This document shows, piece after piece, positions 1-45,667 of a stretch of 45,667 bases of DNA (position 1 is its first letter; each line of letters begins with the position of its first letter). The notes beneath the pieces are model-generated. The model did no database searches and was not told where the DNA came from. It saw only the letters and a list, made by a program, of their open reading frames with translations. A program made the position numbers and the translations under genes. This DNA comes from Akkermansiaceae bacterium. Its GTDB lineage: Bacteria; Verrucomicrobiota; Verrucomicrobiia; Verrucomicrobiales; Akkermansiaceae. Location: NCBI GenBank assembly GCA_903906515.1, contig CAIVKO010000053.1:1-45667 (forward strand), read 5' to 3'.

Positions 1-1014
1 AAATACGCCATCTGGCTGGACCGCGCCTTCATCAGTTATGATGCCGGCCCCGGCGATGGCCAGGAACTCACATTCCTGCTTGGCCGCTTTGACAATCCCT
101 TCTTCTCCACCGAAATCCAGTGGGACGATGATCTCGGTTTCGACGGCCTCGCGATGCGTGGAAAAGTCGATATCAACGACAAAACCAAGACCTTCTTCAC
201 CGCTGGATATTTCCCGGTTTACAACACGGATTTCAATTTCGCCTCCAACCAGCCTGCGAAATTTGCAAGCACGGATAAATGGTTGGCCGGTGCGCAGATC
301 GGCATCGACTGGAAAGTCGCGGACCATCTAACCGCTAAATTTGCGGCAGCCTATTATGATTTCATGAACATCGAGGGCAAGCTCTCCTCGCCCTTCATCC
401 CGCTGACCTCAAGCGACGCCGGCGACACCGACAGCACCCGCCCGAGCTTCGCCCAGCGCGGCAATACCTACATGGCGCTGCGCAACATCGACAACAGCAC
501 CTCCGCCAACGACTTCGGCAATAAATACCAATACCAGTATTTCGGTCTCGCCTCGGAATTCCGCAACGTATCCCTCACCGGTAAAATCGAATACGACGGC
601 TATGATCCATACCGCATGGCACTCGTCGGAGAAGTCACCAAAAACATCGCATTCGATTCATCAAGCATCGCTGGACGTGCCGTCAACAACCGCGGCAGCG
701 GTGCCGGTGCATTCGACGGCGGCGACACCGCGTGGTACATGGCGTTCCAGTTCGGCAAGCCGGCGCTCCAGGCGTTCGGCGACTGGCAGGCAGCCTTCGG
801 CTACCGTTATGTCGAGTCGGATGCGGTGGTCGATGGCTTCACGGACTCTGATTTCGGTGGTGGTGGCACCAATGTCGAGGGTTTCACCATCGGTGGAAAT
901 TTCGCTCTCTCTCCTGCCATGCGGCTCGGACTGCGCTGGATGAGTTCGGATGAAATCTGCGGCCCGCCACTCAGATCCGACATCATACAGCTCGATATCA
1001 ACGCCAAATTCTAA
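1..1014 (+). CDS. Putative porin, 3' part (5' end outside window)
   Basis: The reading frame is open from the first base, so the start lies upstream; 337 codons are visible. The translation is a run of alternating polar/aromatic beta strands with short Gly/Asp/Asn turns and ends in AKF, a terminal aromatic residue typical of outer-membrane barrels. Early segments such as LLGRFDNPFFSTE and FGLASEFRN resemble the 'putative porin' (Porin_5-like) family found in Verrucomicrobia and Planctomycetes; in that family the barrel lies in the outer membrane and passes small solutes. The next gene, a secreted coiled-coil protein, begins 7 bp after the stop and a periplasmic-type peptidyl-prolyl isomerase follows, which fits an envelope operon. 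An internal ATG at 154 is not the start, because homologous-looking sequence continues upstream of it. Substrate unknown. Confidence 0.7.
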   Translation, partial: KYAIWLDRAFISYDAGPGDGQELTFLLGRFDNPFFSTEIQWDDDLGFDGLAMRGKVDINDKTKTFFTAGYFPVYNTDFNFASNQPAKFASTDKWLAGAQIGIDWKVADHLTAKFAAAYYDFMNIEGKLSSPFIPLTSSDAGDTDSTRPSFAQRGNTYMALRNIDNSTSANDFGNKYQYQYFGLASEFRNVSLTGKIEYDGYDPYRMALVGEVTKNIAFDSSSIAGRAVNNRGSGAGAFDGGDTAWYMAFQFGKPALQAFGDWQAAFGYRYVESDAVVDGFTDSDFGGGGTNVEGFTIGGNFALSPAMRLGLRWMSSDEICGPPLRSDIIQLDINAKF

Positions 1015-1021
1015 CATTCAC

Positions 1022-1720
1022 ATGAAAGCCAATTCATTCATCAAGCGGCTGTTGCCCGTGCTCGCCCTTACCGTCATCACCTCCCATGCCGCACCCGAGG
1101 CGGATCCCTCACTGAAGCTCAAGGAAACCCTGCGTTCCACCATGCTCCAACTCCGCAAGGCGCAGACGGATAATGCAAACCTCCAGGCATCCCAAGCCAC
1201 CGCCGAAGCCAAACAAAAGGAACTCGAGGCGAAGATCACGGAACTGACAAAAAACGGCGAGTCTCTCGTCAAAAAGAGCAACGCCGAAAAGGCCGCGTCC
1301 GAGGAATCCATTGCCAAACTCAACAACCGCCTCGCGGAACGCGAACAACGGATCGTGCAGTTCAACGAGGCCCTCGAAAAATGGAAGACCGGCTATCAGA
1401 AAGCGGCGGAAGTCGCCCGCACCAAGGAAGACGAGCGCGTCAAACTCGCATCGGAAGTCGTCGACTTGAAACACACCGTCGCGGACCGGGAGGCGAAGAA
1501 TATCTCGCTTTTCAACACGTCTATCGAAATCCTCAACCGCTTTGAAAACTACGCCTTGGGCAAAGCGATCGCCGCCCGAGAACCGTTCATCGGCACCACC
1601 CGCGTGAAGGTCGAGAACCTCGTCCAGGGATACAAGGACAAGATCATCGACAATCGCATTGCAGCTCCGGCAACCGCATCGAAGCCCGCTCCATCCAACT
1701 CCTCCGCCCAAAAACACTGA
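1022..1720 (+). CDS. Secreted coiled-coil protein of unknown function
   Basis: 232 residues. I place the start at the ATG at 1022, which gives a signal peptide (MKANSFIKRL, then a hydrophobic run ending SHAAPEA); an in-frame ATG at 950 would overlap the preceding porin and put junk before the signal. Residues about 30-165 are rich in Lys, Glu, Ala and Gln with heptad character (for example ELEAKITELTKNGESLVKK), a long coiled coil. A short non-coiled segment (FENYALGKAIAAREPFIG) follows, and the C-terminus is Pro/Ala/Ser-rich. The protein is probably periplasmic. Position between a porin and a peptidyl-prolyl isomerase suggests a part in outer-membrane protein handling or an envelope spacer, but this is inference from context only. 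Confidence 0.7.
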   Translation: MKANSFIKRLLPVLALTVITSHAAPEADPSLKLKETLRSTMLQLRKAQTDNANLQASQATAEAKQKELEAKITELTKNGESLVKKSNAEKAASEESIAKLNNRLAEREQRIVQFNEALEKWKTGYQKAAEVARTKEDERVKLASEVVDLKHTVADREAKNISLFNTSIEILNRFENYALGKAIAAREPFIGTTRVKVENLVQGYKDKIIDNRIAAPATASKPAPSNSSAQKH

Positions 1721-1748
1721 AAACGTTCAGAGGCAGCAAATCGTGGCT

Positions 1749-1805
1749 GGGACTTGCAGTCCCAGTCCGTCGTGGGGACATTCTGTCCCCATACATTCTG
1801 TCCCC
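1749..1805. repeat. Palindromic REP-like hairpins in the ppi leader
   Basis: Two perfect short hairpins sit side by side: GGGACT-TGC-AGTCCC at 1749-1763 and GGGGACA-TTC-TGTCCCC at 1774-1790. The 3' half of the second (ACATTCTGTCCCC, 1778-1790) is repeated directly at 1793-1805. They fill most of the space between the coiled-coil gene and the isomerase gene. The form is that of a REP-type intergenic palindrome; it could also act as a weak processing or attenuation structure within the operon. Confidence 0.6.
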
Positions 1806-1831
1806 ATCTCCTCTCCAAGTCAGTCCGTAGA

Positions 1832-2707
1832 ATGAAATCTAGCGTCGCCATTTTCTCCATCCTAATGTCCCCACTGCTTCACGCGGAATCCTCCGCAGTA
1901 TTGGGAAAAATCGGCGACATCGAGGTGAAAACCTCGGACCTCCGTGAAACCTTGGCAGGACTCGACGCCAACCAGCGTGCGCAGTTGGCCAAGTCTCCGT
2001 CAGCCCTCGGCCAATACGTCCGCGCCCTGCTCGTCCAGCGCATGGTCCTCAAACAAGCCCTCGAAAAACAATGGGACCAGGAACCGGCGGTCGTCACCAG
2101 GATCGTCCGTGCCCGTGAAAGCGCCATCACCGAGAGTTTCCTCGAAGCCGCATCCACTCCGGATTCCGGCTACCCATCCGAGAGCGAACTGAAGGACGCC
2201 TACGAAACTAACAAATCCAAGCTGCTCATCCCGCGCTCGTTTCTCCTCTCCCAGATCTACATCAGCGTTCCTGAAAATGCGGACACCACCGCACAGGCCG
2301 CCGCCAAATCTAAATTGGACGGTATTTCCAAACAACTCGTCGCAAAAGGAACCGACTTCGCCGCCATTGCCCGCAAATCCAGCGAGGAACCTTCCAGCGC
2401 CGCCGAGGGCGGAAAAATCGGCTGGCTCACCGAAGCCCAGATCCAACCGGAAATCCGCGCGAAAATCCCCAAGCTCTCGCCCGGCACCATTTCCGAACCG
2501 ATCCGCCTCGCCGATGGCTGGCATATCCTCAAAGTGCTCGACATTCGCGAAGCCCGCACCCCGGCGCTCGATGAGATCCGTGACAACCTCGCCGCGCAAC
2601 TCCGCAAAGAACGCACCACTCTCAAGCGCCAAGAGTTTCTCAAAGACCTGCTGGAAAAAAATCCCCTCGCCATCAATGAGATCGAACTGATGAAGCTCCC
2701 CCGATGA
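1832..2707 (+). CDS. Parvulin-type peptidyl-prolyl cis-trans isomerase (SurA/PrsA-like)
   Basis: 291 residues from the ATG at 1832; this start gives a clean signal peptide (MKSSVAIFSILMSPLLHAES). An earlier in-frame ATG at 1754 would translate the palindromic repeat and is rejected. The N-terminal half is a helical SurA_N-like region, followed at about residues 125-245 by a PpiC rotamase domain with the expected landmarks: SQIYISV near its start, FAAIARKSSEE, GGKIGWL, and DGWHILKVLDI at its end. Such proteins catalyse cis-trans isomerisation of prolyl bonds and chaperone outer-membrane proteins in the periplasm, which suits its place behind a porin gene. The gene ends only 9 bp from the convergent AAA ATPase gene. 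Confidence 0.85.
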   Translation: MKSSVAIFSILMSPLLHAESSAVLGKIGDIEVKTSDLRETLAGLDANQRAQLAKSPSALGQYVRALLVQRMVLKQALEKQWDQEPAVVTRIVRARESAITESFLEAASTPDSGYPSESELKDAYETNKSKLLIPRSFLLSQIYISVPENADTTAQAAAKSKLDGISKQLVAKGTDFAAIARKSSEEPSSAAEGGKIGWLTEAQIQPEIRAKIPKLSPGTISEPIRLADGWHILKVLDIREARTPALDEIRDNLAAQLRKERTTLKRQEFLKDLLEKNPLAINEIELMKLPR

Positions 2708-2716
2708 TTCAGGTTT

Positions 2717-3862
2717 TCATGGCAACCAGTTCGGCTGTAGATCGAGGGAGACCGAGCCAACGCGGGCGGTGAGGGATGTGGATTCACCACCGATGCCCAC
2801 GAGCCATCCGGCGTCGGCCCCGATGTCGTCGAGAGTGGCTTCGAGTTTGCGGGCGTCGTGGACGTTGGTGGCACTGTTGGCCTTGATTTCGATGGCAATG
2901 CGACGATTCCCCCGGTCAAGGATTAGGTCGGCTTCCTGGCCAGTCGCGGTGCGCCAGAAGAAAAACTGCGTAAAGGGATGAACGATACGTTCTCGGCGGA
3001 TGATGTCCTCAATGGCAAACCCCTCCCAACTCGCTCCCCGCAGCGGATGGTTGTCGAGATCCTGTGAAGTTGCAATATTGAGCAGATGATGGAGCAGGCC
3101 GGTATCGCGGAGATAAACGCGCTGGGTTTTGACCAGGCGCTTGCGGATGTTGCGGAAGAAGGGCGGCAGGCGGCGGATGAGAAAGACTCCTTCCAGCAAA
3201 TCAATGCCGTGTTGGACCGCGTGGTAATTGACGCCGAGGGAATTTCCAAGAGCTGAGAGATTCAGCAAACCACCCTGCTGGGCCGCAAGCATGGTGAGAA
3301 GTCTGCGTAGAAACAGGGCATCCGGGCGGAATCCATAAACCGCCAGATCGCGTTGTAAAACCGTGCTGAGGTAGGGCTCCCACCATGTGCGGAAATCCCC
3401 ACGCAACGCATCCGGGAATCCTCCGGCAAGCCAGTGCGTGGCCGTGGACAGTCCGGTCTCCGCTGGAGTCAATGGATCGAGTTCAAGCAATCCGATACGG
3501 CCGGCGAGGGACTCGGATACCCCGCGAATAAGCGCAGGTTGCGCGGAACCCAAGACGCAAAAGTGGCAGAGGCGGTCGCCACGTCGCTCGTCAATGGCTC
3601 CCCGCAGCGCCGAAAAAACCTCCGGCACCGTCTGTGCCTCGTCAAGAATAGTCAGGTCGCCAAGTTGTTTCAACTCATGTGTGGGATCTTCGGCAAATCG
3701 CTGTCGAAGCAGCGGGGATTCAAGATCTTTGTAGGCTGCTGACGGAAACGCCTCCCGCGCCAATGTCGTCTTGCCAACCTGCCTCGCCCCGATCACAGCC
3801 ACCGCCGGAAACTGGGTGGACAGTTCCTGTAATCGTTTTTCCGCCAAGCGTTTCCAGTTCAT
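2717..3862 (-). CDS. AAA ATPase with DUF4143-type C-terminal domain
   Basis: 381 residues. Walker A is GARQVGKTT at about residues 25-33 and Walker B is LTILDEAQ at about 70-77, both in the AAA_14 arrangement. The C-terminal part carries GQEADLILDRGNRRIAIEIK, the acidic/lysine pattern of the PD-(D/E)xK-like fold found in DUF4143. Proteins of this family are usually lone, horizontally mobile genes of unknown physiological role; they are often seen next to toxin-antitoxin loci, as here. The start at 3862 is supported by the canonical MNWKRLAEKRL opening and by the palindrome just upstream. It converges with the isomerase gene. Confidence 0.85.
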   Translation of the reverse strand: MNWKRLAEKRLQELSTQFPAVAVIGARQVGKTTLAREAFPSAAYKDLESPLLRQRFAEDPTHELKQLGDLTILDEAQTVPEVFSALRGAIDERRGDRLCHFCVLGSAQPALIRGVSESLAGRIGLLELDPLTPAETGLSTATHWLAGGFPDALRGDFRTWWEPYLSTVLQRDLAVYGFRPDALFLRRLLTMLAAQQGGLLNLSALGNSLGVNYHAVQHGIDLLEGVFLIRRLPPFFRNIRKRLVKTQRVYLRDTGLLHHLLNIATSQDLDNHPLRGASWEGFAIEDIIRRERIVHPFTQFFFWRTATGQEADLILDRGNRRIAIEIKANSATNVHDARKLEATLDDIGADAGWLVGIGGESTSLTARVGSVSLDLQPNWLP

Positions 3863-3867
3863 AAGTT

Positions 3868-3894
3868 CAAATTAGAGCCTAGAGAGCTAATTTG
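3868..3894 (-). promoter_or_regulatory. Palindrome upstream of the AAA ATPase gene
   Basis: Perfect inverted repeat CAAATTAG-N11-CTAATTTG, lying 6 bp before the start codon on the minus strand. Its position and length fit an operator for autoregulation of the ATPase gene, but no binding protein can be named. Confidence 0.45.
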
Positions 3895-4010
3895 CAAGAA
3901 TTTATTGGCTGGATTTATCCCGAACTCCGAAGTTGGACTGCAACCGGAGCGGAGCGGAGATAGACGAACACAAATCTTCAATAATCCTACAAAGGAAGAT
4001 GTGAACCTCG

Positions 4011-4138
4011 GAAATCACGAAAAGGCACGAAAACTCAATGGATTGCTGGAGGAAGTCCGCTCACCACCGGGGTTAGGATCTGAGCCTTCCCAACTCTCTT
4101 GTTTTTAGTGAACTTTCGTGATTTTCGTGGTTTCTATT
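4011..4138. repeat. Inverted-repeat element directly behind vapC
   Basis: Imperfect inverted arms built on CACGAAA: the left arm (GAAATCACGAAAAGGCACGA, 4011 on) pairs with the right arm 4110-4138, which on the minus strand reads GAAACCACGAAAATCACGAA. The interior is about 75 bp with no coding signal. The right arm begins one or two bases after the vapC stop codon. It shares its architecture, but not its sequence, with the elements at 28323-28466 and 35843-35979. The rest of 3895-4139 holds nothing recognisable. Confidence 0.55.
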
Positions 4139-4139
4139 T

Positions 4140-4574
4140 TTATAAATCATCCAATCGGAAATCAACATGGAATGGATTGGCCACACGGAGCTTGTCAATT
4201 TGAAGGCCGTGCTGGAGATCCTCGGTCAGTAAGGTGCTACAATCTTGGGCGATGGCAGCCGCAACGATGAGGCTGTCCCACCATGAGAATCCGTGGCGGT
4301 CTTCGATCTGCCAGGCTTGTTTGAGGAGAGCGGCGGACGGGCGTAGCGGTTTCCAGTCGAGAAGATCCTCGACCTCGGCGCGCGCCTCCGACCGGGACAG
4401 TGCGGGTTTGAGCTTGCGGGTGACAGTGACATAGAATTCGTGTAGCACCTGATGACTGAGACGACCGCTACGGGTTTCCCACAAATGGCGCATGACAAGC
4501 TGTGCGCGATCACGCTTGGCGGGATCGCTGTCGTCGAAGCCGTAAACCAGAATATTGGTATCAACGAAGTGCAT
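4140..4574 (-). CDS. vapC: PIN-domain toxin, VapC family
   Basis: 144 residues, the usual PIN length. The catalytic acidic residues are visible: DTN at residues 5-7, an Glu in VLHEFY at about 46, Asp in WWDSLIV at about 99, and LTEDLQ near 118. VapC proteins are Mg2+-dependent RNases that cleave tRNA or rRNA and are held inactive by their antitoxin. The start codon lies 14 bp inside the 3' end of the upstream antitoxin gene, so the two are translationally coupled. The stop is immediately followed by an inverted-repeat element. Confidence 0.88.
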   Translation of the reverse strand: MHFVDTNILVYGFDDSDPAKRDRAQLVMRHLWETRSGRLSHQVLHEFYVTVTRKLKPALSRSEARAEVEDLLDWKPLRPSAALLKQAWQIEDRHGFSWWDSLIVAAAIAQDCSTLLTEDLQHGLQIDKLRVANPFHVDFRLDDL

Positions 4575-4803
4575 CGCGGTCGTGAATTTCCTCCCGGCTG
4601 GGGATTTTTTGGTCGGCCAGCCTCAGGCCGCCTCGGTTCCGGGAGAGATAGCGTTCCATTGCGGATGCGTAGGTATCGTCGGCTGCGGCTCTCTCGGAGG
4701 CAATCTGGCAGAGGTATTGTGACATGCTGGTATCAGCCCTGGCCGCGAGCACCCGGACCTTGCGAGCGAGGTCTTCGGGCATCGATATCGTGATGTTTTT
4801 CAT
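4561..4803 (-). CDS. vapB: Ribbon-helix-helix antitoxin, VapB-like
   Basis: 80 residues. The N-terminus MKNITISMPEDLARKVRVLA is a typical RHH/CopG DNA-binding strand-helix start; the C-terminal part (SREEIHDRDALR) is the short tail expected to wrap the VapC toxin. It overlaps vapC by 14 bp. The start codon ATG at 4803 lies inside an inverted repeat, and a good promoter ends 6 bp before it, suggesting a leaderless and autorepressed transcript. Confidence 0.85.
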   Translation of the reverse strand: MKNITISMPEDLARKVRVLAARADTSMSQYLCQIASERAAADDTYASAMERYLSRNRGGLRLADQKIPSREEIHDRDALR

Positions 4804-4838
4804 GACACGAACTTAGTGTAATACGAAATCCGTGTCAA
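4803..4838 (-). promoter_or_regulatory. vapBC promoter and likely autoregulatory operator
   Basis: On the minus strand TTGACA (4838-4833) is followed after exactly 17 bases by TAAGTT (4815-4810), a good sigma-70-type pair. Six bases later comes the A of the vapB start codon, so the mRNA would be leaderless. The inverted repeat TGACACG (4803-4809) / CGTGTCA (4831-4837) covers the -35 box and the start codon, as expected for repression by the VapBC complex. Confidence 0.6.
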
Positions 4839-4851
4839 ATCGAATTCGCTA

Positions 4852-4869
4852 TGTGACCAAATTGTCACA
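4852..4869 (+). promoter_or_regulatory. TGTGAC-N6-GTCACA operator (site A)
   Basis: Perfect palindrome TGTGAC-CAAATT-GTCACA, extending to ATGTGAC/GTCACAT (4851-4870), 91 bp before the haemagglutinin start at 4960. A -10-like TATGCT lies at 4902-4907, 32 bp after the site, with no good -35, which fits an activator site. The flank CGCTATGTGAC is shared with site H. One of eight copies in this window. Confidence 0.65.
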
Positions 4870-4959
4870 TGATTTTCAAGCCGGACTTGAGGATCCAAGG
4901 TTATGCTTTCCGGTCCCCGAAACAAGCTTTCGCCAGCTGTCTCCCGCCCTTGTATCTCC

Positions 4960-7900
4960 ATGAAACCTAACCGTTTTCGTTTCCACGCCCCATCACTGTT
5001 CAGCACTCCCTTGAGATACGGGGCGCCGGTGTTCGCCGGGCTTTTCATCACCTTCACCGGTCTCCATGCGGACGCGGCAGACATTCTGCGCGGCGGAGGC
5101 GGTGCTAATCCCAACCCGGCCACCGGCGGTGGTGCGGCAGCCGGCGGTTCCGGCACACCCGCAGCCACCAACGCCGCACGCGCCAACGCGCGCGACACAC
5201 TCATCCGCACCACCCGCACGCTCGATGCGATGAAGGCCGTGCAGGCAGCCGCACGCGCCGCCGCCATCGCCGGCCCTAACCAACTCGGCACCACGACCGC
5301 CCCACTGCCGGTCGTTCCTAATGGAGTCGGAGTCGGCGGCCTGAATCCCGCCGCAATAAACACCGATCCGCTGAACACGCAGAAAAACGTCTGGGTTGGC
5401 GCGGAGTTGCTCCCTGCGAATCCGGCCGACACCACCAAGGTCACCATCAAACAAACCACCCAGCAGGCCTTGCTCTATTGGGATACCTTCAACGTCGGCA
5501 AGGAAACCACCCTCACTTTCGATCAAAAAGCCGGCGGACAAAACGTCGGCCAATGGATCGCATTCAACAAGGTCAACGACATCTCCGCCAACCCCACCCA
5601 GATCCTCGGCAACATCAAGGCGGACGGGCAAATTTACATCATCAACCGCAACGGCATCATCTTCGGCGGCTCCAGCCAGGTCAACGCCCGCGGCCTCACC
5701 GTCTCGTCACTGCCGATCAATGACAATCTGATCACTCAGGGATTGCTCAACAATCGCGACGCCCAGTTTCTCTTTTCAGGTCTCGAAGTTCCCGGTGGCG
5801 CGGATGGCACGCCCAACTTCACCCCGGAAGAACCGCCCGCATCCGGAAAATACGGAGACATCACCGTGCAAACTGGAGCCATTCTCAAAAGCCCCGCTAG
5901 CAGTGGCGGAAACGGAGGTCGGATCACTCTGATAGGTCCGAACGTCAGCAATGCCGGGACCATCTCGACCGAGTCCGGACAAACGATCCTTGCCGCCGGT
6001 TTGCAAGTCGCATTTGCCGCGCACGACGGCAGCGACCCCAGCCTCCGTGGTCTTGATGTATGGGTCGGCGCGGTGGGCGACTACGCCGGTTCCGCAAGCA
6101 ACACCGGATTGATCCAGGCCCTCACCGGCAGCACTTCGATTACCGGTCGTGTCATCGATCAGCTTGGCGTGATCGATAGCAGCACTTCGGTGAGCCTCAA
6201 CGGCCGAATCGACCTGAAAGCCAGCTATGGAGCAGTGGCGAATCCGAATTTCGACAGCACCACTGAACAAGGTTCCGGTGGTCCGATGTTCTTCAATCAG
6301 TTCACTGGAACGGTGACTCTCGGAGAAGACAGCGTTTCTCGGATACTTCCAGACTATGCGAGCACCAAAGCCGTCCCAGGAACCTCCCTGCCCGAGAGAT
6401 CCCAAGTCAATATCGAAGGTCTGGCCATTCATCTCGACAAAAATGCAGTCTTGTTAGCTCCAAATGCCGAAGTGTCGATCCGGGCGGGAGTCTGGCCCTA
6501 CAAGGATGCGGATGGAAATCGCACGATCTTCAATGCGAGTGGTGCGATCGAAAGCGGAATCACCAATTTCTATAGCGGCACCGCTCAGAAGTTCCTGCTT
6601 GATGGAGGACAAATCTACGTCGATGAGGCGGCCACAATCAATGTTGCGGGAAGCGACGACGTGTTTGTTCCGCTGGCACAAAACCTCCTAACCATCCAAC
6701 TGCGCGGAGCCGAGTTGGCGGATTCCCCGCTCCAGCGTGACTCCAATATCCGGGGCAAATCCCTCACGGTGGATATTCGCGACACAGGAACCTATAATGG
6801 AAAATTCTGGATGGGTACCCCACTTGGCGATGTTACGGGATTGGCGGGCCTCATCGAAAGGAACGTGTCCCAACTCACGGCGGTGGGTGGCAACATCACT
6901 CTCCAAGCGGGTGGGTCGATCGTGGTGCGCGAGGGGGCATCCCTTGATGTCTCCGGAGGCTCCTTCAAACACGAAGCGGGCCTGATGAAAACTTCATGGC
7001 TTCTTTCAAACGGCCGACTGGTTGCCATGAAGGACGCCACACCGGATCAGGTTTACGACGGAGTTTACAATGGAGAATCGGTTTTCATCCAAAACAAATG
7101 GGGAGTTATACAATCCTATGGCGCTCCCGCCTACGCTGGAACCTATCAGGAATCCTACATCGAAGGAGCGGCCGGCGGCAAGCTTTCACTCACGGCACCC
7201 AGTATGGCGTTGGATGGAGACCTTCGCGGATCCACAGTCACCGGCCCGCAGCAACGGTCAAATCCTCCCACCGCAGCCAGCCTGACCATCAATTTTGAGG
7301 CGGATAAAGCGGTGCCGGTTCCCGGAAACACCGCGATCAGTTATATCAAACACTCACCAACCCCACCGTCGGTCCTGTTCGCGCCGAATGCCGGGGCTGG
7401 AACGGTTCCCGATTTCATTCTTGTCAATGACGTGCCAGCGAACCTTCCCGCAAATCGGATTGGAACCGTGGTCCTTTCCGCAAAATTACTCGATGAAGAA
7501 GGATTCGGCTCCCTCGAAGTCATCAATCCGGACGGCTCGATTACCGTGCCGGAAAATGTCACACTCACCACAAACCCCAAAGGCTCCGTGACATTCGCAG
7601 CGGCGAACCTATCAATTTTCGGCTCGGTTGTCGCTCCGGGCGGCAAGCTGAGCTTCACAACCTACAACATATCATCATCTTTCGCTGCCGAGTATTCGAT
7701 CCAAAATCCGTCGGGTAGCGTGCCATTTCCGCTTCCAGTTGATGGCCGTGGCATGTTTCTGCTCGGTGGTTCCGCCTTGATTTCGACGGCGGGTTTGATT
7801 GCGGACGACCGGCCCGCGAGCGCATCGGCCATCAATGAACCGGTCAGCACGGTAGGAGGTGAAATCAGCATCAGATCCTATCATGCCAATCTTGAACAAA

Positions 7901-10900
7901 ATTCCGTGATTGATGTTTCCGGCGGTGTTTATGTTTCAGAAAAAGGATCCTATACCTATGGCAAGGCTGGCACCATCTCGCTCATCACCGGCAACGATGC
8001 GGGTTTTGCGGGCGTGATCGGAGGAACGTTCACGTTGGGTTCAACCCTGCGCGGTTATTCGGGCTCCACCGGCGGCTCGCTCAACATCCAGGCCAACTTG
8101 ATCGAAATAGGCGGAGACAACACCCCGGGGAAACTCCATCTGGCAGAAGACTTTTTCCGTCAGGGAGGATTCACCAAATACTCGCTCACAGGAATCGGCG
8201 CAAGTTCGACGGAAACGCCTCCGACCGGCCAGTTCGAATCCTACATCCCCGCCATATCAATCGCCGCTAACACCAGAATCAATCCGTTGGCGGAAAGTTT
8301 GATCGCGGGAGCAGATCCTTACCAAGGCGGGGCGATCTCACTCCACACCTTTGTTAAACCGGATGGGCTGCGCTCATCCGTTGGCCTGAGCTTCACCGCA
8401 TTGGGTTCGGACGACCCGTTCACGATCGATCAACTCGAAGTCCGTGGAGATATTGTGATGGGCGCGGGCGCATCCATCGTCACAGAGCCGGGTGCGAGTG
8501 CCTCATTCAAGGCGGGAACCATCACATTGCTGGGATCTGTCATGGCACCCGGCGGCAAAATTTCCGTAGCAGGAGCGTCTTCATTTCCCTTCACGACCAG
8601 TCAACGGCTTTCCATCACGCAAGCCCTTCCCACCGTACATATTGGCAAGACAGCGGAACTCTCGGTGGCGGGAACCACGCTGCTGAAACCTGACGCATAC
8701 GGCAGGCGAATCGGCACGGTTTTTAGCGGAGGTGCCATTTCAGTTTCAGGAAATATCCTCGCGGAAAAGGGCGCGTTGCTGGATGCCTCAGGTGCCTCTG
8801 GTATCCTCGATCTGGACCCGGCTACTCTGGCATCAGGCAGTGTGGTTGTCGGAAACGATCCTCAAACCGGACTCACAACCCACCCCCTCCAATACCAATA
8901 CATCGCAACCCGCATCGACAGCAATGGAGGCGTGATCGACCTCTCAGGATCCCAGATGTTGCTATCGGACGCCACCTTGCGCGGCGGCACCGGTGGCCCG
9001 ACAGCCACTGGCGGTAAACTCCTGGTTTCTTCCGGACGATACTATCGGGACGGCGAAAGCCGAACCGGCGCGGATACCAATCTCGTAGTCACACAAAGCG
9101 GCGATGTGATCCTTAACCCGAGCGCTCCCATGGGTGTTGGCATCGGACTTTTTGACGGAACCGGAACCGCCTATGGCAACTTTGGCGGATTCTCGATCGA
9201 TCGGTTCAGCGAAGGATCATTCTCCTCTCTGAGTCTCGGCGGAAAATATTTCGCGAACGCTTCACCCATTCCGTATGGCGGGAATGTATCGTTCAAAGGC
9301 CCCATTCATTTGAATGTGACCGGCGAACTCCGCCTGGCCGCAGGAGGAGTGATCACTGCGGACGACTCCGTCAACATCAATGCCTCCTATCTATCCATCG
9401 GACAGGATTTCCGTGCTCCCCAGCATCCGGATGATGTGTTTCTTCCATTCCAACAGGACCCGGCGTTCCCGACAAATGTGCTGAATTTCGCTCCGTCCCA
9501 TGGTTCTGGAAGTCTTACCTTCAACGCACAACTCATCGATGTTGGCACACTTTCGCTTCAGAACATCGGTCGCGTGAACCTTGACGCCGGCAGCGGCGAC
9601 ATCCGGGGCAACGGAACCCTCAGCGTTGCCGGAGATCTCACACTGAATGCTTCGAAAATCTATCCGACAAGCCTGTCTTCGTTCTCCATCTTCGCCTACG
9701 ACCACGTATCCGGCACCGGCTCGGTCACAATTCATTCTTCGGGAGGGAGTAAAATCCCGCTATCCGCAGGTGGCAGCCTCTCGATTTACGCAACATCCAT
9801 TCATCAGAGCGGCATCCTTAGAGCTCCACTTGGCACGATCACCCTCGGTTGGGACGGCAACGATCTCGATCCAAGCGACAGCGATATCGATTCACCCTAC
9901 AACGTCATCGCCGGCACCACGGTTGCAGCCCCGGTTACCCAAGATCTGACACTCGGTGAAACGAGCGTGACCTCGGTCTCAGCCGCAACTGAAACAGGTG
10001 CACCCACGTGGATTTCACCCTACGGCACCAGCCCGGACGGGCAATCATGGATCGACCCGAGAGGCGTCAACGTCACGCTGACCGGCCTGCCGGAAAAATC
10101 CATTTCCATCACCGGAGAAAGTGTCGATATGCGGTCAGGCGCGGTGGTGGACATCCGCGGTGGTGGCGACTTGTTAGCCTCCCGCTGGGTGCCCGGCAAC
10201 GGTGGCAGCATGGACCTGCTAGGTTCAGCCTCCGCAAGCTGGGGTGGCGGCAACGAATACCAACCGGGCGATCTTGTCACCTTCGGCAGGGAAACGTGGT
10301 CCGCAAGAGTGCGCCACACCGGGCAAACGCCTTCCATCGGCCTCTACTGGTCAAAGGTGGCGGAATCTTATGCGATCATCCCGACATCCTCTCTTACCTT
10401 CGCGCCTTACAACCCGTTCAACACCGGACCCAACGCGCAATCACTGGCAGGTGACCCGGGTTATGTGAGTTCAGGACTCGGTGTCGGCGACACCATCACT
10501 CTCGAAGCGAGCAATGGACTGCCTGCGGGAACCTACACCTTGTTGCCCCGCCGTTATGCATTGCTGCCGGGGGCTTTCCTTGTCACTCCGCAGAGTGTTT
10601 CCGGCAGCGGTCAAGTCGTTTCACCTGACGGTTCCATTCAGGTTTCAGGCTATGTCGGAAATCGCTACAACCAACCCGATGTAGCTCCGGCTGTTCTCTC
10701 CCGTTTTGAAATCGCTTCGGCCGCGGTCATCAAGAACCGCGTCAGTTATGAAATGTATTCGGCGAACAAGTTTCTCGGATCGATTGCGGATCACTTGGAC
10801 GCCGGCAAGCCCCAACAACTCCCTGAAGACGCCGGATACGCCGCGTTTCATGGCAACTCGGCCCTCCAGCTTGATGGGATACTGCGCACCCATTCGCCAG

Positions 10901-13900
10901 GTCTCGGCGCAAGCGTTGACATCAGCAGCTTCGCCGACATCCGCTTGACGGGTGCTGCCAGTACTGGCGGCGGAGTCACACTGCAAACTTCGGTCCTGAC
11001 GTCCTGGGGTGCGGACAGCCTGCTCATTGGAGGCCTCCGTCACCGGAATAATGATGGGACGACATCGGTCGAAGTCCGCACCGACAATCTCACGCTCGAC
11101 AATCCAGGCGATCATCTATCAGCCGCCGACGTGATTCTGGCCTCGACGGGATTTCTTACCATATCAGACGACTCATCCCTCACCGCCTCGGGAAATTCCA
11201 AATTCAAAGCGGAAACATTGTCCTTGACCGGTGATGGCACCTTGCTGCGTGTCGGCATGGATGCCGACGCATCGATCCTGCGTACCGGTGTTTCCGGTTC
11301 GACAGGCGCTCTGATGACCATCGGCTCATCCGTGGATCTCAGCGGTGAATCCATCATTCTGGATTCGACTTATGGCACGGATCTCGCCTCGGATTTGAAC
11401 CTCGGCGCGGATCATCTCACTCTTGGCAGCGGCCAAATCAGCGTGGTCTTTGACAACGCGTCAGGCGCACTCGCCGGATCCGCATTTGACCCACATCTGG
11501 TCTTGAAGGGAACCACTCTGGACAAGGTGATGCAGGCCAAGGATCTTACACTTCGGAGTTACCGTAGCATTGATCTTTATGGCGGCGGCGTCCTGGGCGG
11601 GCCAGGCCTTGAACGTTTGACATTCATCGGCAGCGGCATGCGCGGTTACGAGACATCGGCGGCAGCCGTTGTCATCCGCGCGACAGACGTGACATTCAAC
11701 AATTCCGTCAACGCATCCACCCTCACTCCTCCCGCAGCATCGTCCGGCAGCTTGCAGATCGATGCGAAAAACATCCGCCTTGGCGCCAACTCCTTCAACG
11801 TGGCTGGCTATCAGGATTTATCGTTGAAAGCATCCGGCGGTATTTTCGCACAAGGCAAAGGTTCATTCTCCACTTCCGGAAATCTGCTCGCGGAAACGCC
11901 ACTCATCACCGGTGATGCAGGAACAAGCTATTCCATTACCGCAGATCAGGGAATGATCTTGGAACGCGGCACGGGCACCGCAGCCTCCACCAACTCGCTC
12001 GGTGCCAGTCTGACACTTCAAGCCGCCACGATCACCGCAAACACCCGGATTCTCCTGCCCAGCGGACAACTGACCCTGCGCGCCACACAGGGAGATGTGC
12101 AGGTCGGCGGAAATCTATCCGTTGCGGGTTCGTCAAAAACATTCAACGACCTGATACGCTATGCCAGCGCCGGCACCATCACACTGGACTCTCTGGCTGG
12201 CAACGTCGTTCTCACTAACGGAGCGTCCGTCTCAGTGGCGGCGGCGTCCGGCGGTGGCAATGCCGGAACCCTGAACGTGAACGCACCGCAGGGATCATTT
12301 GCCAACTCCGCGACTGTAAGCGGCCAAGCAGCGCAAGGCTACAAATCCGGTTCTTTCAATCTGGATACCGGATATCTCACTTCCAGTGGCAGCGGTTCGC
12401 TTGCCGCCCTCGATGCATCGCTTGATCTCGGTGGCTTTACCAACTCCCGCAGTTTTAGACTACGCAATGGTGACGCAACCATCGATCACACAGTCCACAG
12501 TCATGAGTTTTCCTTATCGGTCGATCAGGGGAACCTCGATATCACCGGGGAAATCGATGCCTCCGGCAGGACCGGGGGCCATATTTCTCTGGCGGCCAGA
12601 GGCAATCTGGTTCTCGCCGCAGGTGCAAAACTCAGCGTCGCCGCGCTTGAGTTCGACAACGCCGGCAAAGGCGGATCGATTCTTCTCGAAGCGGGAACCC
12701 AGCGCAACGGTCTCGCCAACAACGCGGCATTGCTGGATCTCAAGGCCGGTTCCATCATAGATCTTTCGGTTAGTGAATATACAGCTGGCCGCTACGATCA
12801 ACCCGGCTCCAGCGCGTTTGAAGGCAAATTCACCGGCACACTGCATCTCCGCGCCCCACGGACCTCCGCCAACAATGACCTCCAGATCGCCTCGATCCAA
12901 AGCACCATCACCGGCGCCTCCTCCGTCCTCGCGGAAGGCTTCAAGGTTTACACTCCCTCCAACGGAGTTCTCAACATCGCCCAGCGCGACCTCATCAATA
13001 CCGATGCCATCAGTTTCCTCGGCGCGGCGGGAACCGGCAATGCCAACGAGGTCGCGATGCGGAGCAAGCTGCTCAATGGCGCGGTCGCTTCGCTCGATTC
13101 CCTGCTCGTCATCGCCCCGGGCGTGGAAATGCTCAACCTGTCCGGCGATCTCACCCTAGGCCTCGCCAACAACTCCAATTCCGGCAGCACGAACGCGGAG
13201 GCGCTGGCTTCCGCCGATTGGGATCTATCAGGCTTCCGCTATGGCAGCCGCAGCGCCCCGGGCGTGCTGACTTTGCGTGCCCAGGGAGACCTCGTTTTCA
13301 ACAACACGCTCAGTGACGGCTTCACCCCGATCGCGCAGGGTACGGCCCAGGTGTTTTCGGACAATGGTCACTCATTGATGTGGCTGGCTCCGTTGATGAC
13401 CATCAAGGACACTCTACCTGTCAACACACAGTCCTGGTCATACCGTCTGACCGCCGGTGCCGACACAACCGCCAGCGATTTCAGCAGCGTCCTTTCTGCC
13501 AGCGCACTTGATTTTTCGCAACCGATGAAGGGCTCCGTGATCGTTGGCGAGTTATATCCGGTGATCCCAAACAGCATCTCGTCAGGAAACAATGCAGGCA
13601 TCGGTTCGGACGGTCAAACCGCAGACAGTATAAGGATATCGACCACAACCACCAACCGAGGGAATCGATTCGAAGTGATCCGCACCGGCACCGGGGACAT
13701 TACTGTCAACGCGGGGCGCGACGTGCAACTCCGCAACCAGTTCTCCACCATCTACACAGCGGGAGCAGCGTTGCCGATTCTCACGACCATATTTAGCGAA
13801 AACGATTTTGTGGTGCCGATCATCCCGAAAACGTCCGGCAATCATCCGAGTCAGAGCGGGGGGAATGTTTCGCTTGGCGCGTTGCAACAAATTTACCAGC

Positions 13901-16779
13901 CAGTGTGGTCAATGGCGGGTGGAAACATAGCGGTTTCCGCGCAAGCGAACATAGGCCGCTACACTCTTGTCGATGGCATTTTGACAGAATCTTCCAGCCG
14001 CCAGATGCCCACAAACTGGCTATACAGGCGTGGCTATTTGGATACCGGTACAGGTCTGTTCGCAAATGACGGAGGCGTGACAGGTAGAACCTCACAACAA
14101 ACAATCACCGATGTCGCAACATCGACGACATGGTGGATTGATTTCAGCAATTTCTTTCAGGGATTGGGCACATTTGGTGGTGGTAACATCAATATCATCG
14201 CAGGCCGTGACGTGGTAAACGTTGACGCCTTGGCCCCTACGAACGCAAGGATGGCCGGACGCAAGAAGAATCCTGACTTCGGGACTGTCAATAACGCGCC
14301 TGAGTATCTCAATCTTGCGGCGGACTCTAGCATGCTCCTGGAATTGGGTGGCGGGGATGTCAGCATCACCGCAGGCAGAAACATTGATGGCGGCATTTAT
14401 TATGTGGAAAAGGGCGAAGGAACGCTGTTCGCAGGAGGCGCCATAACAACCAACAGGGCACGCTCCATATCGCTTGGCGCTCTCAATGGTTCAGACGCTG
14501 GGGATCCTGTCACATGGATGCCGACCACGCTGTTTGTTGGCAAGGCCAGCTTCGATGTTTCCGCTCGTGGGGACGCTCTCATCGGTCCTGTTTCCAATCC
14601 TTTCATCCTGCCTCAAGGACTGAATAATAAATATTGGTATAAGACATCGTTCAGTACTTTCGCTGCGGATGCGGGAGTTACGGTTTCCTCATATGGAGGA
14701 AATGTGACTCATCGCTTCCAATCGAGTGGCGGCACGCCCATCTTGCAAGCCTGGTACTCCATCCAGAACCTTTACAATGGAAACGACGACACGACAGCTT
14801 CGCACTACCAGCCATGGTTACGCCTGAATCAGGGGGACATCAGCACCTATAGTGAATACTTCAAACTCGCCGCGCCAAATTTGAAGAGCACATCTTTTGC
14901 TGGCGACATCAATCTTGCTGGAAATATTACGCTGGCACCCTCTGCGGTGGGAGGCCTCGAACTGGCCGCCGGAGGAGGAATTATCGGACTGCAATCATTC
15001 GGGCCGGGATTTTCGCCCGGCGGTCCCGTCGAGCAGGTATCGACAGCATCCACAGTCAATGTCTCTGACGCTTCGGTTTCCTCTATACGTGGCATTGAAA
15101 ACCCTCTGGCCTATCAAAGTGCCATTGGGCGTGATCTGGTGAGCGCCTTGGGGAGCACAGTGGACATCTTGGCCCCGGTGAGAGAGGCTCTTACCGAAAC
15201 CGGCTCTTACCGGGACGCGGCAGGAACCAGTGTGAAGAAGGGAGCTTTGCACGGATCGACACTTCTGCATGAGAACGATCCGAACCCTATCCGTCTATAT
15301 GCCATCGGCGGCGATATCACCGGTCTGACATTATTCTCGCCCAAAAAGGCCCGAATCGTATCCGGACGCGACATCACCGATATCGCCTTCTATCTGCAAA
15401 ATCTCGCCGCCAATGACATCACCCTCATTTCGGCGGGCCGTGACATCATCCCATTCAATGAGAATTCGTCACTCCGCACGAGTGCCAACGATCTTGCCTC
15501 AGGTAATTACGTGAGTGGCAATGCGCTCGCGGGTGATATCCAAATCAACGGACCAGGGGTGCTGGAGGTCCTTAGCGGACGCAATCTTGATCTCGGAACA
15601 GGGGCCAATTCGCCAGACGGAACAGGTGTCGGAATTGCTAGTATCGGAAATTTCAGGAATCCGAATTTGCCATTCTCTGGAGCGGACATCATCGCCCATG
15701 CGGGAGTATCCGGAGAAGGTGGCGCAGGGCCTGCGGACGGGCTTTCCACTAGCTCCATGAATTTCGACGCATTTATTGAAAAATACATCGACGTGGACTC
15801 CGTCATCAAATCCCCCTATTTGGATAAACTCGGTATATCGGAAAATTTTTCCGCACTATCCGAGGAGCAACAATCGATCGTGGCTCTTGAGCGGTTCTAT
15901 CAAATTCTCCGTGATACCGGACGGGATTATGCAAAAAAGGGAAATTACGATGCCGGAGTTGCCGCGGTGGTTGCCTTGTTCGGTGAAGTGAAACCGGAAG
16001 GGGAAATCCTCACCCGCGCCAGAGAAATCCGCACTGTGACCGGTGGATCCATCAGCCTTGGCGTTCCTGGCGGCGGAATCACCATGGCCTCGGCGATTTT
16101 CGGTAATCCTCTGACTCCTCCCGGCATCGTCACCGAGTACGGAGGCTCGATCTCGACCTTCACCGATGGAGATGTTTCCATCGGCCAAGCCCGGATCTTC
16201 ACCCTGCGCGGAGGTGACATCGTGATGTGGTCTTCCAACGGCAACATCGCCGCAGGCACCTCGCCGAGGACGGTGGTCACCGCGCCGCCTACACGAGTGG
16301 TCATCGATGTCAGCAGTGCGAATATCCAGACCGACCTCGGGGGACTCGCGACTGGAGGCGGCATCGGCGTATTGGCCGCCGTCGAAGGAGTGAAAGCAGG
16401 AAACGTGGATCTAATCGCGCCCAAGGGATTTGTTGATGCAGGTGACGCGGGTATCCGTGTGACAGGCAATTTAAACATCGCCGCTCAAGTCGTCATCAAT
16501 GCGGGCAATATCAGCGCGGGCGGCACAACCACCGGCAGCAGTGTGTCCGCGCCCTCCGGGCCGAGCGTGAGTGCCGTGACCAGTGCTGGCAACACAGGTG
16601 CCGCAGCCAATGCACCGGTCGTTAAACCATCCGACGAGCAGAAGCCGGCGGAACCCGCTAAAGTGGAGGATGCATTGTCACTCATCACCGTGGAAGTCAT
16701 CGGTTATGGCGGAGGCTCCGGTGAGGAAGAAGAGGAAGAGAAAAATAAAGAGGAAGACAAGCAGAACACCATCCTCTGA
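4960..16779 (+). CDS. Giant filamentous-haemagglutinin-like exoprotein (TPS N-domain, DUF3739-type C-part)
   Basis: 3,939 residues from the ATG at 4960; this start gives a signal peptide (basic N-terminus, hydrophobic APVFAGLFITF, then ADAAD). An upstream in-frame ATG at 4903 lies within the promoter. After an Ala/Gly-rich linker, residues about 130-270 form the haemagglutination-activity (TPS) domain, with WDTFNVGKETTLTFDQ, NGIIFGGSSQVNARGLTVSS and SLPIND. The long middle is a repetitive beta-helix with Gly/Ser/Asn turns. At about residues 1761-1800 it carries a segment (EYQPGDLVTFGRETWSARV ... LYWSKV) like a CBM5/12 chitin-binding module. From about 3440 to 3850 it matches the DUF3739 pattern (SGRDITDIAFYLQNL, FYQILRDTGRDYA, FTLRGGDIVMWSSNGNI). 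The end is acidic (GEEEEEEKNKEEDKQ). Two-partner secretion to the cell surface is expected, but no TpsB/FhaC-type transporter is in the window. A SEL1 protein follows after 23 bp. Confidence 0.85.
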   Translation: MKPNRFRFHAPSLFSTPLRYGAPVFAGLFITFTGLHADAADILRGGGGANPNPATGGGAAAGGSGTPAATNAARANARDTLIRTTRTLDAMKAVQAAARAAAIAGPNQLGTTTAPLPVVPNGVGVGGLNPAAINTDPLNTQKNVWVGAELLPANPADTTKVTIKQTTQQALLYWDTFNVGKETTLTFDQKAGGQNVGQWIAFNKVNDISANPTQILGNIKADGQIYIINRNGIIFGGSSQVNARGLTVSSLPINDNLITQGLLNNRDAQFLFSGLEVPGGADGTPNFTPEEPPASGKYGDITVQTGAILKSPASSGGNGGRITLIGPNVSNAGTISTESGQTILAAGLQVAFAAHDGSDPSLRGLDVWVGAVGDYAGSASNTGLIQALTGSTSITGRVIDQLGVIDSSTSVSLNGRIDLKASYGAVANPNFDSTTEQGSGGPMFFNQFTGTVTLGEDSVSRILPDYASTKAVPGTSLPERSQVNIEGLAIHLDKNAVLLAPNAEVSIRAGVWPYKDADGNRTIFNASGAIESGITNFYSGTAQKFLLDGGQIYVDEAATINVAGSDDVFVPLAQNLLTIQLRGAELADSPLQRDSNIRGKSLTVDIRDTGTYNGKFWMGTPLGDVTGLAGLIERNVSQLTAVGGNITLQAGGSIVVREGASLDVSGGSFKHEAGLMKTSWLLSNGRLVAMKDATPDQVYDGVYNGESVFIQNKWGVIQSYGAPAYAGTYQESYIEGAAGGKLSLTAPSMALDGDLRGSTVTGPQQRSNPPTAASLTINFEADKAVPVPGNTAISYIKHSPTPPSVLFAPNAGAGTVPDFILVNDVPANLPANRIGTVVLSAKLLDEEGFGSLEVINPDGSITVPENVTLTTNPKGSVTFAAANLSIFGSVVAPGGKLSFTTYNISSSFAAEYSIQNPSGSVPFPLPVDGRGMFLLGGSALISTAGLIADDRPASASAINEPVSTVGGEISIRSYHANLEQNSVIDVSGGVYVSEKGSYTYGKAGTISLITGNDAGFAGVIGGTFTLGSTLRGYSGSTGGSLNIQANLIEIGGDNTPGKLHLAEDFFRQGGFTKYSLTGIGASSTETPPTGQFESYIPAISIAANTRINPLAESLIAGADPYQGGAISLHTFVKPDGLRSSVGLSFTALGSDDPFTIDQLEVRGDIVMGAGASIVTEPGASASFKAGTITLLGSVMAPGGKISVAGASSFPFTTSQRLSITQALPTVHIGKTAELSVAGTTLLKPDAYGRRIGTVFSGGAISVSGNILAEKGALLDASGASGILDLDPATLASGSVVVGNDPQTGLTTHPLQYQYIATRIDSNGGVIDLSGSQMLLSDATLRGGTGGPTATGGKLLVSSGRYYRDGESRTGADTNLVVTQSGDVILNPSAPMGVGIGLFDGTGTAYGNFGGFSIDRFSEGSFSSLSLGGKYFANASPIPYGGNVSFKGPIHLNVTGELRLAAGGVITADDSVNINASYLSIGQDFRAPQHPDDVFLPFQQDPAFPTNVLNFAPSHGSGSLTFNAQLIDVGTLSLQNIGRVNLDAGSGDIRGNGTLSVAGDLTLNASKIYPTSLSSFSIFAYDHVSGTGSVTIHSSGGSKIPLSAGGSLSIYATSIHQSGILRAPLGTITLGWDGNDLDPSDSDIDSPYNVIAGTTVAAPVTQDLTLGETSVTSVSAATETGAPTWISPYGTSPDGQSWIDPRGVNVTLTGLPEKSISITGESVDMRSGAVVDIRGGGDLLASRWVPGNGGSMDLLGSASASWGGGNEYQPGDLVTFGRETWSARVRHTGQTPSIGLYWSKVAESYAIIPTSSLTFAPYNPFNTGPNAQSLAGDPGYVSSGLGVGDTITLEASNGLPAGTYTLLPRRYALLPGAFLVTPQSVSGSGQVVSPDGSIQVSGYVGNRYNQPDVAPAVLSRFEIASAAVIKNRVSYEMYSANKFLGSIADHLDAGKPQQLPEDAGYAAFHGNSALQLDGILRTHSPGLGASVDISSFADIRLTGAASTGGGVTLQTSVLTSWGADSLLIGGLRHRNNDGTTSVEVRTDNLTLDNPGDHLSAADVILASTGFLTISDDSSLTASGNSKFKAETLSLTGDGTLLRVGMDADASILRTGVSGSTGALMTIGSSVDLSGESIILDSTYGTDLASDLNLGADHLTLGSGQISVVFDNASGALAGSAFDPHLVLKGTTLDKVMQAKDLTLRSYRSIDLYGGGVLGGPGLERLTFIGSGMRGYETSAAAVVIRATDVTFNNSVNASTLTPPAASSGSLQIDAKNIRLGANSFNVAGYQDLSLKASGGIFAQGKGSFSTSGNLLAETPLITGDAGTSYSITADQGMILERGTGTAASTNSLGASLTLQAATITANTRILLPSGQLTLRATQGDVQVGGNLSVAGSSKTFNDLIRYASAGTITLDSLAGNVVLTNGASVSVAAASGGGNAGTLNVNAPQGSFANSATVSGQAAQGYKSGSFNLDTGYLTSSGSGSLAALDASLDLGGFTNSRSFRLRNGDATIDHTVHSHEFSLSVDQGNLDITGEIDASGRTGGHISLAARGNLVLAAGAKLSVAALEFDNAGKGGSILLEAGTQRNGLANNAALLDLKAGSIIDLSVSEYTAGRYDQPGSSAFEGKFTGTLHLRAPRTSANNDLQIASIQSTITGASSVLAEGFKVYTPSNGVLNIAQRDLINTDAISFLGAAGTGNANEVAMRSKLLNGAVASLDSLLVIAPGVEMLNLSGDLTLGLANNSNSGSTNAEALASADWDLSGFRYGSRSAPGVLTLRAQGDLVFNNTLSDGFTPIAQGTAQVFSDNGHSLMWLAPLMTIKDTLPVNTQSWSYRLTAGADTTASDFSSVLSASALDFSQPMKGSVIVGELYPVIPNSISSGNNAGIGSDGQTADSIRISTTTTNRGNRFEVIRTGTGDITVNAGRDVQLRNQFSTIYTAGAALPILTTIFSENDFVVPIIPKTSGNHPSQSGGNVSLGALQQIYQPVWSMAGGNIAVSAQANIGRYTLVDGILTESSSRQMPTNWLYRRGYLDTGTGLFANDGGVTGRTSQQTITDVATSTTWWIDFSNFFQGLGTFGGGNINIIAGRDVVNVDALAPTNARMAGRKKNPDFGTVNNAPEYLNLAADSSMLLELGGGDVSITAGRNIDGGIYYVEKGEGTLFAGGAITTNRARSISLGALNGSDAGDPVTWMPTTLFVGKASFDVSARGDALIGPVSNPFILPQGLNNKYWYKTSFSTFAADAGVTVSSYGGNVTHRFQSSGGTPILQAWYSIQNLYNGNDDTTASHYQPWLRLNQGDISTYSEYFKLAAPNLKSTSFAGDINLAGNITLAPSAVGGLELAAGGGIIGLQSFGPGFSPGGPVEQVSTASTVNVSDASVSSIRGIENPLAYQSAIGRDLVSALGSTVDILAPVREALTETGSYRDAAGTSVKKGALHGSTLLHENDPNPIRLYAIGGDITGLTLFSPKKARIVSGRDITDIAFYLQNLAANDITLISAGRDIIPFNENSSLRTSANDLASGNYVSGNALAGDIQINGPGVLEVLSGRNLDLGTGANSPDGTGVGIASIGNFRNPNLPFSGADIIAHAGVSGEGGAGPADGLSTSSMNFDAFIEKYIDVDSVIKSPYLDKLGISENFSALSEEQQSIVALERFYQILRDTGRDYAKKGNYDAGVAAVVALFGEVKPEGEILTRAREIRTVTGGSISLGVPGGGITMASAIFGNPLTPPGIVTEYGGSISTFTDGDVSIGQARIFTLRGGDIVMWSSNGNIAAGTSPRTVVTAPPTRVVIDVSSANIQTDLGGLATGGGIGVLAAVEGVKAGNVDLIAPKGFVDAGDAGIRVTGNLNIAAQVVINAGNISAGGTTTGSSVSAPSGPSVSAVTSAGNTGAAANAPVVKPSDEQKPAEPAKVEDALSLITVEVIGYGGGSGEEEEEEKNKEEDKQNTIL

Positions 16780-16802
16780 AAATTCACCAACCTACTGAAA
16801 AC

Positions 16803-17714
16803 ATGAAATTCCATCATTGCACCATCATCATGTTGTTTCTTGGAGTTCCCGGGGCATGGTCGGCGGCAAGCAAGCCCCCACTTGACCAGAAAATTGTCAC
16901 CTCTGCAGAACGGGGTGAGGCCGACGCCCAATTTCAACTGGCCAGGGCTTATCTCCATGGCGATGGCGTGCCCAAGGATGTGAAGAAGGCGTTCGAGTTG
17001 ATGAAGGCTGCGGCCGATCAAGGTAACGCCGAGGCCATTGGCGGACTTGGTTATTTCTATAGCGTCGGCATCTCGGTGCCCAAAGATGAAAAACAGGCGG
17101 CTGTATGGTTCCGCAAAGGCGCTGAAAAAGGTTCAGCCAAAGCGCAATTGAATCTGGCGAAACTGCTGCTTGCCGGAAAAGAAAACGCGGCCCCCGAGGG
17201 CGCGTCCGATAAGAGTCCGGACAAACTGATTGAAGAAGGTCTCCAATGGATGCTAAAAGCGGCGGATCAAGGGCTTCCCGAGGCTGAACTAGCCTACGGA
17301 AACATCCTGTACTTCGGCGATCATGCAGTGACCAAGGACTATGGGAAAGCTGCTCGCTATTTGAAAAAAGCGGCGGAATCCGGCATGCCTGATGCACAGA
17401 ATTCCTTCGGTGTCATGCTTGAGAGCGGGTTGGGTGTGCCTATGGATGAGAGAGCGGCCCGGGAGTGGTTCCGAAAAGCCGCACTCATGGGAAACATCAA
17501 GGCACAAGGTAACTTGGGCAGGATTCTTGGTCCGCTTGTTGAATACCGGAACACTCGCATCGAAGCCGTTGCTTGGCTCCTGATTGCTTCTTCGCAAGGC
17601 GAAGTCACCGCGTCCAAATCACTTGCGGACTCGGCGCCCGGCTTGAAAGAAGGAGAATTCGAACTCGCGAAACAAAAGTCCGCAGAGTTGCGGGCAACAA
17701 TTCGCAAGAAGTGA
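16803..17714 (+). CDS. Secreted SEL1-like repeat protein
   Basis: 303 residues with a signal peptide (MKFHHCTIIMLFLGVPGAWS, cleavage after about residue 21). From residue about 38 the chain is a series of roughly 36-residue helix-turn-helix SEL1 units, recognisable by AQFQLARAYLHGDGVPKD, AEAIGGLGYFYSVG, AELAYGNILYFGD and AQNSFGVMLESGLGVPMD. SEL1 solenoids are protein-protein interaction scaffolds, here probably periplasmic. The gene starts 23 bp after the giant haemagglutinin gene and is probably co-transcribed, so a role as accessory or chaperone for that exoprotein is a reasonable inference. Confidence 0.85.
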   Translation: MKFHHCTIIMLFLGVPGAWSAASKPPLDQKIVTSAERGEADAQFQLARAYLHGDGVPKDVKKAFELMKAAADQGNAEAIGGLGYFYSVGISVPKDEKQAAVWFRKGAEKGSAKAQLNLAKLLLAGKENAAPEGASDKSPDKLIEEGLQWMLKAADQGLPEAELAYGNILYFGDHAVTKDYGKAARYLKKAAESGMPDAQNSFGVMLESGLGVPMDERAAREWFRKAALMGNIKAQGNLGRILGPLVEYRNTRIEAVAWLLIASSQGEVTASKSLADSAPGLKEGEFELAKQKSAELRATIRKK

Positions 17715-17738
17715 GCGAAATTCAGTTTTCTCTATCAC

Positions 17739-18461
17739 CTATTTCATAAGGTGATCGGTATCGCTTGGCAGCATGACCTCAATGGCGCTGTTCATTGAAT
17801 GTCCATTATAGGCATCATTGCCGAAAAGGGTTCGGTACAACTCGTTGGAGCGATAAATCGCCTCATCCAGATCCGGGCCGGGATTGATCACAGTGGTGGG
17901 TTCTTCCTGCATGGAATCGACTGGAGAATCATCCGTCGCGGATTTGCCGCCGACCTTCTGCGCCAGATCCAGATAGAACGCATCCGCCATCGCACGGCAA
18001 GCGACTTCAACCGTGGGCGTCGTCAGTTGACTTGGGCTGCCCAGTGCCATGATTGCGGCGGGGAGTTTTGAATTTTCCGCAAGCTGGATGGCGGGAAGTT
18101 GCTTGACGTGAGTGGTGGAGGAGTGACCTGCTTCAGCGATTCGAAGAGCAACGGGATTCGAATCAGACGCCACACCACTTGTGATGGTTTTCCGATCAGG
18201 GAATGATTCCGCACTGTTTTGGGAGGTGGATTGCCCGGTGCTGCCCGATAATGTATCCTCGCGGGCATCAGTGTATGGTTTCGGAAGACCCGGGGTCGGT
18301 CTGCGTGAATGAGTGGAATCCGGAATGACCCGGGAGCTGGTCCTGGTGTTTAGTGACGCGTTATCCTTGCATGGCGGGTAAGCACCCATCCGGCGGGCAA
18401 GCAGTAACATTGCAAGTGTCAGAATACCGATGGCTGCGATCTTGAGATGGATTGGTCTCAT
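17739..18461 (-). CDS. Membrane-anchored protein of unknown function
   Basis: 240 residues, not recognised. The N-terminus has a hydrophobic segment (IAAIGILTLAMLLLARR, residues about 8-24) that is either an uncleaved signal anchor or a signal peptide. Residues about 30-120 are Ser/Thr/Pro-rich and low in complexity. The C-terminal half looks folded (VEVACRAMADAFYLDLAQKV, LDEAIYRSNELYRTLFGNDAY). It converges with the SEL1 gene, sharing a small hairpin over its own stop region (ATCACCT...AGGTGAT, about 17735-17756). A strong terminator at 18493-18529 separates it from the PstS-like gene upstream, so it needs its own promoter. Confidence 0.6.
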   Translation of the reverse strand: MRPIHLKIAAIGILTLAMLLLARRMGAYPPCKDNASLNTRTSSRVIPDSTHSRRPTPGLPKPYTDAREDTLSGSTGQSTSQNSAESFPDRKTITSGVASDSNPVALRIAEAGHSSTTHVKQLPAIQLAENSKLPAAIMALGSPSQLTTPTVEVACRAMADAFYLDLAQKVGGKSATDDSPVDSMQEEPTTVINPGPDLDEAIYRSNELYRTLFGNDAYNGHSMNSAIEVMLPSDTDHLMK

Positions 18462-18492
18462 GGGAAAATCAAAGGTTTAAATCTGGCGAAGG

Positions 18493-18529
18493 AAAAAGCT
18501 GGCACCGGGAGAAAACCCGGCACCAGCTT
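18493..18529 (-). terminator. Intrinsic terminator of the PEP-CTERM/PstS-like operon
   Basis: On the minus strand a 14-bp stem (AAGCTGGTGCCGGG with CCCGGTGCCAGCTT, loop TTTTCT) is followed by a T run. Two of the pairs are G-U wobbles that would be C-A mismatches on the plus strand, so the structure works only for minus-strand RNA, that is, for the gene ending at 18600. Confidence 0.8.
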
Positions 18530-18599
18530 GGAATAGTTTTACCCTTGGAACGCGAATCACGAGGGCGGAAACTCATGAGGAACCATGAACAAGGTCGGG

Positions 18600-20000
18600 T
18601 TACGGAGCAACAGTGCCACCGTCGGCAGGACGGCCGACGTGCATCTCGGCAAGCGTCATGCCAGCGCTACCAAGATTGGCTGGGATCGCCCCCTTGATAC
18701 CATTATAGACCGCCGTTGTATCGGTTAAGGTCTGAGCCGGGGTGATGGCGTTGCGCTGATACATCTGCTGGAAGCCCCATGCGGTGTAAGCACCTTCGGC
18801 CACCTTCGCTTTATCCGCAACTGTCAAGCTGCTGCCGGAGGCGGCAATACCATCGAGCTTCACACCGTTGAACGCACAGAACACCGCGCCATTACCACGG
18901 GCGTTTGCGGCATCGCCAATGGAAAGGAACGTCACAAGTTCGACAGGCACGGGGCCACCGAATGAATCAGCACCAGTCGGGTCAAACACGGTCACGCTGG
19001 CACCAGTCTTGCCCATGTCGGTGCGCAGGGTGCTACCACTGCTATAACCACCGTTACCATCGACATCCTGACCCCAGACGATGGATTTATTGCCCGAACT
19101 TTGAACAATTTGGGTGGTGGGATTCGCCGAATTGAAGGCAAGCATGTCCGCAGAAAGCTGAACACCCGCAGTCCCCGGATCCGCATCGGCAGTCACACCG
19201 CCGGCCGGCACCAATTGAATGGCTTTAAGCTCTGTGCTGCTGGAAGCGACGGTGACGTACTGATTAACCAAGCTCGCAACGCCATAACCGGTTTCAGCAA
19301 GATAGGTGGTGCGGGTTCCGGAGCCATCATTACGACCGGTGGCAAATACAAAGTTACCATTATCAGCGGCATTGCCGGTAAACATGCTTTTCACTTGGAA
19401 ACCACCGGACATCAGGGCACGCCATTGTTGGGAGGTGACGTTGGTGATGGTGGATCCCTCGTTAGTAAGCATCGTGAAAACCACGACACCGCAAGCCGGA
19501 GAGGCAGGCTGAAGAGTGTAGGACGAGTATGGGGTGGAAGCCTTGGAGACATCCGAGAATGCGATTTCCGAATCAGCGTGTGCGGCACCAGTGGTGCCTT
19601 GTGCTGGAAGCTCGGCACCACCAATGACCGCAGTCGTAGCATCCAGTAAGCTCGACTGGTAATAAGTGATAGCCGGGTCAGGAGTCCCGAGAGTCAGGGC
19701 ACGGATGCCTTCGACGGAACCGCTGAAGCAGCAGCGGATCGTGGTGGTGCCGGTGACTCCTGGGAAGGTGCCGATAAAGATCGCACGGGTGGCACCAGTA
19801 TAAACGGTTCCACCTGAGGTTGCTTGGTCATGGGCGAACTTGAAGGCCGCTCCTGAGGCCACATATTTCGCCTTGATGGCTGTAAGGGTAGCCGTGCGGA
19901 AAGCAGTGGCACCGGTGATGTCGACAGTCACGTCGGCAGCAAAGGCCATGGATGTGAACGTAAAGGCGGAAATACCTGCGATAATTGCTGTTGGTTTCAT
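18600..20000 (-). CDS. Secreted protein with PstS-like (periplasmic-binding-fold) motifs
   Basis: 466 residues with a signal peptide (MKPTAIIAGISAFTFTSMAF, cleavage near AFAAD). Motifs appear in the order found in PstS-type phosphate-binding proteins: VDITGATAFR near the mature N-terminus, SGSVEGIRAL (about residue 93), IAFSDVSKAS (about 147), CGVVVFTMLTNEG (about 170), ITNVTSQQWRALMSGG (about 182) and, most tellingly, GRNDGSGTRTTYL (about 218), which resembles the phosphate-contacting RSDGSGTT loop. It is longer than a normal PstS (about 300-350) and lacks a lipobox. It starts 47 bp after the PEP-CTERM gene, in one operon ending in a strong terminator. Binding of phosphate or another oxyanion is inferred, not shown. 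A highly diverged surface protein on the same fold is the alternative. Confidence 0.6.
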   Translation of the reverse strand: MKPTAIIAGISAFTFTSMAFAADVTVDITGATAFRTATLTAIKAKYVASGAAFKFAHDQATSGGTVYTGATRAIFIGTFPGVTGTTTIRCCFSGSVEGIRALTLGTPDPAITYYQSSLLDATTAVIGGAELPAQGTTGAAHADSEIAFSDVSKASTPYSSYTLQPASPACGVVVFTMLTNEGSTITNVTSQQWRALMSGGFQVKSMFTGNAADNGNFVFATGRNDGSGTRTTYLAETGYGVASLVNQYVTVASSSTELKAIQLVPAGGVTADADPGTAGVQLSADMLAFNSANPTTQIVQSSGNKSIVWGQDVDGNGGYSSGSTLRTDMGKTGASVTVFDPTGADSFGGPVPVELVTFLSIGDAANARGNGAVFCAFNGVKLDGIAASGSSLTVADKAKVAEGAYTAWGFQQMYQRNAITPAQTLTDTTAVYNGIKGAIPANLGSAGMTLAEMHVGRPADGGTVAP

Positions 20001-20047
20001 AATTCTAGTTGATTTGGTTTGGTTTGGTTTTCAGGAATAAAGGAATT

Positions 20048-20935
20048 TCACGCGGAACGGCGACGGCGGAACACGAAGGCTCCGATTGCCAAACCCGAGA
20101 GTGCGAGACTGGAAGGCTCCGGAACAGCGAGGAAGGAAACCTGACCGCTGTTGTTGACCACCACGGTTCCCTCGAAGGAACCTACGCGAAGATCACCCGC
20201 AACCTGGCCGCTAACATTGTTTCTGGCGAGAATTCGATAGAGATCCAGCGAGAACTCGGCGGTGCCGACGGAACCACCGTAATCTCCACGGTTGCCAGCG
20301 GTGCCGACCTGTTGAACGCCACCCGCGAAAGCTGCCTGAAAGGCAGGACTTTGAATGGCGGAGGCGGTTGGGTTTTGTTCGTCGATCGTCGAAATGCTGG
20401 TAATCGAAACGGTCTGGATTGCATCATAATTATTTTCGAACGCGTTGTTCATCGCGGTGATACCGGATGAACCGCTTGACATCGCGCTGTTTCCGGCGAG
20501 GGTCATGTCCCAACCGGTGGAATTTGCCACACCCAAAGTGCCCAGAGTATCGCGACTGCTGGAGGTGTAGATCGTACGGTGGGGATCACCGTTTTGCAGG
20601 ACGGCGCTGGTAGTGTTGGTTCCCCATACACCGCCAAGACCCGCGTAAACAGTAGAGTCACTCGCCCAGCCGGCACCGAAGGCGCTAGTGAGCGTGGTGT
20701 TGAGGTCCAGGAAGTTGATCTGATTGACTCCATCGGCGGCTCCGGCAGCCGTCCCGCGGAAAGCGGTGGCGGTATTGCCGAGGTTTGCGTATACGGTGTT
20801 GGTGCCGCCTTCCTGTTGGAAGAACAGCACGAGATCGCCCGGAGCATAGAACGTATTCGCAGCGCTGGCAGCAGATGCTGCCAGAATGGACGAAGACGCG
20901 ATGAGCAGAGCGTAACGATTGATTGTATTTTTCAT
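20048..20935 (-). CDS. PEP-CTERM sorting-domain protein
   Basis: 295 residues. Signal peptide at residues 1-26 (MKNTINRYALLIASSSILAA then SAASA). The C-terminus is a textbook PEP-CTERM signal: VPEPSS, a hydrophobic stretch LALSGLAIGAFVF and the basic tail RRRRSA. Exosortases cut such signals and release or anchor the protein in the extracellular matrix; the exosortase is not in this window. The body (residues about 27-265: APGDLVLFFQQEGGTNT, GWDMTLAGNSAMSSGSSG, LRVGSFEGTVVV) is clearly paralogous to the N-terminal domain of the divergent giant protein at 21441, up to the point where the sorting signal begins. Site B lies 149 bp upstream. The PstS-like gene follows in the same operon. Confidence 0.9.
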   Translation of the reverse strand: MKNTINRYALLIASSSILAASAASAANTFYAPGDLVLFFQQEGGTNTVYANLGNTATAFRGTAAGAADGVNQINFLDLNTTLTSAFGAGWASDSTVYAGLGGVWGTNTTSAVLQNGDPHRTIYTSSSRDTLGTLGVANSTGWDMTLAGNSAMSSGSSGITAMNNAFENNYDAIQTVSITSISTIDEQNPTASAIQSPAFQAAFAGGVQQVGTAGNRGDYGGSVGTAEFSLDLYRILARNNVSGQVAGDLRVGSFEGTVVVNNSGQVSFLAVPEPSSLALSGLAIGAFVFRRRRSA

Positions 20936-21083
20936 TGTGTGTTGATTGTGTGAATCTAACGGTGTCTAGCGCTGCCAGAATCCAAGGGTGGTTTTCCGCC
21001 ATCAATAACGGACGAAAAGCATCAATGAACTCGTGCCAACGATCGAAGTATGTCCGCAAACCGACACGCTCCTATTTTTATAG

Positions 21084-21101
21084 TGTGAACATTCTGTCAC
21101 A
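21084..21101 (-). promoter_or_regulatory. TGTGAC-N6-GTCACA operator (site B, one mismatch)
   Basis: TGTGAA-CATTCT-GTCACA, 149 bp before the PEP-CTERM gene start. Reading toward that gene, the hexamer CATACT begins 31 bases after the site (21052-21047), comparable to the spacing at sites A, D and G. Confidence 0.5.
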
Positions 21102-21297
21102 TTAGGACAGCCTTCCTCATGGTGCTCCGGGCATGCCGAATGGTTCCGCCATCTGATCATGCCAATCACAAAGTAGCCGATTGCAAAGATAGCTTGATTT
21201 GTGAGTGGCGCTCAACGATGGCTCAAGCGAAACTCATTGCCCAAGGCATGCAGGATTACCCAATTCGTGCCCTGAAAAAACCAGTCGCGAGCGATTG

Positions 21298-21315
21298 TGT
21301 GACGAATTTGTCACA
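21298..21315 (+). promoter_or_regulatory. TGTGAC-N6-GTCACA operator (site C)
   Basis: Perfect arms TGTGAC-GAATTT-GTCACA, 126 bp before the Ig-repeat giant gene. No convincing -10 at the 31-33 base spacing; TTACTA at 21335-21340 is an alternative. Confidence 0.6.
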
Positions 21316-21440
21316 TCGAGGCGGTTGCCTGAACTTACTAGCCTCCCGATTTCATTGGGTTTGCAAACGCTGGCAGGTAACCTTCATGCGACAGTCTCTC
21401 ACAAGGCTGAATCCAACACATACCCAACAACAATTTTTTT

Positions 21441-24400
21441 ATGAGACGTAACATACTCACCATCTTGTGTTCCAGCGTGGCGGCTCTTGCGCTCGCCCTA
21501 ACATCCGCGAGCGCTCAAAATACGAACTATGCGCCGGGAGATCTGGTGTTGTTTTTTCAACAGGAAGGCGGCACTAATACTCTTTATGTGAACCTCGGCA
21601 ATGCCGCCACACTTTACCGTGGCGCGGCGGCAGGTCCAGATTCAGCGAATATTAGCAACGTCACCAACATCAATTCTGCGCTGGTATCAGCATTCGGAGC
21701 AGGGTGGGCCAATGACCCCTCCATATATGCAGGTCTCGCAGCCAGTTGGGGCGAGAGCACTACAAGTGCTCTTCTTCAAGACGGGGATCCTCACCGGACT
21801 CTTTACGTTTCCAGACCGCGTGACGCCGCAGGCACTGCTGGCGCGGCGAATTCATCAGGATGGGACATGACTCTGGCGGGCAATACTGCCATGTCAAGTG
21901 GTGCCTCCGGGATGAAGTCCCAGAACAATGTTCTTGAAGTCTACTACACCACAGCGGTGGCAGTTTCTCCAACAGTGGACTCCAAAATCGACGAGCAGAA
22001 CCCGTTCGACTCCCCGAGCGTCCAGGGTGCGGCCTTCCAAGGCGCCTTCCAAGGTGGCGTCCAACAGGTTGGAACCAATGGAATATTGTTCACATCATTT
22101 GGTGATATCTCCAACGTTGAATTCGCTCTGGATCTTTATCGCGTCCTCGCCAGAGGAACGGGAGGCTCAGGTCTGCTAGCTCCGGTTGCCGGCCAAGTAG
22201 CGGGTGCTCTTCGCGTAGGTTCCTTCGAAGGAACCATCACGGTCAACAGCAGCGGCGTGGTTTCCTTCGTCGCACAAGGAGGCGGGCCGGTTGTCGTGGC
22301 TGCGGCAATTGATACACCACCCGCCTCAATAACAATCAACAGCGGCGGCACCACCACACTGAGCGTCATCGCCTCCGGCACCGCACCCCTTACTTATCAA
22401 TGGTATGAAGGCTCCAGCGGCACCACCACCACTCCCGTCGGAACCAACTCCGCCAGCTTTACCACTCCGGCCTTGACCGTCACTACCAGTTACTGGGTAA
22501 AAGTCACCAATGCGGCCAATTTGACAGGCGCGGACTCAACCACCGCCACGGTGACGGTCAACCAGCCTGCGGCGATCGCCACGCCGCCCGCATCGGTGGC
22601 CATCAACAGCGGTGGCACCACCACGCTGACTATCACAGCGTCCGGCACCGCGCCAATCACGTATCAATGGTATCAAGGCATCAGTGGTGACACGGCCAAC
22701 CCGGTCTCTGGAGAAACGTCCAATACCTTCACCACCCCGATTCTTTCCACGACCACCAGTTATTGGGTGAAAGTCACCAACGCCGCCAATCCAACGGGCG
22801 TCAATTCTCCAACCGCCACAGTGACGGTCAACCAGCCTGCAGCAATTGTCACATCGCCTGCCTCGGTGACGATCAACAGCGGTGATACCACCACGCTCAG
22901 CGTCACCGCGTCCGGGACAGCACCATTTACTTATCAATGGTATGAGGGCACCAGCGGCACGACTACGACTCCTGTTGGCACCAATTCCGATACCTTCACC
23001 ACCCCAGCATTGATCTCCACCACCAGCTACTGGGTGAAAGTCACCAACGCAGCCAATCTAACTGGCACAAATTCCACCACCGCCACAGTGACGGTCAATC
23101 AGCCTGCGGCGGTTGTCACGTCGCCTGCCTCGGTGGCCATCACCAACGGCGATACCACCACACTGAGCGTTACCACTTCCGGCACTGCGCCCATTACGTA
23201 TCAATGGTATCAAGGCACCAGTGGAACGACGACCACCCCTGTCGGCACCAACTCCGCCAGCTTCACCACTCCGACCCTGACGACCACCACCAACTACTGG
23301 GTCAAGGTCACCAACGCCGCCAATCTAACGGGCGCTAATTCCACCACCGCCATAGTGACCGTCAACCAACCTGCGGCAATTGTTACTTCACCTGCCTCGG
23401 TAACCATCAATAGCGGTGACTCCACCACGCTGAGCGTCACCACGTCCGGCACTGCGCCCTTGACGTATCAATGGTACCAAGGCACCAGCGGCACTACGAC
23501 CACTCCGGTCGGCACCAACTCCGCTAGTTTCACCACCCCGACGTTGACCTCCTCTACCGATTACTGGGTAAAGGTCACCAACGCTGCTAATTCAACGGGT
23601 GCGAATTCGACCACCGCCACAGTGACAGTCAACCAACCTGCAGCGATTGTCACGTCGCCCGCCTCGGTGGCCATCACCAGCGGTGACACCACCACACTCA
23701 GCGTTACCGCGACGGGCGCCGCGCCATTAACGTATCAATGGTATCAAGGCACCAGCGGGGACACCTCCACCCCTGTAGGTACCAACTCCGCCAGTTTCAC
23801 AACTCCGACCCTGACCGCCACCACCAGTTACTGGGTCAAAGTCACCAACGCTGTAAATCCAACGGGTGCCAATTCGGCCACTGCCACGGTGACGGTTGAC
23901 CAGCCTGCGGCGATTATCTCTTCGCCAGCCTCTATCAGTATCAACAGTGGCGACACCACCACGCTCAGCGTCACCGCGTCGGGCACCGCACCTTTCACTT
24001 ATCAATGGTATGAAGGCACCAGCGGCACCACCACTACCCCGGTTGGAACCAACTCCGCCAACTTCACCACGCCAGCCTTGACTTCCGCTACCAGCTACTG
24101 GGTGAAAGTCAGCAACGCCGCTAATCTTGCAGGAGCCAATTCCGCCACCGCTACGGTGTCAATCAACCAACCGTCGGCGATTGTCACATCGCCTGGCTCG
24201 GTAACGATCAACAATGGCGACACTACCACGCTCAGCGTCACCGCGTCCGGGACGACACCACTAACGTATCAATGGTATCAGGGCACCAGCGGCGTCACCA
24301 ACACTCCCCTAGGAACCAACTCCGCGAGCTTTACCACTCCGGCGTTGACTGCCACCACCGATTACTGGGTGAAGGTTACCAATGCTGCAAATCTAGCAGG

Positions 24401-27400
24401 AGCCAATTCTTCGACTGCCACGGTGACGGTCAATCAGCCCGCGGCCATTGTTACGTCGCCCGCCTCCGTGACCATCAACAGCGGTGAGACCACAACTCTC
24501 AGCGTCACCACGTCCGGCACCGCTCCTTTGACGTATCAATGGTATCAGGGTGCCAGTGGATCTACCACCACTCCGGTCGGCACGGATTCCGCCAGCTTTA
24601 CCACCCCAGCGTTGACATCAACCACCAGCTATTGGGTGAAAGTCTCCAATGCCGCCAATTTGACAGGTGCCAATTCTACCACCGCCACCGTAACGGTCAA
24701 CCAGCCTGCGGGGATCACCACGTCGCCTGGCTCGGTGACGATCAACAACGGTGACTCCACCACGCTCAGCGTTACAGCTTCCGGAACGGCACCATTCACC
24801 TATCAATGGTATCAGGGCACGAGCGGCATCACCACCACTCCCGTCGGCACCAACTCCGCTAGCTTCACCACGCCAGCCTTGACGGCCACCGCCAGCTACT
24901 GGGTGAAAGTTACCAACGCTGCAAATCTAGCAGGTTCCAATTCTTCGACTGCCACGGTGACGGTCAATCAGCCCGCGGCAATTGTCACGTCGCCCGCCTC
25001 GGTGAGCATCAACAGCGGTGACACCACAACACTCAGTGTCACCGTGTCCGGCACAGCACCACTAACATATCAATGGTATCAGGGAACCAGTGGTACCACG
25101 ACCACGCCGGTGGGAACCAACTCCGCAAGCTTCACCACTCTGGCGTTGACTTCCACCACCAACTACTGGGTGAAAGTCACCAATGCCGCCAATCTGGCAG
25201 GCGCGAATTCCTCGACCGCCATAGTGACCGTCAATCAGCCTGCGGCCATTATCACTCCACCATCCTCGGTATCGATCAACAGCGGCGATACCACTACACT
25301 GAGCGTCACATCATCGGGCACTGCCCCATTGACCTATCAATGGTATCAAGGCACGAGCGGGACCACCACTACCCCGGTGGGCACCAATTCCGCCAGTTTC
25401 ACCACGCCGGCGTTGACTGCCACCACCAGCTACTGGGTGAAAGTCACCAATGCCGCCAATTTGACAGGTGCCAATTCGACTACCGCGACAGTGTCAATCA
25501 ACCAGCCTGCAGGCATTGTCACGTCACCCGCCTCGGTGACGATCAATAGCGGTGATACCACCACGCTCAACGTCACGGCCTCCGGCACTGCTCCTCTCAC
25601 GTATCAATGGTACCAAGGCCCCAGCGGCACCACGACCACTCCGGTTGGCACGAACTCCGCCAGCTTTACTACTCCTACCTTGACGACCACCACCAGCTAC
25701 TGGGTGAAAGTCACCAATACCGCAAATCTAGCGGGTTCCAATTCTTCGGTCGCCACGGTGACGGTCAATCAGCCTGCGGCGATTGTCACGTCTCCCGCTT
25801 CGGTTTCGATTAACAGCGGTGACACCACGACTTTGAGCGTCACGCCATCGGGCACGGCCCCCTTCACGTATCAATGGTATCAGGGCGGCAGCGGGACCAC
25901 CACCACTCCCGTCGGCACCAATTCCGCCAGCTTCACCACCCCGGCGTTGACCGCCACCACCAGTTACTGGGTGAAAGTCACCAACGCCGCCAATCTAACA
26001 GGTGCCAATTCCACCACCGCCACTGTGACAGTGTCCCGCTTCACCCTCACTACCAGCGGAAACAACGGAACTATCACAGGGGCCGGAACCTATGACAGCA
26101 TGGCCATGGCCACGCTGCAGGCCACGGCTGCTCCGGGTTACACCTTCAGCGGTTGGACGGGCGATGCATCCGGAACCACCAATCCGCTGTCCTTGCTCAT
26201 GGATTCCAACAAGAATGTGAGAGCCACCTTCACGGCAGCCGGTCCTTTCAACCTCTGCTTTGTCGGCACGCCCTTCGAGCCACGGGTCGGAAACAAGATC
26301 ACTCTGGATCTGAAAAGGCTGACGAACCTCCCTGGAGAGACGGTCCGGTTAATCGGAAGACTTCCAAGCGGCCTCACCTTTAATCGCAACACCGGCCTAA
26401 TCACTGGGACGATCAAAGGCCAGCCCGGCCTCTACTCATTGAATGTCGAGATCCTGCGGGGCACTTGGGTTGTGCAAAGGATTTATTTCCCGATCAACGT
26501 GCTGGCGTTCCCATCCTCTCTTGTTGGTAACTTCGACGGCATTCTCGAAGGTGCGGATTCGTTGCCGAGTGGCGCATTCCGTCTCACCATCACCGGGCCG
26601 AATGCATGGACAGCGACTTTGGAAACAGTCGGTGCTGCGAGCCGCAGTGTCAGGGGATCGTTCATTCTCGGCGAAGGGACCCCCACGGCGCCGATCACTG
26701 CGGTATTCCCCGCTGCCAGAGGGGTGCCGGCGGTCATGGTCAATCTGACCGTTGACGGCGCGAATCCTGTTTTCACCGGCAGCTACAACGGAGGAACCTT
26801 GCGGGGCTTCCGTCTGGCCAGCGGCACGGAGATCCCATCCGCGATCCCGGCCTGCAACCTGGTGCTCGATGCCGGAGAGCAGGACGGCATCACCATCCCG
26901 GCCGGGCTGGGGTGGATGAAAGGAAGTTTTGGAACCACAGGAATTGGAAACTTCAACGGATTGTTAGGTGATGGCACCGCAATCACGACCACCCTGCGCC
27001 TATCTCCCACTGGGCAGGCTGTTCTTTGGGCGCAGCCATACACTAACAAAAACTCTTATATCGGAGGAATTATCACCCTGAACAACTTGGGCAAATCCGC
27101 CAACAGAATCCAAAAACTCACCGACGGTCTCTGGTGGTCGAAGAAGGCTGATGTCAAAACCCTAAGTTATCCAAACGGATTCCCTGCCATTCAGGTCACC
27201 GTAGGAACCTCCAAATGGACAGCTCCCGCCACCGCCAGTGCGTTAGGTGACTCGTTGGGTTGGCGAAATAGCAGTACCGCATCCGTGACCATCGACGGCG
27301 CGGGACTAAACAATCAAGATCCACAGTCCACAATCGCCAAGCTCCCCACCGAGTTCACGATGGATGACAAATTTAATCTAACTACCACCGCACCTACCGC

Positions 27401-27635
27401 CACGCCGATTGTCGCGTGGAAAGGTTCGGTCGTGAAATCCGATGGCTCCTTCACCGGCACGCTGACCATTCCAACCGGTTTTTCGAGCAGTATTCCAAGC
27501 GGACCAGCGGCTGTCAGCGGCGTGCTTGTCCAGGACGAATCCTGGGGGGAGGTGACCGGTTGTGGCCTTATCAAAATTCCGACCAACGGGACGAACGGCA
27601 GTTACAGAACCGCTGCTGTTATTTTCGGGCAATGA
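21441..27635 (+). CDS. Giant secreted Ig-repeat protein with PEP-CTERM-paralogue N-domain
   Basis: 2,064 residues. Signal peptide at residues 1-26 (MRRNILTILCSSVAALALAL, then TSASA). Residues about 27-280 are paralogous to the divergent PEP-CTERM protein (NYAPGDLVLFFQQEGGTNT, GWDMTLAGNTAMSSGASG, LRVGSFEGTITV). Residues 285-1531 are 14 tandem Ig-like domains of 89 residues (one of 90), each with TYQWYQG and YWVKVTN and no cysteines. Next come an InlB-B-like repeat (residues about 1533-1595; LQATAAPGYTFSGWTGDA, NVRATF), a He_PIG-like module (LPSGLTFNRNTGLITGTI) and a beta-rich C-terminal region of about 380 residues ending in AAVIFGQ. There is no PEP-CTERM signal, LPXTG motif or recognisable T9SS-type sorting domain, so how it leaves the cell or is anchored is unclear. 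Likely a surface adhesin or matrix protein. Confidence 0.85.
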   Translation: MRRNILTILCSSVAALALALTSASAQNTNYAPGDLVLFFQQEGGTNTLYVNLGNAATLYRGAAAGPDSANISNVTNINSALVSAFGAGWANDPSIYAGLAASWGESTTSALLQDGDPHRTLYVSRPRDAAGTAGAANSSGWDMTLAGNTAMSSGASGMKSQNNVLEVYYTTAVAVSPTVDSKIDEQNPFDSPSVQGAAFQGAFQGGVQQVGTNGILFTSFGDISNVEFALDLYRVLARGTGGSGLLAPVAGQVAGALRVGSFEGTITVNSSGVVSFVAQGGGPVVVAAAIDTPPASITINSGGTTTLSVIASGTAPLTYQWYEGSSGTTTTPVGTNSASFTTPALTVTTSYWVKVTNAANLTGADSTTATVTVNQPAAIATPPASVAINSGGTTTLTITASGTAPITYQWYQGISGDTANPVSGETSNTFTTPILSTTTSYWVKVTNAANPTGVNSPTATVTVNQPAAIVTSPASVTINSGDTTTLSVTASGTAPFTYQWYEGTSGTTTTPVGTNSDTFTTPALISTTSYWVKVTNAANLTGTNSTTATVTVNQPAAVVTSPASVAITNGDTTTLSVTTSGTAPITYQWYQGTSGTTTTPVGTNSASFTTPTLTTTTNYWVKVTNAANLTGANSTTAIVTVNQPAAIVTSPASVTINSGDSTTLSVTTSGTAPLTYQWYQGTSGTTTTPVGTNSASFTTPTLTSSTDYWVKVTNAANSTGANSTTATVTVNQPAAIVTSPASVAITSGDTTTLSVTATGAAPLTYQWYQGTSGDTSTPVGTNSASFTTPTLTATTSYWVKVTNAVNPTGANSATATVTVDQPAAIISSPASISINSGDTTTLSVTASGTAPFTYQWYEGTSGTTTTPVGTNSANFTTPALTSATSYWVKVSNAANLAGANSATATVSINQPSAIVTSPGSVTINNGDTTTLSVTASGTTPLTYQWYQGTSGVTNTPLGTNSASFTTPALTATTDYWVKVTNAANLAGANSSTATVTVNQPAAIVTSPASVTINSGETTTLSVTTSGTAPLTYQWYQGASGSTTTPVGTDSASFTTPALTSTTSYWVKVSNAANLTGANSTTATVTVNQPAGITTSPGSVTINNGDSTTLSVTASGTAPFTYQWYQGTSGITTTPVGTNSASFTTPALTATASYWVKVTNAANLAGSNSSTATVTVNQPAAIVTSPASVSINSGDTTTLSVTVSGTAPLTYQWYQGTSGTTTTPVGTNSASFTTLALTSTTNYWVKVTNAANLAGANSSTAIVTVNQPAAIITPPSSVSINSGDTTTLSVTSSGTAPLTYQWYQGTSGTTTTPVGTNSASFTTPALTATTSYWVKVTNAANLTGANSTTATVSINQPAGIVTSPASVTINSGDTTTLNVTASGTAPLTYQWYQGPSGTTTTPVGTNSASFTTPTLTTTTSYWVKVTNTANLAGSNSSVATVTVNQPAAIVTSPASVSINSGDTTTLSVTPSGTAPFTYQWYQGGSGTTTTPVGTNSASFTTPALTATTSYWVKVTNAANLTGANSTTATVTVSRFTLTTSGNNGTITGAGTYDSMAMATLQATAAPGYTFSGWTGDASGTTNPLSLLMDSNKNVRATFTAAGPFNLCFVGTPFEPRVGNKITLDLKRLTNLPGETVRLIGRLPSGLTFNRNTGLITGTIKGQPGLYSLNVEILRGTWVVQRIYFPINVLAFPSSLVGNFDGILEGADSLPSGAFRLTITGPNAWTATLETVGAASRSVRGSFILGEGTPTAPITAVFPAARGVPAVMVNLTVDGANPVFTGSYNGGTLRGFRLASGTEIPSAIPACNLVLDAGEQDGITIPAGLGWMKGSFGTTGIGNFNGLLGDGTAITTTLRLSPTGQAVLWAQPYTNKNSYIGGIITLNNLGKSANRIQKLTDGLWWSKKADVKTLSYPNGFPAIQVTVGTSKWTAPATASALGDSLGWRNSSTASVTIDGAGLNNQDPQSTIAKLPTEFTMDDKFNLTTTAPTATPIVAWKGSVVKSDGSFTGTLTIPTGFSSSIPSGPAAVSGVLVQDESWGEVTGCGLIKIPTNGTNGSYRTAAVIFGQ
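22293..26033 (+). repeat. 14 tandem 267-bp coding repeats (Ig-like domains)
   Basis: The period is 267 bp (for example TATCAATGG at 22395 and 22662); the second unit has one extra codon, giving 3,741 bp in all. Each unit encodes NQPAAIVTSPASVTINSGDT-type sequence through to TATVTV. Units vary mostly at synonymous positions and at a few surface residues, which fits repeated duplication and homogenisation under protein-level constraint. The array is prone to copy-number change and to assembly collapse. Confidence 0.92.
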
Positions 27636-27698
27636 ATCCGATCACCCTCAACGACTCGATTCACAGAGGCGACCATTGCTTAATCTGTCTGGAATATA

Positions 27699-27716
27699 TG
27701 CAACAATAGTGTCACA
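27699..27716 (+). promoter_or_regulatory. Degenerate TGTGAC-N6-GTCACA-like site
   Basis: TGCAAC-AATAGT-GTCACA: the right arm is perfect, the left arm matches four of six. It lies 116 bp before the small gene at 27832, a position like that of the true sites. Could be chance. Confidence 0.25.
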
Positions 27717-27831
27717 AGCTGCCGTTTGCACGGTGATTGCTAACCGACTATTTGTTCCCGTGTCCGACCCATTGGCGCATCGACGCGTTGATAGAACGGA
27801 CCTGATACAAATTTCAACAATCATCACCATC

Positions 27832-28215
27832 ATGAAACACTATCTTCAAGATAATAATTATCCAGATCACGAGAGCATTCCATCTGAATTGTCATTCGAT
27901 GAAAGTTGGGACAGTGAGGCGGTCCGCACTCTTATCCAGTCCAAGTGCGGTCACGGCGTAACCCCGGCTTACCTCCTATTGGGTAAAAAAGAAGCCGGGC
28001 TTCTCAAGAGCCATCTGGCGCAAGTCTTTGGAGAAGACGCTGTCACCACTCTGAAAGGCACCCACTACATGGGCCTTGCGGTGGTGGAAATGAATTGCGA
28101 GAGCTTCGTGGCTACCAATGGGCACAAGACCAGTCGAACGCTTCAGGATCCGCTCTCTCGCCGTCCCGCATGGCGTGATCGTGACTCCGGCGGGCTGTGG
28201 TATTTCCGCATGTGA
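27832..28215 (+). CDS. Small cytoplasmic protein of unknown function
   Basis: 127 residues from the ATG at 27832; the open frame extends further upstream but that part is low-complexity intergenic DNA. No signal peptide or membrane segment. The middle (VTPAYLLLGKKEAGLLKSHL, then AVTTLKGTHYMGLAVVEM) looks like an alpha/beta fold, and the end (RPAWRDRDSGGLWYFRM) is rich in Arg and aromatics. I do not recognise the family. It lies alone between the Ig-repeat giant and a convergent glycosyltransferase gene, with an inverted-repeat element just behind. Confidence 0.6.
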   Translation: MKHYLQDNNYPDHESIPSELSFDESWDSEAVRTLIQSKCGHGVTPAYLLLGKKEAGLLKSHLAQVFGEDAVTTLKGTHYMGLAVVEMNCESFVATNGHKTSRTLQDPLSRRPAWRDRDSGGLWYFRM

Positions 28216-28322
28216 GCGTGACCGGACAGGGATCGGCAGAGCATGGCATGAAATCGTCACGCACATGTCGTCAGATGCCGCGCTGAACTGCCGTTACATT
28301 CCCTTTCCAACCTTGAACCTAG

Positions 28323-28466
28323 AAAGAGAAATGAACCGCAGATGGACGCAGATAATCAAAGAGTTGTGTTGATTGGTGCGCTCACTCAGAGGGTTAACGC
28401 CTAATTATTTATAAGTCTCTTAAAATTAACGTCCATCTGTGTTTATCTGCGGTTCATTTTCCTCTT
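28323..28466. repeat. Inverted-repeat element between convergent genes
   Basis: Arms of about 35 bp: ATGAACCGCAGATGGACGCA (left, 28331 on) and, on the minus strand from 28466, AAAGAG-GAAA-ATGAACCGCAGATAAACACA. They enclose about 75 bp of AT-rich DNA with no coding signal. On the minus strand the element starts 9-10 bases after the stop codon of the glycosyltransferase gene (28476). Sequences built on 'ACCGCAGATGGACRCAGAT' are, to my knowledge, common intergenic repeats in some bacterial genomes. 28216-28322 holds nothing recognisable. Confidence 0.65.
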
Positions 28467-28475
28467 TAGGTTGAA

Positions 28476-29807
28476 TCACCTCATCACCGGATCGGCCGCC
28501 TTTTCGAGGAAGCCATTTGCCAGCACCTGCCGGATTTTGAATGTCCCGAGTTTTCTGGCTTTCAAAAAACCATCCCAAGCCGCTTCGGCCAGCGTTCCGC
28601 GGTTCAACAAATCGTTCAGCCAATGGTTTGCGTAATCGGGATTTTCCTGTTTGATCCCGCCCCGGATTTCCCTGAGCCATTTCTTGTTGAACTTTTCCTG
28701 TGAACCGATCGTCGGAGACATGATGATGGGAATTCCCAAGGCGCAGTAAAATGAAAGCTCGCTCGGTTTGGTCCACAGAAGGTCGGTCTCGTGCAACGCA
28801 TGGTTGAACAGATCGAAAAATTCGTGGAGGGATTCGGAATGGATGATTTGGATTCCATCGCCATCAGGGGCGATGTCGGCTTTCACCGCATCAAAGTATT
28901 CCTTGACCTCGACGCGCGTGCCGGCCACGAGATTCAACCGGATCTCACCTGCCTGTATTTTGTCGCGCAGGCTGTTTGCAATTCTCCGTCCGATTTCCTT
29001 CTGGGCTCCGGCGCCACCCACCGCGTAAGTGATCGTCAGCATTTCCTCACCGGTCGGGGCGCCTGCATCCTGCCCGAGAAAAAACGCCACGTTTTTCCCG
29101 TGACGGGCGCGGAATCTGCCGCGGGGATCAAGGCGCGACAAGCGCCGGGCCAGATTTCTTTTGAGCACATCAAGGGTTTCATCACCCAGCAATTCCACGG
29201 GCAGGGGAAACCCCGTCAGGTGAATCCGTTCGTCTGGAACTCCATAGGCCCTCAGCCGCTGGGCAGCCTTTCCGCAAGGCGCGAAATACTCCACCCTGCT
29301 TTCCCACGGATTCTTCGACACCCACACGCGGTTGATGTCCGCGTCACAAATGATGCAATAGACCTTGTTGCATCCCTTCCGGTCGGCGGCGATCGCCGAG
29401 GCGTAGAACGAAGTGATGATTGGAATGTTTTTTGTCGATGTAATCTCTAACATTCCACTGCAAAGGCCTTTGTCCACCAGTGATTCGAGAAGATTCACCT
29501 GGAAAGTCGTGTTGGAGAGATTTCTCATCGGATAGAACGACGGAATTTTCAACATCGAATCGAGGATCGAAAACAGATACGGCCCGAAAACAGGCAGACC
29601 TTTGGTCCTGGAAAAGAACTCATAGGCACCCGTCATTCGTTGCCAGAGTTTCCGTTCGCTATCGGAAACAAATGCGGTTGCCCCCACGGTGATGATTTCC
29701 TCTTCCGCCATACCCCTCAGAGGATAGGCCGCGCGTTGATGGCCATAACCCATATCCGCAGCTACTATCCATGATCTGTCGGTTGATTCCGTCAAGGCCG
29801 CTGACAT
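28476..29807 (-). CDS. GT-B glycosyltransferase of MGDG-synthase/MurG type
   Basis: 443 residues from the ATG at 29807; a longer GTG start at 29846 is possible but would place the operator (site D) only 6 bp away. The N-terminus WIVAADMGYGHQRAAYPLR has the glycine/histidine loop of MurG and monogalactosyldiacylglycerol synthases, which take a membrane acceptor. A Rossmann-like C-terminal half follows (NVAFFLGQDAGAPTGEEML, LLWTKPSELSFYCALGIPII, the last resembling the nucleotide-sugar site of GT28 enzymes). Family-level knowledge: such enzymes make glycolipids or cell-wall precursors. Being divergent from pstS and next to a glycosyltransferase-PlcP fusion, synthesis of glycolipids that replace phospholipids is a plausible role (inference). 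Acceptor and sugar are unknown. Confidence 0.6.
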   Translation of the reverse strand: MSAALTESTDRSWIVAADMGYGHQRAAYPLRGMAEEEIITVGATAFVSDSERKLWQRMTGAYEFFSRTKGLPVFGPYLFSILDSMLKIPSFYPMRNLSNTTFQVNLLESLVDKGLCSGMLEITSTKNIPIITSFYASAIAADRKGCNKVYCIICDADINRVWVSKNPWESRVEYFAPCGKAAQRLRAYGVPDERIHLTGFPLPVELLGDETLDVLKRNLARRLSRLDPRGRFRARHGKNVAFFLGQDAGAPTGEEMLTITYAVGGAGAQKEIGRRIANSLRDKIQAGEIRLNLVAGTRVEVKEYFDAVKADIAPDGDGIQIIHSESLHEFFDLFNHALHETDLLWTKPSELSFYCALGIPIIMSPTIGSQEKFNKKWLREIRGGIKQENPDYANHWLNDLLNRGTLAEAAWDGFLKARKLGTFKIRQVLANGFLEKAADPVMR

Positions 29808-29851
29808 GCATACCCATGCGCTCCACCCGGACTCGTCGGCAACCACAGGGC

Positions 29852-29869
29852 CGTGACAAAATTGTCACA
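29852..29869. promoter_or_regulatory. TGTGAC-N6-GTCACA operator (site D), divergent
   Basis: CGTGAC-AAAATT-GTCACA, one mismatch, placed between the glycosyltransferase gene (start 45 bp away on the minus strand) and pstS (start 97 bp away on the plus strand). Toward pstS the hexamer AATAAT (29903-29908) begins 33 bases after the site. It could serve both directions. Confidence 0.6.
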
Positions 29870-29965
29870 CAAGTTTACTTTCGCATCATCTCTGGCAGCG
29901 TGAATAATCCCTGCATCCTGCATCACGAACGGACCCATACAACAACTGCCAACAAACATCCCATC

Positions 29966-30781
29966 ATGAAGTTTATCACTTCCATTCTGTTCGCTGCGAC
30001 CTGTATTGCGGGTGTTACACATGCCCAGAGCCTGAGCATCAAGGGCTCCGATACCCTTGGCGCCAAGCTGGTTCCTCAGCTTGCTGAAGCTTTCAGGGCC
30101 GCTGGCAGCACTCAGATTAAATTCGAAATCGCCGCCGAAGGATCGGCCACCGCATTTCCAGCGCTGGCCAACGGCACGGCACAACTCGGCATGTCATCGC
30201 GAGCGGCCAAGGAGGAAGAGCATACCTTCTGCCGCACCAAGGGCGTCGTGCTTGTGGAACACAAGATTTGTTATGACATGCTGTGCGTGATTTTGAACAA
30301 GAATTCACCCGTGTCGAAACTCACCAAGGATCAGGTGACCAAGATATTCACCGGTCAGGTCAAAGACTGGTCGGAAGTAGGGGGCACTCCGGGTACGATT
30401 TCCATTTACACCCGCAACACCTCGTCAGGCACCTACAAGGACTGGCAGAATCTCGCAATGAAGGGTCGTGATTACCCGGCCAATTCGCAGAAACTCGCGG
30501 GCACCGAGCAGATCACCCAGGAAGTCGCCAAGAACAAGAACGGCATCGGTTACGTCGGTCTCGCATACTCGAAGACGGCCGGAACCAAGGCCATACCCAT
30601 CGATGGCATCGAACCTGTCGGCAAGAACGCCGAGATATACCCCTATTCACGCCCTTGTTTCATCTATGTCCCGGAAAAAGCCACAGCCGAGGCAGGCGCC
30701 TTCCTGGTATTCATTGAGAAACCCGAGGGTCAGGAAATCGTGCGTAAAGTGGGATTCATACCTGTCAAGGACCTGAAGTAG
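29966..30781 (+). CDS. pstS: Phosphate ABC transporter substrate-binding protein PstS (copy 1)
   Basis: 271 residues with a Sec signal peptide (MKFITSILFAATCIAGVTHA). The mature chain opens SLSIKGSDTLGAKLVPQLAE and carries the landmarks of the PstS-like family: ANGTAQLGMSSRAAKEEE, FTGQVKDWSEVGG, YTRNTSSGTYKDW (the anion-contacting loop) and NKNGIGYVGLAY. No lipobox, so a soluble periplasmic protein. It is closely related to the copy at 40720-41520 but is separated from the transporter genes and stands under its own site D. Binds orthophosphate for PstCAB in the family; a second copy may give a different affinity or higher level of scavenging protein. Confidence 0.9.
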   Translation: MKFITSILFAATCIAGVTHAQSLSIKGSDTLGAKLVPQLAEAFRAAGSTQIKFEIAAEGSATAFPALANGTAQLGMSSRAAKEEEHTFCRTKGVVLVEHKICYDMLCVILNKNSPVSKLTKDQVTKIFTGQVKDWSEVGGTPGTISIYTRNTSSGTYKDWQNLAMKGRDYPANSQKLAGTEQITQEVAKNKNGIGYVGLAYSKTAGTKAIPIDGIEPVGKNAEIYPYSRPCFIYVPEKATAEAGAFLVFIEKPEGQEIVRKVGFIPVKDLK

Positions 30782-30830
30782 CCTGATGCCTGCGATGAAA
30801 AAAATCGGACGATGATCGATTACCACCGAT

Positions 30831-30848
30831 TGTGACGAAACCGTCACA
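30831..30848 (+). promoter_or_regulatory. TGTGAC-N6-GTCACA operator (site E)
   Basis: Perfect arms TGTGAC-GAAACC-GTCACA, extending to ATTGTGAC/GTCACAAT (30829-30850), 59 bp before the glycosyltransferase-PlcP fusion gene and 49 bp after the pstS stop. Confidence 0.65.
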
Positions 30849-30907
30849 ATCGGAGCTTCGCCAAACGATGTGTCCTGAGTGATCGTGACGCTCGGAGATT
30901 AATACCG

Positions 30908-32881
30908 ATGAGAATCGAAATCGTTACCGATACGTTCACGCCTGACATCAATGGAGTAGCGATGACTTTGGGGCGTCTGACCCAAGGACTGAAGCAACGT
31001 GGCCACCGGGTGCATGTGTTACATACCGGAACCACGGCCTGCCCTGGTGAGACCTGCGTCGCGTCGTTGCCACTGCCGGGCTACAAGGAGGTGCGGGTGG
31101 GCCTGCCCAAACCGTTCGAACTCCGGGCCCGCTGGATCCGGAGACGTCCGGATGCGATTTATGTCGCCACCGAAAGCCCGCTCGGCAAATCCGCGCTGAA
31201 GGCCGCCAACGCGTTGCGCATCCCGGTGGCAACAGGCTTCCACACCAACTTCCACCAATACATGCAACAATACGGAATGGGCGGCTTGCAACCGGTGGCG
31301 ATGGCGTATCTGAGGAATTTCCATCAGCGCGCCAATTGCACGCTGACTCCTTCCCGCGATGTGAGGGAGCAACTCACCGCCCAAGGACTTGAAAACGTCC
31401 ACTTGCTCGGGCGCGGAGTAGATACGGAATCGTTCATGCCTGAAAAACGCTGCGAGATGCTGCGCTCAGAATGGGGCATACGTGCCGGAACCCCGGTGGC
31501 CATCATGGTCGGCCGGGTGGCGGCGGAAAAGAATTTCGACCTGGCAATACGAACCTTCGGCAGGATGCGACAGGCATTTCCAGACGTCGCCTGCGTGGTG
31601 GTCGGCGATGGCCCACTACGCGAGAAACTGGCTGAAGCCCACCCGTGGGTTCATTTTGCCGGCGTGAAAACCGGTGAGGATCTCGCGAAGCACTATGCAT
31701 CAGCGGATGTCCTGATTTTCCCAAGTGAGACCGAGACATTCGGCAATGTTCTGCTAGAAGGCATGGCGAGCGGTCTCGCCACCGTGAGTTTCGACTACGC
31801 CGCCGCCGCTCTGCACGTGCGGGCCGGTGTGAACGGGCTAAAGGCCACCATGGGCAATGCCGACGAATTCATCGAACACGCACTCCACGCCCTCTCGCTA
31901 CCGGTGAACGATGACTTGCGCCGGGAAGCGCGGGAAACCGCGGAGTCGCTCGGTTGGGACACGGTGGTCGCTGAATTCGAGCACAGGCTGGCGGAAATCG
32001 CAGGCATCACCACACAGGCCACTGAAAAGAGGCCGAAACCTGGCAAGCGTCCGAGATTTTCGTGCCGCACGGTTTTTCTATCAGATGTTCACCTGGGCAC
32101 GCTGGACAGCAAGGCGGACGAGTTGGTGGAGTTTCTCAAGCACATCCAGTGCGCCAAACTGGTGCTCAATGGCGACATCATCGACGGCTGGGCGCTCAAA
32201 CGTGGCAGCCGCTGGACGGCGCGCCATAGCAGACTGATCCGGAAGATCATCAAAATGACCGAGCGCGACCACACCGAGGTGGTCTATCTGCGGGGCAACC
32301 ATGATGAAATACTCGAACGGTTTCTTCCGATGACCTTCGGAAAAATACGTCTAACCAAGGAGCACATTCACATGACTCCGGAGGGCAAACGTTATCTTGT
32401 CGTGCATGGCGACGGGTTTGACAGCGTCTCGACGAACCACCGGTGGCTCGCCTCGCTCGGTGCGGTGGGTTATGATTTCCTGCTTCGCGTGAACCGGATT
32501 TACAATCAATACCGGGCATGGCGCGGCAAGGAGTATTTCTCGCTCAGCAAACGTGTGAAGGCAAAGGTCAAGTCCGCTGTGAGCTTTGTGGACCGGTATG
32601 AGGACCTCCTTCAGGAACTGGCACGCCATCGGAAATGCGAAGGCATCATCTGCGGCCACATCCACACGCCCGAAGACAAGCAGGTCGGCGATGTGCATTA
32701 TCTGAACTCAGGTGACTGGGTGGAAAGCCTCACCGCGATTATCGAACACCACGACGGTCGCATGGAATTGGTCCGCCATGCCGAGGTGATGGCGAGCCTC
32801 CGTAAAGGTAAGATTCCTGGAACCGAATCACCAGCGGGACATGAGGAGCATTCTTCCGCCGCGTCAACCTGCATGATCTAA
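30908..32881 (+). CDS. Fusion of GT4 glycosyltransferase and PlcP-like metallophosphoesterase
   Basis: 657 residues. Residues 1 to about 365 are a GT4 glycosyltransferase: EIVTDTFTPDINGVAMTLGR at the N-terminus, GFHTNFHQYMQQYG, GRVAAEKNFDLAI, and FPSETETFGNVLLEGMASG with the nucleotide-sugar-binding Glu pair. After a basic linker (EKRPKPGKRPRF), residues about 385-640 are a calcineurin-like phosphoesterase with all metal motifs: SDVHLG, NGDIIDG, RGNHDE, HGDGFD and GHIHTP. This half resembles PlcP, the COG2908-type phospholipase C of Sinorhizobium and marine bacteria, whose gene commonly lies next to a diacylglycerol glycosyltransferase. PlcP frees diacylglycerol from phospholipid and the transferase glycosylates it, sparing phosphate. 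Here both would be one polypeptide, allowing direct hand-over. Site E upstream and pstS before it support a phosphate-limitation role. Specific lipids are inferred. Confidence 0.8.
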   Translation: MRIEIVTDTFTPDINGVAMTLGRLTQGLKQRGHRVHVLHTGTTACPGETCVASLPLPGYKEVRVGLPKPFELRARWIRRRPDAIYVATESPLGKSALKAANALRIPVATGFHTNFHQYMQQYGMGGLQPVAMAYLRNFHQRANCTLTPSRDVREQLTAQGLENVHLLGRGVDTESFMPEKRCEMLRSEWGIRAGTPVAIMVGRVAAEKNFDLAIRTFGRMRQAFPDVACVVVGDGPLREKLAEAHPWVHFAGVKTGEDLAKHYASADVLIFPSETETFGNVLLEGMASGLATVSFDYAAAALHVRAGVNGLKATMGNADEFIEHALHALSLPVNDDLRREARETAESLGWDTVVAEFEHRLAEIAGITTQATEKRPKPGKRPRFSCRTVFLSDVHLGTLDSKADELVEFLKHIQCAKLVLNGDIIDGWALKRGSRWTARHSRLIRKIIKMTERDHTEVVYLRGNHDEILERFLPMTFGKIRLTKEHIHMTPEGKRYLVVHGDGFDSVSTNHRWLASLGAVGYDFLLRVNRIYNQYRAWRGKEYFSLSKRVKAKVKSAVSFVDRYEDLLQELARHRKCEGIICGHIHTPEDKQVGDVHYLNSGDWVESLTAIIEHHDGRMELVRHAEVMASLRKGKIPGTESPAGHEEHSSAASTCMI

Positions 32882-32904
32882 GAGCCTGTCTGAATATTCG
32901 TGAA

Positions 32905-33111
32905 GGCAGGGACTCGACCTCCGGGCGGTCCGCGAGCATGAGGTATGAACGATCTGCCATGAGATTATTTTAAAGCATTTTCATCGACTCCCGCGTTCTC
33001 ATTCCATTCACCGGACCGCCCGGAATGCCCCGCTGCTTGTAGCAGCACAAGCAAATCGCGAAGCGCATACCGCATGGCCGGAGTGCAACGGAGGCAATAT
33101 CGGTCCCTGCC
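32905..33111. repeat. Nested inverted repeats behind the fusion gene
   Basis: TCCGGGCGGTCCG (32920-32932) is perfectly inverted as CGGACCGCCCGGA (33012-33024), and the flanking GGCAGGGAC (32905-32913) is inverted as GTCCCTGCC (33103-33111). It looks like one longer inverted arm whose right copy has been split by about 80 bp. The rest of 32882-33157 has no recognisable gene; it may include terminators for the two convergent genes, but there is no clear T run. Confidence 0.5.
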
Positions 33112-33157
33112 ATTTTTCAGACATGATCTAACCGGACACCGCCTCCGAGGTGTGAGC

Positions 33158-34870
33158 TTATTTGAAAAGTGTCTCCACACCCATCGCGGACTTGCTGAGG
33201 AGCTTGGGCATTGCAGACGGATCGCGCTGGCGTAGCGCCCTGAATGCGAGACCTGCCCACGGCAGGATGACCATCCGGTCCAACCATCGGTAACCCCGCT
33301 TCCGCCGGAGCAGCACACTTGCCACGATGGCGAGGACACGTCGTCTCACAGGGAAGGGCTCGAAGGAAATCCGGATCCGGTAACGCTGACGAGTTTCCTT
33401 GGGCCAGCGTTGTTTGTAAGCTTCCTTTACAGTGCGGATCCGGGCCGCTAGAGATTCGTCAAAAGGCAGGAAATAATATCTCCGCGCCAACAGGATTAGT
33501 TTAAAGAAATCATGCATGTGCTCGATGTCTTCGACCGGGAGTCCCGCGTCCCGTGCCACCGCGATCATACGAGGGAAGAGTTCCGCGGCTGCCTCCGCGC
33601 CGACCAATGCCCGTTCGGGACTGCCAACGAAATATCGCATCACTTTGCGCACGCCATGGTTGATGAAGAGCGAATCCCAGTAAACATGCAGCAGCGGTGG
33701 TATGCGCACCCGGCGGAAAAACAGTTTCTGCTTTGCGAAGTCGTGAATGTAGAGGATCTCCCGAATCACCGTGTCGGCATGATCAAGAAGCTCCAGAGCT
33801 GCTGGAACCCGTTCACCACCTAACAATTCTTCAACTGCGGAGTCCGCTGTCTTTCCATCTTTGAAAACGGCGATAGCGGCAGCGGTATTGAGCTGGATCC
33901 AGATATCGCGGCCATCCTTTTCCAGATAGGCGCGGCGCTGGAAGCGATGCCAACCGCCAGTCTGGCACCATACCGAAATTCCGGCGACGTTTTCCACCTG
34001 TGAGAGTTCCAGCGCATAGCGCTCGCAATCCCAGCCAATAAACGACGGGTATTCGCCAGCCCCTTCGTATTCACGACGTGCCTGGAGTTCCAGGAGCTTG
34101 CGTTGTTTCACACGGAAAAACGAGCGGTTGAGCGGGAGATAGCGGAAGAAATCGCTCTCGCCGTGTTTCATTGAAACGATTAGATTGGGTGAGTCCAGCC
34201 CTTCCAAGGTTTTTTCGAGCGTGCCTCGATGCCAGATCAGATCACCGATGCGATGGGCTCCCACCGTCCAGGTCCGGAAAATCAAATCGCGTCCGCGTTT
34301 TTCAAACTCGGGCAGCAGGGAGCGCAACAACCGATTTGTCCCGGCGGCATCGCGCAGGTGCAGCCGCGTCCGGATCGGATCGTTAACATCGTTCCCGTCA
34401 CTCTCACCTATGCGTAGGATCAATCCGGCGAGCTGGGGAAAATCGTCGAGGATGCCCCGCACAAGGTTCTGATAGTAATTGTCCAATTCAACCGGATCAT
34501 CGCCAAACGCGTCTGAAAGAGCAGGTGTCATCGGCAGCACATCACTGGTGAGGTAGATCCGGAGTCCGAACTCGCCGTGCAGCATGTCAAAAATCCGTGT
34601 GAACTTCGCCCGCAGCAAGGCGATCCTGTCCGCCACCTCCGGCTCGTGCAGCGGATGCGGAGCCAAATGTGCCAGATCGTCCAAACTCACCGCGTTGTAT
34701 CCTTGCGCGGCGATCCTCCCTGCAAACTCCCGCAGCTCATCTTCAATCGCCGACCAATCGTCCGGCCCAATATCCTCAAGGTGCATGAACGGGATTTTAG
34801 ACCAGTTGATGCGCTTACGCTTGTATCCCCGGAAAAACGGCCCGATCGCATCGATGAGAAAAAGTTCCAT
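33158..34870 (-). CDS. Large protein of unknown function, possibly TIM-barrel glycoside-hydrolase-like
   Basis: 570 residues from the ATG at 34870 (a TTG two codons earlier is less likely). No signal peptide, so cytoplasmic or peripheral. Segments such as AAQGYNAVSLDDLAHLAPH, LRIYLTSDVLPMTP, PQLAGLILRIGESDGND and SFIGWDCERYALEL are spaced like the strands and active-site loops of a TIM barrel and faintly recall GH67-type alpha-glucuronidases (the Glu in RIGESDG and the acidic residues in WDCE would be candidates). The C-terminus is helical and basic (RRRVLAIVASVLLRRKRGYR, WLDRMVILPWAG). I cannot name the family with confidence. It is preceded by an operator of the TGTGAC type (site F), so it probably belongs with the phosphate/lipid genes around it. 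Confidence 0.55.
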   Translation of the reverse strand: MELFLIDAIGPFFRGYKRKRINWSKIPFMHLEDIGPDDWSAIEDELREFAGRIAAQGYNAVSLDDLAHLAPHPLHEPEVADRIALLRAKFTRIFDMLHGEFGLRIYLTSDVLPMTPALSDAFGDDPVELDNYYQNLVRGILDDFPQLAGLILRIGESDGNDVNDPIRTRLHLRDAAGTNRLLRSLLPEFEKRGRDLIFRTWTVGAHRIGDLIWHRGTLEKTLEGLDSPNLIVSMKHGESDFFRYLPLNRSFFRVKQRKLLELQARREYEGAGEYPSFIGWDCERYALELSQVENVAGISVWCQTGGWHRFQRRAYLEKDGRDIWIQLNTAAAIAVFKDGKTADSAVEELLGGERVPAALELLDHADTVIREILYIHDFAKQKLFFRRVRIPPLLHVYWDSLFINHGVRKVMRYFVGSPERALVGAEAAAELFPRMIAVARDAGLPVEDIEHMHDFFKLILLARRYYFLPFDESLAARIRTVKEAYKQRWPKETRQRYRIRISFEPFPVRRRVLAIVASVLLRRKRGYRWLDRMVILPWAGLAFRALRQRDPSAMPKLLSKSAMGVETLFK

Positions 34871-34925
34871 GAGCAACGAAAGCAGAAGAATGGCGACGTG
34901 AGGACCCGGGAAGCGAGGCTTCTAT

Positions 34926-34943
34926 TCTGACAGAATCGTCACA
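34926..34943 (-). promoter_or_regulatory. TGTGAC-N6-GTCACA operator (site F, one mismatch)
   Basis: TCTGAC-AGAATC-GTCACA, 56 bp before the start of the 34870 gene on the minus strand. The -10 candidate at the usual spacing is weak. Confidence 0.5.
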
Positions 34944-35046
34944 TGAAAAAAATTGAGAACAATGTCAGTCGCCTCAGATTCATTTCAGTTCTGCGTTATG
35001 AAGATTTTCCGGGGGTTTGCATGACCTACGGAATTGTAGGTAGAAC

Positions 35047-35078
35047 GAGGCCCCGTCCGGAGTTCCGGGCGGGGCCTC
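35047..35078 (-). terminator. Hairpin at the end of the pst operon
   Basis: GAGGCCCCGTCCGG-AGTT-CCGGGCGGGGCCTC, a 14-bp GC-rich stem with one T-G pair, 24 bp behind the phoU stop. There is no strong T run on either strand, so it may end transcription weakly or protect the 3' end. Confidence 0.55.
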
Positions 35079-35101
35079 CATGTTCAATTAGGAGTCGGAA
35101 A

Positions 35102-35815
35102 TCAACCTTCCTCGCTTTTTTCTACCACACGATCCTCTTCACCGAGGTTTCTCCGGTGTTCGTGGCGGATGTCGCGGGCCTCGTTCATGAAGACCGCGTC
35201 CTCGCCGATGTTGACGGCGAGATCGCCGATGCGCTCGATCGAACGGGAAACAAAGATAAGGTGCAACAGGTTTTCCGCGCCGGAACCGGCTGTTTCGAGG
35301 CGGGAGCTGAGCAAGGCGATGACTTCCTTGTGCGCCTTGTCGAGTTCAGCATCCCCGTTTTTCAGACGCTCGCCGAGATCCGTGTTGCCATCGGTGTAGG
35401 ACAACAACGCATCCCTCAACAAATGTTCCGCCTTGGTATATAGCGGTTCGATCATCGCGGTTTCCAGAGGGTCGCCGGACTTACAGAGTTTTTTTGCCCG
35501 CTTGGCGATGTTGACGGCATGGTCCGAAATTCGCTCCAGATTATGGGCCATTTTCATCGAGGTGATGACCAACCGCAGATCGGATGCCACCGGATGAAAC
35601 CTGAGCAGGATCTCCATGCCGAGATGGTCGATTTTCATTTCCAGTTCATCGACTTCCGTATCCTCACCGATGACGGTGCGAGAGAGATCGATATTGCGCG
35701 TGATCAGAGCCTGAACCGCGCGTTCCAGATTCTGGCGGGTGAGGCTGGCCATTTGCAGCACATGGCTTTTCAAATCGCCGATGGCGTTGTCGAATTCGTG
35801 GAAGATGTGGGGCAT
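35102..35815 (-). CDS. phoU: Phosphate signalling protein PhoU
   Basis: 237 residues, normal length. Two PhoU three-helix repeats are visible; each has the metal-binding E/DxxxD pattern, in MKMAHNLERISDHAVNIAKR (about residues 88-107) and SRSIERIGDLAVNIGEDAVF (about 190-209). PhoU connects the Pst transporter to a sensor kinase and prevents excess phosphate uptake. It is the last gene of the porin-pst operon, 164 bp behind pstB2; this gap contains an inverted-repeat element that could lower its expression relative to the transporter genes. Confidence 0.92.
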   Translation of the reverse strand: MPHIFHEFDNAIGDLKSHVLQMASLTRQNLERAVQALITRNIDLSRTVIGEDTEVDELEMKIDHLGMEILLRFHPVASDLRLVITSMKMAHNLERISDHAVNIAKRAKKLCKSGDPLETAMIEPLYTKAEHLLRDALLSYTDGNTDLGERLKNGDAELDKAHKEVIALLSSRLETAGSGAENLLHLIFVSRSIERIGDLAVNIGEDAVFMNEARDIRHEHRRNLGEEDRVVEKSEEG

Positions 35816-35842
35816 AGTCGTAAATGGTGGAGGGTGAAGATT

Positions 35843-35979
35843 TTAGACAGAAGACTTTGAGACAGAAGACAGAAGATCAGAGCAAGCATCAGAGCGAAAT
35901 GCTTTAGAAATACGAATGTGTGGTGAAATTATCATCTTTTCTTCTGTCTTCTGTCTGGGAGCGAAGCGGTCTTCTGTCT
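35843..35979. repeat. Inverted-repeat element directly behind pstB2
   Basis: Left arm AGACAGAAGAC...AGACAGAAGACAGAAGA (35845-35876); right arm 35937-35979, whose minus-strand reading is the same pattern, AGACAGAAGAC, a 12-bp spacer, then AGACAGAAGACAGAAGA. On the minus strand the element begins with the first base after the pstB2 TAA. Interior about 60 bp. Same architecture as the elements at 4011 and 28323 but a different core sequence. Confidence 0.6.
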
Positions 35980-36780
35980 TTATCCAAACCTCCCGCTGAT
36001 GTAGTCTTCTGTTTTCTTGAGTTTGGGATTGGAAAATATCCGGCGGGTTTCGGAAAATTCAATCAATTCCCCCATGAAAAAGAATGCGGTTTCGTCGGAG
36101 ACACGGGATGCCTGCTGCATGTTGTGGGTCACCACCACGAAGGTATAGTCTTTTTTGAGGTTGTAGATGAGTTCCTCCACCTTGGCGGTGGCAATGGGAT
36201 CGAGTGCGCTGCACGGCTCGTCCATGAGCACGACGAGCGGCTTCACGGCGATGGTGCGGGCGATGCAAAGCCGTTGTTGCTGGCCACCGGAAAGCCCGAG
36301 TGCGGATTCCTGGAGGCGGTCTTTCACTTCATCCCAGAGAGCGGAATCCTTGAGGCTTTCTTCGACGACTTGATCGAGCACGACCTTGTTTTTTTCACCC
36401 CTCATGCGCAGACCAAACGCGACGTTTTCGTAGATGCTGCGCGGGAAGGGATTGGATTTCTGGAAAACCATACCGACATCGCGGCGCAGTTTCACGACAT
36501 CCACTGAGCGGTCATAGATATCGACACCCTCGACCCGGATGCTGCCCTGCGTGACGCGGGTGCCTGGGATTTCGTCGTTCATTCGATTGATGCAGCGCAA
36601 CAGGGTGGATTTCCCACAACCGGACGGACCGATGAACGCGGTGACCTTGTTCTGTTTCAATTCCAGATTGATATGCTTGAGCGCCTGCGAGCTGCCATAA
36701 TTGAAGCAAAGGTCGCGGATCCCGACCATGACGTCGGGAAGGTTTTCGTGAGACGGAAAAATTTCCTGGTGTTCAGACAT
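35980..36780 (-). CDS. pstB: Phosphate ABC transporter ATP-binding protein PstB (second copy)
   Basis: 266 residues. Walker [10 protein letters not shown] (about residues 51-59), Q-loop [13 protein letters not shown] signature [11 protein letters not shown] (about 166-176), Walker [13 protein letters not shown] (about 187-198) and H-loop VVVTHN are all present, with the CINRMND segment typical of PstB. It has an N-terminal extension of about 18 residues compared with the other copy. It follows pstB1 by 17 bp. Both copies look functional, so the transporter may be able to use a heterodimeric ATPase. Confidence 0.92.
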
Positions 36781-36797
36781 GAAATGATGGTTGGAAA

Positions 36798-37571
36798 TCA
36801 GCCGAAAGCACCGGAAATGTAGGCTTCGGTTTGTTTATCAGAGGGATTCCTGAAGATTTGCAGCGTATCGCCATACTCGATCAATTTCCCGAGATACATG
36901 AAAGCCGTGCGATCCGAACAACGCGATGCCTGGGCCATGTTATGGGTGACGATGACGATGGTGAATTTTTTCTTCAACTCCAGCATGAGCTCCTCGATCT
37001 TGAGCGTGGCGAGCGGGTCGAGGGCGGCGCAGGGTTCGTCCATCAGGAGGATGTCCGGTTCGTTGGCGATCGCGCGGGCGATGCAGAGCCGTTGTTGCTG
37101 GCCACCGGAGAGTCCGAGAGCGCTGGAGTGGAGGCGGTCTTTCACTTCATCCCAGAGTGCGGCACCGGTTAGAGCAGCTTCGGCAGCGGCATCGAGTTCC
37201 GAGCGCTTGGTCATCCCGGCGATTTTCAGACCGAAAACCACGTTGTCATAAATCGACTTCGCGAACGGATTGTATTTCTGGAAAACCATCCCGACGCGGC
37301 GGCGGAGCTCCTGAATATCGATATCTTTTCGATAGATATCAATCTCATGGATACGGACGGTGCCGGAAGTGATCCGCGCTCCGGCGATGCGGTCGTTGAT
37401 GCGGTTAATACAGCGCAGCAGGGTGGACTTTCCGCAACCGGAAGGTCCGATGAAAGCCGTAATCTTGTGCGAGGGAATTTCGAGCGAGACATCATGCAAC
37501 GCCTGTTTTCCGCTGTATGCGAAACAGACATTGTCGATATGAATCGCGGTGTCTTGGACAGGATTTACCAT
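36798..37571 (-). CDS. pstB: Phosphate ABC transporter ATP-binding protein PstB (first copy)
   Basis: 257 residues from the ATG at 37571; the open frame runs 69 codons further up inside pstA, but that part has no PstB similarity. Walker [10 protein letters not shown] (about 41-49), [10 protein letters not shown], signature [11 protein letters not shown], Walker [13 protein letters not shown] and VIVTHN are intact. The start overlaps the pstA stop by 7 bp (ATGGTAA), giving translational coupling. Hydrolyses ATP to drive phosphate import through PstC/PstA in the inner membrane. Confidence 0.93.
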
Positions 37572-38692
37572 TTGAGTTTCTTGCGGAGTTTGGCGCGCAG
37601 GATCATCGAACCGAAGGACAGCGAGGCGACGAGGACGAGGAAAACGAAAACCGATCCGTATTGGGCGCGTTCGGTGTATTCCGAGTTCGGTATGCGTGCG
37701 GCGAGCGTGTAAATGTGATAAGGCAGCGCCTGGACTTGTGACGACAGGACACCGAAAGGATTGCTCAGTCCCTGCCATGGCAGGTCGTCCTTGGCTGCGA
37801 CCGCTGCGGTGAACATGATCGGGGCGGTTTCACCGGCCACGCGGGCGATGGCGAGCAACGAGGATGTTAGAATTCCCGGCAGCGAATAGGGCAGCACACA
37901 TTTGCGGATCGTCTGCCAGCGGGTGCCACCCATGGCGAGTGACGCGTCGCGAAAACCTTGGGGAACGGCACGCAGCGATTCCTCGGAAGCCGTGATGATC
38001 ACCGGCAAGATCATGCAGGCGAGCGTAGCGCATCCGGCGATAAGTGAGGAATTCCAGCCCTGAAAACTAAGGACATAGTTTCCAACCATCAGCGGAATGG
38101 TGAGCATCGAACGATCTGATGGAGTGTTTGTAATGATCGGCACGGCGAGCACGAACACCGAAAATCCGAACAACCCGAAGACAATCGATGGAATGCCCGC
38201 CAGGTTGAGAATGGCGAGACGGACGGCGTGGATAAACGGGCTTTGTTTAGCATACTCGGCCAGATAAATCGCGGCGCTGACACCGAAGAACAACGCGAGT
38301 ATCATCGAGCCGATGGTAAGTAGCGCGGTGCCGACGATGGGCCCGGCGATGCCTCCACCGGAGTATGAGAAGGTTTGCTCGTTGTAGAGGGTCGCCCCCG
38401 CATGGGCGTTGACGTAGTCGCTATATTTGGAGGCTGGAAGCTGGTGACGCGTGCCTTGGGCGTCATCGAAGACATGCAGCGTTTCATTTTTCGCCGTAAG
38501 GAACTCGATGTCCACGAAGGGAAACTTCGAGGTGAAGATGGCGGGAGCACCATCGATGAGGATCTTGCCGAAAATCATCAGGGCGATGATCACGATGAGA
38601 TAGGTGATACCACGGAGAAACGAACGCACCAGCGTCTCCCGGAGATATCCCTTGGGACGACCTTTGCGAATGATGGATTCCGGATTGAACAT
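37565..38692 (-). CDS. pstA: Phosphate ABC transporter permease PstA
   Basis: 375 residues, longer than the usual about 290. An N-terminal membrane segment ([18 protein letters not shown]) is followed by a periplasmic insert of about 75 residues (residues about 50-125) before the permease core, whose helices include [20 protein letters not shown] and [18 protein letters not shown]. The EAA-type loop is [20 protein letters not shown], and [20 protein letters not shown] is the typical PstA motif. Partner of PstC in the inner membrane. It starts 10 bp after pstC and overlaps pstB1. Confidence 0.92.
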
Positions 38693-38702
38693 GGTCGGTG
38701 GA

Positions 38703-40610
38703 TTATTTTCGGACGCGGTTCACGAAATGGTGGGCGGAAGCATTGATGCCGAGCACAACCACAAACAACACGATGCCGACGATGAAGAGCGCACGGTAGT
38801 GGACGCTGCCGAGCGGAACCTCACCGAGTTCCTGGGCGATGATGCCGGTGAGTGTGTGTGCGGGCTGGAAGAACGAACCAATGCCGGCGGTGAAATCCGG
38901 AATCTTGATGCGGTTGCCGGCGACGAGCAGGACCACCATGGTTTCACCGATCACGCGGCCCAGACCTAACAAGACAGCGGCGAGGATACCTGAGAACGCG
39001 GCGGGGATCATCACGCGGAAGGTGGTTTGCACGCGGGAGGCACCGAGCGCTTCCGAGGCCTCGGCGTAGGCGGATGGCACGTTGTTGAGAGCATCCTCGG
39101 CGAGTGAGAAGATGGTGGGAATACTCATCAGCGCAAGCAGGCAGCCAGCGGTGAAAATGTTAAGTCGTTCTTCGATGGGAAAGCCGGGCACCCATTGAAA
39201 CGAGTCCATCACCGAGATTTCCCTCAAGATCGTGCCGAAAACCAGTATTCCGAGGAAACCGAGCACCACCGAGGGAATCGCTTGAATGAATTCAATGACC
39301 GGTTTGACGATGTTTTGTTCACGGTTACCAGCGAATTGATTGACATAGATGGCGGAACCAATCCCCACCGGAATGGCGATGACCAATGCGACAACCGCGA
39401 TCATGAGTGACCCGATCGCAAGCGGGAGGATGCCGTAGAAATCCTGCCATTCCCCGCCGGTCACCCAGTCTTTTCCGGTGAAAAACGAAGTGATCGCATC
39501 GGAAAGTGGGACCGGATCGGTGTGGTTCCAGATCTTGATTTTCTCCGGGGCCGCCTTGAGATCCGCGATGAAGACCGGCCACGACTTGTGGGCGGCGCGG
39601 AGAATCCTGTTAGCCTCGGGTTGACTGAGCGACTGAGGAATAGCCGGTAGAATCTCGCCAACGGATTTTTCGAGTTGCTGATGGAGCCGGATGCAATCCT
39701 CGCGGCGATTCATCAACAGTTGCATCGGCCCTTCGACGTCGGGCTTTTCGGCTATCGCGGCATTGGCATCGACCAGAAGTCTCTCGCGCTCGGCAGGATT
39801 CTTGGCGTTGTTGGCAGCAGCGAGGAGTGTCTCGCGGTCTTTGGCGATGATATCCGCGCTTTGGAGTTTTTCCTTGGTCGCGGTCACGGATTCCGTCATT
39901 TCCGTGATGACGGTGCCGAGATCGGATCCGGCGGCACCGAATGAATCGATAGTGGCACGGAAATCCTTGAGAGGTTCCGAGAATTTCGCCTGAGCTGCGG
40001 TATAATTTTCAGTTAGAGAAACAACCAGCGGTGGATCCTCGGTGGTTTCTGGAGCGCGGGCGCGGAGGCTGCTAACGAGTTGGTTGCGCTCATCGGTGGT
40101 GAGATGTGGAGTGGCAGGGAGGAGGCCTAGAGCCTTTTGTTTTTGTTTTTCGTAGTTTTCCCTGAGGACGGCGAGCATGCCCGAATTGCCGCCAGCGTCA
40201 CTTTGAGGGTTGTTAAGAATCAAATCGCGGGTCGGTCCGGTTTGATCGGAGTATGCGTTGAACAGGGCGCTTGCCTCTTGAAAACGGCGCATTTCACGCA
40301 TGGCCTTGCCGTTGATTTCGGCAAAATAGGCACGATTGAGAAGACTGGTGAGTTGTTCGTGAGAGGTGAGGTTTTTTCTGGAAATATCGACGAATTCGAG
40401 GCCGGCAATACGGTAGGTTTCCAACTCGCGGCGATATCCCGGAAAGAATCCAAGCCCCTCCTTGAGCAGGAATACAATGATTAGGACAAGTATAACAATC
40501 GTGAGTCCGGCGTTGGAGGCGAAAAAATACTTGATGAGCCGCTCATACGAAAATCCGCGCCGTTGGAAACGGTGGGCGGTTTTGGATGATGCGGATTCCT
40601 TGTTGGCCAT
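38703..40610 (-). CDS. pstC: Phosphate ABC transporter permease PstC with a large periplasmic insert
   Basis: 635 residues, about twice the usual PstC length. After a cytoplasmic basic start, the first membrane segment is at about residues 34-52 (LTIVILVLIIVFLLKEGLGF). About 340 predominantly helical, charged residues follow on the periplasmic side (for example MREMRRFQEASALFNAYSDQ and NPAERERLLVDANAAIAEKP), and the normal permease core begins at about residue 400 (LAIGSLMIAVVALVIAIPVG). The core has EASEALGASRVQTTFRVMIP (EAA loop) and GLGRVIGETMVVLLVAGN, the standard PstC motif. The insert could dock PstS or the porin; no function is known to me. It lies between pstS (109-bp gap with a hairpin) and pstA (10 bp). 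Confidence 0.92.
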   Translation of the reverse strand: MANKESASSKTAHRFQRRGFSYERLIKYFFASNAGLTIVILVLIIVFLLKEGLGFFPGYRRELETYRIAGLEFVDISRKNLTSHEQLTSLLNRAYFAEINGKAMREMRRFQEASALFNAYSDQTGPTRDLILNNPQSDAGGNSGMLAVLRENYEKQKQKALGLLPATPHLTTDERNQLVSSLRARAPETTEDPPLVVSLTENYTAAQAKFSEPLKDFRATIDSFGAAGSDLGTVITEMTESVTATKEKLQSADIIAKDRETLLAAANNAKNPAERERLLVDANAAIAEKPDVEGPMQLLMNRREDCIRLHQQLEKSVGEILPAIPQSLSQPEANRILRAAHKSWPVFIADLKAAPEKIKIWNHTDPVPLSDAITSFFTGKDWVTGGEWQDFYGILPLAIGSLMIAVVALVIAIPVGIGSAIYVNQFAGNREQNIVKPVIEFIQAIPSVVLGFLGILVFGTILREISVMDSFQWVPGFPIEERLNIFTAGCLLALMSIPTIFSLAEDALNNVPSAYAEASEALGASRVQTTFRVMIPAAFSGILAAVLLGLGRVIGETMVVLLVAGNRIKIPDFTAGIGSFFQPAHTLTGIIAQELGEVPLGSVHYRALFIVGIVLFVVVLGINASAHHFVNRVRK

Positions 40611-40656
40611 GGGCTACGGGTGCAGTGGACAGGGTTCGAGAAATGTTGGCAAGAAA

Positions 40657-40689
40657 ATGAGCATCGCTGACACGGCCAACGATGCTCAT
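40657..40689 (-). terminator. Hairpin between pstS and pstC (partial terminator)
   Basis: On the minus strand ATGAGCATCG and CGATGCTCAT form a perfect 10-bp stem with a 13-base loop, followed by TTTTCTT. It lies 30 bp after the pstS stop and 47 bp before pstC. Such a structure would let most transcripts end after pstS, giving excess binding protein over permease. Confidence 0.7.
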
Positions 40690-40719
40690 TGAAACAACAA
40701 ACGTGCAGTAAAAGATGAA

Positions 40720-41520
40720 TCAGTTCGCAATGAAACCGACCTTTTGAACGATCGATTGACCCGCGGAGGATTTGACAAAGTCAAGGAACGCCTGTGCCTC
40801 AGCTGTCGGTTTGTCCGGCGCGTAGAGGTAGCACTGGCGGGCATATGCATAGGTCTTGGCGTTCTGAGCAACGGGCTCAACGCCACCGATTGGGAGCGCT
40901 TTGGTTCCGGCGGTCTTCGAATAAGCAAGGCCGACGTATCCGATGCCATTCTTGTTTTTGGCGACTTCCTGGGCGATTTGTTCGTTACCCGCCAACTTTT
41001 GCGAGCTGGACGCATAGTCGCGACCACCCATGGCGAGCTTCTGCCAGTCCTTATAGGTGCCGGATGAAGTGTTGCGGGTGTAGATCGAGATCTTGCCGGG
41101 AGCACCACCGATTTCCGACCAGTCCTTGATCTGACCGGTGAAAATCTTGGCGACTTGGTCCTTCGTCAGCGCGGACAGCGGGCTATTCTTGTTGACGATC
41201 ACGCAGATCATGTCGTGGCAGATCGGGTGTTCCTTAACATAGACACCCTTGGTTTTGCAGAACGTGCGTTCATCATCCTTGATCTTGCGGGAGGACATGC
41301 CGATTTGGGCGGTGCCGTTGGCAAGTGCCGGAAAGGCGGTGGTGGATCCTTCGGCGGCTATTTCGAATTTCACACCCGTGTTGCCGGCGGCCTTGAAGGC
41401 CTCCGCAAGCTGGGGAACGAGTTTCGCTCCGAGGGTGTCACTGCCCTTGAGGCTGAGGGTTTGCGCGCCGGACAGGGTGATCAGGGCGGCGGATGCGATC
41501 AGTGTGCTGATGATTTTCAT
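40720..41520 (-). CDS. pstS: Phosphate ABC transporter substrate-binding protein PstS (copy 2)
   Basis: 266 residues with a Sec signal peptide (MKIISTLIASAALITLSGAQ). The mature protein begins TLSLKGSDTLGAKLVPQLAE and contains ANGTAQIGMSSRKIKDDE, FTGQIKDWSEIGG, YTRNTSSGTYKDW and NKNGIGYVGLAY, nearly the same motifs as the copy at 29966. It captures phosphate in the periplasm. It starts 42 bp behind the porin gene, without an operator of its own, so it is probably transcribed from the promoter before the porin. A hairpin behind it probably sets its ratio to the permease genes. Confidence 0.93.
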   Translation of the reverse strand: MKIISTLIASAALITLSGAQTLSLKGSDTLGAKLVPQLAEAFKAAGNTGVKFEIAAEGSTTAFPALANGTAQIGMSSRKIKDDERTFCKTKGVYVKEHPICHDMICVIVNKNSPLSALTKDQVAKIFTGQIKDWSEIGGAPGKISIYTRNTSSGTYKDWQKLAMGGRDYASSSQKLAGNEQIAQEVAKNKNGIGYVGLAYSKTAGTKALPIGGVEPVAQNAKTYAYARQCYLYAPDKPTAEAQAFLDFVKSSAGQSIVQKVGFIAN

Positions 41521-41562
41521 TTTGATAGATTGTGATTTGTAGATTGTAGATGATTATTAAGA

Positions 41563-42942
41563 TCAGAATGCGAAGCGGAGGCCGCTGTAGAACGTGTAGC
41601 CATCATAGGAGGCCGTTTGGTGTTTTGCCGGGTTGGCAATGCCACCGTCCATCATCGAATACTCGATACCATTCATGATTTTGAGTTTATGGCCGTAGAT
41701 GTAATAGTTCAGACCCAGGTAGAATGAAGTATAACTGTCTCCATTCGGGATCGCGCCGGGTGCGTATTTTTCATATCTTCCAGGCAGCGCCAGATTGCTG
41801 GTGGCAGGTGTGGCTCCAATCTTCGGATCCACATCTCCGCTGGTTGCCCATTGCACGCGCCCCACAAGTTGCAGGCCATCCGCAATGAAGTAGGATGGGA
41901 TGATGCTGATACCGAATACGTCGGTTTGGTTGATGTCTTTGTTGACACCCGCTTGTTCGGCTTTGCCCTGATAGCCGAATCCATACATGATGTCGGTGGT
42001 TAAACCGAAACGTCCTTGAGTGATCTCGTTGGAGAGACAAAGGGAGTCCGTGAATGCGGGTGTAGTCGGAGCCGCGTAGTTTGCATTCTTTTCCGTTTCC
42101 ATGGATTTGTAACCCGGCTCGGTATTGTGCATGTAGCGGAACGAGGCGACGGCGGTATCAAAACCCGACTGGGCTGAATAATCATATCCAACCTTGCCAA
42201 TCATGAGAACACCGCCATCGAAACTGGAGAATTCGCGGACCTGATCATTTCCGTAGATGCCGGCTTCATAAAGCCAATGCTCCTGAATGCCTTTGCCGTT
42301 CACCCACATACCAGTGAGATTTCCGGGGTGAAGCATGTTGGTGACCAAACTCCGCTCGAATGTTAGGATTTCCTTGGATGAGATTTCCTGTTCGCGCGTG
42401 AGTTTAATTTCCTGTTTACCCACCGAAATATTGAGCGCATCCGAAGGAGCGTATGTCAGGTAAAGGTCGTAAATATCCTTGTAAAGCGTGTGTCCTCCCT
42501 GACCGTCAATGGCGTCCGTATCAACGTCGATTTGACCTTCGAACTTCCAGTTTTGGAACCACTTGGATTTGAAACCGAAATACGCACGACGTGCTTCAAG
42601 ATGGTCGCCCCACACCGCTTCATCCTTACCGCCGGCATTCTTGTAATCTTCAATATCGAAGTGACCATTATCGGAATGTCCATCCGCATACTGCACTTGC
42701 AGGCGGCCTTGCAGCGAGAACTCCTGAAGGATCTGATTGTTTTCGTCCTTATAAAGAGTGAAGCCGGACCAAGCGCGGTCCCATGCGGACTCTCCGGTGA
42801 ATTTTCCGAGCAGGAGCCCGGTGGCGGTGCTGGGGGCGGTGGCTTCCAGAGCTCCGGATTCCGTGGTGGATGTGGTGCCGCCGTGAGCGGGGACAAGTCC
42901 GAGCAAGCCGGTGGCAAGCAGGGAGCGGTGGATGGTTTTCAT
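41563..42942 (-). CDS. Phosphate-selective porin of the OprP/OprO type
   Basis: 459 residues from the ATG at 42942 (signal MKTIHRSLLATGLLGLVPAH); an ATG three codons earlier (42951) is nearly as good, while the far upstream one at 43011 lies in the leader. The sequence fits Porin_O_P: FSLQGRLQVQYADG, RRAYFGFKSKWFQNWKFEGQ, ISVGKQEIKLTREQEISSKE (the conserved strand after the first hairpins), and the C-terminal FYSGLRFAF ending in Phe. These trimeric outer-membrane channels pass phosphate or polyphosphate. It is the first gene of the pst operon, with two TGTGAC operators (G and H) upstream, so outer-membrane entry and inner-membrane transport are made together. Confidence 0.88.
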   Translation of the reverse strand: MKTIHRSLLATGLLGLVPAHGGTTSTTESGALEATAPSTATGLLLGKFTGESAWDRAWSGFTLYKDENNQILQEFSLQGRLQVQYADGHSDNGHFDIEDYKNAGGKDEAVWGDHLEARRAYFGFKSKWFQNWKFEGQIDVDTDAIDGQGGHTLYKDIYDLYLTYAPSDALNISVGKQEIKLTREQEISSKEILTFERSLVTNMLHPGNLTGMWVNGKGIQEHWLYEAGIYGNDQVREFSSFDGGVLMIGKVGYDYSAQSGFDTAVASFRYMHNTEPGYKSMETEKNANYAAPTTPAFTDSLCLSNEITQGRFGLTTDIMYGFGYQGKAEQAGVNKDINQTDVFGISIIPSYFIADGLQLVGRVQWATSGDVDPKIGATPATSNLALPGRYEKYAPGAIPNGDSYTSFYLGLNYYIYGHKLKIMNGIEYSMMDGGIANPAKHQTASYDGYTFYSGLRFAF

Positions 42943-43028
42943 CGTTTGCATGTGATGTGTGTTGTAGGTAATGCGCTGAGCGCGTTGAACGTTTAGCGGA
43001 TGGAAACGCAAATCAGGAAGAGAGACTT

Positions 43029-43046
43029 TGTGACAGAATTGTCACA
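43029..43046 (-). promoter_or_regulatory. TGTGAC-N6-GTCACA operator (site G)
   Basis: Perfect arms TGTGAC-AGAATT-GTCACA, 87 bp before the porin start. Reading toward the porin, GCTAAA (42997-42992) begins 31 bases after the site, a spacing like that at sites A, B and D. Confidence 0.65.
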
Positions 43047-43090
43047 ATTGGACGCTGAGCTTTGGTCGAATTCACCGAAATTGGGCAACT

Positions 43091-43118
43091 CGCTATGTGA
43101 CAGGGCTGTCACATAGCG
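43091..43118 (-). promoter_or_regulatory. TGTGAC-N6-GTCACA operator (site H), extended arms
   Basis: CGCTATGTGAC-AGGGCT-GTCACATAGCG: perfect 11-base arms, the longest of the eight copies. Its centre is 67 bp from that of site G (about 6.4 helical turns). It lies 55 bp behind the hprK stop. Confidence 0.65.
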
Positions 43119-43172
43119 ACCTCAACTTAAGCGTAAACCACTTAAAATCAATGATATAACCGAAAAAACCGG

Positions 43173-44126
43173 TCACCTACCGTCCGCCATGTGGCTGAGC
43201 AGACGCTGGTTGAACTCATCCGCCATGTTGAATCCAAGGGTGCGGAGTTGTTCATTGAGCGCGGCGATTGTCACAAGGCGCGCGAGGTCACGGCCGGGAG
43301 CCACGGGAATTTCCATGTGTGTCACGTGTTGGCCGAGGATTTCATAGGTTTTCTGCTGCAAGCCGACCCGGTCCACTTCATTGAGATCGGCGTGGGGCTT
43401 GAGCGTGACCACCAGATCTAACCGTTTATGCGGGCGAATAGAAGCCAATCCGTAGAGGTTTGCGACGTTGACGATGCCGATGCCTCGGATCTCCATATAG
43501 CCGCGTGACAAGTCCGGCGCCGTCGCCACTAACTCGCCGCCGACGAATTTGACGCGCACCATGTCATCGGCCACCAGCGAGGCCCCGCGCTCTAACAACC
43601 CGATGGCGGTCTCCGACTTGCCGGACCCGCTCTTGCCGGTGATCAGGACGCCCACGCCGCGCATGTCCACCATGCATCCGTGAAGCGTCACGCTTGGTGC
43701 GAAATCATGTTCGAGCCGGATCGTGGTCGTATTGACGAAATTCATGGTCACCAGTGACGTCCCGAATACCGGGATTTTGTAATGATGAGCCACGGCCATC
43801 AACGGTGCCTCCAGCGTCAATCCGCGGGCCAGCACCATGCACGGGATATCACGATCGCACAACCTTCGGAAGCGGTCCACCCGCTGCTTGTCCGGGAGTT
43901 TGCGTAGGTAGGAGAGCTCGGAATTTCCAAATACCTGCACCCGGCGCCAGGCGAAGTAGGAGAAAAATCCCGCCAACGCGAGCCCCGGACGGTTCATTGC
44001 TGGCTCGCTGATCTCACGCTCAAACCCGACTTTCTCCCCGAGCAACGTCAGGCCGAGTGCTTCAGCGTGCGAATCGAAAAATTTCTCAACGGTGATGGAG
44101 GCGACGGTTTTTACACGCGGAGGCAT
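43173..44126 (-). CDS. hprK: HPr kinase/phosphorylase
   Basis: 317 residues, normal length. N-terminal HprK domain (residues about 1-130), then the kinase domain with P-loop GKSGSGKSETA (about 163-173), DDMVRVK, and the family signature EIRGIGIVNVANLYG (about 212-226). In Firmicutes this enzyme phosphorylates HPr on Ser; in Gram-negative bacteria it is often tied to nitrogen-type PTS, carbon storage or envelope control. No HPr gene is visible in the window. It is divergent from fmdB, with 100 bp between the starts, and lies upstream of the porin-pst operon on the same strand, separated by sites G and H. Confidence 0.93.
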   Translation of the reverse strand: MPPRVKTVASITVEKFFDSHAEALGLTLLGEKVGFEREISEPAMNRPGLALAGFFSYFAWRRVQVFGNSELSYLRKLPDKQRVDRFRRLCDRDIPCMVLARGLTLEAPLMAVAHHYKIPVFGTSLVTMNFVNTTTIRLEHDFAPSVTLHGCMVDMRGVGVLITGKSGSGKSETAIGLLERGASLVADDMVRVKFVGGELVATAPDLSRGYMEIRGIGIVNVANLYGLASIRPHKRLDLVVTLKPHADLNEVDRVGLQQKTYEILGQHVTHMEIPVAPGRDLARLVTIAALNEQLRTLGFNMADEFNQRLLSHMADGR

Positions 44127-44226
44127 GGCAGGGACTCAAGCAGAGAAAACCACCCACGGCACGAAAAATCGTGGAAAACAGGGGTTGCGCCGCCAGAGAA
44201 TCGTGTTACTAGTCGCCCCCCAAGCC

Positions 44227-44520
44227 ATGCCAAACTACGATTACGAATGCCGGAAATGCGGGAAACGCTTCGAGGTGTTTCAAAGCATGAATGACCCGAA
44301 ACTCACCGATTGCCCGCAGGAACAATGCGACGGCGAGGTGAAACGCCTGCTCGGCACGGGAGGCGGAATCATTTTCAAGGGATCGGGTTTCTATCAAACC
44401 GACTACCGCTCGTCCTCCTACCAGGCCGGCGCCAAGGCCGATGGCGGATCTCCCGCCAAGAGCGAAGCCCCCGCCGCCGCCCCTGCGACCCCGGCGGCCG
44501 CCGCCAAATCCGGCGACTGA
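44227..44520 (+). CDS. FmdB-type zinc-ribbon protein
   Basis: 97 residues from the ATG at 44227 (MPNYDYECRKCGKRFEVFQS), the usual start of this family; longer starts upstream would overlap the hprK promoter region. Cysteine pairs CRKCG and CPQEQC form a zinc ribbon, followed by GGIIFKGSGFYQTDYR, the conserved FmdB tail motif. The C-terminus is a low-complexity Ala/Pro/Lys tail. Named for a putative regulator of formamidase and amidase genes, but its function is unknown in most bacteria. Confidence 0.88.
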   Translation: MPNYDYECRKCGKRFEVFQSMNDPKLTDCPQEQCDGEVKRLLGTGGGIIFKGSGFYQTDYRSSSYQAGAKADGGSPAKSEAPAAAPATPAAAAKSGD

Positions 44521-44538
44521 AAACGAAATGGGCGTTTT
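44520..44538 (+). terminator. Weak hairpin behind fmdB
   Basis: AAAACG-AAATGGG-CGTTTT starts on the last base of the fmdB stop codon; short AT-rich stem ending in T residues. Confidence 0.35.
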
Positions 44539-44552
44539 AACACTGCTTATCC

Positions 44553-44581
44553 TTGCCAAGCTGAAATGCGCTGGATAGCTT
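44553..44581 (+). promoter_or_regulatory. Likely promoter of tRNA-Arg
   Basis: TTGCCA (44553-44558), a 17-base spacer, then TAGCTT (44576-44581), ending 24 bp before the tRNA. Confidence 0.45.
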
Positions 44582-44605
44582 TCCCGTCCGCCGCATCAGG
44601 CGAAT

Positions 44606-44680
44606 GGTCCCGTGGTCCAATGGATAGGACGATGGCCTCCGAAGCCGTAGGTCCAGGTTCGATTCCTGGCGGGACCACCA
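44606..44680 (+). tRNA. tRNA-Arg (anticodon CCG)
   Basis: Full cloverleaf by hand: acceptor GGTCCCG/CGGGACC, D stem GTCC/GGAC, anticodon stem ATGGC/GCCGT around loop CTCCGAA with anticodon CCG at 44639-44641, T arm CCAGG-TTCGATT-CCTGG. Discriminator A at 44677 and an encoded CCA at 44678-44680. Reads the arginine codon CGG. Confidence 0.95.
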
Positions 44681-45064
44681 CCCTGCAAATGCAGGGAAAA
44701 CCCTAGAAAATAAGTGGTTTTTGCAGATTACGGAGCTCGCCAAGAAGTTGTCCGAGTCGCACTCAGAGGCACAAAATGGCATCAAAACACTTTGAAATCT
44801 GCTACCTTATGCTACCCAAATGCAAACAGTTTGCATTAAAAGTTGTGCCCATAGCAAGACGTTGAAAGTGACATTCTGCCTCATGGAGTCGGCATGATAA
44901 AGATCATCCACTTCAGCCATCACCGACCAAGTCGCCGATCAAGTCAGCGACCAAGTCGACGCCCTAATGCGGGTAATGGCCAGTCACACCTGGTCGGACA
45001 CGACCGTAAATGAGATGCGCTATGGATAGGGCGACCCAAATCCGATCCACCTCCTCCCTTGGTG
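44681..45064. other. Gene-poor stretch downstream of tRNA-Arg
   Basis: Directly after the tRNA is a perfect hairpin, CCCTGC-AAAT-GCAGGG (44681-44696), followed by A rather than T residues on the plus strand. No intact gene is visible up to 45064, only the coding remnant at 44901-45029. The setting, tRNA 3' end then decayed DNA then mobile-type genes, resembles the edge of an integrated island; no integrase is visible. Confidence 0.45.
44901..45029 (+). pseudogene. Remnant of a protein with DQV-type linker repeats
   Basis: A short frame bounded by stops encodes TDQVADQVSDQVDALM followed by about 20 more residues and a stop. Tandem DQV or PQV triplets are typical of the linker before the C-terminal winged helix of AlbA_2/RecG-like and some Fic-type proteins. 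No start codon and no upstream domain are present, so this is read as a decayed 3' fragment. Confidence 0.4.
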
Positions 45065-45451
45065 CTACCGCGCCAGCAGGCGATCACGAAGGTCCGGCTC
45101 GTGTAAGCCCACCCACGCTCGCATCTTTGGTTTGTCGATGAGTTCCAGGAGCAGAGTCTTTTCACAGGCGTCCGCCACATCAAGCAGACGAATGACTTCC
45201 ACTACCAGTTTCGGTTCGCCCCGGTATAAGTCGCGTCTCAGACTGTCGGGCTCCCGGTTGTTTTCGGGTGGAATCCATCTCGCTCCCAAACGAAGCATCC
45301 AAGCGATCATTTCCACATCTTCCCTGAGATCACGGCGGGAAAATCGACCGTCGCAGTTCCAGCCGCAGACCAGATCGACCCGCTCAAACACGGCTATCCT
45401 AAAATTAGATTGAGGAAGGAGTCCGATTGAATCAGCTGACGTTACTCCCAA
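45065..45451 (-). CDS. Unknown protein, possibly 5'-truncated
   Basis: Up to 128 residues, with only a TTG available as a start (45451). Central segments (MIAWMLRLGARWIPPENNRE, KLVVEVIRLLDVADACEKTL, ELIDKPKMRAW) look like a short helical, ankyrin-like solenoid, which suggests real coding sequence rather than a chance frame. I do not recognise the family. The lack of ATG and its place in a decayed stretch make a 5'-truncated gene possible. Confidence 0.4.
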   Translation of the reverse strand: MGVTSADSIGLLPQSNFRIAVFERVDLVCGWNCDGRFSRRDLREDVEMIAWMLRLGARWIPPENNREPDSLRRDLYRGEPKLVVEVIRLLDVADACEKTLLLELIDKPKMRAWVGLHEPDLRDRLLAR

Positions 45452-45602
45452 TCATCAACCTAATCGAGTCCGGCGACTTCCCGGAGAGAATCCCAGATTC
45501 TTGTCCGACTCAGGGCGGAAAATCCACAAATCGATCTAAATTTGCAGATTTTTTTACAAAAATGATGGATTTTTCGGATCATGGTCGTAGCTTGTCCACG
45601 AG

Positions 45603-45667
45603 ATGATCCGCCACCTGAAATTCGAGAACTTCTGTTCCTTCCGTGATTCCGGAGAACTCGCGCTGAC
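45603..45667 (+). CDS. Start of an AAA/RecF-type ATPase (runs off the window)
   Basis: The first 21 codons from the ATG at 45603 read MIRHLKFENFCSFRDSGELA-, the usual opening of SMC/RecF/OLD-like and AAA_15/AAA_21 ATPases, in which the first strand is followed by a Walker A loop (not yet reached here). Proteins of this group include anti-phage (abortive infection, Gabija/OLD-type) components. The 150 bp before it contain only AT-rich sequence with no recognised gene. Confidence 0.55.
   Translation, partial: MIRHLKFENFCSFRDSGELAL

Follow-up and report, generated by a model that had tools for sequence, protein, structure and literature searches.

Does the open reading frame that joins a glycosyltransferase (GT) to a PlcP-like phosphoesterase encode a genuine two-domain enzyme, and would such an enzyme exchange phospholipid for glycolipid under phosphate limitation? 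The frame lies in the window, the whole stretch of 45,667 nucleotides of Akkermansiaceae DNA that was analysed, and runs from an ATG at 30908 to a stop at 32881 on the forward strand (657 aa). From frame, Pfam matches and trees the product was identified as an Agt2-type GT4 glycosyltransferase followed by a PlcP phosphoesterase. The GT half (residues 1–365, 30908–32002, + strand) matched Glyco_transf_4 at 14–174 (2.8e-29) and Glyco_trans_1_4 at 196–329 (3.4e-27), and contains H112 and the motifs GRVAAEKN (202–209) and ETFGNVLLE (276–284). The PlcP half (residues 386–640, 32063–32827, + strand) matched Metallophos at 387–588 (1.1e-12) and carries SDVH, GDII, GNHD, HGD and GHIH, a complete calcineurin-like metal site (D-x-H / GD / GNHD / H / GHxH). 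Between them, a Lys/Arg-rich linker (residues 366–385, 32003–32062, + strand) showed model confidence below 50 at 370–378 and a net charge of +5, counted over the stretch 361–391.

The metal residues D393, H395, D423, N464, H465, H500, H584 and H586 were identical in 40/40 fused rows, the window included. On the GT side G16, R203, K208, T277, G279 and E284 were conserved in all 39 fused rows, F278 in 38, H112 in 37, and E276 and R169 in 36; the protein of the window has every one of them. Frame, Pfam matches and residue counts thus agree with the preliminary description, which had placed a GT4 domain and a phosphoesterase in one frame with active-site motifs intact. The fused frame is neither chance nor an assembly error, since the same single-frame layout occurs in other genomes, at 66–84% identity within the genus and 38–71% within the family. 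Both halves are under purifying selection, with NG86 dN/dS values against the nearest relative of about 0.10 (GT half) and 0.08 (PlcP half). The AF2 model of the whole chain had a pTM of 0.57, too low for it to show how the two halves are placed relative to each other. A fold search with this model returned the GT half only, and the phosphoesterase was therefore folded by itself.

The nearest solved fold of the phosphoesterase half was LpxH (5wly, Z 18.4, 176 aligned residues, rmsd 3.0), and family records are often annotated as UDP-2,3-diacylglucosamine diphosphatase, so that an LpxH-type UDP-diacylglucosamine hydrolase, the gene being part of lipid A synthesis, had to be considered; a single-sequence search for related solved structures gave nothing significant. 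Against this reading, an 84-row tree with seven LpxH rows placed the half on the side of the S. meliloti and P. aeruginosa PlcP, separated from LpxH by a 100/99 branch, although the program cautioned that long branches meet in this tree, those of LpxH rows and of some outgroups included. Identity was 38.4% to S. meliloti PlcP, 43.0% to P. aeruginosa PlcP (these two being 44.7% identical to each other) and 17.6% to E. coli LpxH. The half has GNHD where 6/6 LpxH rows have GNRD, the Arg of which we take to be a hallmark of LpxH. Its score on the LpxH model, 37.2 of 134 bits in one search and 39.7 of 134 in another, is in line with those of genuine PlcPs (55.1 and 38.1 bits). A profile search found no LpxH over the curated cut-off in the genome of the window, which has LpxI (149.8 bits), and the Pho operator and pst surroundings described below also speak against a lipid A gene. 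LpxH membership, the grouping that the preliminary description had named as contrary to its proposal, was rejected on tree, motif, sub-cut-off score and LpxI, and we give it a negligible probability. As to the reference loci, the S. meliloti PlcP gene (L064, presumably SMc00171) adjoins an acyl-homoserine-lactone synthase and a LuxR gene, and the P. aeruginosa one (L066) is followed by a glycosyltransferase gene, as in PA3219-PA3218.

The GT half grouped with P. aeruginosa Agt2 (98/99) and outside the Agt1 clade (100/99), in a tree for which the program warned of long branches meeting and of odd letter make-up in rows including Agt1 and Agt2; rows shorter than 300 residues were left out of it, and F_L097, its frame broken by one in-frame stop, was dropped. 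Identity was 44.7% to Agt2 vs. 31.7% to Agt1, and the fold matched PimA (2gej, Z 34.6, 338 aligned residues, rmsd 2.8). Residues whose mutation abolishes activity of the SAR11 enzyme, as given in the excerpt of PMC8231724 available, are found in the GT half, GRVAxEKN being exact; the acidic residue 276 is Glu, as in Agt2, and Asp in GTcp and Agt1. According to the portion of PMC8528852 available, PA0842 (Agt2) makes glucuronosyl-DAG and PA3218 (Agt1) glucosyl-DAG, and PA3219 is PlcP. The best NCBIfam model for the GT half was N-acetylglucosaminyl-phosphatidylglycerol synthase (GlcN_PG_synth; 138 of 480 bits, far under the cut-off), which would suit an enzyme that uses another acceptor, such as phosphatidylglycerol or a wall or LPS lipid, with no relay of diacylglycerol (DAG). 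However, the DAG-using Agt2, the nearest characterised relative, scores alike on that model (135 bits), and the GT is fused to, or shares an operon with, PlcP, which yields DAG; a different acceptor appears improbable. As to the donor, no NDP-sugar dehydrogenase over cut-off was found in the 265-contig genome of the window, so UDP-glucuronate may be absent from this organism; such a dehydrogenase is present in 34/41 genomes of the genus. Kinship with Agt2 was not taken to establish glucuronate as the donor.

A perfect operator, TGTGACGAAACCGTCACA, of the form TGTGACN6GTCACA, is located at 30831–30848, 59 bp upstream of the start codon of the fused gene. Two more perfect operators (43029–43046 and 43096–43113) stand upstream of a porin-pst operon, and sites with one mismatch were found at 29852–29869, between a second pstS and a divergent ORF (28476–29846), and at 34926–34943, before the ORF 33158–34876. 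At up to one mismatch the box occurs at 12 places in the 4.48 Mb genome, eight of them inside the 45.7-kb window; exact boxes number seven genome-wide and five in the window, the reversed-pattern control giving 0. The five exact boxes of the window precede the fused gene, the porin-pst operon (twice) and two giant surface proteins. One exact box lies about 50 bp upstream of a PhoB-like regulator (TIGR02154 the best model, 213 of 296 bits), which is followed by a PhoR/PnpS-like kinase; both score under the curated PhoB/PhoR cut-offs. Two further genomes from the genus have four exact boxes between them, two before phoB and two between pstS-like and porin-like genes. Of the 12 places, one with a single mismatch, on contig C77, falls where a dnaA ORF begins and is probably due to chance; another is on C121. 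The 20 top-scoring matches listed (at least 10/14) to the canonical Pho box, the direct repeat CTGTCATNNNNCTGTCAT, did not include the fused-gene site; TGTGACN6GTCACA is a palindrome, whose halves are also readable as an 11-bp repeat.

The second pstS (29966–30781, + strand, with an ATG start; PBP_like_2 1.3e-35, TIGR02136 198 bits for a cut-off of 206.6) encodes a phosphate-binding protein. The Pho operon occupies 35102–43011 on the minus strand (ORF limits, some true starts being internal) and comprises Porin_O_P (41563–43011), pstS (40720–41520, recognised because its translation resembles that of the second pstS), pstC (38703–40610), pstA (37565–38692), two copies of pstB (36798–37778 and 35980–36780) and phoU (35102–35815), identified by profile search except for pstS. 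The divergent ORF 28476–29846 (− strand) encodes a DUF6938 protein (PF22053, 7.3e-12), possibly a GT28-like lipid glycosyltransferase on weak matches to PRK13609 (0.0015, 17.5 of 500 bits) and to PDB 9wde, a processive DAG beta-glucosyltransferase (E 0.0046); no homologue of it was found in plasmids. The ORF 33158–34876 (− strand), convergent to the fused gene, had no Pfam or NCBIfam match and is conserved, its homologue adjoining the fused gene in several relatives.

Upstream of the fused genes of near relatives a box with at least 9/12 fixed bases was present in 34/36 regions (window included; 39 regions cut to 36 by dropping near-identical copies), at −30 to −110, vs. a mean of 0.81 in 300 shuffles and 1/36 in a control stretch. 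The nearest relative, L084, and L119 have no box at the usual place (7/12 and 8/12 bases). In the genus Akkermansia the box is weaker (8–9/12 bases at six loci), and no pst genes were seen within the 11.5–13 kb read around those six loci. Unfused verrucomicrobial GT-plcP pairs have at least 10/12 box bases upstream in 8/12 cases, and 5/12 belong either to a pstB-GT-plcP-phoU arrangement or to a GT-plcP-phoU one that diverges from phoB-phoR. By its site and its neighbours the fused gene is thus predicted to belong to the Pho regulon, and the earlier remark that pstS and an operator precede it holds, with the box recurring before phoB-phoR and pst.

A survey of the spread of the fusion, suggested in the preliminary description, was carried out on a sample: the fusion predominates in the family as sampled (28/39 genomes), very probably including Akkermansia muciniphila, and is not peculiar to the genome of the window. 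From 182 relatives the related-locus scan retained the best 80, which gave 79 loci. A single locus set (L084–L121, L124 and L001) underlies the trees and counts, the same genomes also occurring under second handles. Unfused GT-plcP genes sometimes overlap by ATGA and in places adjoin pstB, phoU or phoBR, and the fusion is judged from sequence to derive from such an operon. With a second, independent fusion (L026), it is likewise judged to have arisen at least one further time elsewhere. Three other candidates (G059, G185 and G276) proved to be separate genes on stop-to-stop frames, and in G118 the long frame was an unrelated upstream reading; none was counted.

Among the relatives the GT half was deleted at six loci (five places in the tree) and catalytically broken in L197 and L198, and its His was lost in L108 and L120, the PlcP metal residues being retained throughout; the reverse case, loss of PlcP with GT kept, was not seen among the loci read. 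Of six pairs yielding a value, five had a lower dN/dS in the PlcP half than in the GT half. These observations, together with the formation of some GADG without PlcP in P. aeruginosa (PMC8528852, in the portion available), favour halves that work independently, PlcP salvaging phosphate as the stronger need and the GT glycosylating DAG of any pool, with the fusion fixing only stoichiometry and location. On the other side, both halves are intact and constrained in the lineage of the window itself, the sixth dN/dS pair is reversed, and the second fusion suggests some advantage of one chain. We see an even chance for independent halves, a reading that overlaps our preferred one and differs from it in the DAG hand-off. 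That PlcP has several times outlasted a GT half that was lost or disabled speaks against DAG channelling as an obligatory step; a hand-off within one chain is possible and not required.

Our preferred reading, which we consider likely, is that the gene encodes a single-chain, Pho-regulated phospholipid-to-glycolipid enzyme carrying both PlcP-Agt steps; the sequence data show the domain architecture, the families to which the two halves belong, complete sets of catalytic residues, purifying selection, the surrounding operators and Pho genes and the origin of the fusion, whereas both activities, the substrates, the donor, induction and membrane docking are what we infer. At low phosphate, PhoB-PhoR would switch on the fused gene via the TGTGACN6GTCACA box, and the product would act as a cytoplasmic enzyme at the membrane surface. 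Its C-terminal half, a predicted two-metal (probably manganese) phosphoesterase, would convert glycerophospholipids to DAG and a phosphorylated head group, and the N-terminal Agt2-type GT4 half would combine DAG with a UDP-sugar (glucose, or glucuronate where made) into a phosphorus-free glycolipid. One chain would ensure equal amounts and a shared location of the two activities. Rather doubtful is the fuller proposal of a single-chain converter that transfers DAG between its own sites at the membrane, was fixed in the ancestor of the verrucomicrobial family (A. muciniphila included), arose on two or more occasions in Verrucomicrobiota out of a tightly spaced Pho operon, and was later whittled repeatedly to PlcP alone.

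Phosphate-dependent lipid remodelling is noted for one marine verrucomicrobium in the portion of PMC4796936 available, and our open-access literature searches turned up no report of a GT-PlcP fusion. The predicted system would extend phosphate-dependent membrane remodelling, known from Proteobacteria, to a verrucomicrobial family with a human gut symbiont and with cultured strains for testing. The fusion argues strongly for a common pathway of PlcP and the Agt2-type GT; the series from unfused operon to fusion to loss of one half makes kinetic gain vs. equal dosage testable, and the box offers a means of tracing the Pho regulon in these bacteria by sequence.

Among known systems, LpxH shares fold and metal site with the PlcP half but lies on the other side of the tree, with Arg for His in GN(H/R)D and another substrate. 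S. meliloti PlcP (38–40% identity) is on the same tree side and, unlike the fusion, free-standing, no glycosyltransferase being annotated within the 8.8 kb read. The glucuronosyl-DAG synthase of P. aeruginosa, Agt2 (PA0842), resembles the GT half in sequence and in Glu at the catalytic acid position, whereas it stands alone beside plcR and is not joined to PlcP. Closest in overall scheme is the PlcP-Agt pathway (P. aeruginosa PA3219 with PA3218/PA0842, SAR11 PlcP-GTcp and M. trichosporium plcP-agt), which has both enzyme families, Pho control by context and the predicted phospholipid-to-glycolipid swap in common with the fusion. There the genes are separate, and in adjacent pairs agt follows plcP, according to the source excerpts available; plcP came first in 34/36 proteobacterial plcP/agt pairs. 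The fusion is one chain with the GT first, and that GT is of the Agt2 rather than the Agt1 type.

The gene at 30908–32881 (+) is a single open frame of 657 codons, and its product contains the Pfam domains Glyco_transf_4 (residues 14–174), Glyco_trans_1_4 (residues 196–329) and Metallophos (residues 387–588), in agreement with the preliminary description of a glycosyltransferase (GT) and a phosphoesterase in one chain. The only full-length match to the fused protein in its own genome (4.48 Mb, 265 contigs) was the gene itself; two further matches were partial, covered GT4 only and reached 25–27%. As also described, a pstS gene (29966–30781, +) and an operator precede it, the latter being an exact copy of the palindrome TGTGACN6GTCACA (30831–30848) located 59 bp before the fused gene. 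The opposite side carries, convergent with it, an unknown gene and the operon porin-pstS-pstC-pstA-pstB-pstB-phoU, whose seven genes include two tandem pstB (35980–37778, −), each scoring above the TIGR00972 cut-off. The unknown gene (33158–34876, −) encodes 572 residues matching no known family; several relatives likewise have it next to the fusion, and it adjoins one unfused pair (locus L037) as well. Divergent from the pstS gene that precedes the fusion, with a box in between, lies a gene for a DUF6938 protein (28476–29846, −), which, from its weak likeness to processive diacylglycerol (DAG) glucosyltransferases (PDB 9wde, E 0.0046), could perhaps be a second glycolipid enzyme of the phosphate regulon.

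The phosphoesterase half was compared with PlcP and with the UDP-diacylglucosamine hydrolase LpxH, the check set by the preliminary description. The PlcP comparators were those of S. meliloti, whose gene adjoins acyl-homoserine-lactone synthase and LuxR genes, which we take to be the sinI-sinR neighbourhood of SMc00171, and of P. aeruginosa, whose gene is followed by a glycosyltransferase gene. The latter order is that of PA3219-PA3218 in the accessible text of PMC8528852. The LpxH comparators (7 rows) comprised six LpxH proteins, that of E. coli among them, and an LpxH-like protein from Bacteroides. In the 84-row tree, which is unrooted and carries a long-branch warning, a 100/99 branch parted the seven LpxH rows from all PlcP rows and from the fused and unfused verrucomicrobial ones, placing the phosphoesterase half on the PlcP side. 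This side is not exclusively Agt-linked, since two of the three alphaproteobacterial rows that it includes adjoin genes annotated as ceramide glucosyltransferase. The half showed 38.4 and 43.0% identity to the two PlcPs versus 17.6% to E. coli LpxH, its metal residues were unchanged in 40/40 fused rows, and it contained GNHD, as do both PlcPs, where all six LpxH rows have GNRD. The LpxH model gave 37.2 bits versus a cut-off of 134 (genuine PlcPs, 55.1 and 38.1). Membership of LpxH was rejected on tree side, motif and score. When the half was folded alone (pLDDT 83.4, pTM 0.76), the nearest solved structure to the predicted model was LpxH (Z 18.4, rmsd 3.0, 176 aligned), as expected for the superfamily. 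A profile search of the window's genome found LpxI, and no LpxH above cut-off.

Two comparator records deserve mention. A Parabacteroides PlcP-like protein (L068) sits among the verrucomicrobial ones (100/100), and its gene overlaps a 3′ glycosyltransferase gene without detectable kinship to the fused GT half. The 3.72-Mb S. meliloti record used here (CP090106.1) is labelled pSymB; because it carries the sinI-sinR-plcP neighbourhood, which is presumably chromosomal, this label may be wrong.

In a 77-row tree the GT half joined P. aeruginosa Agt2 (98/99), outside the Agt1 clade (100/99). The Agt2 comparator adjoins plcR and a phospholipase C gene and is, from the PAO1 gene order, presumably PA0842. 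According to the accessible text of PMC8528852, the Agt2 product is glucuronosyl-DAG, UDP-glucose being accepted to some extent, and Agt1 uses UDP-glucose only. Of the 41 genus genomes searched for an NDP-sugar dehydrogenase, 34 have one above cut-off; the 265-contig genome of the window does not. Mutation of certain residues inactivates the SAR11 DAG glycosyltransferase, as far as the accessible part of PMC8231724 describes. These residues are present in the GT half, except that the catalytic acid is Glu, as in P. aeruginosa Agt2, instead of the Asp of the SAR11 enzyme; together with the conserved metal residues of the other half, this upholds the view that the active-site motifs of both are intact. 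In addition, five genus genomes carry a free-standing Agt2-like GT, forming a clade beside the fused GTs, and a sixth such GT (L181) was placed elsewhere.

Allowing up to one mismatch, the box occurs 12 times in the genome, including 8 times in the window (exact, 7 and 5, respectively); the reversed pattern gave no match. The exact window boxes precede the fused gene, the porin-pst operon (two) and two giant surface-protein genes; those with one mismatch are found upstream of the pstS gene next to the fusion, of the unknown convergent gene and, a second time, of one of the giant genes. Of the two exact boxes elsewhere in the genome, one precedes the gene of an OmpR-type regulator, best matched by the PhoB model (213 of 296 bits) and followed by a PhoR/PnpS-like kinase (241 of 334 and 255 of 400 bits), and the other lies beside a ShlB-type secretion gene; one of the two one-mismatch boxes there is at dnaA. 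In two other genus genomes the four exact boxes were located before phoB (one each) and between pstS-like and porin-like genes (two). When the 36 non-redundant stretches upstream of fused genes, that of the window among them, were compared, at least 9 of the 12 fixed bases were present in 34 (at least 10 in 29), at a nearly constant place; 300 shuffles gave 0.81 (0.08), and a region further upstream 1/36. The exceptions were L119 and the nearest relative of the window, L084. Six Akkermansia-genus loci reached only 8–9 of 12, with no pst gene near the fused gene in the stretch read. The box is similar to a PhoB site if its halves are taken as an 11-bp direct repeat; the site of the fused gene was not among the 20 best matches listed (10 or more of 14) in a scan for the canonical PhoB direct repeat.

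One giant gene (4903–16779, +), with a perfect box 33 bp before its start, encodes a 3958-residue TPS/filamentous-haemagglutinin-like protein, which perhaps forms a two-partner secretion pair of the phosphate regulon with the ShlB-type transporter of contig C207 (L188:4024–5628, −), whose gene has its own perfect box. The other (21441–27635, +), encoding 2064 residues with 14 Ig_7 stretches, is preceded by boxes at 21084–21101 and 21298–21315, one perfect and one with one mismatch, and may be a second giant surface protein under phosphate control.

The fused protein would be a Pho-induced enzyme at the cytoplasmic surface of the membrane, in which the PlcP half would convert phospholipid to DAG and the GT half DAG to glycolipid. 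DAG may be handed directly from one site to the other, as the preliminary description suggested. A short, basic linker joins the halves in 40 fused rows (27–35 residues counted with flanking ones, mean net charge +5.1), appearing less basic in the Akkermansia genus, and could hold the two sites close to the bilayer.

The survey of the fusion's spread proposed in the preliminary description found it in 29 of 37 same-genus genomes, own included (in one, G022, with a stop within the GT half); three had PlcP without the GT half, one a separate GT only and four neither. From 387 genomes of the phylum, 39 belonged to the same family, presumably Akkermansiaceae in GTDB usage, going by a listing arranged by kinship. 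A match at 1e-60 was obtained in 29 of these, spanning both halves free of internal stops in 28 (28/39 overall; the remaining one was G248), and the ten genomes without a match were all of one genus. Eleven of the 28, and two more, were read, and each proved to be a single frame. Named isolates among the matches listed were Luteolibacter pohnpeiensis KCTC 22041, L. marinus NBU1238 and Haloferula luteola YC6886; the NCBI taxonomy places Luteolibacter under Verrucomicrobiaceae.

At six loci (L023, L024, L025, L122, L123 and L125) an intact PlcP half lies behind what remains of the GT half or the linker, a short stretch judged by eye save in L122; they occupy five places within the fused clade of the PlcP tree. 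In L108 and L120 the catalytic His is gone along with a nearby deletion, and L108, L110 and L120 have Asp for Glu276. Two fused Akkermansia-genus proteins (L197, L198) lost His112, Lys208 and Glu276, a pseudo-enzyme domain being kept in frame beside an intact PlcP half. None of the loci read paired an intact GT half with a broken PlcP half. This repeated decay, mostly in draft metagenome assemblies, indicates that certain lineages can do without a fused GT. Both halves are under constraint in the lineage of the window itself (versus L084, dN 0.097 and dS 0.935 for the GT half, 0.060 and 0.789 for the PlcP half).

The 39 fused rows formed one clade in the GT tree (99/92; 98% of bootstrap trees). 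The PlcP tree was less clear, with 36 fused and all six GT-less rows in one clade (92/93) and L113, L114, L116 and L118 at its base without resolved position. In other families of the order GT and plcP are separate and adjacent, in the same order as in the fusion. Thirteen unfused pairs were read, 12 verrucomicrobial and one from Rhodocyclaceae, and in six the GT stop overlaps a PlcP ATG as ATGA. Two show the arrangement pstB-GT-plcP-phoU (L027, L033), and in three (L028, L029, L031) GT-plcP-phoU and phoB-phoR diverge from a stretch that carries boxes; no pst, phoU or phoBR was present in the stretch read beside the other seven verrucomicrobial pairs. A second fusion (L026, another family) has a longer linker and is followed by phoU; both trees place it within the unfused pairs.

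No report of a PlcP-Agt fusion was found in searches of 5.39 million open-access papers, and the main text of a gene-fusion compilation (PMC4921024) mentions neither phospholipase nor phosphoesterase. The accessible parts of the PlcP/Agt papers describe plcP and agt as neighbouring genes without mention of a fused form, consistent with the earlier statement that the two are separate neighbours in characterised bacteria; they also place PlcP in a marine verrucomicrobium and report it absent from verrucomicrobial methanotrophs. All 36 proteobacterial pairs (loci from the best 80 of 182 relatives) are separate, with plcP first in 34, whereas in the fusion the GT comes first.
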